A stretch of DNA of 64,000 nucleotides from Salicibibacter cibarius. Its GTDB lineage: Bacteria > Bacillota > Bacilli > Bacillales > Marinococcaceae. Position numbers and translations under genes: made by a program. Under the pieces are notes generated by a model. It was not told where the DNA came from. It did no database searches and was given only the letters and a program-made list of their open reading frames with translations. The stretch's first letter is position 1, and the number at the start of each line of letters is the position of its first letter. The stretch spans positions 1,736,001 through 1,800,000 of the forward strand of contig NZ_CP054705.1 of assembly GCF_016495725.1 (NCBI RefSeq), given 5' to 3'. This document shows, piece after piece, positions 1 through 64,000 of the stretch.

Positions 1-1216
1 CGCGAATGTTATAAACTGTGAAATTTTGATAGGAAAACCGTGTATCGGTGATTAATTCCAATAAAATACTAACGTCCTCATACAGGCGGCCATCGGCAAA
101 AGAAACGACGGGGAATCCTCCTGCAGCTTTTAAATCTTTCGTACGATAAATTCTAGGTCCCAATGGGAAATGATAGGCGAGCAATTGCTGTCTCGTTCGT
201 ACGGGTCTCCCTTTTGCAATCGTTTTATATAAAATATCCCCGCCGTCACGTTGTTTCCATCTGCGAAAATTCCCATATAACAATGACACATTTTCCGGAA
301 GATGTTGAAGATTCCGCTTTATGGTAGATAACGCATCCGGGTCGAGCCAATCATCGGCATCTAATTCCATGATGAAATCCGTTTTTACATGAGCTAAAGC
401 CCTGTTCAGGGCCCTCGCTTTTCCTTCATTTTCTTTGCTAATAACTTCCATGCCGCTTATTCCATGCCATTTTTCGATTTCTGCTAAGGATTGATCGTCG
501 GATCCATCATCAATTACGAACAGTTGATCGGGTTCTGTATGTTGAAAAAACACAGAGGAAATGGCTTTCCCGACATAAGCGTCCATGTTAAAGCAAGGGA
601 TAAGGACGGATAGTGTAGGGGATTGTGGAACCGGAACGTCGGCGTTTAATTTCTGTAAAAGATGGACCTTTTCCAGCTGATCTTTGGAGCTGCCCTTTGT
701 TGGCGTCTCGACACATGTATCTTCTCTGGCAAACACGAGTTTTTCGTCGATGGTATGCAGCCAAAAAGGCAACAACGCTTCTCTGAACGGCAAATGGTGT
801 AAAGCGTAAAACCTTTTATTTTTCATCGTTTCCGTTTTAATGAAAAACGGTTCACGAATACGGATATTACGTACGTTTCGCGCATGGGTCATAACTGATT
901 GATCGTGTGTCAGATGTAAAGTGGACGGGTCGAGCGTAGGAGAGAGGAACTCCCGATCTTTGAGAACCAACACATAGGTGCTCTGTATCTTCTTGAAAGT
1001 TTCGTTTAAGGTTGTGCCCGGATCATGATCTTGAATGGTTGTTGTCCAAATACGTTTCTCAAATTCTTTTAGTGGTGGAATACTAACATTTGGCCGATGG
1101 ACGATGCCCATTGTTTTTACGCGATGTCTGATTTTTTTTAGGGAATGAACAGCTGCTTGCAACGTTTTGTCATCGGGATAGTCTAGCAATACTACCGTTA
1201 TGTCCTTCAATGTCAT
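1..1216 (-). CDS. Family 2 glycosyltransferase, C-terminus cut by window edge
   Basis: I translated this open frame by hand because it runs off the left edge; 405 codons are visible. About 200 N-terminal residues show no domain I recognise. A GT-A fold of glycosyltransferase family 2 follows: LSVLIPCFNM, then VIDDGSDDQS (nucleotide-binding acidic pair), then ELDADDWL, the DxD-like metal and sugar-nucleotide motif. The enzyme probably transfers a sugar from a nucleotide-sugar to a cell-surface or spore-surface acceptor. The start is ATG at 1216 with AAAGGGG about 6 bases upstream. Acceptor and donor cannot be told from the sequence. The unusual N-terminal extension before the GT2 domain resembles multi-domain surface-polysaccharide enzymes. 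Confidence 0.85.
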   Translation of the reverse strand, partial: MTLKDITVVLLDYPDDKTLQAAVHSLKKIRHRVKTMGIVHRPNVSIPPLKEFEKRIWTTTIQDHDPGTTLNETFKKIQSTYVLVLKDREFLSPTLDPSTLHLTHDQSVMTHARNVRNIRIREPFFIKTETMKNKRFYALHHLPFREALLPFWLHTIDEKLVFAREDTCVETPTKGSSKDQLEKVHLLQKLNADVPVPQSPTLSVLIPCFNMDAYVGKAISSVFFQHTEPDQLFVIDDGSDDQSLAEIEKWHGISGMEVISKENEGKARALNRALAHVKTDFIMELDADDWLDPDALSTIKRNLQHLPENVSLLYGNFRRWKQRDGGDILYKTIAKGRPVRTRQQLLAYHFPLGPRIYRTKDLKAAGGFPVVSFADGRLYEDVSILLELITDTRFSYQNFTVYNIR

Positions 1217-1400
1217 GGCCCCTTTATCATAGATGTCGCATCTATCGTATTCGACGGTTCAAACTATCGTGTCATCCGGGGCATTTGCTAGGTGGACAAG
1301 TGCGTCTTTTTCGATAAATAGGCCTCGGAAGTAGGGTGTATCCTATACAGAAGAATTTTTCATTAAATAATATGATTAAGAAAGCGAGAGGAGGGTTAGG

Positions 1401-1730
1401 ATGGCGAACAATGAACAGTCGGCATCACTTCGATTGATGAACCAGCTTGCCGACTTAAATACAAGTTTGATCGAACTGCGGTTATCCAGAGGAGGGAACG
1501 CCAATATGACGACAAGTTGGATTACGAATAAATTTAGAGACTCGGAGCCGAGTACGTTGAGAGAGCTGTTGTCCACGATGATAGGCGAGCAGCTTCAAGT
1601 CACAACACCGTTTGGTGATGTAAGCGGCACACTGATTTCTGTTCAAGATGATTATATTGTGATGGTAGACGACACCGGGGCTCAAGCACTTGTCCGTATC
1701 GATGCCATTGAATTTGTTAGTGAACTGTAA
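1401..1730 (+). CDS. Small DUF2642-like protein (first of a pair)
   Basis: A 109-residue soluble protein with GAGAGGAGGG upstream of its ATG. The N-terminal half is helical and rich in Leu, Arg and Asn. Residues 55-109 form a short beta-rich domain (IGEQLQVTTPFGDVSGTLIS, then a DDYIVMVDD segment and an EFV tail) that resembles the small Sm-like domains annotated as DUF2642 in Bacillus spore-associated proteins. The next gene carries a similar domain and starts 15 bases later, so the two are probably co-transcribed. Function is unknown. The family assignment is from memory of the pattern and could be wrong. Confidence 0.6.
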   Translation: MANNEQSASLRLMNQLADLNTSLIELRLSRGGNANMTTSWITNKFRDSEPSTLRELLSTMIGEQLQVTTPFGDVSGTLISVQDDYIVMVDDTGAQALVRIDAIEFVSEL

Positions 1731-1745
1731 AGGAGGAATGTTTCG

Positions 1746-1961
1746 ATGTTCGAAAATCTTTTTCGTGATGAATTAGCAAATCGCTTAGGCACAACCGTGG
1801 AAATCGCGACCGATAATAACTTGATTGAAGGCATCCTTGTGAATGTCACCGGCAATCTGGTTCTAACGGTTGATGTGAACGACGGGTATGGGACAGGAAA
1901 CCGGGTGTATCTATCTGTTGAGTCGATTAACTACGTTCGTTTTCCGGCGACAGCTGCTTAA
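1746..1961 (+). CDS. Small DUF2642-like protein (second of a pair)
   Basis: A 71-residue protein preceded by AAAGGAGGAATG. Almost the whole length is one small beta-rich domain (LGTTVEIATDNNLIEGILVN, then LVLTVDVNDG and a SINYVRF end) parallel to the C-terminal half of the preceding gene, so the pair may form hetero-oligomers. The ending SINYVRF matches DAIEFVSEL of the neighbour in position. No membrane segment or signal peptide is seen. A hairpin follows at 1987. Function unknown; a spore-coat or surface role is only a guess from relatives. Confidence 0.6.
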   Translation: MFENLFRDELANRLGTTVEIATDNNLIEGILVNVTGNLVLTVDVNDGYGTGNRVYLSVESINYVRFPATAA

Positions 1962-1986
1962 ACGAATGACAAACGAATGACGATAA

Positions 1987-2020
1987 AAGCCAGGGCGCTG
2001 CTCCGCTGTCCTGGCTTATT
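1987..2020. terminator. Hairpin after the small-gene pair
   Basis: AAGCCAGG at 1987-1994 pairs with CCTGGCTT at 2010-2017. There is no clean T run on either side, so this is a weak, possibly bidirectional terminator. Confidence 0.45.
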
Positions 2021-2107
2021 AAAAAAACTTGACTTCTCGTCAAAAATGGCGAAAGTCAAAGTCTTTACTTATGTTTTAGTCCTTTAGCTTAAACATTTTT
2101 AAAGTGT

Positions 2108-2129
2108 AAAAAAACGGGCCTTTGCCCGT
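2108..2129 (-). terminator. Rho-independent terminator of the minus-strand pair
   Basis: ACGGGC at 2114-2119 pairs with GCCCGT at 2124-2129 around a four-base loop. The A run at 2108-2114 reads as a T run on the minus strand, directly after the stop of the gene ending at 2131. Confidence 0.8.
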
Positions 2130-2130
2130 A

Positions 2131-2328
2131 TTAATTTGCAAGCATTTGCCGCATCCAATCAATGGTATGCTCCATGCGTTGCTCTCTTTCCATTTTTCTT
2201 TGTGTCAGTGATTTCCGTCGGTTGAGTAAATCGTCCATCTTAATTTCGTATACATATGGGTCAACCATGTTTCGTCGATACGCATCCTTCAAGATGCTGA
2301 TGCGCATATTGATATCCTCGATCGTCAT
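2131..2328 (-). CDS. Hypothetical 65-residue protein
   Basis: A short, charged, helical protein (MTIEDINMRISILKDAYRRN at the start, MRQMLAN at the end) with no recognised domain. The ATG at 2328 overlaps the TGA of the upstream gene as ATGA, with AAAGGTGG just before it, so translational coupling decides the start; an in-frame GTG nine bases further upstream lacks this support. It forms a two-gene operon with the membrane-anchored GAF-like protein and is followed by a good terminator. Function unknown. Confidence 0.55.
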   Translation of the reverse strand: MTIEDINMRISILKDAYRRNMVDPYVYEIKMDDLLNRRKSLTQRKMEREQRMEHTIDWMRQMLAN

Positions 2329-3119
2329 ACACGCCACCTTTGTTGTTGAGTAAATGTGGATCGAACCGCTCCATCATACATTTCCATGATCACTAGCGTT
2401 AGAAGATCTGTATACACTTGAATGATCACTCGCGATTCCTGTGCAAAGGGAGACATTGCATCCACTGTAATGATACCCCAGTTTAATATCGGTATGCAAA
2501 TTAAACTATTGTAATGACTCTTTGATTGTTCATTCGCGCTCCAGTCATCATCCTCCTGTACATCATCAATATATAAATTTTCGGACTTTCGAAAGCACCT
2601 CCCCCCGGCGGTATTATTAATGTCCAATGACCGCCCTCCATCTTTGTAGTCGTTTGGGAATTGAGCGCTCCCCGTAAAAAAATCCAATTTACCTGAGGTT
2701 GAATTATACATCCATAAGGCGCATCGGTGATTTGAACCTGGCGTGATGCTCATATTGCCGGGAATAGCATTCACAAGTTTTTTCATGAGGTTTACGGATA
2801 AATGGAACTTTGCATCGCCTTCCGATTCTTTGATATATCTTAATTCCTCGAGAAAAATACTGCACTCATTTAAGGAAGAATCATATTGTGTTTGAATATG
2901 TTCCAATGTCTTGAGTTTCGATTGTAACTGTCCGTTTGTTTCGGCTAATGTGCCAATGCGATCTTCACGGCCAACGACGTTGGCAAATTTATTCGAAATC
3001 CTCGTTACTTGGATCATTAGAACGACGCTACCAGCAATAAAAACGATACCGGCGATTGCATAAACCCAATCAGGAAAACGATCCATGGCCTCGAGAAAAA
3101 TGGTTTCCAGCGCTGTCAA
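2325..3119 (-). CDS. Membrane-anchored GAF-like sensor protein
   Basis: The product has one N-terminal transmembrane helix (VYAIAGIVFIAGSVVLMIQV), a coiled-coil stretch (about residues 40-85) and a C-terminal region of about 140 residues that looks like a GAF domain, for example CFRKSENLYIDDVQEDDDW followed by SLICIPIL. GAF domains bind small ligands or mediate dimerisation. No output domain is fused, so the partner must be separate; the 65-residue neighbour is coupled to it. Start choice: TTG at 3119 has GGGAGGGG five bases upstream; an in-frame GTG at 3158 gives 277 residues but has poorer support. Ligand and role are unknown. Confidence 0.6.
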   Translation of the reverse strand: MTALETIFLEAMDRFPDWVYAIAGIVFIAGSVVLMIQVTRISNKFANVVGREDRIGTLAETNGQLQSKLKTLEHIQTQYDSSLNECSIFLEELRYIKESEGDAKFHLSVNLMKKLVNAIPGNMSITPGSNHRCALWMYNSTSGKLDFFTGSAQFPNDYKDGGRSLDINNTAGGRCFRKSENLYIDDVQEDDDWSANEQSKSHYNSLICIPILNWGIITVDAMSPFAQESRVIIQVYTDLLTLVIMEMYDGAVRSTFTQQQRWRV

Positions 3120-3346
3120 AAAGACCCCTCCCATTTTGGTTATGGTTATATATTCCACAAAAGAGGGGAAATTCCTTTCATAGAAAATAAATCTATAACT
3201 TAGACCTATAATAGTGTAGGGCCTAAATACCCGTACAATCGTGGGGAAGTAAAATATGTAAATTTGTTTCGTTTAGCAGGACAATTAATCTTTTTTGTCA
3301 AAATAATGAATGATGGTAGAAGATAAAAGAAAGGTGGGCGTTCGTT

Positions 3347-3535
3347 GTGAGTCAGGATATGAATCTTCAGCAAATCGCGGAAAGCATCCCAAAATCATTG
3401 TTAAACGCATCCGATAAGGATGTAGAGGCGCTCCAAGGGATTATTGATCAAACCCTCGAAGTTAGAGATGCACACAAGGAACTGCAACGAATGGTGAAAG
3501 ATTACACAAGCACGAAATCGACAGTGGCACGGTGA
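3347..3535 (+). CDS. Hypothetical 62-residue protein
   Basis: A small helical, polar protein (IAESIPKSLLNASDKDVEAL) starting with GTG after AAAGGTGGGCG. It stands alone and is followed within 10 bases by a good terminator, which supports it as a real transcription unit. No family is recognised. Confidence 0.5.
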   Translation: MSQDMNLQQIAESIPKSLLNASDKDVEALQGIIDQTLEVRDAHKELQRMVKDYTSTKSTVAR

Positions 3536-3540
3536 AGTTG

Positions 3541-3567
3541 GCTGGGCGGTGAGGCGCCCGGCTTTTA
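3541..3567 (+). terminator. Rho-independent terminator
   Basis: GCTGGGCG at 3541-3548 pairs with CGCCCGGC at 3555-3562 (one G-U pair), followed by TTTT. It ends the 62-residue gene. Confidence 0.75.
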
Positions 3568-3681
3568 ATCTGGCCGAGGGATGATATAGCTACTATTGTT
3601 ACATTTATCAGTATATACATGCCATCCCCATTTTGCTATAATAAAAGAAAACACTTGATCGTTATGAAGAGAGGTGAAGCG

Positions 3682-4590
3682 GTGAAAGAAAATGAATCAA
3701 TTTCCTGGCACCCATCATTTGCGGCGGCCTTGCAATTGGAATTGCAAGCCTACGCAGATGAGTTGGATTTCAAGCAAGAATATGAGTTGACGAGCGAACC
3801 GTTGAAAGTTGACGTTCTGATTCTAAAAGATGGGGAAGCGCACATTGATAAAAATATTGGCAGAATCTTTCGTCATTACAATATTATCGAATACAAATCT
3901 CCGAAAGACTACCTCTCGATTGATGATTTTTATAAAGGGATGGCTTACGTATATCTATTTAAAAATACGGGCGCCGATGGCACGGACACCATTGATATTC
4001 GCGAGATGACGTTAACGTTGGTTAGTTTGTATAAGCCGATGAGGCTCTTGCGACATTTAAAGAAGTGGGAGAAACATGTCTATTCAGAATACGAAGGGGT
4101 ATACTATATCGAAGGGATGGACGTGCCCATCCAACTTCTTATTCAGGATGATCTGCCCAATAAGGAAAACGAACACTTAACGCTGTTGACCGATCAATTA
4201 AATGAAAAAGAGAAGTTAGCGCATACGTTGAGTAAGTATTTTCAAGACAATAAAAATAAACGCTACCTGATTATGTTGCACGCGGTTGTTCAAGCCAACC
4301 CCCAATTATTTACGGAGGTGATTGAAATGATGCAAAAACTGGAGTACGATCCGGACACGCAAAAAAAGATTGATGAAGTCGTCCGCGAATTTGAATGGGA
4401 TAAAAAATGGATGCAAGAGGGATTTGAAAAGGGAAAAGAAGAGGGAAAGGCAGAAGGAAAAGCAGAAGGTAGTGAAGAAACCAAGGAAGAAATAGCCAAA
4501 AACTTGCTTGCTAAGGGCATGAGCCCTGAACACATTTCGGAAGCAACTGAATTACCCATTGAGGCCATTAGGAAATTAAAAAGGGAATAA
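3682..4590 (+). CDS. Rpn-like PD-(D/E)XK nuclease family protein
   Basis: A 302-residue protein. The N-terminal region carries a PD-(D/E)XK-type core: an acidic VDVLILKDG strand followed by NIIEYKSP, giving the E-x-K pair of this nuclease fold. The C-terminus is a highly charged helix (KGKEEGKAEGKAEG) then a short helix-turn-helix-like end (MSPEHISEATELPIEAIRKL). This layout is typical of Rpn/transposase-31 relatives, which promote recombination, and of many Bacillus proteins of unknown role. Start: GTG at 3682 with GAGAGGTGA five bases upstream; upstream in-frame ATGs at 3664 and 3619 lack a site. It is monocistronic, ending in a strong terminator. Confidence 0.65.
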   Translation: MKENESISWHPSFAAALQLELQAYADELDFKQEYELTSEPLKVDVLILKDGEAHIDKNIGRIFRHYNIIEYKSPKDYLSIDDFYKGMAYVYLFKNTGADGTDTIDIREMTLTLVSLYKPMRLLRHLKKWEKHVYSEYEGVYYIEGMDVPIQLLIQDDLPNKENEHLTLLTDQLNEKEKLAHTLSKYFQDNKNKRYLIMLHAVVQANPQLFTEVIEMMQKLEYDPDTQKKIDEVVREFEWDKKWMQEGFEKGKEEGKAEGKAEGSEETKEEIAKNLLAKGMSPEHISEATELPIEAIRKLKRE

Positions 4591-4622
4591 AATTTCTTAT
4601 AATGACCTGCAGTAATATGACG

Positions 4623-4646
4623 GGCTTCCTTAGGAAGTCTTTTTTT
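4623..4646 (+). terminator. Rho-independent terminator
   Basis: A seven-pair stem (4623-4629 with 4633-4639) with a TTA loop is followed by seven T residues. It terminates the Rpn-like gene. Confidence 0.85.
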
Positions 4647-4647
4647 G

Positions 4648-4744
4648 GTAGGTAAGAAAGTATAAATCAAAGTATAAATCAACTTTCTTACCTACATAAG
4701 TTGGGCTAAAACTTTTCGCCATAAAAGCTTGGCGAAAAGCCAAG
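4648..4744. repeat. Inverted repeats with internal tandem duplication and rival hairpins
   Basis: A perfect 14-bp inverted repeat (4648-4661 with 4682-4695) encloses two tandem copies of a 12-mer, AGTATAAATCAA (4659-4670 and 4671-4682). Directly after it, a 10-bp stem (4712-4721 with 4730-4739) and a 6-bp stem (4728-4733 with 4739-4744) share bases and cannot form together. No gene follows immediately. Confidence 0.7.
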
Positions 4745-4771
4745 TTTTCTAATACTATATTAATTTTAGTA

Positions 4772-4803
4772 ATCAGCCGAAAGTGAAGGTTTATCAGCCA
4801 AAA
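4772..4803. repeat. Two copies of an ATCAGCC(G/A)AA intergenic motif
   Basis: ATCAGCCGAA at 4772 and ATCAGCCAAA at 4793 lie 21 bases apart. The same motif recurs three times with about the same period at 14450-14500, so this is a dispersed intergenic repeat of the genome. Confidence 0.55.
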
Positions 4804-4888
4804 AAGCAATATAAAATGCTGTCGTCCATAACCTTGTCCTCTCTTTTACGCACATACTTTTCTCTATACGAGCCCGGAAAAAGAAGGA

Positions 4889-5139
4889 ATGTCCATTGTC
4901 GCGAAATCAAAACTCAGGAAATATGATAGTGAAGAATGCAGTTTCCATTGACCCAAATCAATCCATACAAGAAGTAGCTGCATTGATGGAGCAACATGAT
5001 ATTGGCTTTTTGCCGGTGGTGCAAACGGCCAATTAGCCGGTGTAGTGGCATCGGAGACTTTGCTTTAAACGACATCCATGCGAACGAAGTGGAACAAACA
5101 CTTGCGAAATATCGGTTAGATGAATATGAACATCTTTAA
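4889..5139 (+). pseudogene. Decayed CBS-domain protein
   Basis: Translation from 4923 gives KNAVSIDPNQSIQEVAALME followed by QHDIGFLPVV, a clear CBS-domain half, then TAG. Shifting frame continues with QLAGVVAS and later ALNDIHANEVEQTLAK, ending at TAA 5139. This matches the second CBS domain of small Bacillus CBS-pair proteins of the YhcV type, which bind adenine nucleotides. At least two frame changes and a lost N-terminal domain make it non-functional. Confidence 0.7.
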
Positions 5140-5189
5140 ATATCCAGTGAAGCCGAGGTACATTACGCCCTGGTTTACGCAACTTTCAG

Positions 5190-6197
5190 CTAATCAATTA
5201 AAAAATCCCATATATGCTGCGGAAATGGAATGCCATTTTCCTTTCTGCTTTCTTCTTCCAACATCTCAGGTTCGCCGGGAACCATTACACGGCTAAATGA
5301 TTCCGTAGGTTTAGCGGCATGAATCTCTTTGATCATTTGATCCATCGTTGCCAAGAACGAATTCATAGCTACAAACTTCTCTGGATTAATGACCATAAAA
5401 AAATGGCCGAGACCCCGATATTGGTCATAGTCCCCGTACATTTTAGATATGTGGGGACCAAAAGCCGAACCTGTTAACAAGGCGGAGAAAACCTCGACGA
5501 CCATAGCAAGGCCATAACCTTTCGCTCCCCCAAACGGCGTGAGCGATGCAACTTCATTTGGGTCCGTTGTATCTATGCCTGTAGCATCGACGCCCCATCC
5601 TTCAGGTATCACCTCCCCTTTTTCCCGTGCATTCAATACCTTTCCAAGCGCAACATTGCTAGTTGCGAAGTCCAAAACGATTGGTTTTTCTTTTTTAGTC
5701 GGAAAACCGAAAGCAATAGGATTCGTTCCGAAAAATGAATCGGCGCCTCCATATGGAACAACAACTTTATCAGCATGACTCATTGCAATGCCGATAAGCT
5801 GTTCTTCCGTAGCCTGGTTTACGAAATAAGAAAGTGCACCGCAATGGCTGCTGTTTTTCACCGCGACAGCTCCTGTGCCTGATTCTTTTGCCATTGAGAT
5901 TGCCTCATCCATCGCCCGTTTGGAAATTATATGCCCAAAGCCATTGTCGCCATCATATTTGCCTGTATTACCGCTCGTTTTTTCTAAGCTGGACTGTGCT
6001 TCTATATTCAAACCGCCCGCTTTCACACGCTCGATATAATGCTCAACCCTAAGCACCCCGTGAGAATCTACCCCCCGTAAATTCGCATGAACAAGGACAT
6101 CAGCAATGATCTCTGCTTCATCCTGTCGCACTCCGTTTGCTATAAACTTTGCAATGACTTTTTCTTTGAGTTCATTATGTGTAACAGTAATGTTCAT
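5190..6197 (-). CDS. Ldh-family malate/L-lactate/ureidoglycolate-type dehydrogenase
   Basis: A 335-residue NAD(P)-dependent oxidoreductase of the Ldh_2 family (malate/L-sulfolactate/ureidoglycolate dehydrogenases). Seen are the active-site His segment NLRGVDSHGV, SSHCGALSYFV, the nucleotide-binding stretch VVPYGGADSFFGTNPIAFG and PFGGAKGYGLAM. The overall pattern is closest to ureidoglycolate dehydrogenase AllD, but 2-hydroxyacids of other kinds are equally possible. It probably oxidises a sugar-acid-derived hydroxyacid. Start: ATG 6197 with TAAGGAG seven bases upstream. It is divergent from the GntR gene across a 26-bp palindrome, so it likely belongs to the same regulon. Confidence 0.85.
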   Translation of the reverse strand: MNITVTHNELKEKVIAKFIANGVRQDEAEIIADVLVHANLRGVDSHGVLRVEHYIERVKAGGLNIEAQSSLEKTSGNTGKYDGDNGFGHIISKRAMDEAISMAKESGTGAVAVKNSSHCGALSYFVNQATEEQLIGIAMSHADKVVVPYGGADSFFGTNPIAFGFPTKKEKPIVLDFATSNVALGKVLNAREKGEVIPEGWGVDATGIDTTDPNEVASLTPFGGAKGYGLAMVVEVFSALLTGSAFGPHISKMYGDYDQYRGLGHFFMVINPEKFVAMNSFLATMDQMIKEIHAAKPTESFSRVMVPGEPEMLEEESRKENGIPFPQHIWDFLID

Positions 6198-6258
6198 TTT
6201 TTTCTCCTTAATTTTTTTGTAGTTTTTGTAGGACAACGCTTTCAATTTCTATAAAAAT

Positions 6259-6284
6259 ATACTACCATACTTGTATGGTAGTAT
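6259..6284. promoter_or_regulatory. 26-bp palindrome, probable GntR operator
   Basis: ATACTACCATAC (6259-6270) and its exact reverse complement (6273-6284) flank a TT centre. It sits between the divergent dehydrogenase (start 6197) and GntR gene (start 6318), where an autoregulator would act. The GTATGGTAGTAT half resembles operators of FadR-subfamily regulators of hexuronate genes. Confidence 0.75.
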
Positions 6285-6317
6285 GATAATATTGCAAACA
6301 CAAGGGGATGGAGCCTT

Positions 6318-6989
6318 TTGAACTCTTTATCCAAACATATTTCTACACGGGAATGGGTGTATGAATCGCTGAGAAAAGATATTATTACCCTTAAATTTAA
6401 ACCGGGATCCTCAATCTCGGAAAAAGAGATATCGGAAAAGCTTGAAGTTAGTCGTACACCGGTCAGAGAGGCTTTTCAAAAACTGGCTCAAGATTACTTG
6501 CTCGATATCCTTCCGCAAAGAGGATCATTTGTAACGTTGATTGATTCTACGCAAGTAGAAGATGCCCGTTTTATTCGTGAACATCTGGAAGTTGCCTCTG
6601 TACGGCTTGCATGTTCACATTTTGATGCTGAAGTGCTTGATCAACTTTCTATGAATTTTCGCATGCAAGAACTGTTTATGCAGGAAAAAAAATTCGATGA
6701 TCTATTTCTTCTTGATGAAGAGTTTCACGCATTAATTTCAAAAGGGTGCGGCAAAAGCCGTGTCTGGAACGTGATCTCGCAAGTTAATGTTCACTTGGAT
6801 CGGGTAAGAATGCTAAGCATGGCGGCAGAATACAACTGGAAAACAATTTTGCGACACCATGCGGACATCATGGAAGCGATTAAACAGGGTGACGCTGATG
6901 CTGCAGAGGCCATTATGCGTGAACATCTGTCGCTCGTTTCGGTTGATCAAGTAACATTAAAAGAATTATTCCCTAATTATTTCAAGTAA
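6318..6989 (+). CDS. GntR/FadR-subfamily transcriptional regulator
   Basis: A 223-residue regulator. The winged helix is at residues 10-75 (FKPGSSISEKEISEKLEVSR then TPVREAFQKL), followed by an all-helical FCD effector domain with conserved Asp/His positions (EEFHALIS, RHHADIMEAI, MREHL) that usually bind a metal and a carboxylate ligand. It most likely represses the downstream sugar-acid operon and the divergent dehydrogenase until a hexuronate or aldonate binds. The start is TTG at 6318 with GGGGATGGAG before it. The TRAP transporter follows after 21 bases. Confidence 0.88.
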   Translation: MNSLSKHISTREWVYESLRKDIITLKFKPGSSISEKEISEKLEVSRTPVREAFQKLAQDYLLDILPQRGSFVTLIDSTQVEDARFIREHLEVASVRLACSHFDAEVLDQLSMNFRMQELFMQEKKFDDLFLLDEEFHALISKGCGKSRVWNVISQVNVHLDRVRMLSMAAEYNWKTILRHHADIMEAIKQGDADAAEAIMREHLSLVSVDQVTLKELFPNYFK

Positions 6990-7010
6990 TGAACGCAGGG
7001 AGGGAAATTT

Positions 7011-8018
7011 ATGTGGAAAAAAACAAGCTTTCTGACATTATCCGCCACGCTCATTCTTTCGGGTTGTGCGGCGGGGGACCAGGACACCGAAGATGATGTA
7101 ACCCGATGGACGATGACCCACGTATCCGATCAAAGCCACCCTTGGCACGAAACCTCAGAGGTGTTTGCTGAGCTAGTGGAAGAAAAAACAAACGGACAAA
7201 TCGTGATTGATATATATCCGAACAGTCAGCTTGGGGATGAGGTTGACAGCATTAACAGCATTAAATATGGCGCTACTGATGTTACGATTACCGGTGAAAC
7301 GTTGGAAGTTTGGACGCCAAGCGCGATTTTGATGGCGACGCCCTATGCATTTGAAGATGAGGAGCATAAACAACGGGTCATTGAAGGCGAGATCGGTGAA
7401 ACGATTGAACAGGATATCATCGATGATGTCGGTTTAACGCCTTTATTTTATATGGATCGTTCTCCACGTAATTTAACGTCAAACGTTCCGATCACCCACC
7501 CTGATGATTTAAACGGATTTAATGTTCGTGTTCCGAATGTACCCCTGTTTTTGGATGCGTGGGAAGAAGCGGGTGCCAACCCGCAAGTGATCGGACTGGA
7601 TGAAACATTTACCGGTCTTCAGCAAGGGATGATCGACGGTCAGGAAAATCCGAATGATTTAACGGAGAGTAACGGGTTTTATGAAGTGCAAGACTACTTG
7701 AATCTTACTGAGCATGTCCCTTCCTGGATTTATGTTGTTGTTGGCAATGAACAACTAGAGGAACTACCGGACGATCAAAGAGATCAAGTGCTCGAAGCTG
7801 CCGAAGAAGCTGAAACGTATGCCCAAGAATTAATGGAAGAGGACGCTGAGGAAGTAGACGAGCGTTTAAAAGAAGCAGGGATTACGTTCAATGAGGTTGA
7901 CCAAGATGCCTTCCAAGAGGTAATGCTCCCGGCTATTCAGGATAATTTAGGTGAAGAGCAATACGAACTCTACTTGGAAATCATCGAAGAAGGGAATGGA
8001 GAGGAGGAAGACAGATGA
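7011..8018 (+). CDS. TRAP transporter solute-binding lipoprotein (DctP family)
   Basis: A 335-residue binding protein with a lipoprotein signal (hydrophobic helix then LILSGCAAG lipobox). The DctP fold follows: SQLGDEVDSINSIKYGATDV, then PRNLTS and FNVRVPNVPLF, which contains the Arg that clamps a ligand carboxylate, and LQQGMIDGQENPN. The protein is strongly acidic (an EEEDR tail), as expected for a halophile's exposed protein. It delivers an organic acid to the DctQM permease encoded next. Context (UxuA, UxuB, RspB-like enzyme) points to a hexonate or hexuronate such as L-gulonate, mannonate or glucuronate. Confidence 0.92.
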   Translation: MWKKTSFLTLSATLILSGCAAGDQDTEDDVTRWTMTHVSDQSHPWHETSEVFAELVEEKTNGQIVIDIYPNSQLGDEVDSINSIKYGATDVTITGETLEVWTPSAILMATPYAFEDEEHKQRVIEGEIGETIEQDIIDDVGLTPLFYMDRSPRNLTSNVPITHPDDLNGFNVRVPNVPLFLDAWEEAGANPQVIGLDETFTGLQQGMIDGQENPNDLTESNGFYEVQDYLNLTEHVPSWIYVVVGNEQLEELPDDQRDQVLEAAEEAETYAQELMEEDAEEVDERLKEAGITFNEVDQDAFQEVMLPAIQDNLGEEQYELYLEIIEEGNGEEEDR

Positions 8019-8494
8019 AAGCGGCAACGGTATTCGATAAAATCTTGAAATATATGGCAATCCTTTTATTCACGAGTTTACTCATCGTCGTAATCATTCA
8101 GATACTGGATCGCTACCTTCCTTATAGTGCAGTTTGGACGGAAGAATTATCCCGTTATTTATTTGTCTACGCGATTACGTTTGCAGCACCGCTGGCCATT
8201 CGTAAAAATGAATTTATACAAGTAGATCTGCTCATTAATGCTCTGCCGGAAAAATGGCGACGGCTGTATCAAAGCTTTATGTATCTATTAGTTGCCGCCT
8301 TTTCTGTTGCCCTATTCATTGAAGGGGTCCGTTTCTATCAGCTCGGAGGGGAATTTGTAGCCCCGGCTCTCGATATTCCGATGAGCTATGTATATGCCTC
8401 TGTTCCGCTTCTGGCTGTTTTCTTGTTCATTTACTCAATCATTTTTATCGTTGACCGGTTTACAAAGCGTATGTCAGAAGGTGATCCATCATGA
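8015..8494 (+). CDS. TRAP transporter small permease (DctQ)
   Basis: A 159-residue membrane protein with four hydrophobic helices and the DctQ signature VWTEELSRYLFVYAITFAAP. Its ATG overlaps the TGA of the binding-protein gene by four bases, and its own stop overlaps the large permease start, so the three subunits are translationally coupled. It forms the scaffold half of the sodium-driven TRAP permease in the cytoplasmic membrane. Confidence 0.92.
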   Translation: MKAATVFDKILKYMAILLFTSLLIVVIIQILDRYLPYSAVWTEELSRYLFVYAITFAAPLAIRKNEFIQVDLLINALPEKWRRLYQSFMYLLVAAFSVALFIEGVRFYQLGGEFVAPALDIPMSYVYASVPLLAVFLFIYSIIFIVDRFTKRMSEGDPS

Positions 8495-9771
8495 TGGCTT
8501 TAGTATTGGTTATTGGGTTTCTAGTATTAATTATGCTTGGTGTCCCCATTGCTTTTAGTTTGGGTATTTCTTCTTTATTTTATCTTTTAGTGACCGATAT
8601 CCCGCTCACTATTATTCCGCAGGCGATGTTTTCAGGAATGGATTCTTTCGTTATGCTCGCCATTCCCGCTTTTATCCTTGCCGGAAATCTTATGAATGCC
8701 GGTGGCATCACTGATCGGATTATTACTTTTGCAAAAGCATGTGTCGGACATATCCGCGGGGGGCTCGGAATGACAAATGTCGCTTCATCACTAGGTTTCG
8801 CCGGAATTTCCGGAACTGCTTTGTCGGACACGGCAAGCCTTGGTTCGGTCCTGATTCCGTCCATGAAAAAAGAAGGGTACGGAGGTGGGTTCTCGGCAGC
8901 CGTAACGTCGATTTCTTCAACGGTCGGACCGATGTTGCCTCCTTCGCTTCCAATGATTATCATTGGAACACTTGCCGGCATTTCCATCGGAGATTTGTTT
9001 ATCGCCGGTGCAATACCAGGACTGCTTCTCGCCGCAGGGTTTTTAATCGTCACTTACGCCATATCGGTAAAACGAAGATATCCAAAAGGAGATCGTCAGC
9101 CTTTGTCGGTTGTAGGCAAATCTTTTCTTGGTGCGTTTTGGGCGTTGTTAATGGTTGTCATTATTATGTGGGGGATTTTAGGAGGTTATTTTACACCGAC
9201 GGAAGCAGCCGTGATCGCTGTTGTCTATGCTTTTATTATCGGCGGACTTGTCTACCGTGAACTAAAACCAAGAGAAATTCCGACTATTATAGGAAACACG
9301 TTAACGTTAACGTTAACAGCATCCATTATATTGCTCGTCGGGTTAGCTAACCTTTTCGGGTGGATTCTCGTCTACGAAGATATTCCGATTATGCTTGCTG
9401 ATGGCATTTTATCCATCACGGAAAATTCATTTTTAATCGTGCTGTTAATGCTCGGTTTGCTTCTTATTATCGGTATGTTCATAGAGACAATAGCAGCCCT
9501 TGTTATACTATTCCCCGTTTTGTTGCCTGTTGCGGAAAGCATCGGCATGGACCCGATTCATTTTGGTGTTGTTATGGTACTCACACTCATGATCGGGTTG
9601 TCTACACCACCGGTGGGCGTATGCTTGTTTGTGGCTTCCGGTATTGCAAAAGTGCCAATTGGAAAGACAGTTAAAGAGCTGATCCCCTACTTTGGCGTAG
9701 CATTGCTTGTTCTTTTGCTTGTTAGCTACATCCCATCGTTATCGTTATTTTTACCAAGTCTTTTTGATTAA
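8491..9771 (+). CDS. TRAP transporter large permease (DctM)
   Basis: A 426-residue membrane protein of about 12 helices with DctM hallmarks: FSGMDSFVMLAIPAFILAGN near the start, GISGTALSDTASLGSVLIP, and STPPVGVCLFVASGIA near the end. It forms the sodium-coupled translocation path. The start ATG lies inside the DctQ stop region; a second ATG directly follows and could be used instead. Confidence 0.92.
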   Translation: MMALVLVIGFLVLIMLGVPIAFSLGISSLFYLLVTDIPLTIIPQAMFSGMDSFVMLAIPAFILAGNLMNAGGITDRIITFAKACVGHIRGGLGMTNVASSLGFAGISGTALSDTASLGSVLIPSMKKEGYGGGFSAAVTSISSTVGPMLPPSLPMIIIGTLAGISIGDLFIAGAIPGLLLAAGFLIVTYAISVKRRYPKGDRQPLSVVGKSFLGAFWALLMVVIIMWGILGGYFTPTEAAVIAVVYAFIIGGLVYRELKPREIPTIIGNTLTLTLTASIILLVGLANLFGWILVYEDIPIMLADGILSITENSFLIVLLMLGLLLIIGMFIETIAALVILFPVLLPVAESIGMDPIHFGVVMVLTLMIGLSTPPVGVCLFVASGIAKVPIGKTVKELIPYFGVALLVLLLVSYIPSLSLFLPSLFD

Positions 9772-9789
9772 TAAAGGAAGTGATTTAGA

Positions 9790-10806
9790 ATGCAAGCCAT
9801 CCAAGTGTTGGAACCGGGAAAATTGGATGTTGTTATGAAGGATAAGCCTGAAGTCGAGCGTTCGGATGATGTGCTCGTCAAAATCAAAGCTGTCGGGATT
9901 TGCGGATCGGACATGCACATTTACCACGGCAGCAACCCCTTCACCGTCTATCCGAGAGTAATCGGGCATGAAGTCTCCGGTGAAGTGGCGTCTGTCGGGA
10001 GTCAGGTAAGCACGCTTAAGCCGGGGGATAGGGTCGCGTTAGAGCCGATCTCTTACTGCGGAGAGTGTTATGCTTGCCGCAAAGGACGTCCGAATGTATG
10101 TGTGAATCTGGAAGTATCTGGAGTGCATCGGGATGGCGGGATGAGAGAATTTATGGTGGCACCTGCCGACAAGTGGCATAAAGTCAGTGAGCATGTTTCT
10201 TTTGAAGCAGCAGCATTGGCCGAACCGATGACAATTGGCGCTCAAGCCACGATGCGGGGAAACGTTCAAAAGGGTGATACGGTACTGATCATGGGTGCCG
10301 GTCCAACAGGACTAAGTTGCTTAGCTTTGGCCAAACAACACGGAGCAACAACATTCATTTCCGATTTTAATCAGGAGCGGCTTGACTATGCCAAAAGCAT
10401 CGGCGCCGATTACCTCTTACACCCGGGAGAAGAAGATATTGAAAAGGTGATTGCCGATAAGACCGATCAAGAACTTGCCAACGTGGTCATTGATGCTGTT
10501 GGTACCGCGGGTACGTTTGAACAAGCAGTGACGCTCGCTTCAGTCGCGGGAAATGTTGTTACTCTAGGCTTTAACGAACAACCGTCATCGATTGCTTCTT
10601 TATTATTGACAAAAAAAGAGTTAACAGTAGCAGGATCACGTTTACAAACGCATCAATTTAAGTCAGTGATCGAAGAAGTGAACAAAGGAAATATTGACCC
10701 GGAAGCGATGATTTCCCATACCTTTCACTTCCAACAAGTAAAAGAGGCTTTTGAATTACTGGAAAATCCCAATAAAGAGGTACGAAAAATCGTGCTTACG
10801 TTTTAG
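9790..10806 (+). CDS. Zn-dependent alcohol dehydrogenase, RspB/L-gulonate 5-dehydrogenase type
   Basis: A 338-residue medium-chain dehydrogenase. The catalytic zinc site is visible (GICGSDMHIYHG, GHEVSGEVASVG), as is the structural zinc loop with four Cys (CGECYACRKGRPNVC) and the Rossmann motif GAGPTGLS. It oxidises a sugar-acid hydroxyl with NAD. RspB-like enzymes next to UxuA are known as L-gulonate or L-galactonate 5-dehydrogenases that feed D-fructuronate or tagaturonate into the hexuronate pathway. Position between the TRAP transporter and uxuA fits that role. The substrate is inferred, not shown. Confidence 0.85.
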   Translation: MQAIQVLEPGKLDVVMKDKPEVERSDDVLVKIKAVGICGSDMHIYHGSNPFTVYPRVIGHEVSGEVASVGSQVSTLKPGDRVALEPISYCGECYACRKGRPNVCVNLEVSGVHRDGGMREFMVAPADKWHKVSEHVSFEAAALAEPMTIGAQATMRGNVQKGDTVLIMGAGPTGLSCLALAKQHGATTFISDFNQERLDYAKSIGADYLLHPGEEDIEKVIADKTDQELANVVIDAVGTAGTFEQAVTLASVAGNVVTLGFNEQPSSIASLLLTKKELTVAGSRLQTHQFKSVIEEVNKGNIDPEAMISHTFHFQQVKEAFELLENPNKEVRKIVLTF

Positions 10807-10824
10807 AAAAGAGGTGCATCGTAC

Positions 10825-11901
10825 ATGCGCATGGTATTTCGTTGGTTCGGAAAAAATAACGACTCCGTAACATTGGAGCAAATCAAGCAAATTCCCGGTG
10901 TCGAAGGGATCGTTTGGGCCTTGCATGACCGCGAAGCCGGAGAAGTTTGGCCTTTGGACGAAGTGATGGAAGTAAAAGAACAAGCCGAAGAACACGGTTT
11001 TCACATTGACGTTGTGGAAAGCATTAATGTCCATGAAGACATCAAGCTGGGTCTTCCTTCCCGAGACCGTTACATTGAAAACTATAAAGAAAGCATTAAA
11101 AACGTTGCTGCCGCTGGCGCTAAGGTTATTTGCTACAACTTTATGCCGGTGTTCGATTGGACACGTACGGATTTATTTAAAGAAATGGAAGATGGCTCCA
11201 CTGCCCTTTTTTATGAAAATGCGAAAGTCGAAGGGATGGATCCAAAGGAACTCGTCAACCAAACGACGAGCAACGCGGAATACACAATGCCCGGATGGGA
11301 GCCGGAAAGGTTAAAAGACCTTGAACGATTGTTTGATGCCTATAGGGGCATGACAGAAGAAGACCTTTGGAACAACTTGCACTATTTTCTTGAGCAAGTA
11401 TTGCCGGTCGCGGATCAGCATGACATTCAAATGGCGATTCACCCTGACGATCCGCCCTGGTCTGTTTTCGGTTTGCCAAGAATTATTACGAGCGAGGCCA
11501 ACGTTGAACGTTTTTTATCGTTGTCGGATAGTCCCGCTCACGGAATTACATTATGCAGCGGTTCACTCGGTGCAAATCCGGATAATGATATCGCCGGCAT
11601 TATACGCAAGTATCATAACCGTATACCATTTGCGCACATTCGTAACGTTAACGTTCGAGAAAACGGGGATTTTATTGAAACATCCCATCGCAGCAAGGAC
11701 GGCTCCGTCGACATTGCCGATATCGTAAAAGCCTATCACGAAAATGAGTACACGGGCTATGTCCGTCCCGATCACGGCAGGCATATTTGGGAGGAAAAGT
11801 GCCGACCGGGATATGGCTTGTATGATCGTGCGCTTGGCATCATGCACCTATGGGGGCTTTGGGATGCCTATGAATTAGCGAAAGAGAAAGGAAACCATTA
11901 G
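10825..11901 (+). CDS. uxuA: D-mannonate dehydratase
   Basis: A 358-residue protein with the full UxuA pattern: [20 protein letters not shown] at the start, [16 protein letters not shown], the metal-site segment [30 protein letters not shown], and FAHIRNV near the end. It removes water from D-mannonate to give 2-keto-3-deoxy-D-gluconate, using Mn2+ or Fe2+. The gene lies 18 bases after the dehydrogenase and 1 base before the SDR, in one operon. KDG kinase and aldolase are not in this window. Confidence 0.95.
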
Positions 11902-11902
11902 A

Positions 11903-12751
11903 ATGTTGCCAAATCATGAATCCTTGAAGAATAAAGTAGCGATTGTTACCGGAGGAAGTGGCGTTCTTTGCAGAGTGATGTCACAGGAATTGGCTCGACA
12001 AGGAATGAAGGTTGCCATTTTGAACCGCACTTCCGAAAAAGGGCAGGAAGTTGCCAATGAAATAAAAGAAAAAGGCGGAAGTGCTATAGCCGTATCTTGT
12101 GATGTTTTGGATGAAGAAAGTGTGCATCAAGCCCGTGAACAAATAAATGCAGAACTTGGCCCCTGTCAGTTATTGATTAACGGGGCAGGGGGCAATCACC
12201 CTGATGCTACGACATCCAAAGAAACCTTTAATATTGAAGATATTGAAGACACCTCTGTCAGAACTTTTTTCGATATGACTCTTTCAGGCTTTGATCACGT
12301 TTTTAAACTCAATTTATTGGGAACGGTCTTGCCAACGCAAATTTTCGCTAAAGATATGGTAGAACAAGAAGGGACCGCGATCGTTAATATATCCTCAATG
12401 AGTGCGCCCTCTCCGATGACAAAAGTGCCCGCCTATAGTGGTGCAAAAGCAGCGATAGAAAATTTAACCCAATGGCTCGCCGTTCATTTTGCCGATGTTG
12501 GAATCCGCGTGAACGCCATCGCCCCCGGTTTCTTTTTAACAGAACAAAATCGATCATTGTTAACAACGGAGGACGGAGGCCTTACGGCACGCGCGAATAA
12601 AATTATTGACCACACGCCAATGGGGAGGTTCGGGGATCCGAAAGATCTCCTGGGTTCCCTTCTCTGGTTAGCGGACGAAGAAACCTCCCGTTTTGTAACC
12701 GGCATTACAGTTCCTGTAGACGGCGGATTCATGGCTTATTCAGGTGTGTGA
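11903..12751 (+). CDS. uxuB: SDR-family D-mannonate oxidoreductase
   Basis: A 282-residue short-chain dehydrogenase. Visible are the Rossmann [12 protein letters not shown] (an unusual Cys in the TGxxxGxG stretch), NGAGGN, catalytic Ser in NISSMS, and YSGAK as the YxxxK pair. The long insert [16 protein letters not shown] is typical of the Bacillus YjmF type that interconverts D-fructuronate and D-mannonate with NAD(H). Adjacent to uxuA, it supplies mannonate. It is the last gene of the operon, followed by a terminator. Confidence 0.88.
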
Positions 12752-12759
12752 ATAATGGA

Positions 12760-12793
12760 AGCCAGGAAGACGTAGACCGTTTCCTGGCTTTTA
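12760..12793 (+). terminator. Rho-independent terminator of the uxu operon
   Basis: AGCCAGGAA (12760-12768) pairs with TTCCTGGCT (12781-12789), followed by TTT then A. Confidence 0.8.
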
Positions 12794-12938
12794 TAAATGT
12801 ACCCGGGATGTGCAAGAAACCAATATCGATTTCCAGCTTAATGTTACAAAATATTCCTACTGTTTATTTTCAGTTGGAATATGCCGCATTAAGTTATAAA
12901 ATACACCTATGAATATAAGAAAATAAGTGGGGAAAAAC

Positions 12939-14426
12939 ATGGAGTACATTGCGACGTTTGATATTGGGACATCCAGTGTCAAAGGAGTGTTGGTAGGTAG
13001 GGACGGCTCGTTGCATTATCCCGAAATGCGTCCGGTACATACAGATTATCGGGACGTTGGGCGCGTGGAGCAAGATCCCGAGCAATGGTGGGAGAAGGTA
13101 TGTCACATTGCTTTTTCTTGGTGGAAAAACGGCATAAACCCTCAACATGTCAATGCGATCGTCATGAGCGGACAGATGCAGGATTGTATTCCGATCGATG
13201 CGGATGGCCAACCGGTGCGCCCGGCCATCCTTTATTCTGATAACCGTGCAGAAGAACAAGCGGAGTATATTGCGCAAGACACTCACGACCTATCTCTTAA
13301 AACAGGAAATCATTTTGATGGAACGATGGTTTTTCCAAAGATAAAGTGGCTGCAGGAAAAGGAACGTGAAGTCTATGATCGGACAGCGACCATATGTGTG
13401 AGTGCGAAAGACTACGTGATTTTTCAGTTGACAAAAAAACCCGTTGTTGATTCTGTAACGGGGGCCACTACGGGAATGATGGATTTACGTCGCAAGGAAT
13501 GGATCTCAAAATGGATGGAGGAGCAAGGCCTCGATGCTCAAAAACTTCCGCCTCTAGTCGATCCTAGTGCCAAGGTTGGAGAAGTCGTTGAAAAAAGCGC
13601 TAAGCAAAGTGGTTTCGTCCGGGGAACTCCCGTGCTATGCGGAGCCGGGGATGCCGGTGCAACGACCATGGGCGCCGGAGTTGTGGAGCAAGGAGATAAG
13701 TATGTCTATCTCGGTTCAACTGGTTGGGTTGCCTTTGTCACCGAAACGATTACAGCGCAAGCGGATGGTATTTTTCATCTTGCGAATTTAACGCCGGATG
13801 AATACATCGCCATAGCACCGATGTTGAACGTTGGCAATGCACACCTTTGGGCGGTTGATCTCTTTGGGGATGGCGGGGAAAAGGATTACGCAGGGTTTGA
13901 ACATGCGGTTCAATCCACGTCGCCCGGTGCTTCAGATGTCCTATTTCTACCATATCTAAAAGGCGAGCGTTTTCCCGTTCAGGATATGTCTGCTTCGGGT
14001 TCTTTTATGAATATAAGGGAGACGACAACAAAAGCGCATTTAAGCCGTGCCGTTTTGGAAGGCGTGTCCATGTCGATACGCCAAACAATGGATACGTTGA
14101 TCGGCGAAGATGCGGGGCAGACGCCACTTACGCTTATTGGCGGAGGGACGCAAAGTGAATCGTGGTGCCAGATTTTAGCCGATGTTTGCCAGAGCTTTGT
14201 GCGCGTACCTGAACACCCCGAATATTTACCGTCATTAGGCGTAGCTGCCGCCGGTTTTGTTCACTTGCAATGGTCGGCCAATTACCGGGAATTTCATCAG
14301 CATATTATGCAAAATCAATCAATGAAAACATACGATCCGGATGCCAATGTGAAAGAGACATATGATCGTTTATACGAAAAATTTAAGGCGTTGTATCCCG
14401 CGATCAAAGATTGGTCGAAACGCTAG
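12939..14426 (+). CDS. FGGY carbohydrate kinase, xylulokinase-like
   Basis: A 495-residue sugar kinase of the FGGY family. The N-terminal ATPase motif FDIGTSSVKGVLV, the substrate-loop MSGQMQDCIPID, the second-domain GAGDAGATTMGAGV and the C-terminal GGGTQSESWCQILADV are all present. Xylulokinase is the nearest pattern, but FGGY members also phosphorylate gluconate, ribulose or tetritols. ATG 12939 follows AAGTGGGGA; an in-frame GTG at 12927 overlaps that site and is less likely. It stands between the uxu operon terminator and the FAD-enzyme cluster, so its pathway partner is uncertain. Confidence 0.85.
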   Translation: MEYIATFDIGTSSVKGVLVGRDGSLHYPEMRPVHTDYRDVGRVEQDPEQWWEKVCHIAFSWWKNGINPQHVNAIVMSGQMQDCIPIDADGQPVRPAILYSDNRAEEQAEYIAQDTHDLSLKTGNHFDGTMVFPKIKWLQEKEREVYDRTATICVSAKDYVIFQLTKKPVVDSVTGATTGMMDLRRKEWISKWMEEQGLDAQKLPPLVDPSAKVGEVVEKSAKQSGFVRGTPVLCGAGDAGATTMGAGVVEQGDKYVYLGSTGWVAFVTETITAQADGIFHLANLTPDEYIAIAPMLNVGNAHLWAVDLFGDGGEKDYAGFEHAVQSTSPGASDVLFLPYLKGERFPVQDMSASGSFMNIRETTTKAHLSRAVLEGVSMSIRQTMDTLIGEDAGQTPLTLIGGGTQSESWCQILADVCQSFVRVPEHPEYLPSLGVAAAGFVHLQWSANYREFHQHIMQNQSMKTYDPDANVKETYDRLYEKFKALYPAIKDWSKR

Positions 14427-14449
14427 TGACAAATCCAATAACCGTATCT

Positions 14450-14502
14450 ATACCAGCCGAAAACGCCTCTATATCAGCCAAAACAAACGGTTTATCAGCC
14501 AT
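14450..14502. repeat. Three copies of an ATCAGCC-type intergenic motif
   Basis: ACCAGCCGAAAA, ATCAGCCAAAAC and ATCAGCCATTTC lie at about 14452, 14473 and 14493, a period of 20-21 bases. The same motif is found twice at 4772-4803. Confidence 0.55.
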
Positions 14503-14570
14503 TTCGGCCTCGGTAGGGTATATTTCAACCATTTAGCAGTAGAGACCTGTTAGTAAGGAGCGCGTTTTTC

Positions 14571-15722
14571 GTGAAGACAGCAGATGCCGTTGTGATCGGC
14601 GGAGGCGTGATAGGAACGTCCATTGCCTATCGTTTAGCCGAAGGGAATCGAAAAGTGATTTTAATAGAAAAAGGAGAAATAGGCTCTCGAACTTCAGGAT
14701 CTTGTGATAAGGCTATATTTCTCCAATCCAAAAAACCGGGATTTCCGAGTGAATTGGCAAAAGAGAGCAGAGCTGTTTATGAAAATCTTGAAGAAGAGCT
14801 CGATTTTTCTTTTGAATTCAAACGAGGGGGCGGGATGATTGTTGTTCAATCCGAAAAATACGTGCCCTTCATGAAGGATTTTGTAGAAAAGCAAAAACAA
14901 GCCGGCATCGATATTCAACTTTTAGACCAAAAAGAAGCAAGAGACCGACAGCCCTGCCTATCGAAAGATATTATCGGCTCCACGTATAGCAATGAAGATG
15001 CGGAAGTGAACCCGATGTTATTAAGTCAGGCATTTGCCGCTGCTGCGAAGCGAAAAGGGGTTGATATTCGCACGCATACGGAAGTGGTTGATATCGTGAT
15101 TGACAATGGGAAAGTGGTCGGGGTACAGACGCCTAAAGAATATATTGCCACTGAAATGGTTGTTAATGCGGCCGGACCCTTCGCACCTCAGATTGGAAAC
15201 ATGGTCGGCATCAATATCCCGATTCAACCCCGCCGCGGGGTCATTCTTATTTCCGAAAAAATAAATCCAATCATCTACGGGAACATTTTATGCTCCCAAT
15301 ATATTGCGGCAAAACACATGAATCAAGCAGAAGATGCGCCCGCTTTTGGAGTCGGACTCTCCTTAGGGCAAACAGATGCCGGGAACTTACTCATCGGGGC
15401 AAGCCGGGAGTTTGAAGGGTTTAATAAATCCGTGGAGTCGGAAGTGCTTCCGGCGATTGCCAAACATGCAGCGAGCATCGTTCCGAGCCTGGGAAACGTT
15501 CGGATCATTCGTTCCATGGTAGGTTTTCGTCCGTACACGGGGGATGGATTGCCGATTGTTGACGAAGCTCGCGATGCTGAAGGCTTTATCATAGCAGCGG
15601 GACACGAGGGGGACGGGATCGCCCTAGCGCCGATCACCGGATTGCTCGTCCGTGACTTGATAGATAAAAAAGGGGACTATCCATCTTTTCTGGAGAAATT
15701 AAACCTTGATCGCTTTAAGTAG
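14571..15722 (+). CDS. FAD-dependent oxidoreductase, DadA/HcnC-like catalytic subunit
   Basis: A 383-residue DAO-family flavoprotein. The dinucleotide motif is VVIGGGVIGTSIAYRLAEG; a GGGMIVV sheet, RSMVGFRPYTGDGLPIV and AAGHEGDGIALAP follow, the last typical of glycine/D-amino-acid/sarcosine oxidase beta subunits and of HcnC. It should oxidise the C-N bond of an amino acid or imino acid and hand electrons to the other FAD and iron-sulfur subunits encoded at 17797-19555. GTG start with AAGGAG ten bases upstream. A permease and racemase gene sit between it and its likely partner subunits, which supports one functional unit. Confidence 0.85.
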   Translation: MKTADAVVIGGGVIGTSIAYRLAEGNRKVILIEKGEIGSRTSGSCDKAIFLQSKKPGFPSELAKESRAVYENLEEELDFSFEFKRGGGMIVVQSEKYVPFMKDFVEKQKQAGIDIQLLDQKEARDRQPCLSKDIIGSTYSNEDAEVNPMLLSQAFAAAAKRKGVDIRTHTEVVDIVIDNGKVVGVQTPKEYIATEMVVNAAGPFAPQIGNMVGINIPIQPRRGVILISEKINPIIYGNILCSQYIAAKHMNQAEDAPAFGVGLSLGQTDAGNLLIGASREFEGFNKSVESEVLPAIAKHAASIVPSLGNVRIIRSMVGFRPYTGDGLPIVDEARDAEGFIIAAGHEGDGIALAPITGLLVRDLIDKKGDYPSFLEKLNLDRFK

Positions 15723-15745
15723 GTGAGGAGAAACGAGGGAGTTAG

Positions 15746-17098
15746 GTGCTAGAGATTATCATTCCGCTGCTTATCTTGTTCACGATTGTATTGATTCCGC
15801 AAATCCCTAAAATAGGGGGAGAAGTGCGACTGGCATTAATCCTTGCCGCACTATCCGCGGCTGTGCTGGGGGGATTAACTCCGGTTGAAATCGGGTCTGC
15901 CTTCATCGATGGGGTCGATCAATTGGCTTGGGTGATCATGTTGTCCATTGCAGGAAGCATCTATGCGGAGACGCAAGTGAAATTAGGTGCCATGCAGACG
16001 ACAATGCTTAGCTTACGTTCGCTTTTCGGACGATCGTCGATAGGTTTAGTCGCGGCTGTTTTAGTCGCATTAACGTTCGCCGGCTCACTTCTTGGGGATG
16101 CCATAGCCGCATCTGCCGTTATCGGCTTCCTTGTCATACGTTCCTTGGCTGATTTGAACATTAAACCGGAACAAATCGGCATGATTATATTGGTGGGCGC
16201 CTCCTTGGGCTCACTCATGCCTCCGATTTCACAAGGGGTTATTTTGTCTTCCTCCCTGATTGACATTGATCCGACGCCTGTTATTATCATTAGTATTTTC
16301 ACCGTTACAGGCGGCGTTTTGTTTGCCATCCTGGATGCCGGCCGGTTTGTGCGCGGGAAGCGCTTGCCGGAACATCTCTTGCCCAATCAATCTTTTTTTA
16401 CCATAATAAAAGAAAGATGGAAAACATTAATCCCGCTTATTGTGTTGGCGGTTATTGTCGTGCTTGATACCGGATTTGCTTTTAACATATTCACGGTTTG
16501 GGAACCGATGGAGCGAGCGGTTACCTATTTGGAAGGAGTGCCGATTCTGAATGGGGTCGTATTTCCGATCGTTCTGGCCATTATGATGGGTGCGATCATC
16601 AGCTTTTTCTATTCGAGTGTTCGTAAAGAAGCAGGGACAGTATTTAAACAAGGGGTCAAAAACATAAGCAAAACCGTGCAAATTCAATTGTCTGCGGGTT
16701 TTATGGTTGGGGTTTTTAGTGCAACGGGGATGATCGATCGCGTTTCGGAGCTTATGGAAGGGTTACAGGCAACTGCGCTTAAACTCGGGGGGACGGTTAG
16801 CATGTTATTAGTAGGGATGCTGACGGGTTCGCAAACGACCGCGCAGACGATAACGGTGCCTTTTCTTGCTCCCGCCTTGGAGAACCTTGATGTTGATCCT
16901 GTGAATATCGCCCTTGGGGCTGCGCACATTGCGGCCGGCGGGCAGAATCTTCCTCCCGTAGGGTTGACCGCCTTCGTGGTGGCTGGGCTGATAGGAGGTA
17001 TTTTAAGCAAAAAAGTAGATCCGGTAAAAGTGATGATTCTGGCTGTGCCGGCATCGTTGTATTTAACGCTCGTCGGATTGATTGCCTGGTTTATCTGA
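15746..17098 (+). CDS. DctM-like stand-alone permease
   Basis: A 450-residue membrane protein with about 11-12 helices. The pattern is that of the ion-transporter superfamily (TRAP large permease/DctM-like): GASLGSLMPPISQGVILSSS in the first half and GAAHIAAGGQNLPPVGLTAF in the second, two inverted re-entrant loops. No binding protein or DctQ gene is adjacent, so it may work as a single-component carrier. GTG start after GAGGGAG. The racemase gene follows after 13 bases. It likely imports the substrate of the surrounding dehydrogenase, an amino or imino acid. Confidence 0.78.
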   Translation: MLEIIIPLLILFTIVLIPQIPKIGGEVRLALILAALSAAVLGGLTPVEIGSAFIDGVDQLAWVIMLSIAGSIYAETQVKLGAMQTTMLSLRSLFGRSSIGLVAAVLVALTFAGSLLGDAIAASAVIGFLVIRSLADLNIKPEQIGMIILVGASLGSLMPPISQGVILSSSLIDIDPTPVIIISIFTVTGGVLFAILDAGRFVRGKRLPEHLLPNQSFFTIIKERWKTLIPLIVLAVIVVLDTGFAFNIFTVWEPMERAVTYLEGVPILNGVVFPIVLAIMMGAIISFFYSSVRKEAGTVFKQGVKNISKTVQIQLSAGFMVGVFSATGMIDRVSELMEGLQATALKLGGTVSMLLVGMLTGSQTTAQTITVPFLAPALENLDVDPVNIALGAAHIAAGGQNLPPVGLTAFVVAGLIGGILSKKVDPVKVMILAVPASLYLTLVGLIAWFI

Positions 17099-17111
17099 GG
17101 AGGAACGAACC

Positions 17112-17813
17112 GTGATCGGGATATTAATGCTAGAGACAACGTTTCATAGACCGATCGGGGACATTGGCAACCCGAAGACGTTTTCGTTTCCGGTCATTTA
17201 TAAAACGGTAAAAGGAGCGACCGTTGCTCGCGCGATGGATAAAGCGGGCGACAGTGAACTGGTCGATCTTTTTGTAAAAGCTGCCAAAGTGCTTGAAAAT
17301 GAGGGCGCAAAGGCAATCACAACGAGTTGTGGTTTTCTGGCTATTTTTCAGCAAGAGATTCAACGAGCCTTAACGATTCCTTTCTTTTCATCAAGTTTGC
17401 TGCAAATTCCATTCGCAAGTTGTGTTACAGGTGGCACGGTTGGTGTAATGACGGCTAAGAAATCGAGTTTAACCGCGCGACACTTTAAGGGGGTCGGTGC
17501 CGATCATGCGCCCGTAGTGATCGAAGGGATGGATGATCAGCCTGCATTCACTTCCGCGATTGTCGATCAAACGGAAAATCTTAATGAGAATGCCGTCGCT
17601 AAGGAAATGGAACAAGTGACTTATCGTCTGCTCGAAAAACATCCGGAAGTAACGGCGATTGTTTTGGAATGCACGAACATGCCTCCTTATAGAAAAAAAA
17701 TACAAGCAATCACCGACTTTCCTATTTTTGATATAAATGCATTAATCAATTACATGTTTGATGCTATCCTTGGGGGTGCCGTGAATTCAAGATGTCATGA
17801 TCTGTCGATGTGA
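17112..17813 (+). CDS. Asp/Glu/hydantoin racemase family protein
   Basis: A 233-residue cofactor-independent racemase. The two catalytic Cys are visible in AITTSCGFLAIF and in VLECTNMPPYRK, in the usual paired positions of the two half-domains. It interconverts the enantiomers of an amino acid or a hydantoin. GTG 17112 follows TGAGGAGG, which includes the stop of the permease; an upstream ATG at 17082 lies inside the permease. The stop overlaps the next gene. In this cluster it could turn an L-substrate into the D-form used by the FAD dehydrogenase. Confidence 0.82.
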   Translation: MIGILMLETTFHRPIGDIGNPKTFSFPVIYKTVKGATVARAMDKAGDSELVDLFVKAAKVLENEGAKAITTSCGFLAIFQQEIQRALTIPFFSSSLLQIPFASCVTGGTVGVMTAKKSSLTARHFKGVGADHAPVVIEGMDDQPAFTSAIVDQTENLNENAVAKEMEQVTYRLLEKHPEVTAIVLECTNMPPYRKKIQAITDFPIFDINALINYMFDAILGGAVNSRCHDLSM

Positions 17814-18060
17814 AGAGGTCTATTACCGTGAGATAATGAAGGCCATAGAGGAAGGAAGCACAACATCGAAAGAAATAAAACTTCAAACACGGGCAGGCAT
17901 GGGGATTTGCCAGGGGAGAACGTGTCGGCCGCTGATCGATCAAGCGGTATCCAAGCACATGAAAGAAGCGATACCGGATTCAAGCCGTCTAACGCATAAC
18001 AACCCCATCCGCCCGATCACCTTAACCGATTTAGCAAACAACACGAAGAGGGATGAATGA
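17797..18060 (+). CDS. BFD-like [2Fe-2S] subunit
   Basis: An 87-residue protein with the four-Cys pattern CRC near the start and GICQGRTC about 30 residues on, the signature of bacterioferritin-associated-ferredoxin-like domains. In HcnB, octopine oxidase and related enzymes this domain is fused to the C-terminus of the FAD subunit; here it is a separate gene that overlaps the racemase stop by 17 bases and the next gene by 4. It likely carries electrons within the dehydrogenase complex. Confidence 0.85.
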   Translation: MICRCEEVYYREIMKAIEEGSTTSKEIKLQTRAGMGICQGRTCRPLIDQAVSKHMKEAIPDSSRLTHNNPIRPITLTDLANNTKRDE

Positions 18061-18356
18061 TGAGAATCACTGATCACCCGGTATTAGGTCCGTTAGAGAA
18101 CAAAGAAGTAACGATTCAATTTAATGGCGTCGATTATATTGGACTTGAAAATGAATCGATCGCGGCGACGTTACTCGCCAACGGCATCCGAACGTTGCGA
18201 TATTCGGAAAAAGAACGTAAACCACGAGGTATCTACTGTGGCATCGGCCATTGCTATGAATGCCGGGTAACTGTGAACGGAGAAAGAAGTGTTCGCGCCT
18301 GTATCACTCCCGTGAAAGATCAAATGATTGTTGAATCGCAAGGGTTTCAATCATGA
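18057..18356 (+). CDS. Small [2Fe-2S] ferredoxin-type subunit (HcnA-like)
   Basis: A 99-residue protein with GIYCGIGHCYECRVTVNG and RACITP, the Cys pattern of plant-type [2Fe-2S] domains in the alpha or gamma subunits of sarcosine oxidase, HcnA and D-hydroxyproline dehydrogenase. It overlaps its neighbours on both sides by four bases (ATGA), showing tight translational coupling. It likely receives electrons from one flavin of the complex. Confidence 0.88.
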   Translation: MMRITDHPVLGPLENKEVTIQFNGVDYIGLENESIAATLLANGIRTLRYSEKERKPRGIYCGIGHCYECRVTVNGERSVRACITPVKDQMIVESQGFQS

Positions 18357-19555
18357 AGTATGATCTTATCATTATAGGCTCGGGGCCGGCCGGTTTGAGT
18401 GCCGGCATAGAAGCGGCGAAACATGGCGCGAAAGTGATTATTGTTGATGAGAACCCGTTTTCCGGCGGCAAGTTAATCGGCCAATTGCATGAAGAGCCAA
18501 AAAATGGATGGTGGATCGGAAAACAAGTGGCAGACACGCTTACTGAAGAAGCAAAAGCGCACGGTGTTCGTTTTTTGCATGAAAGAGAAGTATGGGGAAT
18601 TTTTCCGAAGTGGACGGTTAAGTTGAACAAGGGAGAGGCGTTACACGCACCATTTGTATTGATCGCTACCGGGGCTGCCGAAAAGGCTATTCCCATACCG
18701 GGATGGACATTGCCGGGGGTAATGGCGATCGGAGCGGCGCAAGTGATGAATAACTACCATCGGGTACAACCCGGGAAAAAAGTGGCAGTTGTTGGCGTCG
18801 ATCCGCTAGCTTTAACGGTCGCCCACGAGATGAAAATGGGAGGCGTGGATGTCGTTGGACTTTTTCTTCCACCGAGCAATGATTTTTCACAGGAGAAATC
18901 CAGACCGAAAGAAATGATCGCTGACTTGGCATCGATGTCGAATCTAGCCCCAAATGCTCTCTTGAAAACAGCTGGAAAGATGGTCCGAAATAGATTTATA
19001 AGGAGCATAGGTGCTCATTTATACCCTGCGCAAGGTGTAAAGGTATGGGATATCCCCTTATTTTTAAGAAAAAATGTAAGGGAAATTAATGGGGATCGAC
19101 AAGTAGAAAGCATAACGGTCGATCAGATTGATGCTCACGGTGATGTACAATCGAATCGCCGGCAAACGATAGACGTCGATGGCGTTTGCATTTCCGGAGG
19201 GCTCTATCCTGTATCAGAACTCCCGGCCGCGATTGGATGCGCATCTGCCTACATTGAAGAATTAGGCGGGCATGTTCCTTTACACGGAGAGGATTTGCAG
19301 ACAACCCAAGACGGGATTTATGTCGCGGGGAACATAACAGGCATTGAAGGCGCAAAAATAGCGATGGCACAAGGTGAATTAGTGGGCTTTGGCGTTAGCG
19401 AAAGAGCAGGGTTTATTGAAGATGTTGGTGGTCAACGTAGGCTTGAATACATGGAAAAAATCAAGGAAGCAAGAGAAACATCCGCGATCAAATTCATGCG
19501 AAACATTGATGAGGGTCGAGAGAAAATGACGAGGCGGTGGCGGGATCACGAGTGA
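18353..19555 (+). CDS. NAD(P)/FAD-dependent oxidoreductase subunit (HcnB/OoxA-like)
   Basis: A 400-residue flavoprotein. FAD motif IIGSGPAGLSAGIEAAKHGA at the N-terminus, ATGAAEKAIPIPGWTLPGVM in the middle, a second Rossmann VAVVGVDPLALTVAHEM and YVAGNITGIEGAKIAMAQG near the end. This is the HcnB/SoxA-like FAD subunit, here lacking the fused BFD domain, which is encoded two genes upstream. With the DAO-type subunit (14571) and the two [2Fe-2S] proteins it forms a probable four-polypeptide membrane-linked amino-acid dehydrogenase. The exact substrate is not decided by sequence. Confidence 0.88.
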   Translation: MKYDLIIIGSGPAGLSAGIEAAKHGAKVIIVDENPFSGGKLIGQLHEEPKNGWWIGKQVADTLTEEAKAHGVRFLHEREVWGIFPKWTVKLNKGEALHAPFVLIATGAAEKAIPIPGWTLPGVMAIGAAQVMNNYHRVQPGKKVAVVGVDPLALTVAHEMKMGGVDVVGLFLPPSNDFSQEKSRPKEMIADLASMSNLAPNALLKTAGKMVRNRFIRSIGAHLYPAQGVKVWDIPLFLRKNVREINGDRQVESITVDQIDAHGDVQSNRRQTIDVDGVCISGGLYPVSELPAAIGCASAYIEELGGHVPLHGEDLQTTQDGIYVAGNITGIEGAKIAMAQGELVGFGVSERAGFIEDVGGQRRLEYMEKIKEARETSAIKFMRNIDEGREKMTRRWRDHE

Positions 19556-19599
19556 AAAGCGGAAGGGCATGCATCGTGAACTAGGGACAATAGCGCTAT

Positions 19600-19755
19600 T
19601 TCCCTTGAACGGAGAGCGAAGAAGAAGCAAAGTAATCCCCAAACGGAGGTCAAGCTACTCTAAGAGGAACAGGAGAAGCAAAGTAATCCCTCAAACGGAG
19701 ATCGAGCTGTTCCGAGAGGAACAAGAATATGCAAAGTAATTCTCGTCCCTCTCAG
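19600..19755. repeat. Imperfect ~51-bp tandem repeat
   Basis: Units begin with GAAGCAAAGTAATCCC at 19624 and 19675, and a third partial unit with GCAAAGTAATTC near 19730; a degenerate half unit precedes. Units are 51-53 bases and share AAACGGAG and AGAGGAACA. No spacer-like unique segments, so this is not CRISPR. Confidence 0.7.
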
Positions 19756-19844
19756 AGTGAGAAGACCGTCTTTTGAGGAGCGACAACGACACTGAGAATG
19801 GGGATGGCGAACAAAGGGAGTTTCTGAAATAGACCACTAGCTCT

Positions 19845-20050
19845 TCAAGTGTGATATTTTTCCTCAATCTTATCCTTCTTTAAAACAGCTATAACCTTGG
19901 CATCAAGGGTGGAATTATCGACTAAAATTAATGAATCAATATTTGATAGGTGGCGCTTTAAATTAGAAAGGCTTTTATCACTTCTGCGAATGACATCATT
20001 CGTTGGGATGTCATGTCCACCATTTTCAACAAGGGTTTCGGCAAGGATTT
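19845..20050 (-). pseudogene. Zeta-toxin-like P-loop kinase, C-terminal relic
   Basis: Reading the minus strand gives ILAETLVENGGHDIPTNDVI then RRSDKSLSNLKRHL and SLILVDNS, ending at TGA 19845. The GGHDIP, RRxxKSLxNL and DNS pattern is that of the C-terminal half of zeta-toxin/UDP-GlcNAc-kinase-like proteins. The P-loop half is absent and the IscB element directly abuts the 5' end. The flank on the far side of the element (21571-21739) joins it in frame. Confidence 0.65.
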
Positions 20051-20068
20051 CCCCTCAAAATCTGTGAT

Positions 20069-21334
20069 TTAGTGGGGGAGGAATTGCCAATTGTTTGTGT
20101 GTTTGATAAACGTGAGTTCTTTTAGTGGAACTTGTTTGTAACTTTTATCTGGGTTTGTGAGATATTGGTCTTCGATGTTTTTGACAAAGGCCATGCTTGT
20201 ACCATTGAAACCCGAGATCCATCCCACTTTTCCTTGAAACAACACTTTGTCATTGAGATAAAATCCCTTTAGATACGGTTTGTTCTTTATATTTCGCTGA
20301 CTGATTGTATTTTTATACTTTCTTCCTTTCCGTGCTGTTGCTTCATGTAAAGATCGTTTCTTTTTGCGGAACTGCTTGATCTTGAAGATGGAATGGGTGT
20401 CATAATCAATCTTATCTATCCCACTGATCGCTATCGCGTCGTTATAATGGGTTTTATCTAACCCTAATGCTTTACGTTTAGGTGTCGTAACGGAACCATA
20501 GGTGATATTTGCATCCGAATATTTATCAAACACTCTCCTGCGAAACACATTCATGAACGTACCTTCTTTATAGCTAGGTAGCTTTTTGCCCTCCATCATC
20601 CACTCCCAAAGGATTTTCCCTTTTTTATGATTCTCATGCGTATGACAATCGGTACAAACAGTAATGAGATTATCCGCACGATCACTACCACCATGAGAAC
20701 GATAGACAATATGATGGGTATTCAGTATCTTGCTTTGTTTCTTGCAAACTTGGCACGTATAGTTGTCTCTTGCAAACACAAAATACCGCACATCATAGTA
20801 GCCATAAGTTTGTCCTTTTTGATAATCGATCCCTTGAATGTCAGGATTGATCATCTTGTGAGGATCGAATTTGCCAACTTCGATTGTTAATGTTGGATTC
20901 GGCACAAGGGAACAGAATTTATCGATCCATCTGAATGTGTTTTGAATCCGACTTTCGATACTCAGTGGTAGCCATCCGTCGGGGCGTTTTCGATTGTCAA
21001 AGCGTGGTTTTCGATAGCGTGTCTTACGATGACGCCTTGATTGCCTATACGCTCGTCTTGTATTCAGCAAACTTTTCACGTCTTGACGGGTTTCGATGTC
21101 ACCTTTTGCAAGCACTTTATCCTCGCTAGTGATCGCAACGCCTGTATCTTTCGCGCCCAAATCAACGCCTATATTCACATTTTGCTTGTAGCCACTTGAT
21201 CCATATAATAGCTGGATCGTAAAGGGTTCATAAGATACGATTTTAGCTTTCTTTTGTTTCAGTAATCGCCTTGCTTTTTGCGGTTTGCACGGCATTAGTG
21301 ACTCGCCATGCCTATTTTTTACGAACACTAACAT
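20069..21334 (-). CDS. iscB: RNA-guided HNH/RuvC endonuclease IscB
   Basis: A 421-residue protein with every IscB part in order: N-terminal PLMP domain (MLVFVKNRHGESLMPCKPQK), RuvC-I VNIGVDLGAKDTGVAI with its Asp, Arg-rich bridge helix RRAYRQSRRHRKTRYRKPRF, RuvC-II TLTIEVGKFD with its Glu, a complete HNH module (CQVC, LNTHHIVYRSHGGSDRADNL, CTDCH), and RuvC-III DKTHYNDAIAI. A basic C-terminal TAM-interaction-type domain ends at residue 421. IscB is the ancestor-type relative of Cas9 and cuts DNA matching the guide of its omega RNA. All catalytic residues I can recognise are intact. ATG 21334 has AGGAGG upstream, inside a small hairpin. Confidence 0.95.
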   Translation of the reverse strand: MLVFVKNRHGESLMPCKPQKARRLLKQKKAKIVSYEPFTIQLLYGSSGYKQNVNIGVDLGAKDTGVAITSEDKVLAKGDIETRQDVKSLLNTRRAYRQSRRHRKTRYRKPRFDNRKRPDGWLPLSIESRIQNTFRWIDKFCSLVPNPTLTIEVGKFDPHKMINPDIQGIDYQKGQTYGYYDVRYFVFARDNYTCQVCKKQSKILNTHHIVYRSHGGSDRADNLITVCTDCHTHENHKKGKILWEWMMEGKKLPSYKEGTFMNVFRRRVFDKYSDANITYGSVTTPKRKALGLDKTHYNDAIAISGIDKIDYDTHSIFKIKQFRKKKRSLHEATARKGRKYKNTISQRNIKNKPYLKGFYLNDKVLFQGKVGWISGFNGTSMAFVKNIEDQYLTNPDKSYKQVPLKELTFIKHTNNWQFLPH

Positions 21335-21335
21335 G

Positions 21336-21570
21336 AAGTGTTCCTCCTTTCTAGGAGTTGTTTCCCTTCGCCAATGTTATCGACCCTTCGCGATGTGGTT
21401 GACGTCTCCTACCCCTCAGAGATGTTTACAGAGCCACGAAAGAGCTACGGACTAGGGAATCATCCATAGGTTTCTTCATGGTCGATAACGTAGTCAGTTA
21501 AGACTTAGGCTAGTCAATAAAGGCTTTTCAAGCCCCTTCCAATTCTACGAATTGGTGGGAGTTATTGACT
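21336..21570 (-). ncRNA. Predicted omega RNA (HEARO RNA) of IscB
   Basis: The non-coding stretch directly 5' of iscB folds strongly by eye. An outer stem pairs 21562-21570 with 21512-21520. Inside it is a CCAATTC-GTA-GAATTGG hairpin (21539-21555). A perfect 10-bp long-range helix pairs 21480-21489 with 21376-21385. A last hairpin (21344-21357) holds the iscB ribosome site. Position, length and the 5' outer stem match HEARO/omega RNAs. The guide would be the flanking bases just 5' of 21570. Confidence 0.8.
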
Positions 21571-21739
21571 CTACCTCACCTGCTCCACAAACGGGCTCGT
21601 TAGGATAATGTCTCACGATGGTTTGTCTCTCCGGATCATAATATACAATGGACGTATCATTTATTTTTGCATCTAACAATGCACGTTCTCCTGTCATTCG
21701 AACTACTTTTTCCAAACGATCAATATCTAAACCTCGCAT
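21571..21739 (-). pseudogene. 5' relic of the gene interrupted by the IscB element
   Basis: ATG 21739 opens MRGLDIDRLEKVVRMTGERA, then DTSIVYYDPERQTIVRHYPN, a small domain that often precedes zeta-toxin-like kinases, then runs into the omega RNA. Without the element the frame continues as GAGEV-E-ILAETLVENGG into the relic at 20050. The kinase P-loop is missing, so the locus had probably lost DNA already. Confidence 0.55.
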
Positions 21740-21892
21740 ATCATGCGCGCCTCCCAGTGTGATTTCTGTTTATTAAGTTTATCATTTTGGAAGAATACCT
21801 ACAATTCGCCTGGTATTGATCCAAACCCTTTACCGCAGTCCATCAACTTTCCGCTCATCATACTGTAGAATAGGGAGAGAGGAGGGGTTTTT

Positions 21893-23068
21893 ATGCCACT
21901 AAATAAAGAAACAGGTTATATTCATGGCCACGAGGACAAAGAGCGTCATTACGGGAGTTTGGTGCCGCCTATTTATCAATCGAGTACGTTTACATTTCCT
22001 GACGCGGAAAGTGGGGCGGCTCGTTTTTCCGGAAATGGAAACGGATATATGTATAGCCGTTTAGGAAACCCGACGGTCCGGGAATTTGAAGAGCGTATGG
22101 CTGCGGCTGAACGTGGCGAGAAAGCGCTGGCATTTGCTTCCGGGATGGCTGCTGTCTCTGCCGTTTTAACATCTTTACTGAGAAGTGGAGATCATGTACT
22201 CGTTTCCAAAGGCGTGTACGGTTGTACATTCGGGCTTTTATCGTGGCTTTCCGATCGTTTTGACGTTCATGCCAACTACATTTCTATGGAAAATAAATCG
22301 GACCTTGCAGAAAACCTCCAGCCAACAACAAAAGTCATTTATGTGGAAACGCCGATTAATCCAACGATGAAAATGACAGACTTTTCACTTATTACACAAT
22401 TCGCGCAGGAACATAACCTCACGGTGATCGTGGACAATACCTTCGCTTCCCCTTATCTACAGCGCCCGCTCGAGCATAACGCTGATGTCGTCGTCCACAG
22501 TGCCACAAAATATTTAGGCGGTCATGGCGATGTGATTGCCGGGGTGGCGGTCGGAAGTTTCGATTTTATGGAAGTCGTCCGAAAAAATGCACAAAAAGAT
22601 ATGGGCGGCGTCCTCGGATCTTTCGAAGCCTGGTTGTTGCTGCGGGGGATGAAGACCCTTTCCGTGCGTATGGACCGTCACTGCGCCAACGCGAAGGTGA
22701 TTGCCGAAAAGCTGAAAAAACATCTGCAAGTCGAAACCATCTTTTTTCCGGGAGACCCCGATTTTCAACAATGCGAATTAACGTCAAAACAAATGGATCA
22801 GCCCGGAGGAATGATCAGCTTTACCGTTAAAGGCGGAAAAGAAGCGGCTTTTAACGTGATGAATCGACTGAAAATGATCGCGATCGCGGTCAGTCTCGGC
22901 GACGCGGAAACGCTCATTCAACATCCGGCATCGATGACCCATGCCGTCATTCCGGAAGCCGAGCGAGAGTTTATGGGGATTAGCGATAATATGCTTCGTT
23001 TATCGGTCGGGCTTGAGCATTATGAAGATATTTGGAATGATTTGGAGCAGGCATTGGCAGGAAATTGA
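21893..23068 (+). CDS. Methionine gamma-lyase (trans-sulfuration PLP enzyme)
   Basis: A 391-residue Cys/Met-metabolism PLP enzyme. The PLP lysine is in HSATKYLGGHGD, with SRLGNPTVREFEERMA, FASGMAA and the active-site Tyr/Cys segment GVYGCTFGLL. The Cys in that segment separates methionine gamma-lyases from cystathionine lyases and synthases. It would cleave L-methionine to methanethiol, ammonia and 2-oxobutyrate. It is monocistronic, with GAGAGAGGAGG before the ATG. Cystathionine gamma-lyase activity remains possible. Confidence 0.88.
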   Translation: MPLNKETGYIHGHEDKERHYGSLVPPIYQSSTFTFPDAESGAARFSGNGNGYMYSRLGNPTVREFEERMAAAERGEKALAFASGMAAVSAVLTSLLRSGDHVLVSKGVYGCTFGLLSWLSDRFDVHANYISMENKSDLAENLQPTTKVIYVETPINPTMKMTDFSLITQFAQEHNLTVIVDNTFASPYLQRPLEHNADVVVHSATKYLGGHGDVIAGVAVGSFDFMEVVRKNAQKDMGGVLGSFEAWLLLRGMKTLSVRMDRHCANAKVIAEKLKKHLQVETIFFPGDPDFQQCELTSKQMDQPGGMISFTVKGGKEAAFNVMNRLKMIAIAVSLGDAETLIQHPASMTHAVIPEAEREFMGISDNMLRLSVGLEHYEDIWNDLEQALAGN

Positions 23069-23099
23069 ATCTGTTTGGGAATAAGGCGAGTGTGACAAC

Positions 23100-23300
23100 G
23101 CATGGCACCCGAACGAGCACGAATCCGCTCATTACGGTCACCATGAAGCGGTTATGACACCCTAACGCAGGAATCGATCGTTTTTTCGGTTGTCATGAAC
23201 AATGTATGGCGACCTAACTTGATCGAAGCAGGGCTTTACGGGCGCCATGGAACGATTATGGCGCCCGAACAAGCACGAATCCGCTCATTTTCATCTTTTC
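23100..23300. repeat. Intergenic repeats and a strong inverted repeat
   Basis: CACGAATCCGCTCATT, preceded by CGAAC(A/G)AG, occurs twice, about 159 bases apart (from 23110 and from 23266). Between them CGGGCGCCAT (23239-23248) pairs with ATGGCGCCCG (23258-23267). No coding pattern is seen; this is repeat-type intergenic DNA. Confidence 0.6.
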
Positions 23301-23410
23301 ATGGGGTGTCGCAACGCATCATGCTTATTTGAGGCGGCTTGAACCTGCTGCTGATTTCATGCCTTAATCGAAAAATCGGGTCAGTGTAAAAATATCGGAA
23401 AAATTCCTTC

Positions 23411-23439
23411 TTGATAACTTAAATGAAGGAGCGTATAAT
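23411..23439 (+). promoter_or_regulatory. Sigma-A promoter of the YczE-like gene
   Basis: TTGATA (23411-23416), a 17-base spacer and a perfect TATAAT (23434-23439). Just downstream, TTAGGTTAGCCT (23443-23454) matches the left two thirds of the DtxR-type metal-regulator box; the right arm is poor. Confidence 0.75.
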
Positions 23440-23536
23440 TGCTTAGGTTAGCCTTTGTAAGGGAACCCTACTAATCTTGGAAACAATGAATAAAACCTCA
23501 ATAAAAGACAAGTGAATCAACGAAAGAAGGTTTAGC

Positions 23537-24244
23537 ATGTCAAGGCAACATAGAGATAATAAGCATCACGGTAGCATCTCTTTTTTCTTATCAAGGGTTG
23601 CTTTATTTTTCGCCGGATTATTAACGCTCTCGTTTGGGGGCAGCTTGATGATCCAATCTACGCTCGGCTCAGCAACATGGGACGTTCTTCATATCGGCCT
23701 CGCTAATCTGACGCCTTTAACGATTGGCATGTGGGTTCAGACCGTTGGTATTCTGATGATCGGTATAACTTGCTATATTGAAAAAAGAAGACCACAGATC
23801 GGCAGTTTCGTTAACATCCTTTGTGTAGGCGTTTTTCTGGATGCCTGGTTACATCTTCCGATCCAGCAAGTTTTTCAAAGCACTTGGCAGTTATTTTTTG
23901 TATTAATTGCCGGCATTGTCTTCATGGGTATTGGCGCCGGCATGTATGTATCCACACGCCTTGGGGCAGGGCCGCGCGATGGCATGACCCTTGCCCTTGC
24001 CAATAAGTCAGGGTGGTCGATCCGTCTCGTGCGTACAATAATGGAAGGAACAGCCCTTCTTCTCGGCTGGCTTCTTGGTGGCCCGGTTGCCATCGGCACA
24101 TTTGCATCCGTATTCTTGATTGGTCCCGTCATGCAAGCATCGCTTGGTTTTTGGCGAAAACAAGTGTCAAAATGGGAGACGACTGCCCCTGTGCAACAGC
24201 AGAGAACAAAAAGAAGAGCATATGCTTCGTCGACGAGTGCGTGA
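23537..24244 (+). CDS. YczE/YyaS/YitT-family membrane protein
   Basis: A 235-residue membrane protein with about five helices. The pattern LTLSFGGSLMIQSTLGSATW then DVLHIGLANLTPLTIGMWVQ and MYVSTRLGAGPRDGMTLALA is that of Bacillus YczE. Function is unknown; B. subtilis YczE influences bacillaemycin-type antibiotic production and relatives are thought to be transporters. The C-terminus is basic and cytoplasmic. A consensus promoter lies about 100 bases upstream and a terminator directly follows. Confidence 0.8.
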   Translation: MSRQHRDNKHHGSISFFLSRVALFFAGLLTLSFGGSLMIQSTLGSATWDVLHIGLANLTPLTIGMWVQTVGILMIGITCYIEKRRPQIGSFVNILCVGVFLDAWLHLPIQQVFQSTWQLFFVLIAGIVFMGIGAGMYVSTRLGAGPRDGMTLALANKSGWSIRLVRTIMEGTALLLGWLLGGPVAIGTFASVFLIGPVMQASLGFWRKQVSKWETTAPVQQQRTKRRAYASSTSA

Positions 24245-24253
24245 TGAGTAGGT

Positions 24254-24287
24254 GAGCTGCGCCCAAAGGGGTGCGGTTCTTTTTTTA
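24254..24287 (+). terminator. Rho-independent terminator
   Basis: An 11-pair stem (24254-24264 with 24269-24279) with an AAAG loop is followed by seven T residues. Confidence 0.85.
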
Positions 24288-24362
24288 CGCTAAATTTGTA
24301 CATTGTTACAACTAAATTTGTGTTGACTAATGAAAGCGGTTGTATTAAAGTGTCTATATAAT

Positions 24363-24386
24363 ATCTAACTTAGATCTAAGTTAGAT
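24363..24386. promoter_or_regulatory. 24-bp perfect palindrome, probable GntR operator
   Basis: ATCTAACTTAGA (24363-24374) is followed immediately by its reverse complement (24375-24386). TATAAT at 24357 touches its left edge, so a bound protein would block transcription of the tetronate operon. The GntR regulator is the operon's second gene. Confidence 0.75.
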
Positions 24387-24413
24387 CTGAAAAAGAACGG
24401 AGTGATATATAAT

Positions 24414-25775
24414 ATGGAAAATCGTGTCTTACTTGCGTTTTATGGTGACGACTTCACAGGATCTACGGATGCTATGGAAGCGTTAGATCAGTATGGATTA
24501 CGGACAATTTTATTTTTAGGGTTGCCAACTGAAGAATTGTTAAAGCAATTTCAAAATGTGGACTGCATTGGCGTGGCTGGTACCGCAAGAGCTAAAAATA
24601 AATACGAAATGAAAAAAGAGCTAGAACCAATTTTTGATAAATTGAATGATATTAATCCATATTTTGTTCACTATAAAGTTTGTTCAACCTTCGATTCATC
24701 CCCGGAAGTGGGAAGTATTGGTTATGCATGTGATGTAGCCAGGGGTTATTTTAAAGAAGGAACTTACCCGCTATTGGTGGGAACTCCGGATTTAGGTCGA
24801 TATACAATATTTGGAAATCATTTTGCTGATCTAAACGGAACAATTTATCGACTTGATAAACATCCTGTCATGTCTAATCATCCTGTTACACCAATGCATG
24901 AAGCAGATTTGGGCGATCATTTGCAAAAGCAGACGGAACAAACAATAGATCGTATTTCTGTAAATGATATGAACATTCATCCAGCGAATAGCCCTTTTTC
25001 TCAAACAACCGAATGTTCCATAACATTGTATGATGCGTTAGAAGAAAAACACGTAGATTGGTTTGCGGAAGATATTTGGGGAAAAGTCAGCTCAAATCCA
25101 CAATTCCTCATAGGCTCCTCTGGAATAGAGCATGCAATTGCAAAAAGATGGAGCCAAAATAATAACAGTAAACATGTAGAAAGTAACAAAAAGGTTAAAA
25201 AAATAAACCGGATGTTAGTGGTATCAGGAAGCGTTTCTGAAGTGACTAAACAACAGTTAGATGATGCAGAGGTTGCTGGTTTTCATATGGAGCAAGTTCC
25301 TTACAGGCTATTAACTGAGGACAAAATTCCAGAAGATTATATGAAACATATTCTGCAATTGTTGGACGACCAAGAAAAAGTGGTACTTTACACAGCAAAG
25401 GGAACAGAAGACCCATCTATATATTTGACTAAGGAGCATTTTCAGAACGTAGATATAAAAGAAGAAGAAATTGGGACTTATATTGGACAAAAGCTTGGAG
25501 AATGGACGAAGTACATTATGGAAAGCTCACAATTGCAGCGGCTAGTCATTTCAGGTGGAGATACTTCAGGGTTCGTTACTTCCCAATTAAGCATTTATGC
25601 TTTGGAAGTTCTTTCTTCTGTAGCGCCGGGAGCACCTTTATGTCGAGCTTATTCTGATGATAAACGATTTGATGGGTTGGAAATAGCGTTAAAAAGTGGT
25701 CAACTTGGAGGAAAAAACTTTTTTAACAAAGTGTTTATGTTAGAAAATACTAACGACTATGGGGATAACTTATGA
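24414..25775 (+). CDS. Four-carbon acid sugar kinase (DUF1537, OtnK/DtnK-like)
   Basis: A 453-residue kinase. The N-terminal domain opens with LAFYGDDFTGSTDAMEAL, the substrate-binding DDFTG motif; the C-terminal nucleotide domain carries VSGSVSEVTKQQ and ISGGDTSGFV. The family phosphorylates D-threonate, erythronate or 3-oxo-tetronates at O-4. ATG 24414 has GGAG nine bases upstream; the GTG at 24402 overlaps that site. The four-base overlap with the GntR gene shows it leads an operon. The region is clearly more AT-rich than the flanking genes. Confidence 0.88.
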   Translation: MENRVLLAFYGDDFTGSTDAMEALDQYGLRTILFLGLPTEELLKQFQNVDCIGVAGTARAKNKYEMKKELEPIFDKLNDINPYFVHYKVCSTFDSSPEVGSIGYACDVARGYFKEGTYPLLVGTPDLGRYTIFGNHFADLNGTIYRLDKHPVMSNHPVTPMHEADLGDHLQKQTEQTIDRISVNDMNIHPANSPFSQTTECSITLYDALEEKHVDWFAEDIWGKVSSNPQFLIGSSGIEHAIAKRWSQNNNSKHVESNKKVKKINRMLVVSGSVSEVTKQQLDDAEVAGFHMEQVPYRLLTEDKIPEDYMKHILQLLDDQEKVVLYTAKGTEDPSIYLTKEHFQNVDIKEEEIGTYIGQKLGEWTKYIMESSQLQRLVISGGDTSGFVTSQLSIYALEVLSSVAPGAPLCRAYSDDKRFDGLEIALKSGQLGGKNFFNKVFMLENTNDYGDNL

Positions 25776-26413
25776 ACAATAAAAAATCAAACATGTTATT
25801 TAAAGATGTTGCTTATAACCAAATTAAAGAAAAACTTTTAGAAGAAGAATACGCACCAGGAACGTTATTATCTGAGAAAACTCTGATAGATGATCTGAAA
25901 ATGAGCAAAACCCCCATTAAATCAGCATTGATAAGGTTAGAAGCGGAAGGGTTCGTAACGGTTTCCTCAAAACAAGGGGTTCTGGTCAATGATTTAACGA
26001 TTGATCGAATTAACAATATATATAACCTACGAATAGCTTTGGAAACTTTTAACTGTGAACAAATCTATTCACAAATTACGAAAGAACAGTTGGAACATTT
26101 ATGGGAAAATCTTGAAGAAACAAAAATTGTATCAGAGAAACTAGACGTAAAGGAATTTGCGAGTTTGGACCATGGGTTTCACCTTAGTATTAGTGAAATT
26201 GCGGGAAATGATGAAATTACCCGTGTCTTATTAAATTATCAAGATCATCTCTTACGCATCACGTTACGTCATTTACGCAAAGATCCAAGTAGAGTACGTA
26301 AATTTTACCAAGAACATGTAGCGATTATGAAAGCGCTAGAAAAACACGAAAAGGAAAGCATAAGATTAATGCGCCAACATTTACAAGAATCAAAATCTAT
26401 TCTTTTTCAATAA
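25772..26413 (+). CDS. GntR/FadR-subfamily regulator of the tetronate operon
   Basis: A 213-residue regulator with an N-terminal winged helix (APGTLLSEKTLIDDLKMSKT then IKSALIRLEAEG) and an FCD domain (ASLDHGFHLSISEI, LRHLRKDPSR, EHVAIMKALE). It overlaps the kinase by four bases, unusual for a repressor that usually leads its operon, and so is autoregulated. The 24-bp palindrome at 24363 is its likely operator. The ligand is presumably a tetronate. Confidence 0.87.
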   Translation: MNNKKSNMLFKDVAYNQIKEKLLEEEYAPGTLLSEKTLIDDLKMSKTPIKSALIRLEAEGFVTVSSKQGVLVNDLTIDRINNIYNLRIALETFNCEQIYSQITKEQLEHLWENLEETKIVSEKLDVKEFASLDHGFHLSISEIAGNDEITRVLLNYQDHLLRITLRHLRKDPSRVRKFYQEHVAIMKALEKHEKESIRLMRQHLQESKSILFQ

Positions 26414-26428
26414 TATGGAGTGAATGAA

Positions 26429-27457
26429 ATGAAAGCCGTTTTTGTGGAAAATGCAGAACAAGTTAAGGTGAAGGAAGTTAATCGACCAAATATTAAAAGT
26501 GATGAAGTTTTAATTAAGGTTATCAAAGCTGGAATTTGTGGATCAGATATCCATACCTATAAAGGTTTGCACCCATTTCGAAAACCTCCGGTCATTATGG
26601 GTCATGAGGTAGCAGGAGAAGTTGCTGAAGTAGGAAATGACGTATCTAAAGTCAAGGTGGGAGATCGTGTAACGGTAGAACCGCAAAAAGGTACCGGAGA
26701 AAGTGAGGGGATAATGACAGGTAATGTGAACTATTCCGATGAACGCTTAGCCCCAGGTATGGGAGAATGGCTTGGAACGATGGCGGAATATTTTGTTGCC
26801 CCTGAAACGTTGGTGCTTTCGTTGCCGGATTCAGTAAGCTATGAAAAAGGAGTTCTTATGGAACCTTTGGCAGTAGGCGTTCATGCAGCATTTAAAGGAG
26901 AAGTACATCCTTCGGACCGAATTGCTATTTTAGGGGCTGGCCCCATTGGATTATTAACGCTTGCCGCCGTGTATGCTCGTAATGTCAAAAGCACTCTAGT
27001 GACGGACGTTTTTGACTATCCTTTAGATATAGCTCGAGATATGGGGGCCCGCACAACGCTAAATATAGGTGGTAAATCTAACTGGGTAACAGAGGCAAAA
27101 GAAATTATGGGCGGTTCTTTCGATAAGGTATTCATTACAGCTGGGGTGCCAGGAATCATCAATCAAGCCCTCCACCTGTTAAAAAAAGGCGGGCGAATAG
27201 TAACGGTCGCTATGTTCCAAGATCAGCAAAAAATAGATATTGAACAGCTACAGCAGAACGAAAAGGAGATTGTAGGCTGTATGACCTACAATAGACCCGA
27301 CTCGGAGGAGGCTTTGAGCATTATCGAAGATAACAAAATTCCATTAGAGAAAGTAATATCTCATCAGTTGCCTTATGAACAAGCAGCAGATGGATTTCGA
27401 ATGGTTGATAAAAAAGAAGATCAGTCAGTTAAAGTATTGATTAACTTTGATGCTTAG
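26429..27457 (+). CDS. Zn-dependent dehydrogenase (sorbitol/threonine dehydrogenase type)
   Basis: A 342-residue medium-chain dehydrogenase: GICGSDIHTYKG and GHEVAGEVAEVG for the catalytic zinc, GAGPIGLL for NAD. Unlike its paralogue at 9790 it lacks the four-Cys structural-zinc loop; that segment reads VEPQKGTGESEGIMTGNVNY. It may oxidise a tetronate to the 3-oxo acid, replacing the hydroxyacid-dehydrogenase-type LtnD/DenD used in other bacteria. ATG 26429 is preferred over GTG 26420 because GGAGTG lies eight bases upstream. Confidence 0.83.
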   Translation: MKAVFVENAEQVKVKEVNRPNIKSDEVLIKVIKAGICGSDIHTYKGLHPFRKPPVIMGHEVAGEVAEVGNDVSKVKVGDRVTVEPQKGTGESEGIMTGNVNYSDERLAPGMGEWLGTMAEYFVAPETLVLSLPDSVSYEKGVLMEPLAVGVHAAFKGEVHPSDRIAILGAGPIGLLTLAAVYARNVKSTLVTDVFDYPLDIARDMGARTTLNIGGKSNWVTEAKEIMGGSFDKVFITAGVPGIINQALHLLKKGGRIVTVAMFQDQQKIDIEQLQQNEKEIVGCMTYNRPDSEEALSIIEDNKIPLEKVISHQLPYEQAADGFRMVDKKEDQSVKVLINFDA

Positions 27458-27471
27458 GAGATTATAACTAT

Positions 27472-28473
27472 ATGAATAAAAAAAGCTTTATGATATCAGT
27501 TATGGTGATGGCGATTTGGATTACTGGATGTAGTTCGTCTGCATCCTCTTTCGATGAGGAAAAAGAGGATACGACAACTCTTCGATTAGGTCATATCACT
27601 AGTGAAGATGATGCATGGCATTTAGCATCAATTAGATTTGCAGATTTAGTTGAAGAGAAAACCAATGGTTCAGTTGAAGTGGAACTTTATCCAAATTCGA
27701 CGTTAGGTGGAGATCGTGATCTTATCGAAGGAATGCAAATCGGTTCAATTGATTTTGCGTTAGTAGCAGGAGTGATGTCGAATTTCCACGAATCATTTGC
27801 AATTTTAGAGTTACCGTATTTATTTCAGGACGAGGAACATCTAGAGCAATTTCTTTATGGAGAGTCCGGAGAAAAATTACAGGAAGAAATGTTGGGAGAA
27901 ACTGGAGTACGTGGTTTGGAATTTTGGATGAGAGCTCCAAGACAATTAACTACAAACACTCTTGTCGAAAAACCGGAAGATTTGCATGGTGAACAAATAA
28001 GAGTGCCCAATATAGAGGCGTCTGTACAAGGTTGGGAAGCGATGGGTGCAAATCCGATCTCCATGGATTTTGGTGAAGTCTACTCATCACTTCAAACAGG
28101 CGTTCTTGATGGTCAAGAAAATCCAACAGCTTTTGCCACGAGTTCCCAAATCCAAGAAGTACAGGATTACTTGGTAATGACAGATCATGTATTTGGATAT
28201 GTGCAACTTACAATGAGTGATCAAACATACCAGAAATTGAATGAAGATGAACAGAATGCTGTAGAAGAAGCTGCATATGAAGCTCGAGAATATCAAAATG
28301 AAATCGTTTTCGAAGAAGAAGAGCAGGGGATGCAAGAAATGCTTGATGCGGGAGTAGAGATAGTTGAGATTGATCAAGAACCATTTCGAGAGGCTGTTCA
28401 GCCAGTGCATGAAGAAATAGCGGATAAATATGATCGAGAACTGTATGAAGAAATCATTGGATTAAGGGATTGA
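27472..28473 (+). CDS. TRAP transporter solute-binding lipoprotein (DctP family)
   Basis: A 333-residue binding protein with lipobox ITGCSSS after a short signal helix. The DctP core is clear: YPNSTLGGDRDLIEGMQIGS, MRAPRQLT, IRVPNIEASVQGWEAMGANP with the ligand-clamping Arg, and LQTGVLDGQENPT. It is acidic and paralogous to the protein at 7011. Its operon context suggests a four-carbon sugar acid as ligand. Confidence 0.9.
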   Translation: MNKKSFMISVMVMAIWITGCSSSASSFDEEKEDTTTLRLGHITSEDDAWHLASIRFADLVEEKTNGSVEVELYPNSTLGGDRDLIEGMQIGSIDFALVAGVMSNFHESFAILELPYLFQDEEHLEQFLYGESGEKLQEEMLGETGVRGLEFWMRAPRQLTTNTLVEKPEDLHGEQIRVPNIEASVQGWEAMGANPISMDFGEVYSSLQTGVLDGQENPTAFATSSQIQEVQDYLVMTDHVFGYVQLTMSDQTYQKLNEDEQNAVEEAAYEAREYQNEIVFEEEEQGMQEMLDAGVEIVEIDQEPFREAVQPVHEEIADKYDRELYEEIIGLRD

Positions 28474-28483
28474 AGGAGGGTGA

Positions 28484-28990
28484 ATGATGCGAACGTATTT
28501 GCAAGTAATAGATAAAATGAATGACATATTAAAATATGTTACATCATTTTTTATAGCACTGCTTGCTATATTGGTGATAATACAAGTCTTCAGTAGGTTT
28601 GTCATCAATTTTCCGTTCATTTGGTCGGAAGAAGTAGCTCGCTATGCAATGGTTTATGTAGTCTTTTTGGGGTCAGCATTGGCTACACGATACAATCAGC
28701 ATATTGCAATTGATTTTTTGCTTCAGATAGTTAGTGAAAAAAAGCAAAACAAATTAAAAATTATAATCACATGGGTAAGTATTTTATTTTTTGCCTTGCT
28801 ATGTTACCAAGGTGCTATTTTGACAGTGACCGTATGGGAACAGACATCACCTACCACAGGGCTTTCAATGTCATGGGCATATGCAGCTATACCGCTTGGA
28901 GCTGGCATGATGCTTTTAAACGCATTAGCACTGCTTTCAGAGATGAAGGTGTCGGGGATTGACGAACAGGAAGGTGATGTTCAGTGGTAA
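28484..28990 (+). CDS. TRAP transporter small permease (DctQ)
   Basis: A 168-residue four-helix membrane protein with the DctQ signature FIWSEEVARYAMVYVVFLGS. AAGGAGGG precedes two successive ATGs, either of which could start it. It overlaps the large permease gene by seven bases. Confidence 0.9.
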   Translation: MMRTYLQVIDKMNDILKYVTSFFIALLAILVIIQVFSRFVINFPFIWSEEVARYAMVYVVFLGSALATRYNQHIAIDFLLQIVSEKKQNKLKIIITWVSILFFALLCYQGAILTVTVWEQTSPTTGLSMSWAYAAIPLGAGMMLLNALALLSEMKVSGIDEQEGDVQW

Positions 28991-30255
28991 CTATTTTGTT
29001 TGTCTCGTTAGTCGTATTATTGTTCTTAGGGGTCCCGGTAGCTATTGCAATGGGTCTTGCTTCTGGTTTAGCTTTACTTGTGGATGATACGCCTTTAATG
29101 GTGATTGCTCAACGAGCGTTTGTAGAAATTGACTCCTTTCCTTTAATGGCTATTCCATTATTTATGTTGGCAGGAGTTATTATGCAGTATGGTGGACTAT
29201 CGCAGCGTCTTATCAACTTTGCGAATGCCTTAACAGGTCACATTTCTGGCGGGATTTCTATCGTAACAATTGTAGCAACGATGTTCTTTGCCGCCATATC
29301 TGGTTCTGGTGTAGCAGCCACAGCTACATTAGGAGCTATTTTAATACCTGCCATGGTTGAAAGAAGTTATCATAAAGAGTTTGCCGGCAGCGTTCAAGGT
29401 GCGGCTGGAACATTAGGAATAGTCATTCCCCCAAGTATTCCTATTATTTTATATGGAGTCGCAGCTGGAGACTCTGTGGGTGATCTTTTTGTCGCGGGGT
29501 TAGTACCTGGTATTTTGATGGGATTAGGATTAATTATTGTGGTCATGATTGTATCTAAAAAGCGGGATTATCCTAAGGAGTCAGTAACAACGAAACAAGA
29601 ACTGGGAAAAACTTTTTTAGAAGCGGTTCCTGCTTTAATTATGCCCATAATCGTATTGGGAGGGATTTATAGTGGTATTTTCACTGCCACAGAAGCTGCT
29701 GGTGTAGCGGTTGCGTATTCATTTTTAGTTAGCGCAGTTTTTTACAAGTCTATAAATAAAAAAAATATAGGGGAAGTGTTAACTCAATCTAGTATAACAT
29801 CTGCAGGGATTATGTTTATCCTGGCTGGTGCTGGATTTTTCGGGTGGATTCTTACAAGAGAAAACATACCCCAACAAGTGGCCGGAACATTTACAGCTTT
29901 ATCTGACAATCCTATAGTATTTCTCACCGTTGTAATGATCTTATTATTAATAATAGGTATGTTTATGGAAACAAACGCTTCCATTGTTATTTTAGCTCCC
30001 ATCCTTGCGCCAGTAGCAACGGAATTAGGAATTGACCCTATTCATTTTGGAATTGTCGTGATCGTTACGTTATCTATCGGAATGATAACACCTCCATTTG
30101 GCATGAACTTATTTATTGTCTGTAAGATTGCAAACGCACGATTAGATCAAGTGGCAAAAAGTATGATTCCTTTCTATGTTGCTATTTTAGTTATTTTAGC
30201 TATAATTGCTTACATTCCTTCAGTATCAATAGGCTTACTAGAATTATTTGAGTAA
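28984..30255 (+). CDS. TRAP transporter large permease (DctM)
   Basis: A 423-residue membrane protein with DctM motifs: FVEIDSFPLMAIPLFMLAGV, ISGSGVAATATLGAILIPAM and ITPPFGMNLFIVCKIA. GTG start after AGGAAGGTGATG inside the DctQ gene. It is the sodium-coupled channel subunit of the operon's uptake system. Confidence 0.9.
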   Translation: MVTILFVSLVVLLFLGVPVAIAMGLASGLALLVDDTPLMVIAQRAFVEIDSFPLMAIPLFMLAGVIMQYGGLSQRLINFANALTGHISGGISIVTIVATMFFAAISGSGVAATATLGAILIPAMVERSYHKEFAGSVQGAAGTLGIVIPPSIPIILYGVAAGDSVGDLFVAGLVPGILMGLGLIIVVMIVSKKRDYPKESVTTKQELGKTFLEAVPALIMPIIVLGGIYSGIFTATEAAGVAVAYSFLVSAVFYKSINKKNIGEVLTQSSITSAGIMFILAGAGFFGWILTRENIPQQVAGTFTALSDNPIVFLTVVMILLLIIGMFMETNASIVILAPILAPVATELGIDPIHFGIVVIVTLSIGMITPPFGMNLFIVCKIANARLDQVAKSMIPFYVAILVILAIIAYIPSVSIGLLELFE

Positions 30256-30268
30256 GGAAGTGATGAAA

Positions 30269-30919
30269 ATGAATCGATTAGAAATTATTAAAGAGCTACA
30301 AAAAACAAGTACATTTATGTACGAAAAAGGATTAGCTTGGGGTACGGCTGGGAACATTAGTGCACGTATTGAAAAAGATCTGTTTTATGTATCAGCTAGT
30401 GGCACGCACGTAGGAAAAATGGAAATTGATGATTTTGCACTATGTGGAAACAACGGTGCACAAGAAGGGAGAAAACCTTCGAAAGAGTATATAATGCACC
30501 AGGGAATCTATGAAGAAAGACCGGAGATTGATGCTATACTCCATGCATCTCCTTTTTATAGTACTCTTATAGCCAACTCTAATGAGCGACTCCCTTCAAA
30601 CTATTTTGTAGAATCGATGTATTATCTAGAAAGAATAGAGAGGATTCCTTATAAACATCCTGGCAGTCAATCCCTTGCTTCTGCTGTTAAAAGCAGAGCA
30701 AAAGAAACAAATGTAATGCTACTTGAAAATCATGGAGTGATTGTATACGACACAAGTATAAAAGAAGCGCAAATGGCTTTACAAACTTTGGAATATACAG
30801 CTAAAATGCATGTTCAGGCTTTGCAGGCAGGTATTCATCTGCAGGGTTTAAAAGATAAAGTAACTGAAGATTTTTTGAAGAATGCGGGGTATAAGCCAGT
30901 AAGGGAATGGCCAAAGTAA
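30269..30919 (+). CDS. Class II aldolase/adducin family protein (OtnC-like decarboxylase)
   Basis: A 216-residue class II aldolase-fold enzyme: GLAWGTAGNISARI, SASGTHVGKM, KPSKEYIMHQGIY (the substrate-side Glu/His), ILHASPFYSTL for the metal-binding His, and LLENHGVIVYD. With the OtnK-like kinase it probably decarboxylates 3-oxo-tetronate 4-phosphate to dihydroxyacetone phosphate. Start: ATG 30269 with GGAAGTG six bases upstream; in-frame TTG 30248 lies in dctM. The operon has no OtnI isomerase. A strong terminator follows. Confidence 0.83.
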   Translation: MNRLEIIKELQKTSTFMYEKGLAWGTAGNISARIEKDLFYVSASGTHVGKMEIDDFALCGNNGAQEGRKPSKEYIMHQGIYEERPEIDAILHASPFYSTLIANSNERLPSNYFVESMYYLERIERIPYKHPGSQSLASAVKSRAKETNVMLLENHGVIVYDTSIKEAQMALQTLEYTAKMHVQALQAGIHLQGLKDKVTEDFLKNAGYKPVREWPK

Positions 30920-30935
30920 CATCTTGAGGCAAAAT

Positions 30936-30973
30936 AAACTCCAAGTCCCTTTCAATAGGGGCTTGGAGTTTTC
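30936..30973 (+). terminator. Rho-independent terminator of the tetronate operon
   Basis: AAACTCCAAG (30936-30946) pairs with CTTGGAGTTT (30962-30972), extended by a CCC/GGG stem; it ends in TTTT. Confidence 0.85.
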
Positions 30974-31030
30974 AGTCAGATACGTTAATAAAAACAGGCT
31001 TTCCACTACCTGTCGCTATTGTGCTCGTCC

Positions 31031-31373
31031 CATGCCCTTACTCCGGAAAACAACACCGGTACAAAGCCTCCACCGCTTTATTACTCTCTCCTGGTTTCAA
31101 TTTTGAAAAACCGATGATCAGTGTCGGGGGTGCGCTTCCCGATCGTTCATGCAGAAAGCGTTGAATGGAATGTAATGAAAGTTTCATCTCTTCCGCTGCT
31201 CCATAATTGTCTCGATCACCTTGACACGTACCTCTTTATAATATTTATTCATGCGTTTAATGTGCTTATTATAGTCAAACTGTCCAGAAAACGCCAATGT
31301 GACTACGAAAGTCGTTTGCATAAAATGCAATCCTTTTTCTTTAAATAGATTGATTAATCCCAATGCTATTCCC
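31031..31373 (-). pseudogene. Fragment of a gabR-like (MocR) gene, 3' part
   Basis: The stretch matches the 3' third of the intact gabR-like gene at 59622: ATGCGTTTAATGTGCTTAT, GTCGTTTGCATAAAATG and CGATGATCAGTGTCG are shared. It lacks about 110 internal bases and has many substitutions. Nothing upstream of the fragment is preserved. It is the oldest looking of three copies. Confidence 0.75.
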
Positions 31374-31443
31374 TTGAAATATAACAGAATCGAAACATAA
31401 AATAAAAAGTTAATTAAATAAACAAACAATTTAAAAGATTGGG

Positions 31444-31472
31444 TTGACACGACCAATATAGTGTATTATAGT
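31444..31472 (+). promoter_or_regulatory. Sigma-A promoter of the IclR cluster
   Basis: TTGACA (31444-31449), a 17-base spacer and TATAGT (31467-31472): near consensus, about 50 bases before the iclR-type start. Confidence 0.8.
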
Positions 31473-31487
31473 AAGGTGCAAATAATG

Positions 31488-31502
31488 TGAAATGGCATTT
31501 CA
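31488..31502. promoter_or_regulatory. Probable IclR operator
   Basis: TGAAATG-G-CATTTCA is a perfect 15-bp palindrome placed just after the expected transcription start of the IclR gene, a typical autoregulatory site. Confidence 0.6.
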
Positions 31503-31524
31503 AATAATGAAATAAGGTGTAGCG

Positions 31525-32298
31525 ATGAACCAAAGTGTTATAAAAGCGTTAGGATTACTTGATTTTTTCACAGATCAAGATCGGGAATTAAGTTTAAGTG
31601 AAATCACTAAGCGAGCAGATATGTCAAAGCCAACAGTGTATCGGTTGCTAGCATCCTTAGAAGAGTGCGGGTTTCTAAGAAAGGTGAAAAATTCCGATCA
31701 AGATATCCGGTACAGTCTCGGATTGAAATTGCTCGAACTCGGTCATATGGTATCTGAGCAATTGGAGCTAAGAAATGTGGCATTACCTCATATGAAGGAT
31801 TTGTGCCAAATCATTAATGAAATCGTTCACCTTGTGATCGTGGATGGGGAACAAGCAACGTACATTGAAAAGGTGGAGAGCAGTCAGGCATTGCGCCTAT
31901 ATACAAGAGTAGGGAAAAGCTTGCCGCTTTATATCGGATCCGGGCCCAAGTTATTGTTTGCCTTCATGCCCCAAAAACAACAAGAAAAAATACTCGAGAA
32001 ATTGGACATGGAGCCTTTGACTCCGAATTCTTATACAAGTAAAGAAGCACTACGCAAAAATTTAAAGGCGATTTATGAACAAGGGTATTCCATCAGTCAA
32101 GGTGAACAAGATTTAGATACAACCGGCATTTCTTTCCCAATAAGAGATTACTCAGGTGAGGTGATCGCAGTTATAACGGTGAGTGGGCCTACCACTCGTT
32201 TTCAAAAGGATAGAAAACCTTTTATCGAAGAGGAAACAAAAAAGGCGGCAGATGAAATCTCTAAGGATCTGGGTTTTAAAATAGGAAAGGATGAATGA
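31525..32298 (+). CDS. IclR-family transcriptional regulator
   Basis: A 257-residue regulator. The winged helix fills the N-terminus (LSLSEITKRADMSKPTVYRL then LASLEECGFLRK), and the effector domain follows (VGKSLPLYIGSGPKLLFAF, QGYSISQGEQDLDTTGISFP, ITVSGPTTRF). It heads a five- to six-gene catabolic cluster and probably represses it until the substrate, or a 2-oxo acid made from it, binds. ATG start with AAGGTG upstream. Confidence 0.9.
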   Translation: MNQSVIKALGLLDFFTDQDRELSLSEITKRADMSKPTVYRLLASLEECGFLRKVKNSDQDIRYSLGLKLLELGHMVSEQLELRNVALPHMKDLCQIINEIVHLVIVDGEQATYIEKVESSQALRLYTRVGKSLPLYIGSGPKLLFAFMPQKQQEKILEKLDMEPLTPNSYTSKEALRKNLKAIYEQGYSISQGEQDLDTTGISFPIRDYSGEVIAVITVSGPTTRFQKDRKPFIEEETKKAADEISKDLGFKIGKDE

Positions 32299-32301
32299 CA
32301 G

Positions 32302-33492
32302 TTGTCTATGACATCTAACAGGGTAGCAAATATCCCTCAATATGTTTTTGCGAAAATCAATCAAAAAAAAGAGGCATTAAAACGATCCGGCATAGATATC
32401 ATCGATTTAGGCATGGGAGATCCCGACCTTCCAACACCAAAACCGATCACGAATAAGCTTATTAATGAACTTAATCATCCGGATAATTTCAAATATTCCA
32501 CTTTTAGTGGCTGTACTGAATTTAAAGAAGCAGTAGCTTCTTTTTATAAAACACAATATAACGTGGATCTTCATCCGGAAACCGAGGTGCTCGCCCTCAT
32601 TGGATCGAAGGAAGGGATTGCCCATCTTCCTTTTGCGGTCATTGATAAGAACGATTATGTTTTGACGCCTGATCCATGTTATGGCATTTATCGAATGGCC
32701 ACGTATCTCGCTGGTGGTCAAAATTACGATATGCCGCTGACCAAAGACTGCCATTTTAAACCCGATCTTTCCGTGATTCCAGAAGAAATAAAGCAGAAAG
32801 CAAAGCTCATGTATCTTAACTATCCAGGGAATCCGACGGCGGCCACGGTGAATGTATCTTTTTTTAATAAAGTGATTGATTTTGCTCAAGCAAACAATAT
32901 TTTGATTGCTCATGATTTTGCTTATAATATGATTACATTTGACGAATCGGCGCCAAGTCTTCTGCAAGCTGACAATGCGAAAAACATGGCTGTAGAATTC
33001 GGCTCTTTGTCTAAAAGTTACAATATGACGGGGTGGCGTATAGGTTACGTGGTGGGTAATCCAGAAATCATCCGATCGTTGTCTGTCGTGAAAAGTAACA
33101 TGGATACAAGTCAGTTCCTCCCGATTCAAAAAGCAGCAGCCTATGCTTTGACCCATGATCAAAAGGCTGTCTATGACAATGTCGAGATCTATCGAAAACG
33201 TAGTCGGGCGATGGTTGAGGGATTGAATGCTATTGGCATGAAGGCAGACCCACCAAAAGGGAGTTTTTATATCTGGGCGCCTGTTCCAGATGGGTACACG
33301 TCGGAGGAATTTGCTGAAGGTATGCTTGAACATGCTGGTGTTGTCGTCACACCGGGATCAGCTTTCGGTGCTAGCGGTGAAGGTTATTTCCGTATATCTT
33401 TGACTGTTCCAACGGAGCGACTCCAATTGGCTGTAGAGCGTATGAACGATCATTTTAAAATGAAAACAGTCACAGCATCTAATCCAGAATAA
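32302..33492 (+). CDS. Class I/II PLP aminotransferase (LL-DAP aminotransferase-like)
   Basis: A 396-residue fold-type I aminotransferase: IIDLGMGDPDLPTP, LNYPGNPTAATVN, the PLP-lysine segment FGSLSKSYNMTGWRIGYVVG, and a C-terminal GEGYFRISL with the carboxylate-binding Arg. The pattern is that of LL-diaminopimelate aminotransferase-like and alanine-type enzymes; the catabolic context argues for transamination of an amino acid released by the hydantoinase module. TTG 32302 gives best spacing to AAAGGATG; ATG 32308 is possible. Confidence 0.88.
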   Translation: MSMTSNRVANIPQYVFAKINQKKEALKRSGIDIIDLGMGDPDLPTPKPITNKLINELNHPDNFKYSTFSGCTEFKEAVASFYKTQYNVDLHPETEVLALIGSKEGIAHLPFAVIDKNDYVLTPDPCYGIYRMATYLAGGQNYDMPLTKDCHFKPDLSVIPEEIKQKAKLMYLNYPGNPTAATVNVSFFNKVIDFAQANNILIAHDFAYNMITFDESAPSLLQADNAKNMAVEFGSLSKSYNMTGWRIGYVVGNPEIIRSLSVVKSNMDTSQFLPIQKAAAYALTHDQKAVYDNVEIYRKRSRAMVEGLNAIGMKADPPKGSFYIWAPVPDGYTSEEFAEGMLEHAGVVVTPGSAFGASGEGYFRISLTVPTERLQLAVERMNDHFKMKTVTASNPE

Positions 33493-33513
33493 AACGTAGG
33501 GGAGGGAATTGCA

Positions 33514-35166
33514 GTGTCGAAAATATCGGTTGCACAAGCTATTATAAAAATTCTTTTGAATGAAGAGGTTGAAAAAGCTTTTTGTGTACCGGGAGAAAGC
33601 TACTTAAGCATATTGGACGCATTAAATGATCAAGAACATATTCAATTGATTAGTGGTCGTCATGAAGGAGGCGTTTCTTTTATGACCGAAGCTTATGCCA
33701 AGGCAAGCGGTAAAGTCGGCGTATGCTTTGCCACAAGAGGGCCGGGTGCGACAAATCTTTCAATAGGGTTACATACAGCTATGCAAGATTCCACACCTGT
33801 GGTTGCTTTTGTAGGGCAGGTAAGAAGAAACTTTCGGGGAAAAGAAGGGTTTCAGGAAATTGACCACGCAAGCTATTTTAGCGACCTCATAAAGTGGGCG
33901 GTTGAATTAACTGATGCCTCACGCACAGACGAAATTGTCACTCGAGCCTTTCATATAGCGCAAACGGGTAGACCGGGGCCGGTCTTAATCTCTCTTCCCG
34001 AGGATGTTCTGGATGAAATAGTCGATATTCAAATCCAAAAACCTAAAGTTTTCTCTAGGCCAAGACCTGGCAGCGAGGCCATTCTAGAGACAAAGAAATG
34101 GTTGGAATCTGCGGAACGCCCTATTATTTTGGCAGGCGGGGGCATAAGTGCTACCAAGTCTTCGTCAACGTTAGTACGGGTGGCAGAAGAGCTTCAAATA
34201 CCGGTGGTTTCAACGTTTAGAAGGTTTGATGTATTTCCTAATCACCATTCTCATTATATAGGTTCATTAGGCTTAGGAACCCCGCCATACATCATTGAAG
34301 CGATTCAAGCATCTGATGTGGTATTAGCTTTAGGCACTCGATTCTCGGAGGTTACCACTCAAGATTATACACTGCTTCACTCCGGGCAGACGCTTATTCA
34401 TGTTGATATTTCGGTCAATGAGATTAACAAAAGTTATCAACCTAGTTTAGGAGTGGTGACTGATGTTCATCATTTTATGACGGACTTGATAAAAGAAAAT
34501 GTATATCTTCAACATATAGACAAGAAAAAATCACGTTTAGCATGGTTGAAAAGCAAATATGAAAACGCTTCATCAATCCCCAAAGATAACTCTTCAGATT
34601 TCGTGGATCTTGGACCTATGATTGGTGATCTCATGTCGACCTTGGATGACGATGCGATTATCACGAGTGATGCCGGAAATTTTTTTGGATGGTTGGCTCG
34701 ATACTATTCATTTATGCAAGAAGGGACCTATATAGGGCCAACGTCAGGAGCCATGGGTTACGGGCTGCCTGCAGCGATTGGAGCGAAAATGGCCTATCCA
34801 AATACTCAGGTGATCGCTTATTGTGGAGATGGTGGTTTTATGATGACCATTCAAGAACTTGAAACAGCCATTCGTTATAATATCCCGATTATTTCCATTG
34901 TGGCAAACAACAATATGTATGGCACTATCCGAATGCACCAAGAAAAGTCTTTTCCTCATAGGGTCATCGGAACGGATTTGAGTAACCCTAGCTTTGCCCA
35001 ATATATCAGTCTTATGGGTGGGCACGGGGAAATAGTAGAAAAGAATAAGGAGTTTCTCCCTGCATTACAAAGAGCCATCTATTCAAGCAAGCCTGCCGTT
35101 ATTGAAGTAGCCATTGATCCACAACAAATATCCGTTGAAAAAACGATTGATGATGTAAGAGCATAA
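33514..35166 (+). CDS. Thiamine-diphosphate-dependent enzyme (acetolactate-synthase-like)
   Basis: A 550-residue three-domain ThDP enzyme: catalytic Glu in ISGRHEGGVSFMTEAYAK, RGPGATNLSIGLHTAMQDST, a central Rossmann domain with LAGGGISA, and the ThDP/Mg motif CGDGGFMMTIQELETAIRYN followed by NNNMYG. It resembles acetolactate synthase large subunits but no small subunit is present. Relatives act as 2-oxo-acid decarboxylases, glyoxylate carboligase or sulfoacetaldehyde acetyltransferase. Here it may process the 2-oxo acid made by the aminotransferase. Exact reaction unknown. Confidence 0.85.
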   Translation: MSKISVAQAIIKILLNEEVEKAFCVPGESYLSILDALNDQEHIQLISGRHEGGVSFMTEAYAKASGKVGVCFATRGPGATNLSIGLHTAMQDSTPVVAFVGQVRRNFRGKEGFQEIDHASYFSDLIKWAVELTDASRTDEIVTRAFHIAQTGRPGPVLISLPEDVLDEIVDIQIQKPKVFSRPRPGSEAILETKKWLESAERPIILAGGGISATKSSSTLVRVAEELQIPVVSTFRRFDVFPNHHSHYIGSLGLGTPPYIIEAIQASDVVLALGTRFSEVTTQDYTLLHSGQTLIHVDISVNEINKSYQPSLGVVTDVHHFMTDLIKENVYLQHIDKKKSRLAWLKSKYENASSIPKDNSSDFVDLGPMIGDLMSTLDDDAIITSDAGNFFGWLARYYSFMQEGTYIGPTSGAMGYGLPAAIGAKMAYPNTQVIAYCGDGGFMMTIQELETAIRYNIPIISIVANNNMYGTIRMHQEKSFPHRVIGTDLSNPSFAQYISLMGGHGEIVEKNKEFLPALQRAIYSSKPAVIEVAIDPQQISVEKTIDDVRA

Positions 35167-35200
35167 TCTTTCAATTTTAAAGAGAAGTGGAGTGAAGAAT

Positions 35201-37327
35201 ATGTCAACCATTCGTGTCGGGGTTGATATTGGAGGGACATTTACAGATATTGTCATTCTAGATGAAATGGGACACAGATATTTTGGAAAAACGTTAACGA
35301 CATATCCAGATCCATCGGCCGGTTTTATGAAAGTCTTGGATGAAAACCTAAAAAAGTATGGTTTCTCATATAGTGATATCACAACGATCATACATGGGAC
35401 AACGTTGGTTGTTAATGCTTTAATTGAACGAAAAGGGGTAAAAACAGCACTGCTGACAACAGAGGGTTTTCGAGATCAGATCGAAATTGGGAATGAAAAC
35501 CGTTATGATTTATATGATCTTTTTATAGAAAAACCAACGCCTCTAGTGCCGAGAAGCTTACGATTTCCTGTGAAGGAAAGGATCCTGGCTGATGGAACGC
35601 TATTAACATCTTTAGACGAAGCAGAAGTGAAGGACGTTTTAAAAAAAGCTGATGCTCAAGGTGTTGAAGCTATCGCCGTATGTTTGCTCCATGGGTACAA
35701 AAACGACGTTCACGAAAAAAGAATTTATGAAATTGCCCAGAAAGTGGTTCCTCACCTTCGGGTTTCTTTATCTTCGGAAGTATCGCCTGAAATTCGAGAG
35801 TATCAACGTGCTTCCACAACGATTGCCAATGTTTATGTTCAACCGCTTGTAGAACAATATCTCACCAAACTGGAAAAAGATCTTATCAAGCGAGGGTTTA
35901 ATGGCCAATTTCATTTGATGCTTTCGGGCGGAGGTACATGTACGATTGATACGGCTTGTCGCTTTCCTATACGTATTTTAGAGTCGGGGCCAGTGGGCGG
36001 CTCCATAGCCGGTGCGTTTTACAGCAAATTATGTGATTTGAACAATTTACATGTGTTTGATATGGGAGGGACAACAGCCAAAGCAAGTTTAGTGGATAAT
36101 GGGGAGCCATTAATCACTAACGAGTTCGAAGTTGGAAGGGAACATCGCTTTATGAAAGGAAGTGGTATTCCTGTCAAAGTACCCGTGGTTGAAATGATTG
36201 AAATCGGAGCGGGGGGCGGAAGTATTGCTCATATTGATCGGATGGACCTTTTAAAAGTAGGGCCAGAAAGTGCAAGTTCTGAGCCGGGTCCGGCGTGTTA
36301 CGGGAAAGGTGGCACACAACCGACCATTACCGATGCTGATTTAATCCTAGGGTACTTGAACCCAGACTATTTTTTAGGTGGAGACATGCATTTGGATGTC
36401 GATGCTGCATACAAAGCCATCGAAGAAAATGTAGCAAAACCGCTTGGCCTTGATACGGTAGAAGCAGCTTGGGGCATACACCGGGTGGTTAATGAAAATA
36501 TGGCGAGTGCAGCACGGATTCACGCTGTTGAAAAGGGTAAAGACATACGACATTATCCATTATTTGCGACAGGAGGAGCAGGCCCAGTCCATGTTTGTAA
36601 CGTAGCGCGTATTCTTGATGTATCTGAGATCATTTCCCCTGTTGGCGCAGGCGTTTGCTCTGCCTTTGGCTTTTTGTCATCACCGCTTTCTTTTGATTTT
36701 GTACGTAGCTATTACGGTCGACTTGATCAATTGGATCTCCGAGAAGTGACCCAACTTCTTAGGGATATGGAAAACGAGGGCGAAGCCATTATTAAGCAAT
36801 CAGGCGTTAAAGATGCCGATATGCAAATCATTCGCACGTGTGAAATGAGATATGCTGGTCAAAATCATGATATTAGCGTCCCCATTCCAAATGGAGACTT
36901 GGATGGTTCCTTACTACAAATGATAAAAGAAAATTTTAAACAGCAATATGAAACGTTGTATTCAGAAGCAAGTGAGGGCGTGCCGATTGAAACGGTGAAT
37001 TGGCGCGTGGTGGTCCAGGGACCACATCCGAGACTCTCCATCGAACCTAGTGATGAGAAAAACGAAATGAGCCCTCCAGTGAAAAATACACGTGAAGTTT
37101 ATTTTAACGAATATGCCAACTATACAATGACACCTGTGTATGATCGATCGATATTAACCCAGGGTGTTGTGATACCTGGACCAGCCATTATCGAAGAGGA
37201 AGAATCAACGATGGTCGTGACACCACGCTTTAACATAACTGTTGATCGTTACTTCAACTTAATCTTAAAAGCAAAGGTTGATGACATTTATGATGACAAA
37301 GGCAAGAAACAGCAACAATATGTTTGA
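35201..37327 (+). CDS. Hydantoinase/oxoprolinase subunit A
   Basis: A 708-residue ATP-binding subunit: VGVDIGGTFTDIVILDEMG (phosphate-1 motif), IIHGTTLVVNALIERKGVKT, LESGPVGGSIAGAF, HVFDMGGTTAKASL, MIEIGAGGGSIAHID and GPESASSEPGPACYGKGGT. It phosphorylates a lactam or ketone substrate in ATP-dependent hydantoinases, oxoprolinases and ketone carboxylases. ATG 35201 follows GTGGAGTG by six bases. The HyuB gene overlaps its end, but that gene is broken by a stop codon. Confidence 0.92.
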   Translation: MSTIRVGVDIGGTFTDIVILDEMGHRYFGKTLTTYPDPSAGFMKVLDENLKKYGFSYSDITTIIHGTTLVVNALIERKGVKTALLTTEGFRDQIEIGNENRYDLYDLFIEKPTPLVPRSLRFPVKERILADGTLLTSLDEAEVKDVLKKADAQGVEAIAVCLLHGYKNDVHEKRIYEIAQKVVPHLRVSLSSEVSPEIREYQRASTTIANVYVQPLVEQYLTKLEKDLIKRGFNGQFHLMLSGGGTCTIDTACRFPIRILESGPVGGSIAGAFYSKLCDLNNLHVFDMGGTTAKASLVDNGEPLITNEFEVGREHRFMKGSGIPVKVPVVEMIEIGAGGGSIAHIDRMDLLKVGPESASSEPGPACYGKGGTQPTITDADLILGYLNPDYFLGGDMHLDVDAAYKAIEENVAKPLGLDTVEAAWGIHRVVNENMASAARIHAVEKGKDIRHYPLFATGGAGPVHVCNVARILDVSEIISPVGAGVCSAFGFLSSPLSFDFVRSYYGRLDQLDLREVTQLLRDMENEGEAIIKQSGVKDADMQIIRTCEMRYAGQNHDISVPIPNGDLDGSLLQMIKENFKQQYETLYSEASEGVPIETVNWRVVVQGPHPRLSIEPSDEKNEMSPPVKNTREVYFNEYANYTMTPVYDRSILTQGVVIPGPAIIEEEESTMVVTPRFNITVDRYFNLILKAKVDDIYDDKGKKQQQYV

Positions 37328-38939
37328 TCCCGTTCAGGTCGAGGTCATGTGGAATCGTCTGATTACGAACTTAGAGGAACAAGCGAAAACACTGATAAGA
37401 ACATCATTTTCCAATATCCTTTCAGATGCCGGTGATTTATCTGCAGGGTTATTTGATAGCCATGGAAATATGATCGCTCAAGCTAATACTGGAACACCTG
37501 GACATATTAACACAATGGCTTTAGGCGTAAGGCATTTTCTAGATAAATTTCCGAGTGAACGCTTAAATCCGGGTGATGTTCTCATAGGTAATAATCCATA
37601 TGAGATTTCAGGTCACCTCCTTGATGTTACTATTGTTACCCCTGTGTTTAATGATGATAATCTTATCGGTTATTTTGCATCAACATGTCATGTTACAGAT
37701 ATAGGTGGTTGAGGATACAATCCCGAAGGGGAAAGTATCTATGAGGAAGGGATCCATATCCCTTATATGAAATATTATTGTGGTGGACAGCTGAATGAAA
37801 GTTTGCAAAGCATCATTGCGGCTAATGTTCGGGCACCTTACGAGGTGTTGGGTGATTTGCGTGCACAAGTTGTTGCTCAAGAAGTGGCAATTAAGCGCTT
37901 ACTTGAAATGATGGAAGAGTTCGGTTTAACAGAGATCGATACGTTGGGCCGTGAGATCATTCAGCGATCAGAAAAAGCCATGCGTAAAGCTATCAAAGGT
38001 ATTCCTGACGGGGTTTATGAAAACGAGATATTTACGGACGGAGTGGCTGAACCTATAAAAATAAAATGTTCTGTTTCTATTCAAGGTGATGAATTCGCGG
38101 TAGACTTTACAGGTTCATCCTCGGCAAGTTCAAAAGGGGTCAATGTAAGCCTGTATTATACATTGGCTTACGTAACCTACGCGGTAAAAGCTGCGATTGC
38201 ATCGGATATTCCCAATAATGAAGGAAGTTTTCGTCCCGTTCGAATCGACGCTCCTGATGGTTGTGTTCTCAACGCCTCACATCCCATGCCAACAGCGGCA
38301 CGACATATTATTGGGCATTTTGCTCCTGTGTGTGTCCTAGGTGCCTTATATCATGCCATTCCTGATGCAACGATTGCTGAGGGAGCAACTTCCATTTGGA
38401 GTATGCAAGTCTATGGAGAAGATTTACAAGGTGAACCTTTCTCCTATGTCACATTTAGCACTGGGGGAATGGGGGCTTGCCCTACAAAAGATGGGCTTTC
38501 TGCAACAGGCTTTCCGTCCGGTGTTCGCGGAACGCCTGTTGAAATCATTGAAAGTAACTCACCGCTAGTGATTTACCAAAAGGAACTTCGACCAGATTCC
38601 GGAGGAAGTGGAAAATATCGCGGGGGACTTGGTCAAATTATTCGTTTTGGTGTTCGTACCCATAAACCATGGCATTTCCCAACCATGTTTGACTGTATGC
38701 ACTATCCCCCTCGGGGACTAGCTGGTGGTAGCCCTGGAGCAAAGGCAGAAGTGTTGGTAAATGATCAAACCTCTTTAGAATCCAAACGTCTTTATACATT
38801 TAATCCAGAAGATATTGTTACTTTAAAACTTCCAGGTGGAGGTGGTTATGGAAAGCCTAAAGAACGCGATCCGGAGATGGTTAATGTTGATGTTATAAAT
38901 GGTTATATGTCCAGGGAGACAGCGAAAGCAGATTATTAG
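37290..38939 (+). pseudogene. Hydantoinase subunit B, interrupted by one in-frame TGA
   Basis: The frame encodes a complete HyuB (about 549 codons): VEVMWNRLITNLEEQAKTLI, FSNILSDAGDLSAGLFDSHG, PGDVLIGNNPYEISGH and, after the break, GGSGKYRGGLGQIIRFGVRT and KLPGGGGYGKP. The only lesion is TGA at 37710-37712 inside the conserved HVTDIGG-x-GYNPEG stretch, where Arg (CGA) is commonly found, so one C-to-T change explains it. No frameshift or deletion is seen. Either a fresh nonsense mutation (biological or sequencing error) or readthrough. A GATAC/GTATC hairpin follows the stop at 37714-37739. Confidence 0.8.
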
Positions 38940-39080
38940 GTGTCTTCATGTGAGTTAGCGAATAAATGAAACATGTTTGTATTGGGAACAAGTCTAGATT
39001 TCCGGACTTGGAGTTATTATAGAAATGAGGGTTAATACATGGAATATAAAGCTCAGCTTACCATGAAAGAGGTGAAATCA

Positions 39081-39197
39081 ATGAGCTGGATTTCGGATGC
39101 ATACCTTGTTATTCTTTTCGGACTTGCCCCTATTGTGGCATCAATTGTGTTAGGAACTTATTGGTTAAAAAATGAGCGTTTTCCCTGGGAAAAGTAA
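39081..39197 (+). CDS. 38-residue membrane peptide, symporter accessory type
   Basis: ATG 39081 with AGAGGTGA six bases upstream encodes MSWISDAYLVILFGLAPIVA and a tail ending NERFPWEK: one transmembrane helix with a short polar end. It ends 16 bases before the sodium:solute symporter, with AAAAGGGGG between. Small peptides of this kind precede SSS carriers in many Bacillota and are annotated as symporter accessory proteins; the job is not known in detail. Too short for usual ORF cut-offs. Confidence 0.75.
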   Translation: MSWISDAYLVILFGLAPIVASIVLGTYWLKNERFPWEK

Positions 39198-39213
39198 AAA
39201 AGGGGGTTAAACT

Positions 39214-40686
39214 ATGGACACTTTATGGATTTATAGTGGGGTAGGCTTTGTGTTCCTCATTATGATGATTGTTGGAATTATTTCTTATCGACAACAAAAG
39301 GGTCTTACATCTTTTTATGTTGCTGGGCGAGAATCCCGGTGGTATTTAATTACAGCGTCATTATTTGCTTCCGGGATTAGTGGTGCCACGTTTCTAGGTA
39401 TCATGGCATGGTTTTATGAGTTTGGAACAGGTACGATGTGGATCCCCGTTGGGATTGCTTGGAGCTATTTTGTGCTTTGTTTTCTTATCGGTCCGAAATT
39501 GCGACGATTCGGACAATTGACGGTTTCAGATTATTTAGCTGAGCGATTTGATAGTCCCTTATTGCGTCCGGTATTTTCTGTGATTGTTTCTGTGTGGATG
39601 GTTATTCTTCTAGGCTCCCTTTATGTGCAAGGAGGTTTGCTATTTACAGAGTTGTTCGGGTTAAGTTATGTGGCGAGCACAATTGTTACGGTTTTGATTG
39701 TTGTCATATTTACTGTTTTCGGTGGAATGATCATCATCTTGAACACGGATTTTGCAGGCATGTTCATCTTAATTGCCGCACTGGTTATAACAATGCCTTT
39801 CCTTATTAATGCGGCGGACGGTTGGGGAAATGTAACGACAGAAATTCTCAGTGAATCACCTGATTACTTCACTTCTACAGGTGAATTATCGATATTGATG
39901 GCCTTCTCATGGTTTTTCATTTGGTTGTTTGGGTATTTAGGAAACCCTGGATATCTTACCCGTTTTTATGCGGCTGTTAACACGCGTGAAATCATTAAAG
40001 CGGGGATCGGTATTGCACTGCTTTATTTACCTGTTATGTTATTATTTTTCATTTCAGCCATCTATGGACGGTATCTCTTTTCGGATATTTATGACCCTGA
40101 AATGCTCTGGATTACTTACACCTTTGAATATGCACCTCCAATCGTCATTGGGATGGCAATGGCAGGAATGTTTATGGCTGTTATGACTTCAGCTACGTCA
40201 TGGTTGTTAGCAGGCGCTTCAAGTCTTGGGCGTGATATCTATCAGAAAATCATTAACCGTGATGTATCAGAAAAAAGAATGCTCAAGATAACTAAATTAA
40301 TCGTTCTATTATTAGCAGCTTTGTCTGTTCCTATTGGCATTGCACGTCCCGCTTATATCTTGGAACTAATGAACCTCGCCTATCTCATTGCAGGAAGTGG
40401 TGGAGGCCTTATTATTTTAATGAGCATGTTTTATCGGGGGATGACGAGACAAGGTGCATGGGCGGGAATTATTTCAGCTACAGTTATGGCAATTACCGGA
40501 ACCATACTCCAGTATGCAGGGATTCTCACTGAAGAGATAGATCCAATGATTCCTACCGTGTTAGCAACATTTGTTATTGTAATCATTGTAAGTAAATTAG
40601 GAGAGCCAAACGAAAAAATGGTGGCTGTGTACGATAAAATGTTAAGAAAACCCGATCCTGACCAAGATAATAAGCAAGTTTCGTGA
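39214..40686 (+). CDS. Sodium:solute symporter (SSS family)
   Basis: A 490-residue carrier with about 13 helices. SSS features are visible: FYVAGRESRWYLITASLFAS then GISGATFLG, ISGAT being the sodium-site helix, FGYLGNPGYLTRFYA, and AVMTSATSWLLAGASSLGRD near helix 8. It would bring the cluster's substrate into the cell with Na+. The 38-residue peptide upstream is its likely partner. The substrate is unknown; the hydantoinase, aminotransferase and ThDP genes suggest a lactam or amino-acid derivative. Confidence 0.9.
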   Translation: MDTLWIYSGVGFVFLIMMIVGIISYRQQKGLTSFYVAGRESRWYLITASLFASGISGATFLGIMAWFYEFGTGTMWIPVGIAWSYFVLCFLIGPKLRRFGQLTVSDYLAERFDSPLLRPVFSVIVSVWMVILLGSLYVQGGLLFTELFGLSYVASTIVTVLIVVIFTVFGGMIIILNTDFAGMFILIAALVITMPFLINAADGWGNVTTEILSESPDYFTSTGELSILMAFSWFFIWLFGYLGNPGYLTRFYAAVNTREIIKAGIGIALLYLPVMLLFFISAIYGRYLFSDIYDPEMLWITYTFEYAPPIVIGMAMAGMFMAVMTSATSWLLAGASSLGRDIYQKIINRDVSEKRMLKITKLIVLLLAALSVPIGIARPAYILELMNLAYLIAGSGGGLIILMSMFYRGMTRQGAWAGIISATVMAITGTILQYAGILTEEIDPMIPTVLATFVIVIIVSKLGEPNEKMVAVYDKMLRKPDPDQDNKQVS

Positions 40687-40796
40687 ATAAACAAACATGA
40701 CGTCTGCGTATAAGCTGTAGTAATAGATAGATTTGGATAGCTAAGTTCAGCCCGAATGATTACAACACCAGACAACAATCTTGCGCAGGAAGTACA

Positions 40797-40835
40797 GAAA
40801 GTGTCCGATCTAGGAGGTATTATCGGACACTTTTG
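40797..40835 (+). terminator. Rho-independent terminator of the IclR cluster
   Basis: AAGTGTCCGAT (40799-40809) pairs perfectly with ATCGGACACTT (40822-40832), followed by TT. Confidence 0.85.
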
Positions 40836-40960
40836 CACGGAAAGATGGTGAAAGGGTTGGGTTCTTAACCGTGTGTATCTGGATATTTGACTACTATTTT
40901 TTCTCTAATTGTTGGCACTGCATTCATGGAAATAATAACTATACTATACATTATGATACG

Positions 40961-41363
40961 GGAAAACAACACCGACACAACGCCTCCACCGCTTCATCAA
41001 TCTCCTCCGGTTTTAATTTTGCAAAGCCGATGATCAGTGTCGCCGGTATGCTTCCTGATGCCTTTTGCATAAAACGTTGAATCGAATATAGTTCAAGGTC
41101 CATCTTTTCCGCTCGCTCCATAATCGCTTCGATTGGTTCCTCTGTATCCAAATGCAACAAAAAGTGCAAGCCGGCTTTTTCTCCCTCCACCTGAACGCGT
41201 GATCCGAAATGTTGCTGTATCGCAGCGATCAGTTTTTCTCTCAGCTCTTTATAGTATTTGCTCATGCGTTTAATATGCTTATCATAGTCGCCACTTTTCA
41301 GAAAACGAGCCAGGGTCAATTGCGTGAGAACGGACTCGTTTGCATAAAATGTAGCCCTTTTTT
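40961..41363 (-). pseudogene. Near-identical 3' fragment of the gabR-like gene
   Basis: About 400 bases match the end of the intact gene at 59643-60046 with only about ten differences counted by eye. The frame is still open for 122 residues (LARFLKSGDYDKHIKRMSKY to EALCRCCF) but the winged helix and most of the aminotransferase domain are missing. Being in the same orientation as the full gene, it forms an 18.7-kb-spaced direct repeat. Confidence 0.9.
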
Positions 41364-41404
41364 ACGTATCAAGACTTCTAGGAAGCGAATATCACGCTGA
41401 AATG

Positions 41405-42423
41405 ACGTGTAGTTGCTTTGGAATAGTTAGGCGTATGGTTTGCCCTTTTGTATACAAATCTTTTCCGAACACATTATAGTCGTCCACAAGCAGAACGGTG
41501 TCGCCCACCTTTTACGGCGTAGCGTATATGGTAGACCCTGTTTCTAACCACGCCTTCAATGGAGCCATTCGGATGAATATCGATCATTTCGGGACGAATT
41601 AAGACTAAGCCCTGTTCGGCCATCATATTTTCAACGGCAAATTGGACGTCTTTCGCGACAAAATAGGAATCATTGTTTTCTTGTTTCACTTGGCCGGCTA
41701 ATAAATTTGCATCGCCGACAAAATTCGCGACGAATTCATTGACCGGACGTTGATAGATGGCTTCCGGCTTGTCCAATTGTTGCAAATTGCCTTCATTTAA
41801 CACCATCACCCGATCCGAGATACTTAAGGCTTCTTCTTGATCATGGGTGATAAAGATAATGGTTAAATCTAATTCCTCTTTAAGACGGCAAGACGGTGAA
41901 TTTCATCCCGCATGATCATACGTAAATTGGCATCCAAATTCGATAAAGGTTCATCCAACAACAATACCTTTGGTTTTAAAACGAGGCAACGCGCGATCGC
42001 GACACGTTGCTGCTGCCCCCCTTTTCGCTCATCATACCCTTCCAACTGCACTTGAGCCAAAGCATCCTTGACTTTATGTTTCTTTGACTCCTTTGTTTCT
42101 TTTCGCACATCCAAACCGTAAGCCACATTTTCAAAAATCGTCATATGAGGAAATAAGGCATAATTTTGGAATACCATGCCGGTCGCTCGTTTTTCCGGGG
42201 GAAAATCGTTAATGCGTGCACCGTCCAAATAAATATCCCCAGACGTAGGCTGATAAAAGCCGGCGATCGTGCGCAACAACGTTGTTTTCCCACAACCGCT
42301 TGGCCCGATAAAGGTCACCAATTCCCCTTTTTTCACATCAATCGAAATGTCCTGGACAGCACGAACGTCGCCGAACGCTTTGTTAACATGGTTTAAACGG
42401 ATTACAGATGTTTGTTGTGTCAT
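41405..42423 (-). pseudogene. Decayed ABC transporter ATPase (PotA/FbpC/PhnT type)
   Basis: Starting at 42423 the frame gives FIGPSGCGKTTLLRTIAGFY (Walker A), GMVFQNYALFPHM (Q-loop) and LLLDEPLSNLD (Walker B). The signature LSGGQ has lost residues (ERKGGQQQRVA), a frameshift occurs near 41885 (FITHDQEEALS continues in another frame) and a further one near 41510 in the TOBE domain, which can be followed to 41405. The family imports Fe3+, polyamines or 2-aminoethylphosphonate. Confidence 0.85.
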
Positions 42424-42447
42424 AGTTAATTATTCCTCTCTTTTCTA

Positions 42448-43290
42448 TTAAATTCCTGAACTGCTCCGTCGTTCCAACCATTTCAGAATCGCCATACATA
42501 CAAGCACGATGGCAATCATAATAACGGACATAGCCGAAGCCCGGCCAAGCGCCGCTTGATTCGCCAAATTTAAAATGTAGGCAGAAGCCAAGTTGGTTCC
42601 CGGCGAAATGAGAAAAATGACAGAACTAACCGATACCATTGCCGTCATAAACGTGTACACAAAACCGGACATAAAAGCGGGGCTCAATAATGGCATCACA
42701 ATTTTACGAATTGTCCGTATCGGTTTGGCACCCAAATCTGCTGAGGCTTCCTCCATCGATGTATCGATTTGTTGCAGTTTACTGATCCCGGATTCCAACC
42801 CAACCCAACCCCAATTTTACGAAATGCCATATTTAACACAAGCAACAGAACCGTGCCTGTTAAGAAAAATGGCGGGCCATTAAAGATCAACACATACCCA
42901 ATCCCCATGACAGTCCCGGGGACGGCCAAACCGAATAAAGCCACAAATTCCAGAAATTTCTTGGCAGGGATGTTTTTTCGAACGGTTAAATAACCCTGTA
43001 AAAGCCCTAATCCTGCAGCTAACAAGGCCGCGAACAACGAAACGATCACACTTGTATAGATAAAGTTCCATCCGCTCGGATCAGAAAAGTGATCGAACGT
43101 CAATGTATTATTGACTCCAATAATTTGAACAAAAGCGCCCAATACAACCATGATAAACATGATGACAATAAAAAGTGTCATCAGGGTATTGACGCCAAAG
43201 GTGATCCCTTGCAACCCTTTATTCAATGATGCATTAGCCGTACCCGACGATCCGCCAATCGATGTCGCATCGGTATCTTTTATAACATAG
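42448..43290 (-). pseudogene. Decayed ABC transporter permease
   Basis: The minus-strand frame from about 43290 (SIGGSSGTANASLNKGLQG) reads through several helices (LEFVALFGLAVPGTVMGIGY) to VLNMAFRKIGVG, then a shift near 42800 leads into QIDTSMEEASADLGAKPIRT, which continues as RTIRKIVMPLLSPAF. This is the EAA loop and second half of an FbpB/PhnV-like permease. The N-terminal part and the binding-protein gene are missing. It was the partner of the ATPase 24 bases downstream. Confidence 0.83.
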
Positions 43291-43302
43291 GTATGGAAAC
43301 AG

Positions 43303-43600
43303 ACGGTTTTTTAAATAAATCATGGGGCTGATTTATGATATAAATACAAAACCTGAATCTAATAATACTCCGATAAACATACGTAAAACAGTACTAGCTA
43401 ATGCAACACCTCCCGTATAGTATGCCCATGTCATATATAGATCGAAAAAATGTTCACCATCCTTTCCAAGTCAATGTCTTTAAAAGGGATATGAAATTGG
43501 CTATTAAGAAAGCAGTGAAACCCTTTCAAAAATGATACAGCAATGCGGTCCAATACCAAACGGTCGAATAATGCCTGAAACCCCGAAAATCGGGGAGGGA
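43303..43600. repeat. Copy 1 of a ~230-300 bp repeat flanking the NCS1 module
   Basis: It shares CGGTCGAATAATG, TACAGCAATGCGG, TTTATGATATAAA-type and GCTAATGCAA stretches in the same order with 45515-45745. On the minus strand both carry remains of one small membrane segment (GGVALASTVLRMFIGVLLDS here). This copy has about 70 extra bases in the middle. Confidence 0.65.
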
Positions 43601-43678
43601 TTGTTGATCAAATCATCTTCGTTTACTCTACGTTACCATGAAGAAATAGCGAAAACGGTTTTAGTTATTCATTAGAAC

Positions 43679-45100
43679 CTAATTATATGGTTCTTCCTCG
43701 TCTTTATTTAAATATAATTTAAATGGTTTTATCAAACTAAACAGGAAATAAACACCTCCACTTATTATCATTGAAAAGCCGGTTGCTGTTGTATAAAGAA
43801 AAAGATCACTATTAATAGTCGCAGTAATCGGGTTGTAAACATAAAGATAACCTAGGATACCTATCGTAAGTGAAAGGATAGCGAATATATTGAATCCACC
43901 GGTATATCTATAAGCTTTATCTCCCTTTGATTGAAAAAGAGAATTAAGAGACACTTTTCTTTTTCTTATTATATAAAAGTCAACCAGCACAAGGGCGATT
44001 ATCGGTCCACAAATAGCTCCAAATAACGATAACAGCACATCGTAGTAATCCAATATACCTCCCCAGAATATTAAAATGACACAAAATATACTCCAAAAAA
44101 CCAAAACCTTATTGTAACTCCATGTTGGATTAACTATTTTTGTGCTTACTGAAAAACTATATATCGTAACAGCATGAGTAGTGATGTTTGCCAAGACAAT
44201 AAGTATTAATGAAAGAGACCCTAATACCGGTCCACCTAACTCAACCAACCATTCCGTTGGATCAATGCTAGTCCTACCTGTCATAGACAACATTCCCAAT
44301 GCTGTCAAACTCCCAATACAGACAAAAATAGCCATAAGAACTGAAAAACCACCAAGATGTCCCCAGTAGCTTGCTCGCTCACTCGTCACAAGTCGTGCAT
44401 AAACACCAAGTGCAACAAACCACGCAAAGACAAAGGCAATATTCCATTCCATCACCATCATATAGTTTGCAAGATCACTGCCGTATGCATTTGATTCTAA
44501 TGGTTCTATAGATGCTAGCTCCGAAAGAGAAAATTGACTAAAGACGGTATAAATAATAATAACGCCCACAAGTAAAAAGAGAGGGACCATTAATCGAGAG
44601 ATTTTTTTCACTATTATAGGTCCCTTAAAGGCGATCCAACTGCCAATTATAATACAGGTCGATCCGATCCAGGGATGCCAAGTGTTGTTCAAAACAAAGC
44701 CGGCAGATTCAGAAAGATATAACAGGGAATTTCCATATACCGTAGCATTAGTAACTAACATACCCATGCTGATGCCAATGGCTAGCACAGATAGAAACAC
44801 GACACCAACATAACCAAACAGAGCTCTTTGATACACCCAAATATCAATTCCATACCTTGTTGTAATTATGACAGCGAGAAATAAAATTATGCCAGCTAAT
44901 GTCATTCCAAATAAAGTAGAGGTTAGGGCTTCCTTCATTCCAAGTAGAGAAACATTATTTCCTCCTTGAACATACGTCCATGTAGCTATGGACCATGTAC
45001 CTGTTACAAATAAAATATCCTTAAAACCATAGACCCTCTCTTTATGAAGGACCGGAATTGTGCCAAAAAACACTTCATCATTGACGTTATTTTTACTCAT
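43679..45100 (-). CDS. NCS1-family nucleobase/cytosine-type permease
   Basis: A 473-residue carrier with about 12 helices. NCS1 features: GFKDILFVTGTWSIATWTYV then QGGNN in helix 1, WHPWIGSTCIIIGSWIAFKG, VLVDFYIIRKRKV near helix 10. It imports a nucleobase, hydantoin, allantoin or related compound by cation symport. AGGAGG precedes the ATG by five bases. It belongs to a minus-strand module with a small membrane protein upstream; no catabolic enzyme for the substrate is directly adjacent. AT-rich relative to neighbours. Confidence 0.87.
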   Translation of the reverse strand: MSKNNVNDEVFFGTIPVLHKERVYGFKDILFVTGTWSIATWTYVQGGNNVSLLGMKEALTSTLFGMTLAGIILFLAVIITTRYGIDIWVYQRALFGYVGVVFLSVLAIGISMGMLVTNATVYGNSLLYLSESAGFVLNNTWHPWIGSTCIIIGSWIAFKGPIIVKKISRLMVPLFLLVGVIIIYTVFSQFSLSELASIEPLESNAYGSDLANYMMVMEWNIAFVFAWFVALGVYARLVTSERASYWGHLGGFSVLMAIFVCIGSLTALGMLSMTGRTSIDPTEWLVELGGPVLGSLSLILIVLANITTHAVTIYSFSVSTKIVNPTWSYNKVLVFWSIFCVILIFWGGILDYYDVLLSLFGAICGPIIALVLVDFYIIRKRKVSLNSLFQSKGDKAYRYTGGFNIFAILSLTIGILGYLYVYNPITATINSDLFLYTTATGFSMIISGGVYFLFSLIKPFKLYLNKDEEEPYN

Positions 45101-45293
45101 AGTTCCTCCTAATATTGCATAGAACGTTTATTTATTGAAATAGCACCTTGTCCAGCAAATATGATGTAAGATAAGTGTGATAAAAAGTGAAATGAGGATG
45201 TAGTGATTGATTGGCCAAGTTTAGCAGCCATACAAAGCGTTTAACCATCGATCCTGCACTGCTTAAGCATGATCGTTAGCATGATAAACCCGG

Positions 45294-45476
45294 TTATAAA
45301 TATCCCCACACCATTCCAATGATACATATAATACTGACGACAACCATCCCGAAGACATCTTTCCTATTGAAAGGTTTGCCATAATCATAGGAGGGGTCTT
45401 TAATTACCTGTAACCTTTTATCAATTTCTTTTTTATATTCTTCATCAAAATGACTAATAGTTAAAACACTCCTCAT
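45294..45476 (-). CDS. 60-residue single-helix membrane protein
   Basis: The frame encodes ISHFDEEYKKEIDKRLQVIK, then DPSYDYGKPFNRKD and one C-terminal transmembrane helix (VFGMVVVSIICIIGMVWGYL). It lies about 190 bases before the NCS1 permease on the same strand and may be its accessory subunit. Start is unclear: ATG 45476 has no ribosome site, while AGGAGT inside the frame stands 8-9 bases before an ATT codon. No family recognised. Confidence 0.55.
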   Translation of the reverse strand: MRSVLTISHFDEEYKKEIDKRLQVIKDPSYDYGKPFNRKDVFGMVVVSIICIIGMVWGYL

Positions 45477-45514
45477 AAAATATGTTTTGCTACATCCGCA
45501 GCTATATATCATGC

Positions 45515-45745
45515 TTAAAACAAACGGTCTTATAAATAAACATAATAGGGGGCTTATCTATGATATAAAACAGGACCTGAACCTAATATTGCCCTGATAA
45601 AAATACATATCACTGTACTGGCTAATGCAAGCCCCCATATATCTCCCCTATATTCATTTCATAGATAGCTCGAAAATGCGTTCACCATCGTACAGCAATG
45701 CGGGCCCACACCAAACGGTCGAATAATGTCTGAAATCGGGGAGCG
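45515..45745. repeat. Copy 2 of the repeat flanking the NCS1 module
   Basis: Counterpart of 43303-43600 in the same orientation, on the other side of the permease module. On the minus strand it holds the parallel remnant GLALASTVICIFIRAILGSG. Confidence 0.65.
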
Positions 45746-45750
45746 CCAAA

Positions 45751-46527
45751 TTAATTCGAACTTGCTGATACGCCACCATCAATTCGATATTGGCTACCTG
45801 TGATAAAGGAACTGTCATCAGACGCTAAGAATAAAACTAATTTGGCAATATCAGCCGCCTCGGCATATCTTCCTAATGGAATGACTTGCTCATACTGTTG
45901 CTTTCTCTCCATAGCCCCGTCTGGATTTTCACCTTCTTCTAACGATCGCATCATTCTCGTATTTACACTTGTAGGGTGGATGGAATTCACACGTACATTT
46001 TCATTGGCTACTTCAAGCGCAGCAGTTTTTGTCAGTCCAACGACAGCATGTTTTGAAGCAACGTAAGGTGATATTCCAGCCTCTCCTGCCCATCCAGCAT
46101 CAGAAGAGGTATTAATGACACTTCCGGTTTTATTCTCTTTCATGATTGGTAAAACATATTTTAAGCCTAAAAAAACGCCCCGGGCATTGACACTCATAAC
46201 CTTATCGAAGTCATCTATCGATTGATCGATCAAGGGAGACACTTTGCCTTCAATCCCAGCGTTATTAAAGAAAATATCAATCGATCTAAAATGTTCAATT
46301 GCTTTATTCACATAATTGATGACATCCGACTCTTGGCTGACATCAGCTTGAACCGTGATGACCTCACCGTATTTTTCAAGTTCTACCTTTGCATTTTCAA
46401 GGGATGTTTGTGATAAATCTACTAATACAACTTTAGCACCTTGATGTAAAAATAACCTTGCTGTTTCCTTACCAATCTCGCCTGCCCCTCCTGTAACGAT
46501 TACAACCTTATCTGTCAAGTTAGTCAT
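45751..46527 (-). CDS. Short-chain dehydrogenase/reductase
   Basis: A 258-residue classical SDR: TGGAGEIGKETA (cofactor glycines), NNAGIEG, catalytic Ser in INTSSDAGW, YVASK as YxxxK, and a GGVSASSN end. Asp in VVLVDLSQ after the second strand favours NAD(H) over NADP(H). AGGAGGTTAATC precedes the ATG. It stands between two carrier genes on the minus strand; the substrate alcohol or ketone is unknown. Confidence 0.9.
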   Translation of the reverse strand: MTNLTDKVVIVTGGAGEIGKETARLFLHQGAKVVLVDLSQTSLENAKVELEKYGEVITVQADVSQESDVINYVNKAIEHFRSIDIFFNNAGIEGKVSPLIDQSIDDFDKVMSVNARGVFLGLKYVLPIMKENKTGSVINTSSDAGWAGEAGISPYVASKHAVVGLTKTAALEVANENVRVNSIHPTSVNTRMMRSLEEGENPDGAMERKQQYEQVIPLGRYAEAADIAKLVLFLASDDSSFITGSQYRIDGGVSASSN

Positions 46528-46778
46528 TGTGATTAACCTCCTGTTAAATTCTGTTTGTCATACGTTTTGATTTTACTCTTTTAATTAACGCGTTTTATTC
46601 GACAAGGGATCAAGCAAACCACCTTTGCTAACATCTGGCCCCCTTTTTGAGATTCTCTAATGTTAGATATGCGACTTTTCGAACGGACTTAAACTTCCTA
46701 TGCTATTCCCATAACCGTCTATCCGGTTTTTTATCAATCGAAAATTAGATAGGGCTTATAGGAACTAAAATATACGCT

Positions 46779-48359
46779 TTAATTATTTATATTGCGTCCC
46801 TTTTCAACAAACATGTCATCTTCTTGATCAGCTATCCTTTTTCTATGCGATTTGTCTTCACCAAAATCTTCTTTGACAGATTTAATAAAGGACATAGTCA
46901 CCAAAGCAAATACCAATATCATAGGGACCCCTACAATAACGGAAGATAATTGAACTGCCTCTAATCCACCTATATACATTATAAATATACCTACGACTCC
47001 CAGAATAAGTGCCCATGATAACCTGTGGATACGGGCAGGCTGTCCTGTATGATCTAATTTATTACTGGCTATGGAGGCTAGAATAAAGGAAGCGGCGTCA
47101 AAGGTTGTTGCGGAAAATACTATATAGACGACAATTAGTAGTGCTATTATGATTGCACTCAAAGGTAATGTATTCATAACTGCCACTACAGCATCCGTTT
47201 CTCCTTCATTAACCATTATTGAATTGACTGGAACTAGGTTGGATAACTCAAGGTTTAAGCCGTAGTTTCCATAGACACTAAAAAATATCCAAGTTCCCAC
47301 TGGACCTACGAGGCATTGGGTTAAGATCAACTGTCTGATCGTACGGCCTTTAGAAACCCTGGCCGTAAACAAGCCTATTAATGATGCATAACCGATCCAC
47401 CACGCCCAATAAAAAACAGTCCATGCTTGGGGAAATCCTTCGTTGCGAATGGCGTCTAGGTTCAATCCCATTCGAAAAAAATCATTAAACATTGTACCTA
47501 AAGCTTGTATGGAATTATCTAACATAAAGATGCTAGGTCCTATCATAAACACGATAGCAGTGATTACGATAACGATGATTATATTAAAATTAGAGAGTCT
47601 TTTAATTCCTTTATTAAGACCAACATATACACTTGTACCAAATATAATCACCCAGAGAGCGATAACAATGACTAATAATCCAAATGTGACAGGAATATTA
47701 AACAACTCACCTATAAATCGTGCCACCATGGGGGCTACTAAGCCTATACTTGTTCCTACCACCCCAATCAAACCAATCATCGTTATAATATCGATAATTC
47801 TACCAACTACCCCGTCGGAGTGTTTTCCTAGTACAGGTCTGCACACAACACTAAGTTTTAATTGAGGTATTTTTCTTACATAAAGGGCGTATGCGATCGG
47901 AATACTGGGTAGGGCATAAATAGCCCATGCAAGAATGCCCCAGTGAAAAAAACTATAAGGAATTGCCCACTCTGCAGCGCTTAATGACCCTGGTTCTATT
48001 CCAAAAGGGGGTTCATTAAAAAAATAAAATGGTTCCATCACAGATTCATACATAATCTCCGCGCCTATTCCAGTGGTGAAAATCATCGCAAACCAACTAA
48101 ACGTTGAAAACTCTGGTTTATCGTCGGGGTCCCCTAATTTGATGCGACCCAGCCGACCAAAAACTAACCAAATAAAAAAAACCAGTATCGCAAAAGGAAA
48201 TAACAGATAGAGCCATCCAAAATTACTCGTGATGAAATCTAATGTTGCGCCTACAACATTTTCCGTAGCCGAAGGATTTACTGCAATAGGTGTTAACACA
48301 AATAATAAAAGGACTAAAACTGGCCAAATTATTTTGTGATCTAAGTTCAAGTTTTTCAC
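46779..48359 (-). CDS. BCCT-family betaine/carnitine/choline transporter
   Basis: A 526-residue carrier of about 12 helices. BCCT motifs: FSWFAMIFTTGIGAEIMYES, WGILAWAIYALPSIPIAYAL, and FYWAWWIGYASLIGLFTARV then SKGRTIRQL. The usual W-x-PF segment here reads YASLI, a departure from typical glycine-betaine members, and the G-x-G glycine stretch in helix 3 reads TTGIGAEIMYE. It imports a quaternary amine or related solute, for osmoprotection or catabolism. GTG start with AAAGGGAG nine bases upstream. Confidence 0.9.
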   Translation of the reverse strand: MKNLNLDHKIIWPVLVLLLFVLTPIAVNPSATENVVGATLDFITSNFGWLYLLFPFAILVFFIWLVFGRLGRIKLGDPDDKPEFSTFSWFAMIFTTGIGAEIMYESVMEPFYFFNEPPFGIEPGSLSAAEWAIPYSFFHWGILAWAIYALPSIPIAYALYVRKIPQLKLSVVCRPVLGKHSDGVVGRIIDIITMIGLIGVVGTSIGLVAPMVARFIGELFNIPVTFGLLVIVIALWVIIFGTSVYVGLNKGIKRLSNFNIIIVIVITAIVFMIGPSIFMLDNSIQALGTMFNDFFRMGLNLDAIRNEGFPQAWTVFYWAWWIGYASLIGLFTARVSKGRTIRQLILTQCLVGPVGTWIFFSVYGNYGLNLELSNLVPVNSIMVNEGETDAVVAVMNTLPLSAIIIALLIVVYIVFSATTFDAASFILASIASNKLDHTGQPARIHRLSWALILGVVGIFIMYIGGLEAVQLSSVIVGVPMILVFALVTMSFIKSVKEDFGEDKSHRKRIADQEDDMFVEKGRNINN

Positions 48360-49319
48360 GTTATTAACTCCCTTTAAAATTGATCGTTTGCTTCAATTCG
48401 GTATCGTTATACTTAGTTTTACACATTTTGATCTTGCACGAATTAAAAAGTCTGCATTATAGATTATGAAATTTGAAATTTCAACATAATTTTTCCCTGT
48501 TTCTTCTTTGTAACCTTTAAGTATATCGACATCAGAAATACGCTTCCCATACTGGTACCTTATTTCGTCTTAAGCGATGATGCCAAATCTCATCTTGGTC
48601 GTCCTTGTTATTTTCATTTATCTTTAGGTTGTTGGGCTACGATATGATCGGGTATGTATTGGAATAGTGATGATTTTTGTAAGTTTAGAGCTGTGGGCTT
48701 CCGCTTTAGTAAGGTCTTACTTTTCCAATTTTTCGACCTTAACGTAACTGACCATCCGGATGGTTATCATGCTAGATCATTACGTCAAAAAAAACAAGCC
48801 TAAATTATTGACGATATATATTGAATATGTTAGATATAAAAAGATAACAAGCGAAATGTTAAGCTGATCAAAAATTTTGGTCCATTAATTTTCCTATTTG
48901 GGTAAAGACTGATTGATAATTTTTTTGAGTTTATATTTATGGGAGGAGAGAAAGATAAAGTATGGAAAGAGGTAATTTAATAGGCTGAAAAACTGTCACG
49001 AGCAAACTTGTCGCAACTAGGAGCAGCCGTCAAAATTGGAATCTAATGGAGTGAAAGTCTCCTGTCATCAATTGACGATATGGATGATTAGCATATTCAA
49101 TGCGTGGGAAGGTAACAACCACGCATGAACATCATTCATTTGAGTTTCTCTTATCGATCCACTTTACTTGAAATATCATTGAATCTGTGAATTTTCACAT
49201 GGTGGACCGTCGTCTCTGATGATTCGTTTCGTCAATGTTCATCGTTTTATTGTCGGTAAACTTGACTTCTTTAGACAATTTATATAATATTTTAACAAGT
49301 TCCCCATTATAAGTTTTTA
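48360..49319. other. 960-base stretch with no supported gene
   Basis: AT-rich DNA. Short open segments are present but none matches a family. A TetR-operator-like palindrome lies at 48751-48764. At about 48940 a ribosome site (GGGAGGAGAG) leads to an ATG that stops after eight codons, suggesting the head of a dead gene. Confidence 0.5.
48747..48767. promoter_or_regulatory. TetR-operator-like palindrome (fourth site)
   Basis: ACCATCCGGATGGT (48751-48764) with flanks AACTG and TATC aligns base for base with the sites at 50136, 51062 and 51549, but no good -35 box precedes it. Confidence 0.45.
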
Positions 49320-49702
49320 TATAAAGCGAGGTGATGAAGTTTTGGCTGAACTGCAAGTGAATAACCATCATGGCTGTTGTCACATCCGATGACACTGATA
49401 TTGCCGGGCAGCATTTACATTTATTGAATATCCATCATTTTTTTCAAAGTATTATAGGGTCTGACCAAATTGAACGGCCTAAACCCTTTCCCGACATTGG
49501 GCATAGAGCGTGTAAAGAATTAATGATTGATCCCCGACATGCTGCTGTATTTGGTGATACAAACGGTGATATGCATTTGGGTGAAAATTTGAATGCAAAA
49601 GTCAATGTCGGAATCGTTGCTCACGACGCCGATATGAATGCTTGGCATTTAACGTATGCTGATCATATTATTCGTGACTATGAAAAATTATCGATTACAT
49701 AA
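49320..49702 (+). pseudogene. HAD-family phosphatase, C-terminal relic
   Basis: The frame from 49370 gives MAVVTSDDTDIAGQHLHLLN (motif II Ser/Thr), ERPKPFPDIG (motif III Lys) and AVFGDTNGDMHLG (motif IV Asp pair), the second half of a phosphoglycolate-phosphatase-like HAD. Motif I and the cap are missing; upstream LAELQVNN belongs to the same protein but is in another frame. Confidence 0.7.
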
Positions 49703-50126
49703 ACGAGTAAAATGATCCATCGGAAAAAGGGTTTCACTAAAATCTATAACTGAAAAAATATGATAATGAAAAGTATTAAATGAGTTAACCATAGATTTTG
49801 GTGTCGCCTTTACGAATAGACAGAATGCCGCTAACCATCAACGGTCACCGTTGGAACCGTGATGGTGAAAGCTATTCCCTCGCTTATTCACGGATCCATG
49901 ATATTTCCTTTCAATACGAATTGTTGAATCATTCCCTTTCCCCCATTTAAAAAGTAGAAAACTGTTGAGTCGAGATGGAAACCAATCCTATGGTGGAAAT
50001 TTGAAGAAGTCTATAAAGCATCCTTGATCCATCATTTGAAACAATTTTGTGTTCTATCTTTGGGAAGCAATATCATCTGTTGTGAGCATTTTAATCTGCC
50101 TATAAGTTTAAATAAACTTGTATTTA
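49703..50126. other. Gene-free stretch before the TetR gene
   Basis: No coding pattern or clear hairpin terminator is seen; only short imperfect inverted repeats such as AACGGTCACCGTT near 49840. Confidence 0.4.
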
Positions 50127-50156
50127 TTGACAGAAAACCGAATAGACGGTTATGGT
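50127..50156 (+). promoter_or_regulatory. tetR promoter with operator in the spacer
   Basis: TTGACA (50127-50132) and TATGGT (50151-50156), spacer 18. AACCG-6-CGGTT (50136-50151) lies in between, three bases after the -35 box, the same layout as at 51056 and 51543. Confidence 0.7.
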
Positions 50157-50185
50157 TATAGAAATTGTATGGGAGGTACATGTGC

Positions 50186-50713
50186 GTGTCGAAAAAAATG
50201 GATGATGAGTTACTAGAAGCAACCCAGCGTGTGATCAACGAAAGAGGAGTTGCATATTTGACAATAGAAAATGTCGCAAAAGAGGCAGGTGTTAGTAAGG
50301 GTGGTTTGCTTTATCACTTTCCGAGTAAAAGCGCGTTAATTGAAGGCGTAATTAAAGAAGTGTTAGAGCGTTATTCGGAAGAAATGGAAAATCTCAACAC
50401 GAATGATACGGATACTGGGCATTTTTTAAGATCCTATGCTGAAGCATCATTGAATAATCCACAGCAATTGACTGCAGGCTTATTAGCGGCAATTGCAACA
50501 GACAAAGAACTATTAAAACCCGTACAAAATAACTATCGAGAATGGCAAGAAAGAATTGAAAATGATGGTTTGGATCCGATCATGGCAACGATCTACAGAC
50601 TTGCTATTGATGGGTTATGGTTCTGTGATATATTTGGGTTAGCACCACCAGAAGAAGCGCATAGAAGGGATGTATTGGAAAAATTATATCGTCTAACACG
50701 AGAAACATCATAG
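50186..50713 (+). CDS. TetR/AcrR-family repressor
   Basis: A 175-residue regulator. The N-terminal helix-turn-helix is plain: LTIENVAKEAGVSKGGLLYH then FPSKSALIEGVI; the rest is an all-helical ligand domain with two Trp (LKPVQNNYREW, IDGLWFCDIFGL). GTG 50186 lies nine bases after GGGAGG; ATG 50180 is too close to it. Palindromes inside its own promoter and inside the promoter of the carboxylase operon (51543) make it the likely repressor of ketone use, with the ketone or its product as inducer. Confidence 0.88.
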   Translation: MSKKMDDELLEATQRVINERGVAYLTIENVAKEAGVSKGGLLYHFPSKSALIEGVIKEVLERYSEEMENLNTNDTDTGHFLRSYAEASLNNPQQLTAGLLAAIATDKELLKPVQNNYREWQERIENDGLDPIMATIYRLAIDGLWFCDIFGLAPPEEAHRRDVLEKLYRLTRETS

Positions 50714-50736
50714 TAATATGATGTTGTCTTTTACCT

Positions 50737-50775
50737 AGCAGATGCTGTCAAGTGTGTTTACTGACAGTATCTGCT
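50737..50775 (+). terminator. Strong hairpin after tetR
   Basis: A 14-pair stem (50737-50750 with 50762-50775) with one G-T pair; the following T run is weak (GTTTG). Confidence 0.6.
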
Positions 50776-50860
50776 GTTTGATATGATGAACTGTCGATGA
50801 TAACAGGGGATAAAAAGTCAAAATTGTTTATGTGAAAAAACATACCTCAATTCTTAATAT

Positions 50861-50971
50861 CCGATCGGTCATATTGGCGAACCAAATGATATTGCTAAAG
50901 ATCGAATGAGTGAAGACTCCAAATTTGTATCGGCTCAGAACTTGGGATTTGCCGGAGGTTGTAGTGATTAG
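50861..50971 (+). pseudogene. SDR C-terminal relic
   Basis: Translation gives HIGEPNDIAK, MSEDSKFV and QNLGFAGGCSD then TAG, the standard end of a classical short-chain dehydrogenase with a small internal deletion. The catalytic parts are missing. Confidence 0.65.
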
Positions 50972-51055
50972 AAATCGTTAGGTCAGCATTATTCGTTATC
51001 GGAGAAGCCTTATCGATGTCATATTTCAGGTCATAACAAAAAAAGCATTCGTATA

Positions 51056-51085
51056 TTGACAACTAACCGTATGGACGGTTAGTAT
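51056..51085 (+). promoter_or_regulatory. Orphan promoter with perfect TetR-type operator
   Basis: TTGACA (51056-51061), spacer 18, TAGTAT (51080-51085). A 22-bp palindrome ACTAACCG-6-CGGTTAGT spans 51062-51083. It now drives only debris, though it could add transcripts to the carboxylase operon downstream. Confidence 0.7.
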
Positions 51086-51231
51086 ATTTTATAGAAGGAG
51101 GGATCATTATAAAAATGGTTAATATGTTATAAAATTTTTGTGGATCACACGTATCAAAATTCCCTTAGCTATATCGACCTTATTAAATGCTTAGAACCCT
51201 ATCATGATAAGGGGGGATTCATGCTGGGATG

Positions 51232-51301
51232 ATTAGACGGAAAAGTGGCTTTGAACACTGGTGAAAGTTCGGGTTTAGGAGTCGCCACTGGCAAAAGGTA
51301 A
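51232..51301 (+). pseudogene. SDR N-terminal relic
   Basis: LDGKVALNTGESSGLGVATG then TAA: the first strand and TGxxxGxG cofactor loop of a short-chain dehydrogenase. Together with the C-terminal relic at 50861 it points to lost ketone/alcohol dehydrogenase genes of this regulon. Confidence 0.6.
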
Positions 51302-51542
51302 ATAAAGAAATCCTTTTGGCATGATACGATGGAAAAAATGAGTGGGAAAATTGTTGTTACGGGTCAGAACTTGAGTTTGACAAAGGTTATACGATTTGGT
51401 CATCAATGGATCGTTACGCGTTATGATCGGTGTAGTGTTTTGAGACTCATTCTCCAGAACTTCTCCGGAAAAACAACTGAAAAATTGAATTCAGTTAGAA
51501 AATATAAACGAATGTTTAAAAATGAAAGAAAAAATTAGTATA

Positions 51543-51572
51543 TTGTCAACATGCCGTATGGATGGTTATTAT
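51543..51572 (+). promoter_or_regulatory. Promoter and operator of the carboxylase operon
   Basis: TTGTCA (51543-51548), spacer 18, TATTAT (51567-51572), with GCCGTATGGATGGTTA inside the spacer, aligned with the operators at 50136 and 51062. Confidence 0.7.
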
Positions 51573-51664
51573 ATGATGAAAATAGATAACTACTTGAACG
51601 TCTAAAAGAATTAAAAAGACAGACGACATTAGTACTTAAGTTACAACGAAGGAAGAGGTGCGCT

Positions 51665-53812
51665 ATGAAACAGACAAAACCACTCGTACTCGGTATCGAT
51701 GCCGGTGGCACGATGACCGACACGATTCTCGTGGATAAACAGGGCAACTTTGCTGTCGGTAAGGCGCCGACCACGCCCGGTCACGAAGCAGAAGGGTTTA
51801 TAGAATCTGCGCGAGACGCTACCGACCTCTGGAATCTGGATATAGATAAAACCTTTGAAGAGTTGGAAGTTATCCTATATTCAGGTACGGGCATGCTGAA
51901 TACTTTGCTGTCCAGGACAGGCAAACGCATCGGGCTCATCGTGACGCGAGGGATGGAAGATGCCGTACTTATGGGAAGAGGAATGGAGTCATGGACGGGT
52001 TATTCATACCCAGACCGCTTGCATGCGGTTACTCATGCTCATCCTGATCCCCTACTGCCTCGTAGCCGGGTGCGCGGTGTTACCGAGCGTGTCGATCAGT
52101 TTGGCCAAGTGGTCATTCCCGCTTATGAGCACGAGGCTACAAGCGGTGTGAAAGAACTTTTAGAGCAGGATATTGAAGCGCTTTGCATATGCTGCATGTA
52201 TTCCCACGTCAACCCTGAACATGAATTGCTAATTGGCGAAATGGCCCAGCGAGTCCTGGCGGAACAAGGTGTCGACATTCCGATTTACTTCAGTCATCAG
52301 CTTCGGCCGATCATTCGCGAGCAGTCTCGATTAAACAGTACGCTCATTGAGGCATATGCCACCGCCAAGGGTCGTGACCAGCTTTTAGGCGTTGAAGCAG
52401 CCGCTAAGCAACATGGTTTTTCACATAGTGTGCAAACGATGCTCTCATATGGAGGGCTTGCCAACGTGCGCTATCCCCGTCTTCATGAGACGATGATCTC
52501 GGGACCGGTCGGCGGCCTTTTGGGTGCCAAACATGTTGGTGAATTGGTCGGTGCGGACTCGGTGATCGTCAGTGATATGGGAGGGACGAGTTTTGATATC
52601 GGTGCCGTTACCCGCGGTAAGATCCCTATTGATAATGAGCCAACCTTGGCCCGATTTAAGCTGAATTTGCCAACGTTAGCGATGGATACCATCGGTGCCG
52701 GTGGCGGTACCATCGTCAAGGTGGATCCCTATACACACAAGGTTAGTTTAGGGCCCGAAAGCGCTGGCTCTGTTCCGGGTCCAGTGGCCATGGATATGGG
52801 AGGTACGGAACCGACCATTGCTGACTGTGACGCAGTCATGGGTCGCTTAAACCCGGATAACTTCCTCGGTGGCAAGGTCCGACTCAATATCGAGAAGGCA
52901 AAGCAGGTGCTGCAGGAAAAAGTGGCCGATCCCTTGGGCGTCGATGTGTATGAAGCGGCTGAAGGGATGGTGAATTTGCTGGAAATGGAAGCTAGATCTT
53001 CCATTGAATCCATCATTTCTACTCGTGGTGTTGATCCAAGTGAATACCATTTGATGTCTTATGGTGGATCTGGTCCGCTTCATATGGCCGAGTACAGCCG
53101 CGGTTTAGGTTTTAGCGGTGTCATGACATTTCCCTTTGCAGCAGCCTTTTCGGCTTTTGGCTGCACAACCGCGGATTATTTGCATCGACACAGTCAATCG
53201 GTCCATATTATGATCGACCCTGATGCGTCGGAGAAGGATCGGGATAAGGTTCGCCGACAGATTAATGAGATTTGGAACGAACTCGACGCCCATGCCAGAG
53301 ATGAGTTGATCTCTGAAGGCCATGATTCAGATGCGGTCATCTGTGAGCCTTTTGCCATGATGCGGTATACCGGCCAATTGGAAGATGTTGAAGTGACGGC
53401 ACCGGCAGTGAAATTGGAGTCGGATGATGACTTGCATCAGCTCACACAGGCTTTTGAGACCCTGTACGAAACGATCAACCGCAGTGTTTCCAACTATGGA
53501 GAAGCCGAAGCTGGCTTCACAATTATGGAACTTGGCTTAAGCGCACGCGTGGAAAAAGTGAAGCCGGAGCTAACTCGCCGCCCGTTGGGTTCCGCAGAAC
53601 CTAAATCCGAAGCCAGCAAAGGGACACGGTTCATGTATTACAATCGTGCCTGGCATGAGGCGCAGCTATGGGAAATGGACATGTTGGAGCCAGGAAATGT
53701 GCTTGAAGGCCCCGCCATTGTGGAACACCCAGCTACGACTTTGGTCATCCCAACGGGGGATCGAGTTCGTGTAGATGAATGGACCATTTTGCATTATGAA
53801 CATGGAGACTAA
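51665..53812 (+). CDS. acxA: Acetone-carboxylase-like beta subunit (HyuA family)
   Basis: A 715-residue ATP-binding subunit: LGIDAGGTMTDTILVDKQGN, LYSGTGMLNTLLSRTGKRIG, MISGPVGGLLGAKHVGE, DMGGTSFDIGAVTRG and GAGGGTIVKVD. Gene order HyuA-HyuB-small zinc subunit and the AGGTMTD phosphate loop fit acetone or acetophenone carboxylases better than plain hydantoinases. It would phosphorylate the ketone enol and bicarbonate. GGAAGAGG precedes the ATG. GC content is visibly higher than in the flanking debris, consistent with transfer as a unit. The gene symbol is by homology of pattern only. Confidence 0.82.
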   Translation: MKQTKPLVLGIDAGGTMTDTILVDKQGNFAVGKAPTTPGHEAEGFIESARDATDLWNLDIDKTFEELEVILYSGTGMLNTLLSRTGKRIGLIVTRGMEDAVLMGRGMESWTGYSYPDRLHAVTHAHPDPLLPRSRVRGVTERVDQFGQVVIPAYEHEATSGVKELLEQDIEALCICCMYSHVNPEHELLIGEMAQRVLAEQGVDIPIYFSHQLRPIIREQSRLNSTLIEAYATAKGRDQLLGVEAAAKQHGFSHSVQTMLSYGGLANVRYPRLHETMISGPVGGLLGAKHVGELVGADSVIVSDMGGTSFDIGAVTRGKIPIDNEPTLARFKLNLPTLAMDTIGAGGGTIVKVDPYTHKVSLGPESAGSVPGPVAMDMGGTEPTIADCDAVMGRLNPDNFLGGKVRLNIEKAKQVLQEKVADPLGVDVYEAAEGMVNLLEMEARSSIESIISTRGVDPSEYHLMSYGGSGPLHMAEYSRGLGFSGVMTFPFAAAFSAFGCTTADYLHRHSQSVHIMIDPDASEKDRDKVRRQINEIWNELDAHARDELISEGHDSDAVICEPFAMMRYTGQLEDVEVTAPAVKLESDDDLHQLTQAFETLYETINRSVSNYGEAEAGFTIMELGLSARVEKVKPELTRRPLGSAEPKSEASKGTRFMYYNRAWHEAQLWEMDMLEPGNVLEGPAIVEHPATTLVIPTGDRVRVDEWTILHYEHGD

Positions 53813-53875
53813 GCGCCAAAAACAGAGGGTTACGTGCTGTAGAACGTGGTTCAACCTGAAAAAAGGAGGATCCTT

Positions 53876-56068
53876 ATGAATGACGCATCAAAAAACGAAA
53901 CCATGACATTCAAGGAGCAGTTGCTCGAGTACGATCGTAAATTTCGTGAAACGGGCTGTTATGCCGGAATAACGGAATTGAAATACCGTGAGGATGATCC
54001 TCTACGCTATGAAAGCTTGCACACTAAGCTCCGTTCAATGACGATAGCCGCCCGGGAGATGGCCCGTAGCATTTCGGCTTCGCCCGGCGTACGAGAGGTG
54101 GGGGAAATGGTCGTGGCGTTGTATACGCCCGAAGGTGACGCGATCAGCCTCTCCACTGGAATTATGGTTCACGTACACACGATGAGCCGGTTTATCAAAT
54201 GGATGATTCAAAATGGTTACGAGGAATCGCCAGGCATTTGTCCCGGTGACATTTTTGCCAACAATGACGCTTTCATCGGTACGGTTCAGGTTCCGGACGT
54301 GATGGTCGTCGTCCCAATCTTCTATGAGGGCGAGCTAGTCGGTTGGGCGGGGACAGTCGCCCACGAATTGGAGGTCGGCGGTATCACGCCGGGTGGTGAC
54401 GTATACTTGGCTCAAGAACGCTTTACCGAGGGATTGTTCGTTACCGCTGAAAAAGTGGGCTACAATGATGAGTTGCGCCGGGATTATCTGATCCGGTTGG
54501 AGCGGAACCTTCGAATGCCCATCTATTGGATGTTCGACGACAAAGCGAAAGTTGCGGCTAACCTGGAATTACGGGATCAGGTAAAAGAGCTTATCGATGA
54601 CGTCGGTTTGGACTACTACAAACGGGCGACCCGGGAATTCATTGAAGAAGGTCGCCGCGCGCAACTTTCGCGAGTGAAACAGCTTATGGTACCTGGGCGC
54701 TATCGGGGGCATACGTTTTATGGCCATCTTACCGAAGGTAAGCCCGGCATATTGCCCCTAAGTGACGGAAACCTGCTGTATTCTATCCCTCTCGAACTAG
54801 AGGTGAACGGTGACGGTCAGATGCACTTAGACTTCGAAGGCACCGGTTCTTGGGGGTATCACTCGATGAACTGTACGCCAGCGGGCATGGACGGTGGTTT
54901 GTTTGTCACCCTCACCCAGTCTATGAACTATGAAGGCAAGGTGAACGATGGAGCTTGGTTAGCCACCGATATGAATTTACCGTTGGGAACCTGGACCAAT
55001 CCAGATCGTCACACTGTGGCGACGGCGACGTCCTGGGCGCTTCTGCTACCGGCCTTCGGTATTTTTCAGCGGTTGCTCAGCCGGGGTTTTGTAAGTCGAG
55101 GCTTCAAAGAAGAGGCATTTGTCGGTCAGGTCAACAGTCCAATGGTTGAAATGGGTGGTCAAAGCCAGTACGGCGATCAGTTCGGGATGGCTTTGTTTGA
55201 GTGCTCGGCAGCCGGAAGCGGCGCCCTCGGTATTAAAGACGGGATTGATACTGGGTATGTTGGCTGGAACCCCGAATCTGACATGGGGAATATGGAAGTG
55301 TGGGAACAGGGGATACCGATGCTCTATTTAGGCCGTAACATCACGGCCGATTCGGGCGGTCCCGGTCGCCACCGCGGTGGTACGTCCTTCACTTCGACGT
55401 GGCTCGTGCACAACACAGATGAATTGACGATAGCCACGTCAGAGCATTCCAGTCGCGTGTTTGATAACGCCGGCATGTGCGGCGGTTACCCGGCACCGAC
55501 GGCACACAGGCACTTTACCGTGCGCAACAGCAACATCCAGCAGATCATCGATGAACAAAAACCGTTGCCGCACGAATTGGGTAACGATCCATATAAGAGC
55601 GACATGGAACGGTTGGTTGAGGGCGACATGAATGTGATAGAAGGTCCACATATTGATAAACCGTTGCAATCCGGTGATCTGTTTGCCCATTCATACAACG
55701 GTGGCGGCGGCTATGGCGATCCCATTGAACGTGACCCGTTGGAGATCGTGCGGGATGTAGAAAACGGCTATGTGACCGCGGAAATTGCCGAAAGGACCCA
55801 TGCTGTCGTGCTTAACCATGATAAGGAACGTAATGCATGGCATGTCGACGAAGACGCAACTGCGTCTCTGCGGAAGAAAACTCGAAATGGCCGATTGAAT
55901 AAGGCAGTTCCGGTTGAGGAATGGATCGAGTCCGAGCGTGAACGTGTGTTGGAAAGAGATTTCGTCACTGAAGTACGTAAGATGTATCAGGATACCATGG
56001 GCATTTCGAGCCGTTTTAACGAGGAATTTCGGGAATTCTGGCGGTTGCCCAAAGACTTTGTAATGTGA
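53876..56068 (+). CDS. acxB: Acetone-carboxylase-like alpha subunit (HyuB family)
   Basis: A 730-residue subunit: TELKYREDDPLRYESLHTKL, CPGDIFANNDAFIGTVQVPD, VGWAGTVAHELEVGGITPGG with Asp/His placed like the Mn ligands of acetone carboxylase, SGGPGRHRGGTSFTSTW and YNGGGGYGDPIERDP. It would bind the metal and join ketone and carboxyphosphate into a beta-keto acid. ATG 53876 follows AAAAGGAGG by seven bases; the ORF opens further upstream without support. It is longer than hydantoinase B proteins (about 550), as expected for ketone carboxylases. Confidence 0.82.
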   Translation: MNDASKNETMTFKEQLLEYDRKFRETGCYAGITELKYREDDPLRYESLHTKLRSMTIAAREMARSISASPGVREVGEMVVALYTPEGDAISLSTGIMVHVHTMSRFIKWMIQNGYEESPGICPGDIFANNDAFIGTVQVPDVMVVVPIFYEGELVGWAGTVAHELEVGGITPGGDVYLAQERFTEGLFVTAEKVGYNDELRRDYLIRLERNLRMPIYWMFDDKAKVAANLELRDQVKELIDDVGLDYYKRATREFIEEGRRAQLSRVKQLMVPGRYRGHTFYGHLTEGKPGILPLSDGNLLYSIPLELEVNGDGQMHLDFEGTGSWGYHSMNCTPAGMDGGLFVTLTQSMNYEGKVNDGAWLATDMNLPLGTWTNPDRHTVATATSWALLLPAFGIFQRLLSRGFVSRGFKEEAFVGQVNSPMVEMGGQSQYGDQFGMALFECSAAGSGALGIKDGIDTGYVGWNPESDMGNMEVWEQGIPMLYLGRNITADSGGPGRHRGGTSFTSTWLVHNTDELTIATSEHSSRVFDNAGMCGGYPAPTAHRHFTVRNSNIQQIIDEQKPLPHELGNDPYKSDMERLVEGDMNVIEGPHIDKPLQSGDLFAHSYNGGGGYGDPIERDPLEIVRDVENGYVTAEIAERTHAVVLNHDKERNAWHVDEDATASLRKKTRNGRLNKAVPVEEWIESERERVLERDFVTEVRKMYQDTMGISSRFNEEFREFWRLPKDFVM

Positions 56069-56080
56069 GGAGCGATGATG

Positions 56081-56593
56081 ATGGCAAGCTATAATCACGA
56101 CACTGTTCGTGACTTAATTGATGGCCGACTTCCTTGGCAGTCGACGCGATCCATTATGAGTCAGTATAAAGATGATGATCGGTTTTTCAAGTATATCGAT
56201 ATTCTTCAGGAACGAGTAACATTCAACGATCCGATCTTGTTGCCGATCGGTGAACATTTATATATTGTTGCCAAGCAGGGAGAGCCGCAAGGTGAGCGAG
56301 TCGTCAAATGCGGCTGTGGTTATGAGTTTGGTCACTACACTCAAAACTGGAAGCTGAAGGCCGCGATCAATGTTCGAGATGAAGAAGAGGAAATTGCTGA
56401 AATTTATCCTGGACGTCATAGCTATGATCCGGACTGGATGGAAATTCGCGAGTTTATTTGCCCGGGTTGTGCCACGTTGCTAGAAGTGGAGGCAGCGGCG
56501 CCGGGATACCCGATCGTTTTTGATTTTCTGCCAGACTTAGAGACGTTTTACCGCGATTGGCTCGGTCAAGAGCTACCAGCCGAGACCAGGTGA
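56081..56593 (+). CDS. acxC: Acetone-carboxylase-like gamma subunit
   Basis: A 170-residue subunit with two CxC/CxxC pairs (VVKCGCGYEFGHY, FICPGCATLLEVEAAAPGYP) that form a zinc site, and the FKYIDILQERVTFNDPILLP opening seen in acetone carboxylase gamma subunits. The presence of this third subunit is the best evidence that the operon encodes a ketone carboxylase and not a hydantoinase. Three ATGs in a row follow GAGGAG; the third has the best spacing. Confidence 0.85.
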   Translation: MASYNHDTVRDLIDGRLPWQSTRSIMSQYKDDDRFFKYIDILQERVTFNDPILLPIGEHLYIVAKQGEPQGERVVKCGCGYEFGHYTQNWKLKAAINVRDEEEEIAEIYPGRHSYDPDWMEIREFICPGCATLLEVEAAAPGYPIVFDFLPDLETFYRDWLGQELPAETR

Positions 56594-56939
56594 TGAAAAC
56601 AACGCTCGTCTTTTAATAGAACTTGTCCTTAAAGGGCGAAGTTCACTAGCAAAGAGTAACCATCCGGGGATTGGAATCTAAGGGTGGTTACTGCTTTTGG
56701 TGTCGTCGTTTTTTGCATCCCCGCCGTAAGTGATTGTAAGCAGTGATTAAATGATCGGAGGTCGGCGAGGGGGCAAAGTCAATGATACCCCGCACGTTTT
56801 TATTGCTCATGAGTCGACCGTGTAACAGAAGCAAGGATGTCTCATTGGTTAGAGACTTGAGAAACTGAACGGTGCAAACTGTTCTAAGGATACCAATATA
56901 AAAGCGCATCGTGTTTTGCTTAACAAGGGAGGATTCTTA
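56594..56939. other. 346-base gap in the carboxylase region
   Basis: No gene is supported. A 73-codon minus-strand frame (56688-56909) matches nothing I know. The downstream gene has its own ribosome site; no terminator is clear, so readthrough from acxC is possible. Confidence 0.45.
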
Positions 56940-57821
56940 ATGGCCAAAACGATTATTACGGCAGCAGTGACTGGGGCAGGGGAGACGACTGAGAAAAGCC
57001 CGCACGTTCCAATCACGCCAAAGGAGATTGCGGACGCAGCCATCGAATCAGCAAAAGCAGGCGCAGCAATCGTTCATATTCATGTGCGTAATCCCGAAAC
57101 GGGAAGATTGAGTCATGATCCAAAGCTATTTCAGGAGGTTGTAGATCGCATTCGTGATTCAGAGATTGATGTGGTCATTAATATAACAGCGGGCGGCGGA
57201 GGGGACTTTGTGCCTGATTTAGATAACCCAACCCAAGGGGGTGCTGGAACTGATATCCAAACCCCGGAAGAACGTCATGAACCTGTGGGGAAATTATTCC
57301 CGGAAATATGCACGCTCGACTGTGGCAGTATCAATTTCGGTGATCAAGTGTACCTGGGTCCAGCCGGTTGGTTGCGTGAACATGCAACGCTTATCCAACA
57401 AAGTGGCGTAAAACCCGAGCTGGAGATATTTGATACAGGACAGCTGCGTTTGGCTAATCAGCTCTATTATGATGGATTAATTGATGGAAATCCAATGTAC
57501 CAGTTCTGCTTGGGTATACCTTGGGGAGCTGCGGCAGATGTCGAAACCATAACCTATATGCGAGACCGAATCGTTGATGGGGCAAGTTGGTCCGCTTTTG
57601 GCATCGGTCGTATGCAATTGCCGATGGTGGCTCAGGCCGCGCTACTTGGTGGAAATGTCCGCGTGGGTTTGGAAGATAACTTGTATCTTGAAAAAGGGGT
57701 ACTTGGTACAAATGCTCAGTTGGTGGACAAGGCTGTCGATATTCTTCAAGGCGTTAATGTCGAGCCTATGACTCCTCGGGAAGCTCGTGAAACCTTACAA
57801 CTTCGGACGTTTAAAAATTAA
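56940..57821 (+). CDS. Beta-keto acid cleavage enzyme (BKACE, DUF849)
   Basis: A 293-residue TIM-barrel zinc enzyme: IITAAVTGAGET, PKEIADAAIESAKAGAAIVH followed by IHVRNPETGR (the two zinc His), INITAGGGG, LDCGSINFGDQVY and VRVGLEDNLYL (the zinc-binding Glu of GxEDN). BKACE enzymes condense a beta-keto acid with acetyl-CoA to give acetoacetate and a new acyl-CoA. ATG 56940 follows AAGGGAGG. Being next to a ketone carboxylase, whose product is a beta-keto acid, it is a natural second step. Confidence 0.88.
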   Translation: MAKTIITAAVTGAGETTEKSPHVPITPKEIADAAIESAKAGAAIVHIHVRNPETGRLSHDPKLFQEVVDRIRDSEIDVVINITAGGGGDFVPDLDNPTQGGAGTDIQTPEERHEPVGKLFPEICTLDCGSINFGDQVYLGPAGWLREHATLIQQSGVKPELEIFDTGQLRLANQLYYDGLIDGNPMYQFCLGIPWGAAADVETITYMRDRIVDGASWSAFGIGRMQLPMVAQAALLGGNVRVGLEDNLYLEKGVLGTNAQLVDKAVDILQGVNVEPMTPREARETLQLRTFKN

Positions 57822-57886
57822 AAAGAGTTTTTTGAATAAAATAAGGTTGTCGTTTATGGGGCTCAAGATGGTTATAGACTAAAAGT

Positions 57887-58692
57887 TATGGAAAGAACTG
57901 CAAAATCCGACGTTCCATAAGCCTTATCAGCTGATAAGGTTTGAATACGGATGTGCGGATGTTTGAAGCGCATAGAAGCCAATTGTTGCAGCGTAACCTC
58001 TCGTTCAGCCGTTCCGGAAGCAACACTTGCATCTGTATCCAAATCACCCCGGATACCGTATCCGTCAAGTTATGACCAAGATAACGCAGGTACGTTCCTG
58101 TCCTTTGCTTTTTCTATACAAGCGCGCATCCGGAACGATGGTGCTGCGATGGGTTTGATTGGAAAAGGTTTTGCCATGAAAATCTTCATGATGGGCCTGT
58201 TCTTCGAGCTCATCGGAGGACTTGCCCCATGTGGATGGGACGAAGGCGGTTGATCATCATCGTCGTTGGTTTCTTTGGATGCTCCTAACGTTTGCTCATC
58301 CTTTTCTTCCAAATCTGCCAAGTAATCTTCAATGGTTTGGACCGGAGCCAGTTCCCTTTTTTTCAAACTGTGGATAGAAGCATTCGCACGCACCTGGTTC
58401 CCATCCGAACCAGCATGCACTTCAGGACGAACGAGCCCGGAAGCTATGCATTGATCGACCACATGCACCATGACTTGTTCAAAAATACCATGATGTCGCC
58501 AAGGGTTGTCCGATCAGGCAGGGATGATTCAAAATCCAGACCACAAAACCACAAATAACCCGCATGCATGGGGAGTAAATGAAAAAGCTCCCGTTCGGAA
58601 TGATCGAAGAAATAGTCCAGCACCACAAGACGCACCACGAGCTCGGCGCGCATCGATGGACGTCCCATTCGTTGGGTATATAGGGGCTTCAC
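57887..58692 (-). pseudogene. IS1182-type transposase relic
   Basis: Three minus-strand frames join: N-terminal MGRPSMRAELVVRLVVLDYF, middle GNQVRANASIHSLKKRELAP with VQTIEDYLADLEEKDE, and C-terminal SADKAYGT in a further frame. These match a DUF772/DDE transposase of the IS1182 group. At least two frameshifts and a missing C-terminus make it dead. No terminal repeats were found. Confidence 0.8.
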
Positions 58693-58734
58693 CCATTCAT
58701 GGACTACCGACCATAAATGGTGAATTCCTGTCTA

Positions 58735-59362
58735 TCACGACTCGACTTTTTCACCGGATTTCTAGTGGGAGGATTAAAGAAATAGAGGGAGATATTTACG
58801 ATCGATGGGAATATACGGATCGAAGTTTCAGCCAAGAAGATGTTCAGCTACTTTCTCCGAGAGTTCCAAATCAAATAATTGGCATTGCGCAAACTTTGTA
58901 GCTGAGGAGGAGAGTATACCAAAAAAATCCGAATATTCCTTTATCTATTCAAGCCGACATCATCGGTGATAGGACCGGGGGGAGAAATTATCATCCTCCG
59001 GATATCGACGAGATGAAATTCGAATCTGAGCTCGCCGCTGAGATCGGAAAAGAGGCTAAAAATATTAGCAAAGATCAGGTATTGAACCATATTTTCGGAT
59101 ACGCGATAAGTAATGATGTGACCGCCCCGCAATATTTTCATGAAGACGGATGGTAGGAAAATCATTTGATACGTTCACACCGTTAGGATCGTATTTAGAA
59201 ACAGAGTTGGATCCTTTAAACGCAAGGATTGAGGCAAGGGTCGGCCATGTTGAAAAACAAAACAGTCCAATCAATTTAATGATTGTTCCTATTAAGGACA
59301 TGGTCGCTTACTTATCAAGTGTCATGACCTTAAAAAAGGGAGCGGTAATGAGAGAAATTGGA
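58735..59362 (+). pseudogene. Fumarylacetoacetate-hydrolase-family relic
   Basis: Three frames in order give EGDIYDRWEYTDRSFSQEDV, then DEMKFESELAAEIGKEAKNI with FGYAISNDVTAP, then GKSFDTFTPLGSYLETELDP and MVAYLSSVMTLKKG. Together they are nearly a full FAH-family hydrolase/hydratase with several frameshifts; the metal-binding ExE part is partly lost (GEIII, FESE). It may have belonged to the ketone pathway. Confidence 0.8.
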
Positions 59363-59621
59363 TAACACGTGTTTTGCACAAAAAATTAACGGATATCTAA
59401 CGAGTGTGGGATTTTAAAACTATTGTGTGCCGGTGCCAAGAAGAGAATCCTCTATAAATAAATGTTGAATCAGAGAACAACCTTGAACTTGAAAAGATGA
59501 TACGTGAAATCAGGAAACAGTATAAGGAAAGGCAGGGATGGCGACGCAAGAACTGATTGAGAATATATCCCCAAAAGGGTTTAAGAAAGATAATGTCGTA
59601 ATAAAAAAGTTTAACTTTTTA

Positions 59622-61037
59622 TCATCTCAATCCATGCCCCTTAGGAAAACAACACCGACACAACGCCTCCACCGCTTCATCAATCTCCTCCGGTTTTAAT
59701 TTTGCAAAGCCGATGATCAGTGTCGCCGGTATGCTTCCCGATGCTTTTTGCATAAAACGTTGAATGGAATATAGTTCAAGGTCCATCTTTTCCGCTCGCT
59801 CTATAATCGCTTCGATTGGTTCCTCTATATCCAAATGCAACAAAAAGTGCAAGCCGGCTTTTTCTCCTTCCACCTGAACGCGTGATCCGAAATGTTGCTG
59901 TATCGCAGCGATCAGCTTTTCTCTCAGCTCTTTATAGTATTTGCTCATGCGTTTAATGTGCTTATCATAGTCGCCACTTTTCAGAAAACGAGCCAGGGTC
60001 AATTGCGTGAGAACGGAAGTCGTTTGCATAAAATGTAGCCCTTTTTCTTTGAAAATATCGATCAACCCCAACGGCAATGCCATGTAACTCATCCTAAGAT
60101 CTGGAAGTAGTGATTTCGAAAAAGAGTCGATATATATTACTTTTTCATTGACGTCCAAGCTTTGTAATGAAGGAATGATGTCTCCCTCGTATTTAAACTC
60201 GGAATCATAATCATCTTCGATCACATATCTATTTTCCGTTTCATAGCACCAATGAAGCAATTCTGTTCGGCGTGACACCGGCATAATCGATCCTGTCGGC
60301 ATTTGGTGGGAAGGGGTGACGATCGCGATATTCGCAGGTGTTTTCCGTAATTTTTCTACTTCTATGCCACGCTCATCCACAGGTACGTGATAGACGGGGG
60401 TACCCATCGTTTTTAACAAGGAACTGAGGCGATGATACCCTGGTTCTTCGATGGCAAACGGTTCGCTTTCGGCAATAACCATTAGGAATAGCTGCAAGAG
60501 CCATTGCATGCTCGCGCCGATGACAATTTGTTCGGGTTCACAGATGACCCCGCGCGTATGCCGGATTTTATTGGCCACAATTTCCCGTAGTTTATAGATG
60601 CCTTGGGGATGGTTAATATCTGAAAGCAAAGCTTTATCTTCGCTCATCGCTTTCTGCTCACTTTGGTGCCAATCATGAAAAGGAAAAAGGGAAGCGTCCA
60701 CGCCCATGTGGGAGAAGGAATAACGATACGATTTCGGGCGAGTTTCCGATAATTTGGGGTCGAGCTTCTTTTCTACGTTTAGAGGGCGAATCGGATGGAT
60801 CGTTTCCACGAAATAACCGCTTCGTTCTTTCGTGTATAAATACCCTTCCGCGATCAGTTGACTATAAGCAGAAAGGACACTGTTTTGGCTAACGTTCAAT
60901 GATGTCGCTAGCGTCCGTTTTGAAGGCAGTTTAGTTTCAGCCGCCAACGTTCCTTGCAAAATTTCATTTTTTATCCATTCATAAATTTGTTTATAAACAG
61001 GAAGTGAATGGTCTCGATCAATCGGGATATGAAGCAT
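59622..61037 (-). CDS. gabR: GabR-like MocR-family regulator (PLP-binding)
   Basis: A 471-residue protein: N-terminal GntR winged helix (LAAETKLPSKRTLATSLNVS then QNSVLSAYSQLIAEGYLY) fused to a fold-type I aminotransferase domain (IVTPSHQMPTGSIMP, EDDYDSEFKY, and the PLP-lysine YIDSFSKSLLPDLRMSYMAL). It is divergent from gabT and gabD, as in B. subtilis, where PLP and GABA make GabR an activator. ATG 61037 follows GGAGG by five bases. Its 3' end is duplicated at 40961 and, in decayed form, at 31031. Confidence 0.9.
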   Translation of the reverse strand: MLHIPIDRDHSLPVYKQIYEWIKNEILQGTLAAETKLPSKRTLATSLNVSQNSVLSAYSQLIAEGYLYTKERSGYFVETIHPIRPLNVEKKLDPKLSETRPKSYRYSFSHMGVDASLFPFHDWHQSEQKAMSEDKALLSDINHPQGIYKLREIVANKIRHTRGVICEPEQIVIGASMQWLLQLFLMVIAESEPFAIEEPGYHRLSSLLKTMGTPVYHVPVDERGIEVEKLRKTPANIAIVTPSHQMPTGSIMPVSRRTELLHWCYETENRYVIEDDYDSEFKYEGDIIPSLQSLDVNEKVIYIDSFSKSLLPDLRMSYMALPLGLIDIFKEKGLHFMQTTSVLTQLTLARFLKSGDYDKHIKRMSKYYKELREKLIAAIQQHFGSRVQVEGEKAGLHFLLHLDIEEPIEAIIERAEKMDLELYSIQRFMQKASGSIPATLIIGFAKLKPEEIDEAVEALCRCCFPKGHGLR

Positions 61038-61050
61038 GCTAACCTCCAAC

Positions 61051-61080
61051 TGGTACCATTATAAATTTAAAATTGGTACT
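61051..61080. promoter_or_regulatory. Direct repeats TGGTAC(C/T), probable GabR sites
   Basis: TGGTACC at 61051 and TGGTACT at 61074 are direct repeats 23 bases apart between the divergent gabR and gabT. Their complement (G/A)GTACCA resembles the ATACCA repeats bound by B. subtilis GabR. Confidence 0.55.
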
Positions 61081-61156
61081 GTTAAGGATATCAAAAAACG
61101 CTTACAATGACAAAAACATTGATTCATGAAAGCGCTATAAATGAGGAGGTTTTCAT

Positions 61157-62440
61157 ATGACTACTTGGCAAGAAAAAAGAGATCGTTATATTCCCAAAGG
61201 CGTGGGAAATGGCAATCGAGCAATTGCGAGCCACGGCAAAGGGGCAACGATTTACGATGAGGAAGAAAACGTCTACATTGATTTCGCCGGAGCGATCGGT
61301 GTCATGAATGTCGGGCATTCTCACCCAAAAGTCGTGGAAGCTGCCCAACAACAAATCGATAAAGTGGCTCATCCCGGCTTTAACGTCATCATGTATGACG
61401 GCTACATTAAGCTTGCCGAGCGTCTTTCCAAGCTCGCCCCGGGGGATTTTGATAAAAAAACACTATTGTTGAATAGCGGAGCCGAAGCAGTGGAGAACGC
61501 GGTGAAAATTGCGCGGAAAGCGACAGGCAGACAAGCGGTCGTGACGTTTAAACGCGGATTTCATGGTCGGACAAATATGACGATGGCTATGACCGGCAAG
61601 GTGAAACCATATAAATTTGGGTTTGGCCCTTTTGCACCTGAAGTCTACCATGCGCCTTATCCGTATATGTTTCGCAAGCCGGAAGAACAAGGCGATGACA
61701 CCTATGTAAAGTCTGCGATCGATGATTTTGATTTATTTTTAAAAACGGAAGTGGCGCCTGAAGAAGTAGCGTGTGTTGTGATGGAGCCGGTGCAAGGGGA
61801 AGGCGGCTTTATCATTCCGCCGAAGGCTTTTGTGGAATATGTTGCGAAGCGCTGCCAAGAACACGGCATTCTTTTAGTGGCGGACGAGATCCAAACCGGG
61901 TTCGCACGTACCGGTGCTTGGTTCGCGAGTGAACATTTCGGTATTACACCTGATTTAATGACGCTATCAAAATCGTTAGCGGCCGGCTTTCCATTAAGTG
62001 CTGTTGTTGGAAAAGCTGACGTTATGGATGCGGCTAATCCTGGTGAACTAGGTGGAACATTCACAGGTAATGCTGTTGCGTGTCAAGCAGCTCTAGCTGT
62101 CTTGGATATCATTGAAGAAGAAAATTTAAATGAGCGTGCGGAAGTCGTCGGTCGTCAATTTGAAGATAAAGTTCGCACTTGGGAAGAGAAATATTCATTT
62201 GTTCGCGGTTTTCGCCGTTTAGGCGCGATGGCTGCTTTTGAAATCGTTAAAGGCGATGGAAAGACGCCGGATGCAGAGAAAACAGCCGCGATTTTAAAAG
62301 CCGCCAATGCTTCGGGACTTTTACTGCTTTCTTCAGGTTTGTACAGTAATGTCATACGTTTTCTAGCACCGGTCGTAATCACGGATAAAGAATTGGATAA
62401 AGGGTTAGAAATCCTTGAAGACGTATTGAAGCAACAGTGA
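61157..62440 (+). CDS. gabT: 4-aminobutyrate aminotransferase
   Basis: A 427-residue class III aminotransferase: FAGAIGVMNVGHSHPKVVEA, LLLNSGAEAVENAVKIARKA, MEPVQGEGGFIIPPKAFVEY, ADEIQTGFARTG (PLP Asp) and the Schiff-base lysine in TLSKSLAAGFPLSAVVG. It moves the amino group of GABA to 2-oxoglutarate, giving succinic semialdehyde for GabD, encoded 12 bases downstream. Divergence from gabR supports GABA over other omega-amino acids. Confidence 0.92.
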   Translation: MTTWQEKRDRYIPKGVGNGNRAIASHGKGATIYDEEENVYIDFAGAIGVMNVGHSHPKVVEAAQQQIDKVAHPGFNVIMYDGYIKLAERLSKLAPGDFDKKTLLLNSGAEAVENAVKIARKATGRQAVVTFKRGFHGRTNMTMAMTGKVKPYKFGFGPFAPEVYHAPYPYMFRKPEEQGDDTYVKSAIDDFDLFLKTEVAPEEVACVVMEPVQGEGGFIIPPKAFVEYVAKRCQEHGILLVADEIQTGFARTGAWFASEHFGITPDLMTLSKSLAAGFPLSAVVGKADVMDAANPGELGGTFTGNAVACQAALAVLDIIEEENLNERAEVVGRQFEDKVRTWEEKYSFVRGFRRLGAMAAFEIVKGDGKTPDAEKTAAILKAANASGLLLLSSGLYSNVIRFLAPVVITDKELDKGLEILEDVLKQQ

Positions 62441-62452
62441 GGGGGATCTACG

Positions 62453-63877
62453 ATGAAACAACAAATGTACATTGATGGACAATGGCAAGGTGAAGAATTG
62501 ACCCACATTGAGGTCATCAATCCTGCAACGAAACAAGTGGTTGGAACGGTGCCGAACGGAGGGAAAAACGAAGCAAAACAAGCGGTGGACGCGGCTCATG
62601 CTGCTTTTGCTTCCTGGTCAACATTGACGGCACAAGAACGTGGTAGACTTTTAGCCGTATGGCATCGACTAATCGAAGAAAATAAAGAAGACATTGGAAA
62701 AATCATGACGATGGAACAAGGGAAACCTCTAAAGGAAGCGATAGGGGAAGTCGGGTATGCCAATGGTTTTATCTCGTGGTACGCCGAAGAAGCGAAGCGA
62801 ATTTACGGGGAAACCATTCCGGCTTCTCACGCGAATAAACGCATATTCGTGCAAAAACAGCCGGTCGGTGTTGTGGCAGCCATCACCCCTTGGAACTTCC
62901 CGGCCGCGATGATTACGCGCAAGGTAGGACCGGCCCTCGCTGCAGGTTGTACTGCGGTTATTAAACAGGCAGAAGAAACGCCTCTGACTGCTTTAAAATT
63001 GGCAGAACTCGCCGAAGAAGCCGGTATCCCCGCGGGAGTCGTCAATGTCATCACCGGTAATCCACAAGAGATCGGGGATACATGGCTTGAGGATGAACGT
63101 GTACGGAAGATCACGTTTACAGGCTCCACTGAAGTTGGAAAACAGTTAATGAAAGGGGCCGCTGAAACGGTTAAGAAGGTGTCGCTTGAACTCGGCGGCC
63201 ACGCACCATTTATCGTTATGGAGGATGCAGATTTAGACAAAGCGGTGGAACATTTAATCGGATCGAAATTCCGCAATTCCGGACAAACGTGTATTTGCAC
63301 GAATCGCGTGTATGTACAAGTATCGATTTTGGAAACCTTCAGCGAAAAATTCAAAGCTGCCGTGGCTGATCTGACGACTGGAAACGGATTGGAAGAAAAC
63401 GTTGATCTGGGACCATTGATTAATGATCAAGCGATTGGAAAAGTCCAGAACCATCTCGATGACGCGACAACAAAGGGTGGAGAAGTATTAGTCGGTGGAA
63501 ATAGCTTTGTGAAAAACGAAGGCCAATATTTTGAACCAACCATTATATCCGGCGCCAGCGACGACATGCTCTGCATGAATGAAGAAACATTTGGCCCCGT
63601 CGCACCGATTGCTTCTTTTCAGACCGAAGAAGAAGTCATTCAGCGTGCGAACAACTCTCCCTTCGGTTTAGCAGCTTATGTGTTCTCGGAAAACATCGGG
63701 AAAGCTGTACGCGTCAGCGAAGAATTGGAATACGGCATTGTCGGCGTCAATGACGGACTTCCTTCTGTGCCGCAGGCGCCATTTGGAGGAATGAAGGAAA
63801 GTGGTTTAGGCAGAGAGGGTGGTCACCACGGGATAGGAGAGTATTTGGAAGTGAAGTATATTTCGTTGGGGATCTAG
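62453..63877 (+). CDS. gabD: Succinate-semialdehyde dehydrogenase
   Basis: A 474-residue aldehyde dehydrogenase: ITPWNFPAAMITRKVGPALA, FTGSTEVGKQLM, catalytic Glu in LELGGHAPFIV, catalytic Cys in SGQTCICTNRVYV (two Cys, the first nucleophilic, the second a possible redox switch), and EETFGPVAPIASF. Length and pattern match GabD (NAD(P)-dependent). With gabT it converts GABA to succinate. Confidence 0.93.
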   Translation: MKQQMYIDGQWQGEELTHIEVINPATKQVVGTVPNGGKNEAKQAVDAAHAAFASWSTLTAQERGRLLAVWHRLIEENKEDIGKIMTMEQGKPLKEAIGEVGYANGFISWYAEEAKRIYGETIPASHANKRIFVQKQPVGVVAAITPWNFPAAMITRKVGPALAAGCTAVIKQAEETPLTALKLAELAEEAGIPAGVVNVITGNPQEIGDTWLEDERVRKITFTGSTEVGKQLMKGAAETVKKVSLELGGHAPFIVMEDADLDKAVEHLIGSKFRNSGQTCICTNRVYVQVSILETFSEKFKAAVADLTTGNGLEENVDLGPLINDQAIGKVQNHLDDATTKGGEVLVGGNSFVKNEGQYFEPTIISGASDDMLCMNEETFGPVAPIASFQTEEEVIQRANNSPFGLAAYVFSENIGKAVRVSEELEYGIVGVNDGLPSVPQAPFGGMKESGLGREGGHHGIGEYLEVKYISLGI

Positions 63878-63943
63878 GTTATTTACTTCCCATACGATCC
63901 TCGCGAATAGCTCTATAATCGAATATTCAATGGAGGAATAACT

Positions 63944-64000
63944 ATGAGTAAACAATCATTATTGTTTTATGGCGGAAAAATACTAACAATGAGCGATGGA
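63944..64000 (+). CDS. Amidohydrolase-family protein, start only
   Basis: ATG 63944 with TGGAGGA upstream opens MSKQSLLFYGGKILTMSDG and then the window ends. The YGGKILTM start is typical of amidohydrolases of the YtcJ type. The rest lies outside the window. Confidence 0.6.
   Translation, partial: MSKQSLLFYGGKILTMSDG

What the first reader, a model, noticed from the sequence alone, without database searches (positions are those of the whole stretch)
51543..57821. Ketone carboxylase paired with a BKACE enzyme: possible new ketone degradation route
Seen: HyuA-like, long HyuB-like and zinc gamma subunits in acxABC order, then a BKACE (DUF849) gene. Known: acetone/acetophenone carboxylases make beta-keto acids; BKACE condenses beta-keto acids with acetyl-CoA to give acetoacetate plus a different acyl-CoA. 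Inference: a ketone R-CO-CH3 would become R-CO-CH2-COO-, then R-CO-CoA and acetoacetate, with no CoA ligase. With acetone itself the BKACE step would be degenerate, so the substrate is probably a larger ketone.
Basis: partly seen in the sequence, partly recalled or inferred. Interest (0 to 1): 0.75.

Follow-up and report, generated by a model that had tools for sequence, protein, structure and literature searches.

The report
Carboxylase linked to carnitine breakdown
These bacterial genes look like a relative of the acetone-carboxylating enzyme that has probably been retuned to turn a positively charged ketone related to carnitine back into a carnitine breakdown intermediate, which the neighbouring enzyme then cleaves; this would be a new use for a known enzyme family.

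Summary
In detail: HyuA-like, long HyuB-like and gamma-subunit genes in the order known for acetone carboxylases, then a BKACE gene. The same genome has a second BKACE, 87% identical, in an operon whose dehydrogenase best matches L-carnitine dehydrogenase (just under the curated cut-off), with a thioesterase. The window carboxylase belongs to its own clade (37-43% identity to acetone-carboxylase-like proteins) that travels with BCCT or choline/betaine-binding genes, a shared operator and SDR dehydrogenases. BKACE lies near it in 5 of 9 Bacillaceae-type carriers. A single origin of these linked BKACEs is rejected (AU test p 0.0003); they resemble the carnitine-operon copies of their own lineage. 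All 14 clade HyuB-like subunits carry Gln where acetone carboxylase has metal ligand His150. Best reading: the enzyme carboxylates trimethylaminoacetone to 3-dehydrocarnitine, which BKACE and acetyl-CoA convert to betainyl-CoA and acetoacetate, ending in glycine betaine. Every reaction is inferred, none shown. New variant of a known kind; confidence about 0.57, lowered slightly on re-checking because the dehydrogenase misses its cut-off. The ketone's source is open.

The parts
51665..53812 (+). HyuA-like ATP-binding subunit of the carboxylase (beta in Xanthobacter naming), 715 aa; motifs DAGGTMTD, DMGGTS, GSVPGP present
53876..56068 (+). HyuB-like metal-site subunit (alpha in Xanthobacter naming), 730 aa; Glu77, Asp141, His163 kept, Gln138 in place of the metal ligand His150
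   Evidence: ligands from PMC8453981 (passages)
56075..56593 (+). gamma subunit, 172 aa, CxC...CxxC cysteines kept
56655..56692 (+). terminator-like hairpin between gamma subunit and BKACE
   Evidence: limits counted from the fold
56940..57821 (+). BKACE, most likely 3-dehydrocarnitine cleaving (87% identical to the BKACE of the carnitine-type operon of the same genome)
50165..50713 (+). TetR-family regulator, matched beside the carboxylase in G001 and G006 (77-82%)
50136..50151 (+). operator-like palindrome AACCGAATAGACGGTT (11 of 12) in a promoter-like site before tetR
51065..51080 (+). perfect palindrome AACCGTATGGACGGTT in a promoter-like site, before the second set of SDR remnants
51552..51567 (+). 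weaker copy TGCCGTATGGATGGTT (9 of 12; not significant alone) in the promoter-like site just before the carboxylase
46713..46728 (-). copy AACCGTCTATCCGGTT (11 of 12) upstream of the SDR gene
45751..46527 (-). SDR dehydrogenase (57-67% identical to SDRs in the same cluster of G101, G102, G104, G148, G256); candidate maker of the ketone
46779..48359 (-). BCCT transporter (passes TIGR00842; best specific model CaiT, 462.5 of 541 bits, under cut-off); relatives of 68-90% identity beside the carboxylase in the 8 other Bacillaceae-type carriers
43679..45100 (-). NCS1-type permease, also near the carboxylase in Natribacillus (86%)
50846..51399 (+). decayed SDR fragments matching the intact SDR between TetR and carboxylase in G001

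Best explanation
The three subunits form an ATP-dependent, biotin-free carboxylase of the acetone carboxylase type whose substrate is most likely trimethylaminoacetone (acetonyl-trimethylammonium), not acetone. A quaternary ammonium compound is taken up by the BCCT transporter, an SDR dehydrogenase can make the ketone from the matching alcohol (beta-methylcholine is the obvious candidate), the carboxylase adds bicarbonate to the methyl group and gives 3-dehydrocarnitine, and BKACE with acetyl-CoA gives betainyl-CoA and acetoacetate. Betainyl-CoA then yields glycine betaine through the thioesterase of the carnitine-type operon elsewhere in the genome. Shown by computation: gene content, clade, linkage, shared operator-like sites, BKACE kinship. 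Inferred: every reaction, the substrate, what the regulator binds, and transport.
For: (1) The second BKACE of the genome (87% identical) lies in an operon with a dehydrogenase whose best model is L-carnitine dehydrogenase NF005471 (E 4.9e-114, 380.7 bits; cut-off 414) and a thioesterase matching the C-terminal part of the carnitine 3-dehydrogenase model NF005716 (116.4 bits, that part only). The same model is best for the dehydrogenase next to BKACE in the 7 other carriers tested (327-387 bits, all under the cut-off). (2) Carboxylase-linked BKACEs resemble the carnitine-operon BKACEs of their own lineage (G101 92%; G000 vs G006 carnitine copy 90%), against 67-70% between the linked copies of G000/G001 and all copies of G101, G102, G104, G148, G256, while the HyuB-like subunits of these two sets are 88% alike; one common origin of the linked copies is rejected (p-AU 0.00026 for 5 rows, 0.0039 for 6). 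So a carnitine-type BKACE came to lie beside the same carboxylase at least twice. (3) BKACE near the carboxylase in 5 of 9 Bacillaceae-type carriers; about 9e-8 under a crude model of random placement that treats carriers as independent. (4) BCCT gene in 9 of 9 of these carriers, OpuAC-family binding protein in 5 of 9, choline-type binding protein and SDR after the carboxylase in 4 of 4 rhizobial organisms; the S. meliloti one passes the choline-binding model TIGR03414 (480.6 bits, cut-off 379.05). (5) The dehydrogenase at E <= 1e-100: 66 of 159 genomes of one family, 6 of 6 carriers (P 0.0045), 0 of 3 acetone-carboxylase carriers (P 0.20, no evidence alone). (6) A shared palindrome 113-167 bp before the first gene: 12 of 12 positions in 7 of 9 carriers, 11 in one, 9 in the window. 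(7) PMC12482172 (passages) reports more trimethylaminoacetone in carnitine-grown Citrobacter and cites carnitine breakdown through it to glycine betaine in Pseudomonas AK1.
Against: No activity data. None of the 8 dehydrogenases tested reaches the curated cut-off for L-carnitine dehydrogenase, and no carnitine dehydrogenase is among its matches in solved structures, so the carnitine label rests on best match plus operon content. G102, G103 and G104 have only the carnitine-type BKACE, not one near the carboxylase; the extra BKACE of G006 is on a separate 3.8 kb contig; Brevibacterium and the rhizobial loci show none near. G002 and G003, same genus without the carboxylase, also have dehydrogenase and BKACE, and G002 two sets, so co-occurrence inside the genus says nothing. 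BKACE looks like a separate transcription unit in the window and no shared operator was found for it. The SDRs of the clusters are of several unlike subtypes (25-45% between them), G103 shows none, and Brevibacterium shows neither BCCT nor choline-binding gene nearby. The Gln-for-His change could mean altered or lost carboxylation chemistry. The carriers are related, so counts are not independent.
Confidence: 0.57

Rival explanations
1. Metabolite repair: 3-dehydrocarnitine decarboxylates spontaneously to trimethylaminoacetone (recalled chemistry), and the carboxylase puts the carboxyl group back during carnitine breakdown. Same reaction, different purpose; the SDR would then act on another compound, for example D-carnitine.
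For: Trimethylaminoacetone is seen in carnitine-grown cells (PMC12482172, passages). All 6 carriers in one family have the carnitine-type dehydrogenase. The BCCT gene scores best among specific models with CaiT, under its cut-off.
Against: The cluster has its own regulator, transporter genes and SDR and lies apart from the carnitine-type operon, which suits an external substrate better. The rhizobial operon keeps SDR and choline-type binding protein without BKACE.
Confidence: 0.2
2. One reading: a plain ketone such as butanone or an aromatic methyl ketone is carboxylated, and BKACE yields propionyl-CoA or an aroyl-CoA.
For: Nearest solved enzymes are acetone carboxylases; BKACE chemistry allows it (recalled).
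Against: BKACE is close to carnitine-type operon BKACEs, and quaternary-ammonium-type transport genes are the most constant neighbours in the Bacillaceae-type and rhizobial loci; neutral ketones need no such transporter. NCBIfam acetophenone carboxylase models score far below cut-off.
Confidence: 0.09
3. The carboxylase acts on some other cationic or zwitterionic substrate carried by BCCT or choline-type ABC systems, and BKACE near it only shares the neighbourhood.
For: BKACE not seen near the carboxylase in G102, G103, G104, Brevibacterium and the rhizobial loci; hairpin before BKACE.
Against: Two separate arrivals of a carnitine-type BKACE make chance unlikely. All 10 carrier genomes searched have the carnitine-type dehydrogenase, and the 8 of them searched for both have it next to a BKACE.
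Confidence: 0.14

Closest known systems
Acetone carboxylase (Xanthobacter autotrophicus, 5svb/5m45)
   Same: Three subunits in the same gene order, near full-length alignment of each, ATP motifs DxGGTxTD and DxGGT, gamma cysteines, Glu/Asp/His of the metal site
   Different: 37-43% identity of the two large subunits to acetone-carboxylase-like loci; separate branch (91/94); Gln in place of His150 in 14 of 14; other neighbours
Acetophenone carboxylase (Aromatoleum, 5l9w)
   Same: Family and chemistry; carboxylase genes followed by the gene of an enzyme that makes the CoA compound (PMC5214803, passages)
   Different: Three subunits, not four or five; BKACE instead of a CoA ligase; NCBIfam scores far under cut-off
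Bacterial L-carnitine degradation (carnitine dehydrogenase, BKACE, thioesterase; S. meliloti, Pseudomonas; through PMC12482172, passages)
   Same: BKACE 86-90% identical to copies in such operons of its genus and of Natribacillus; such an operon elsewhere in the genome
   Different: The entry to 3-dehydrocarnitine would be a carboxylase acting on a ketone, not a dehydrogenase acting on carnitine

Membership tests
Acetone carboxylase | HyuA-like, HyuB-like and gamma subunit genes in that order | tested here: met
   order as described in PMC5214803 (passages)
Acetone carboxylase | ATP motifs DxGGTxTD and DxGGT in the HyuA-like subunit | tested here: met
   14 of 14 clade members. The third pattern GxxPGP was found in 14 of 14 clade rows but in 0 of 12 AC-like and 1 of 3 Apc-like rows, so it sets the clade apart rather than joining it
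Acetone carboxylase | Metal tetrad Glu89-His150-Asp153-His175 in the HyuB-like subunit | tested here: not met
   Glu, Asp, His kept but Gln at His150 in 14 of 14 clade members; His in 12 of 12 AC-like and 3 of 3 Apc-like rows and in 15 of 15 AC-like rows, at least six of which repeat earlier ones. Ligands from PMC8453981
Acetone carboxylase | Four zinc-type cysteines in the gamma subunit | tested here: met
   14 of 14 clade rows
Acetone carboxylase | Carboxylates acetone to acetoacetate | not testable with these tools
   needs enzyme assay
Acetophenone carboxylase | NCBIfam equivalog cut-offs and four or five subunits | tested here: not met
   (413.6 of 1500, 209.7 of 1500, 35.1 of 250 bits); three subunits only
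BKACE | PF05853 over its whole length | tested here: met
   positions 1-274 of 274
3-dehydrocarnitine-cleaving BKACE | Close kin of BKACEs encoded with L-carnitine dehydrogenase and thioesterase | tested here: met
   the dehydrogenase label is best match under cut-off
3-dehydrocarnitine-cleaving BKACE | Activity on 3-dehydrocarnitine with acetyl-CoA | not testable with these tools
   needs enzyme assay
L-carnitine dehydrogenase (partner in the second operon) | NF005471 curated cut-off of 414 bits | tested here: not met
   380.7 bits in the window genome; 327-387 bits in 7 other carriers; best model in all 8
[quoted passage not shown]
   266.7 of 382 bits

The most novel reading that the evidence does not exclude
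A carboxylase not described in the papers searched, with a Gln-substituted metal site, fixes bicarbonate onto trimethylaminoacetone to make 3-dehydrocarnitine and so opens a route from a beta-methylcholine-type alcohol to glycine betaine; the same clade occurs in halophilic Bacillaceae, Brevibacterium and plant-symbiotic Sinorhizobium.
Probability: 0.48. Interest if true: 0.75.

Novelty: new variant of a known kind. Interest (0 to 1): 0.62.

Why it matters
If true, ketone carboxylases reach beyond acetone and acetophenone into quaternary ammonium metabolism. It would give trimethylaminoacetone, a compound reported in carnitine-grown cells, an enzyme and a fate, point to beta-methylcholine as an overlooked nutrient, and show a natural metal-ligand swap in this carboxylase family. 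It would also correct the label 'acetone carboxylase subunit gamma' that these genes carry in public Sinorhizobium and Shinella records.

Tried and rejected
Larger neutral ketone (butanone, acetophenone): set aside because of the BKACE kinship and the transporters. Plain hydantoinase: set aside because of the gamma subunit, the long HyuB-like subunit and acetone carboxylase as best match. Lysine-fermentation KCE: below cut-off. Strict operon of carboxylase and BKACE: set aside (hairpin; variable distance and orientation). A palindrome 72 bp before the BKACE start (56868, AACGGTGCAAACTGTT) was tested as an operator shared with the carnitine-type operon: no site with 10 or more of 12 in the intergenic stretch of that operon in L014. 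Mapping clade-specific residues onto the caprolactamase pocket through the weak alignment put Pro422, Tyr461 and Ser468 near pocket positions named in PMC8453981; I did this by eye, and it carries no weight (Tyr461 also occurs in 1 of 12 AC-like rows). My label 'AC' for loci rests on identity alone; some deep rows (Deltaproteobacteria, Solirubrobacterales, Sulfobacillus) are not known acetone carboxylases, and the tree warns of long branches there. A BKACE tree with the Brevibacterium row was mostly unresolved (1 of 13 inner branches starred); the test used the tree without that row.

Literature: 'acetone carboxylase' with BKACE 0 papers, with BCCT 1, with carnitine 4, with Sinorhizobium 6, with choline 5, with glycine betaine 3: listings only, none of these opened. 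Trimethylaminoacetone, beta-methylcholine and synonyms: 145 papers, 30 listed; dehydrocarnitine and related: 125 papers, 30 listed; locus tags SMb20407-SMb20412: 1 paper; family terms: 3 papers. Seen as passages only: PMC12482172, PMC2131755, PMC5498481, PMC8453981, PMC5214803. The BKACE paper (Bastard 2014), the S. meliloti carnitine paper (Bazire 2019), Lindstedt 1970 and one guessed id were not held; what they show is taken from PMC12482172 or recalled. 'Not described' means: not found in these searches of an open-licence library.


Full report
What is there. Four genes on the + strand encode a HyuA-like subunit (51665-53812), a long HyuB-like subunit (53876-56068), an acetone carboxylase gamma subunit (56075-56593) and a BKACE (56940-57821), each a clear family match. 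The best solved relatives of the first three are the acetone carboxylase beta, alpha and gamma subunits. BKACE is 346 bp downstream, after a stable hairpin. The genome (one contig, 4.5 Mb) holds one gamma-subunit gene and two BKACE genes.

The second BKACE gives the clue. It is 87% identical to the window copy and lies between a GbsR/CudC-like regulator (130.5 bits, cut-off 218) and a dehydrogenase plus a 4HBT-type thioesterase, beside a divergent betaine-type ABC transporter whose ATPase passes the proV model. The dehydrogenase is best matched by L-carnitine dehydrogenase NF005471 at 380.7 bits, under the cut-off of 414; the same holds in 7 other carriers (327-387 bits). It has no carnitine dehydrogenase among its solved relatives. 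So 'carnitine operon' is a best-match label, backed by the set of genes: dehydrogenase, BKACE, thioesterase, betaine-type transport. That is the known layout of the pathway carnitine to 3-dehydrocarnitine to betainyl-CoA to glycine betaine (PMC12482172, passages). The window BKACE therefore most likely cleaves 3-dehydrocarnitine. If a ketone carboxylase makes that acid, the ketone is trimethylaminoacetone.

The carboxylase is a clade of its own. Among plasmid records with E under 1e-60 the HyuB-like subunit falls into two bands: 60-80% identity (56 records; the organisms with such listed rows are Sinorhizobium and Shinella) and under 60% (23 records); the listed rows of the second band are 37-39%. 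Genome searches gave nine Bacillaceae-type carriers: the window genome G000, and G001, G006, G101-G104, G148, G256 at 88-95% for this subunit; Brevibacterium (G105) at 71%; acetone-carboxylase-like proteins at 37-42%. G983 has the same contig number and coordinates as G006 and is counted once. Frequency: 3 of 101 relatives (by gamma subunit, read), 6 of 159 in the family of G102, 3 of 397 drawn from its order, 1 of 396 drawn from the order of G105; acetone-carboxylase-like proteins in 3, 11 and 1 of the last three sets. The tree of 29 rows puts the 14 clade members on one branch (91/94), with a warning about long branches.

A metal ligand has changed. Published ligands in Xanthobacter alpha are Glu89, His150, Asp153, His175 (PMC8453981, passages). 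In the window these are Glu77, Gln138, Asp141, His163. Gln is present in 14 of 14 clade members, His in 12 of 12 acetone-carboxylase-like and 3 of 3 acetophenone-type rows. The paper calls His-Asp-His fully conserved across the family; the N-methylhydantoinase 7hk5 appears to have Gln at the last of these in the alignment, so ligand swaps may not be unique. The ATP motifs and gamma cysteines are intact, so a working enzyme is likely, but the effect of Gln is unknown.

The neighbours speak for quaternary ammonium compounds. In the nine Bacillaceae-type loci a BCCT gene is present in 9 (68-90% identity between the window gene and the other eight), a TetR gene in 9 (two kinds, 66-82% and 44-47%, besides the window's own), an SDR in 8, an OpuAC-family binding protein in 5. 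In S. meliloti, S. medicae, Sinorhizobium K101 and Shinella the order is regulator, carboxylase genes, SDR, choline-type binding protein, 4 of 4; in strain ABS7 of S. meliloti the HyuB-like gene is broken into two pieces, in 1021 it is whole. The S. meliloti binding protein passes the choline model. Brevibacterium has SDRs and an NCS1-type permease but no BCCT or choline-type binding gene in its 16 kb stretch. None of 10 acetone-carboxylase-type loci (L019-L023, L032-L036) showed BCCT or BKACE when queried with the window proteins.

BKACE came more than once. It lies near the carboxylase in G000, G001, G101, G148 and G256 (5 of 9), at differing distance and, in G101, on the other side. G102, G103 and G104 have only the carnitine-type copy. 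Linked copies resemble the carnitine-operon BKACE of their own lineage, and one origin for the linked copies is rejected (p-AU 0.00026 without, 0.0039 with the G006 extra copy). Many inner forks of that tree are weak, but the split between the two lineages is 100/100. Against a simple story, the BKACE of G103 falls with the window lineage although its carboxylase falls with the other set.

Regulation. A palindrome AACCGTNNNNACGGTT lies 113-167 bp before the first carboxylase gene: 12 of 12 positions in 7 carriers, 11 in G006, 9 in the window, whose perfect copy is at 51065; further copies precede tetR (50136) and the SDR gene (46713). In five single-base shuffles of the window, sites with at least 10 of 12 number 2.6 on average against 6 observed, and with at least 9 of 12, 22.0 against 35, so the window's own 9-of-12 copy means nothing alone; the weight is in the conserved place across genomes. 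None was found in Brevibacterium at 10 or more. That the TetR binds it is inference.

Co-occurrence. In the family of G102, 66 of 159 genomes have the carnitine-type dehydrogenase at E <= 1e-100; all 6 carriers do (P 0.0045) and none of 3 acetone-carboxylase carriers does (P 0.20). In some searches all 10 genomes have dehydrogenase and BKACE, 8 carriers and 2 non-carriers (G002, G003). The sample is related by descent.

Reading. The enzyme works like an acetone carboxylase but should not be filed as one: a tested defining feature (His150) is not met and activity is untested. Proposed chain: alcohol (perhaps beta-methylcholine) to trimethylaminoacetone by SDR; carboxylation to 3-dehydrocarnitine; BKACE to betainyl-CoA and acetoacetate; thioesterase to glycine betaine, a useful osmolyte in halophiles. 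The repair version, in which the ketone comes from unstable 3-dehydrocarnitine, cannot be separated by sequence. On re-checking I lowered the main confidence from 0.60 to 0.57 and the novel case from 0.50 to 0.48, because the dehydrogenases miss their curated cut-off.

Noticed in passing
window 35192-38939: A second HyuA/HyuB pair without a gamma subunit in this stretch; its HyuB frame (37278-38939) is interrupted by one in-frame stop, so it may be a decayed hydantoinase.
   Followed up: partly
window 50846-51399: Remnants of decayed SDR genes between TetR and the carboxylase, where the related genome G001 has an intact SDR.
   Followed up: yes
window 24402-30255: SBD_N/NBD_C kinase, zinc alcohol dehydrogenase and TRAP transporter parts (DctP, DctM): looks like a sugar-acid type catabolic cluster.
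   Followed up: no
window 59622-63877: MocR-type regulator (passes PdxR model, close to GabR) divergent from an aminotransferase-like gene and a succinate-semialdehyde dehydrogenase.
   Followed up: no
L035 and L036, gamma subunit near 8001: The two Solirubrobacterales-type gamma subunits lack the zinc-type cysteines that the other full-length gamma rows keep.
   Followed up: no
L080 (G006 contig C41): An extra BKACE on a 3.8 kb contig beside two overlapping frames that look transposase-like by eye but match no Pfam family; its link to the carboxylase contig could not be resolved.
   Followed up: partly
S. meliloti pSymB, L040 14495-15325: The operon's SDR resembles 3-hydroxybutyrate dehydrogenases; PMC5498481 (passages) lists smb20409 'putative hydroxybutyrate dehydrogenase' as induced by Clr. 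Whether it is the same gene was not established.
   Followed up: no
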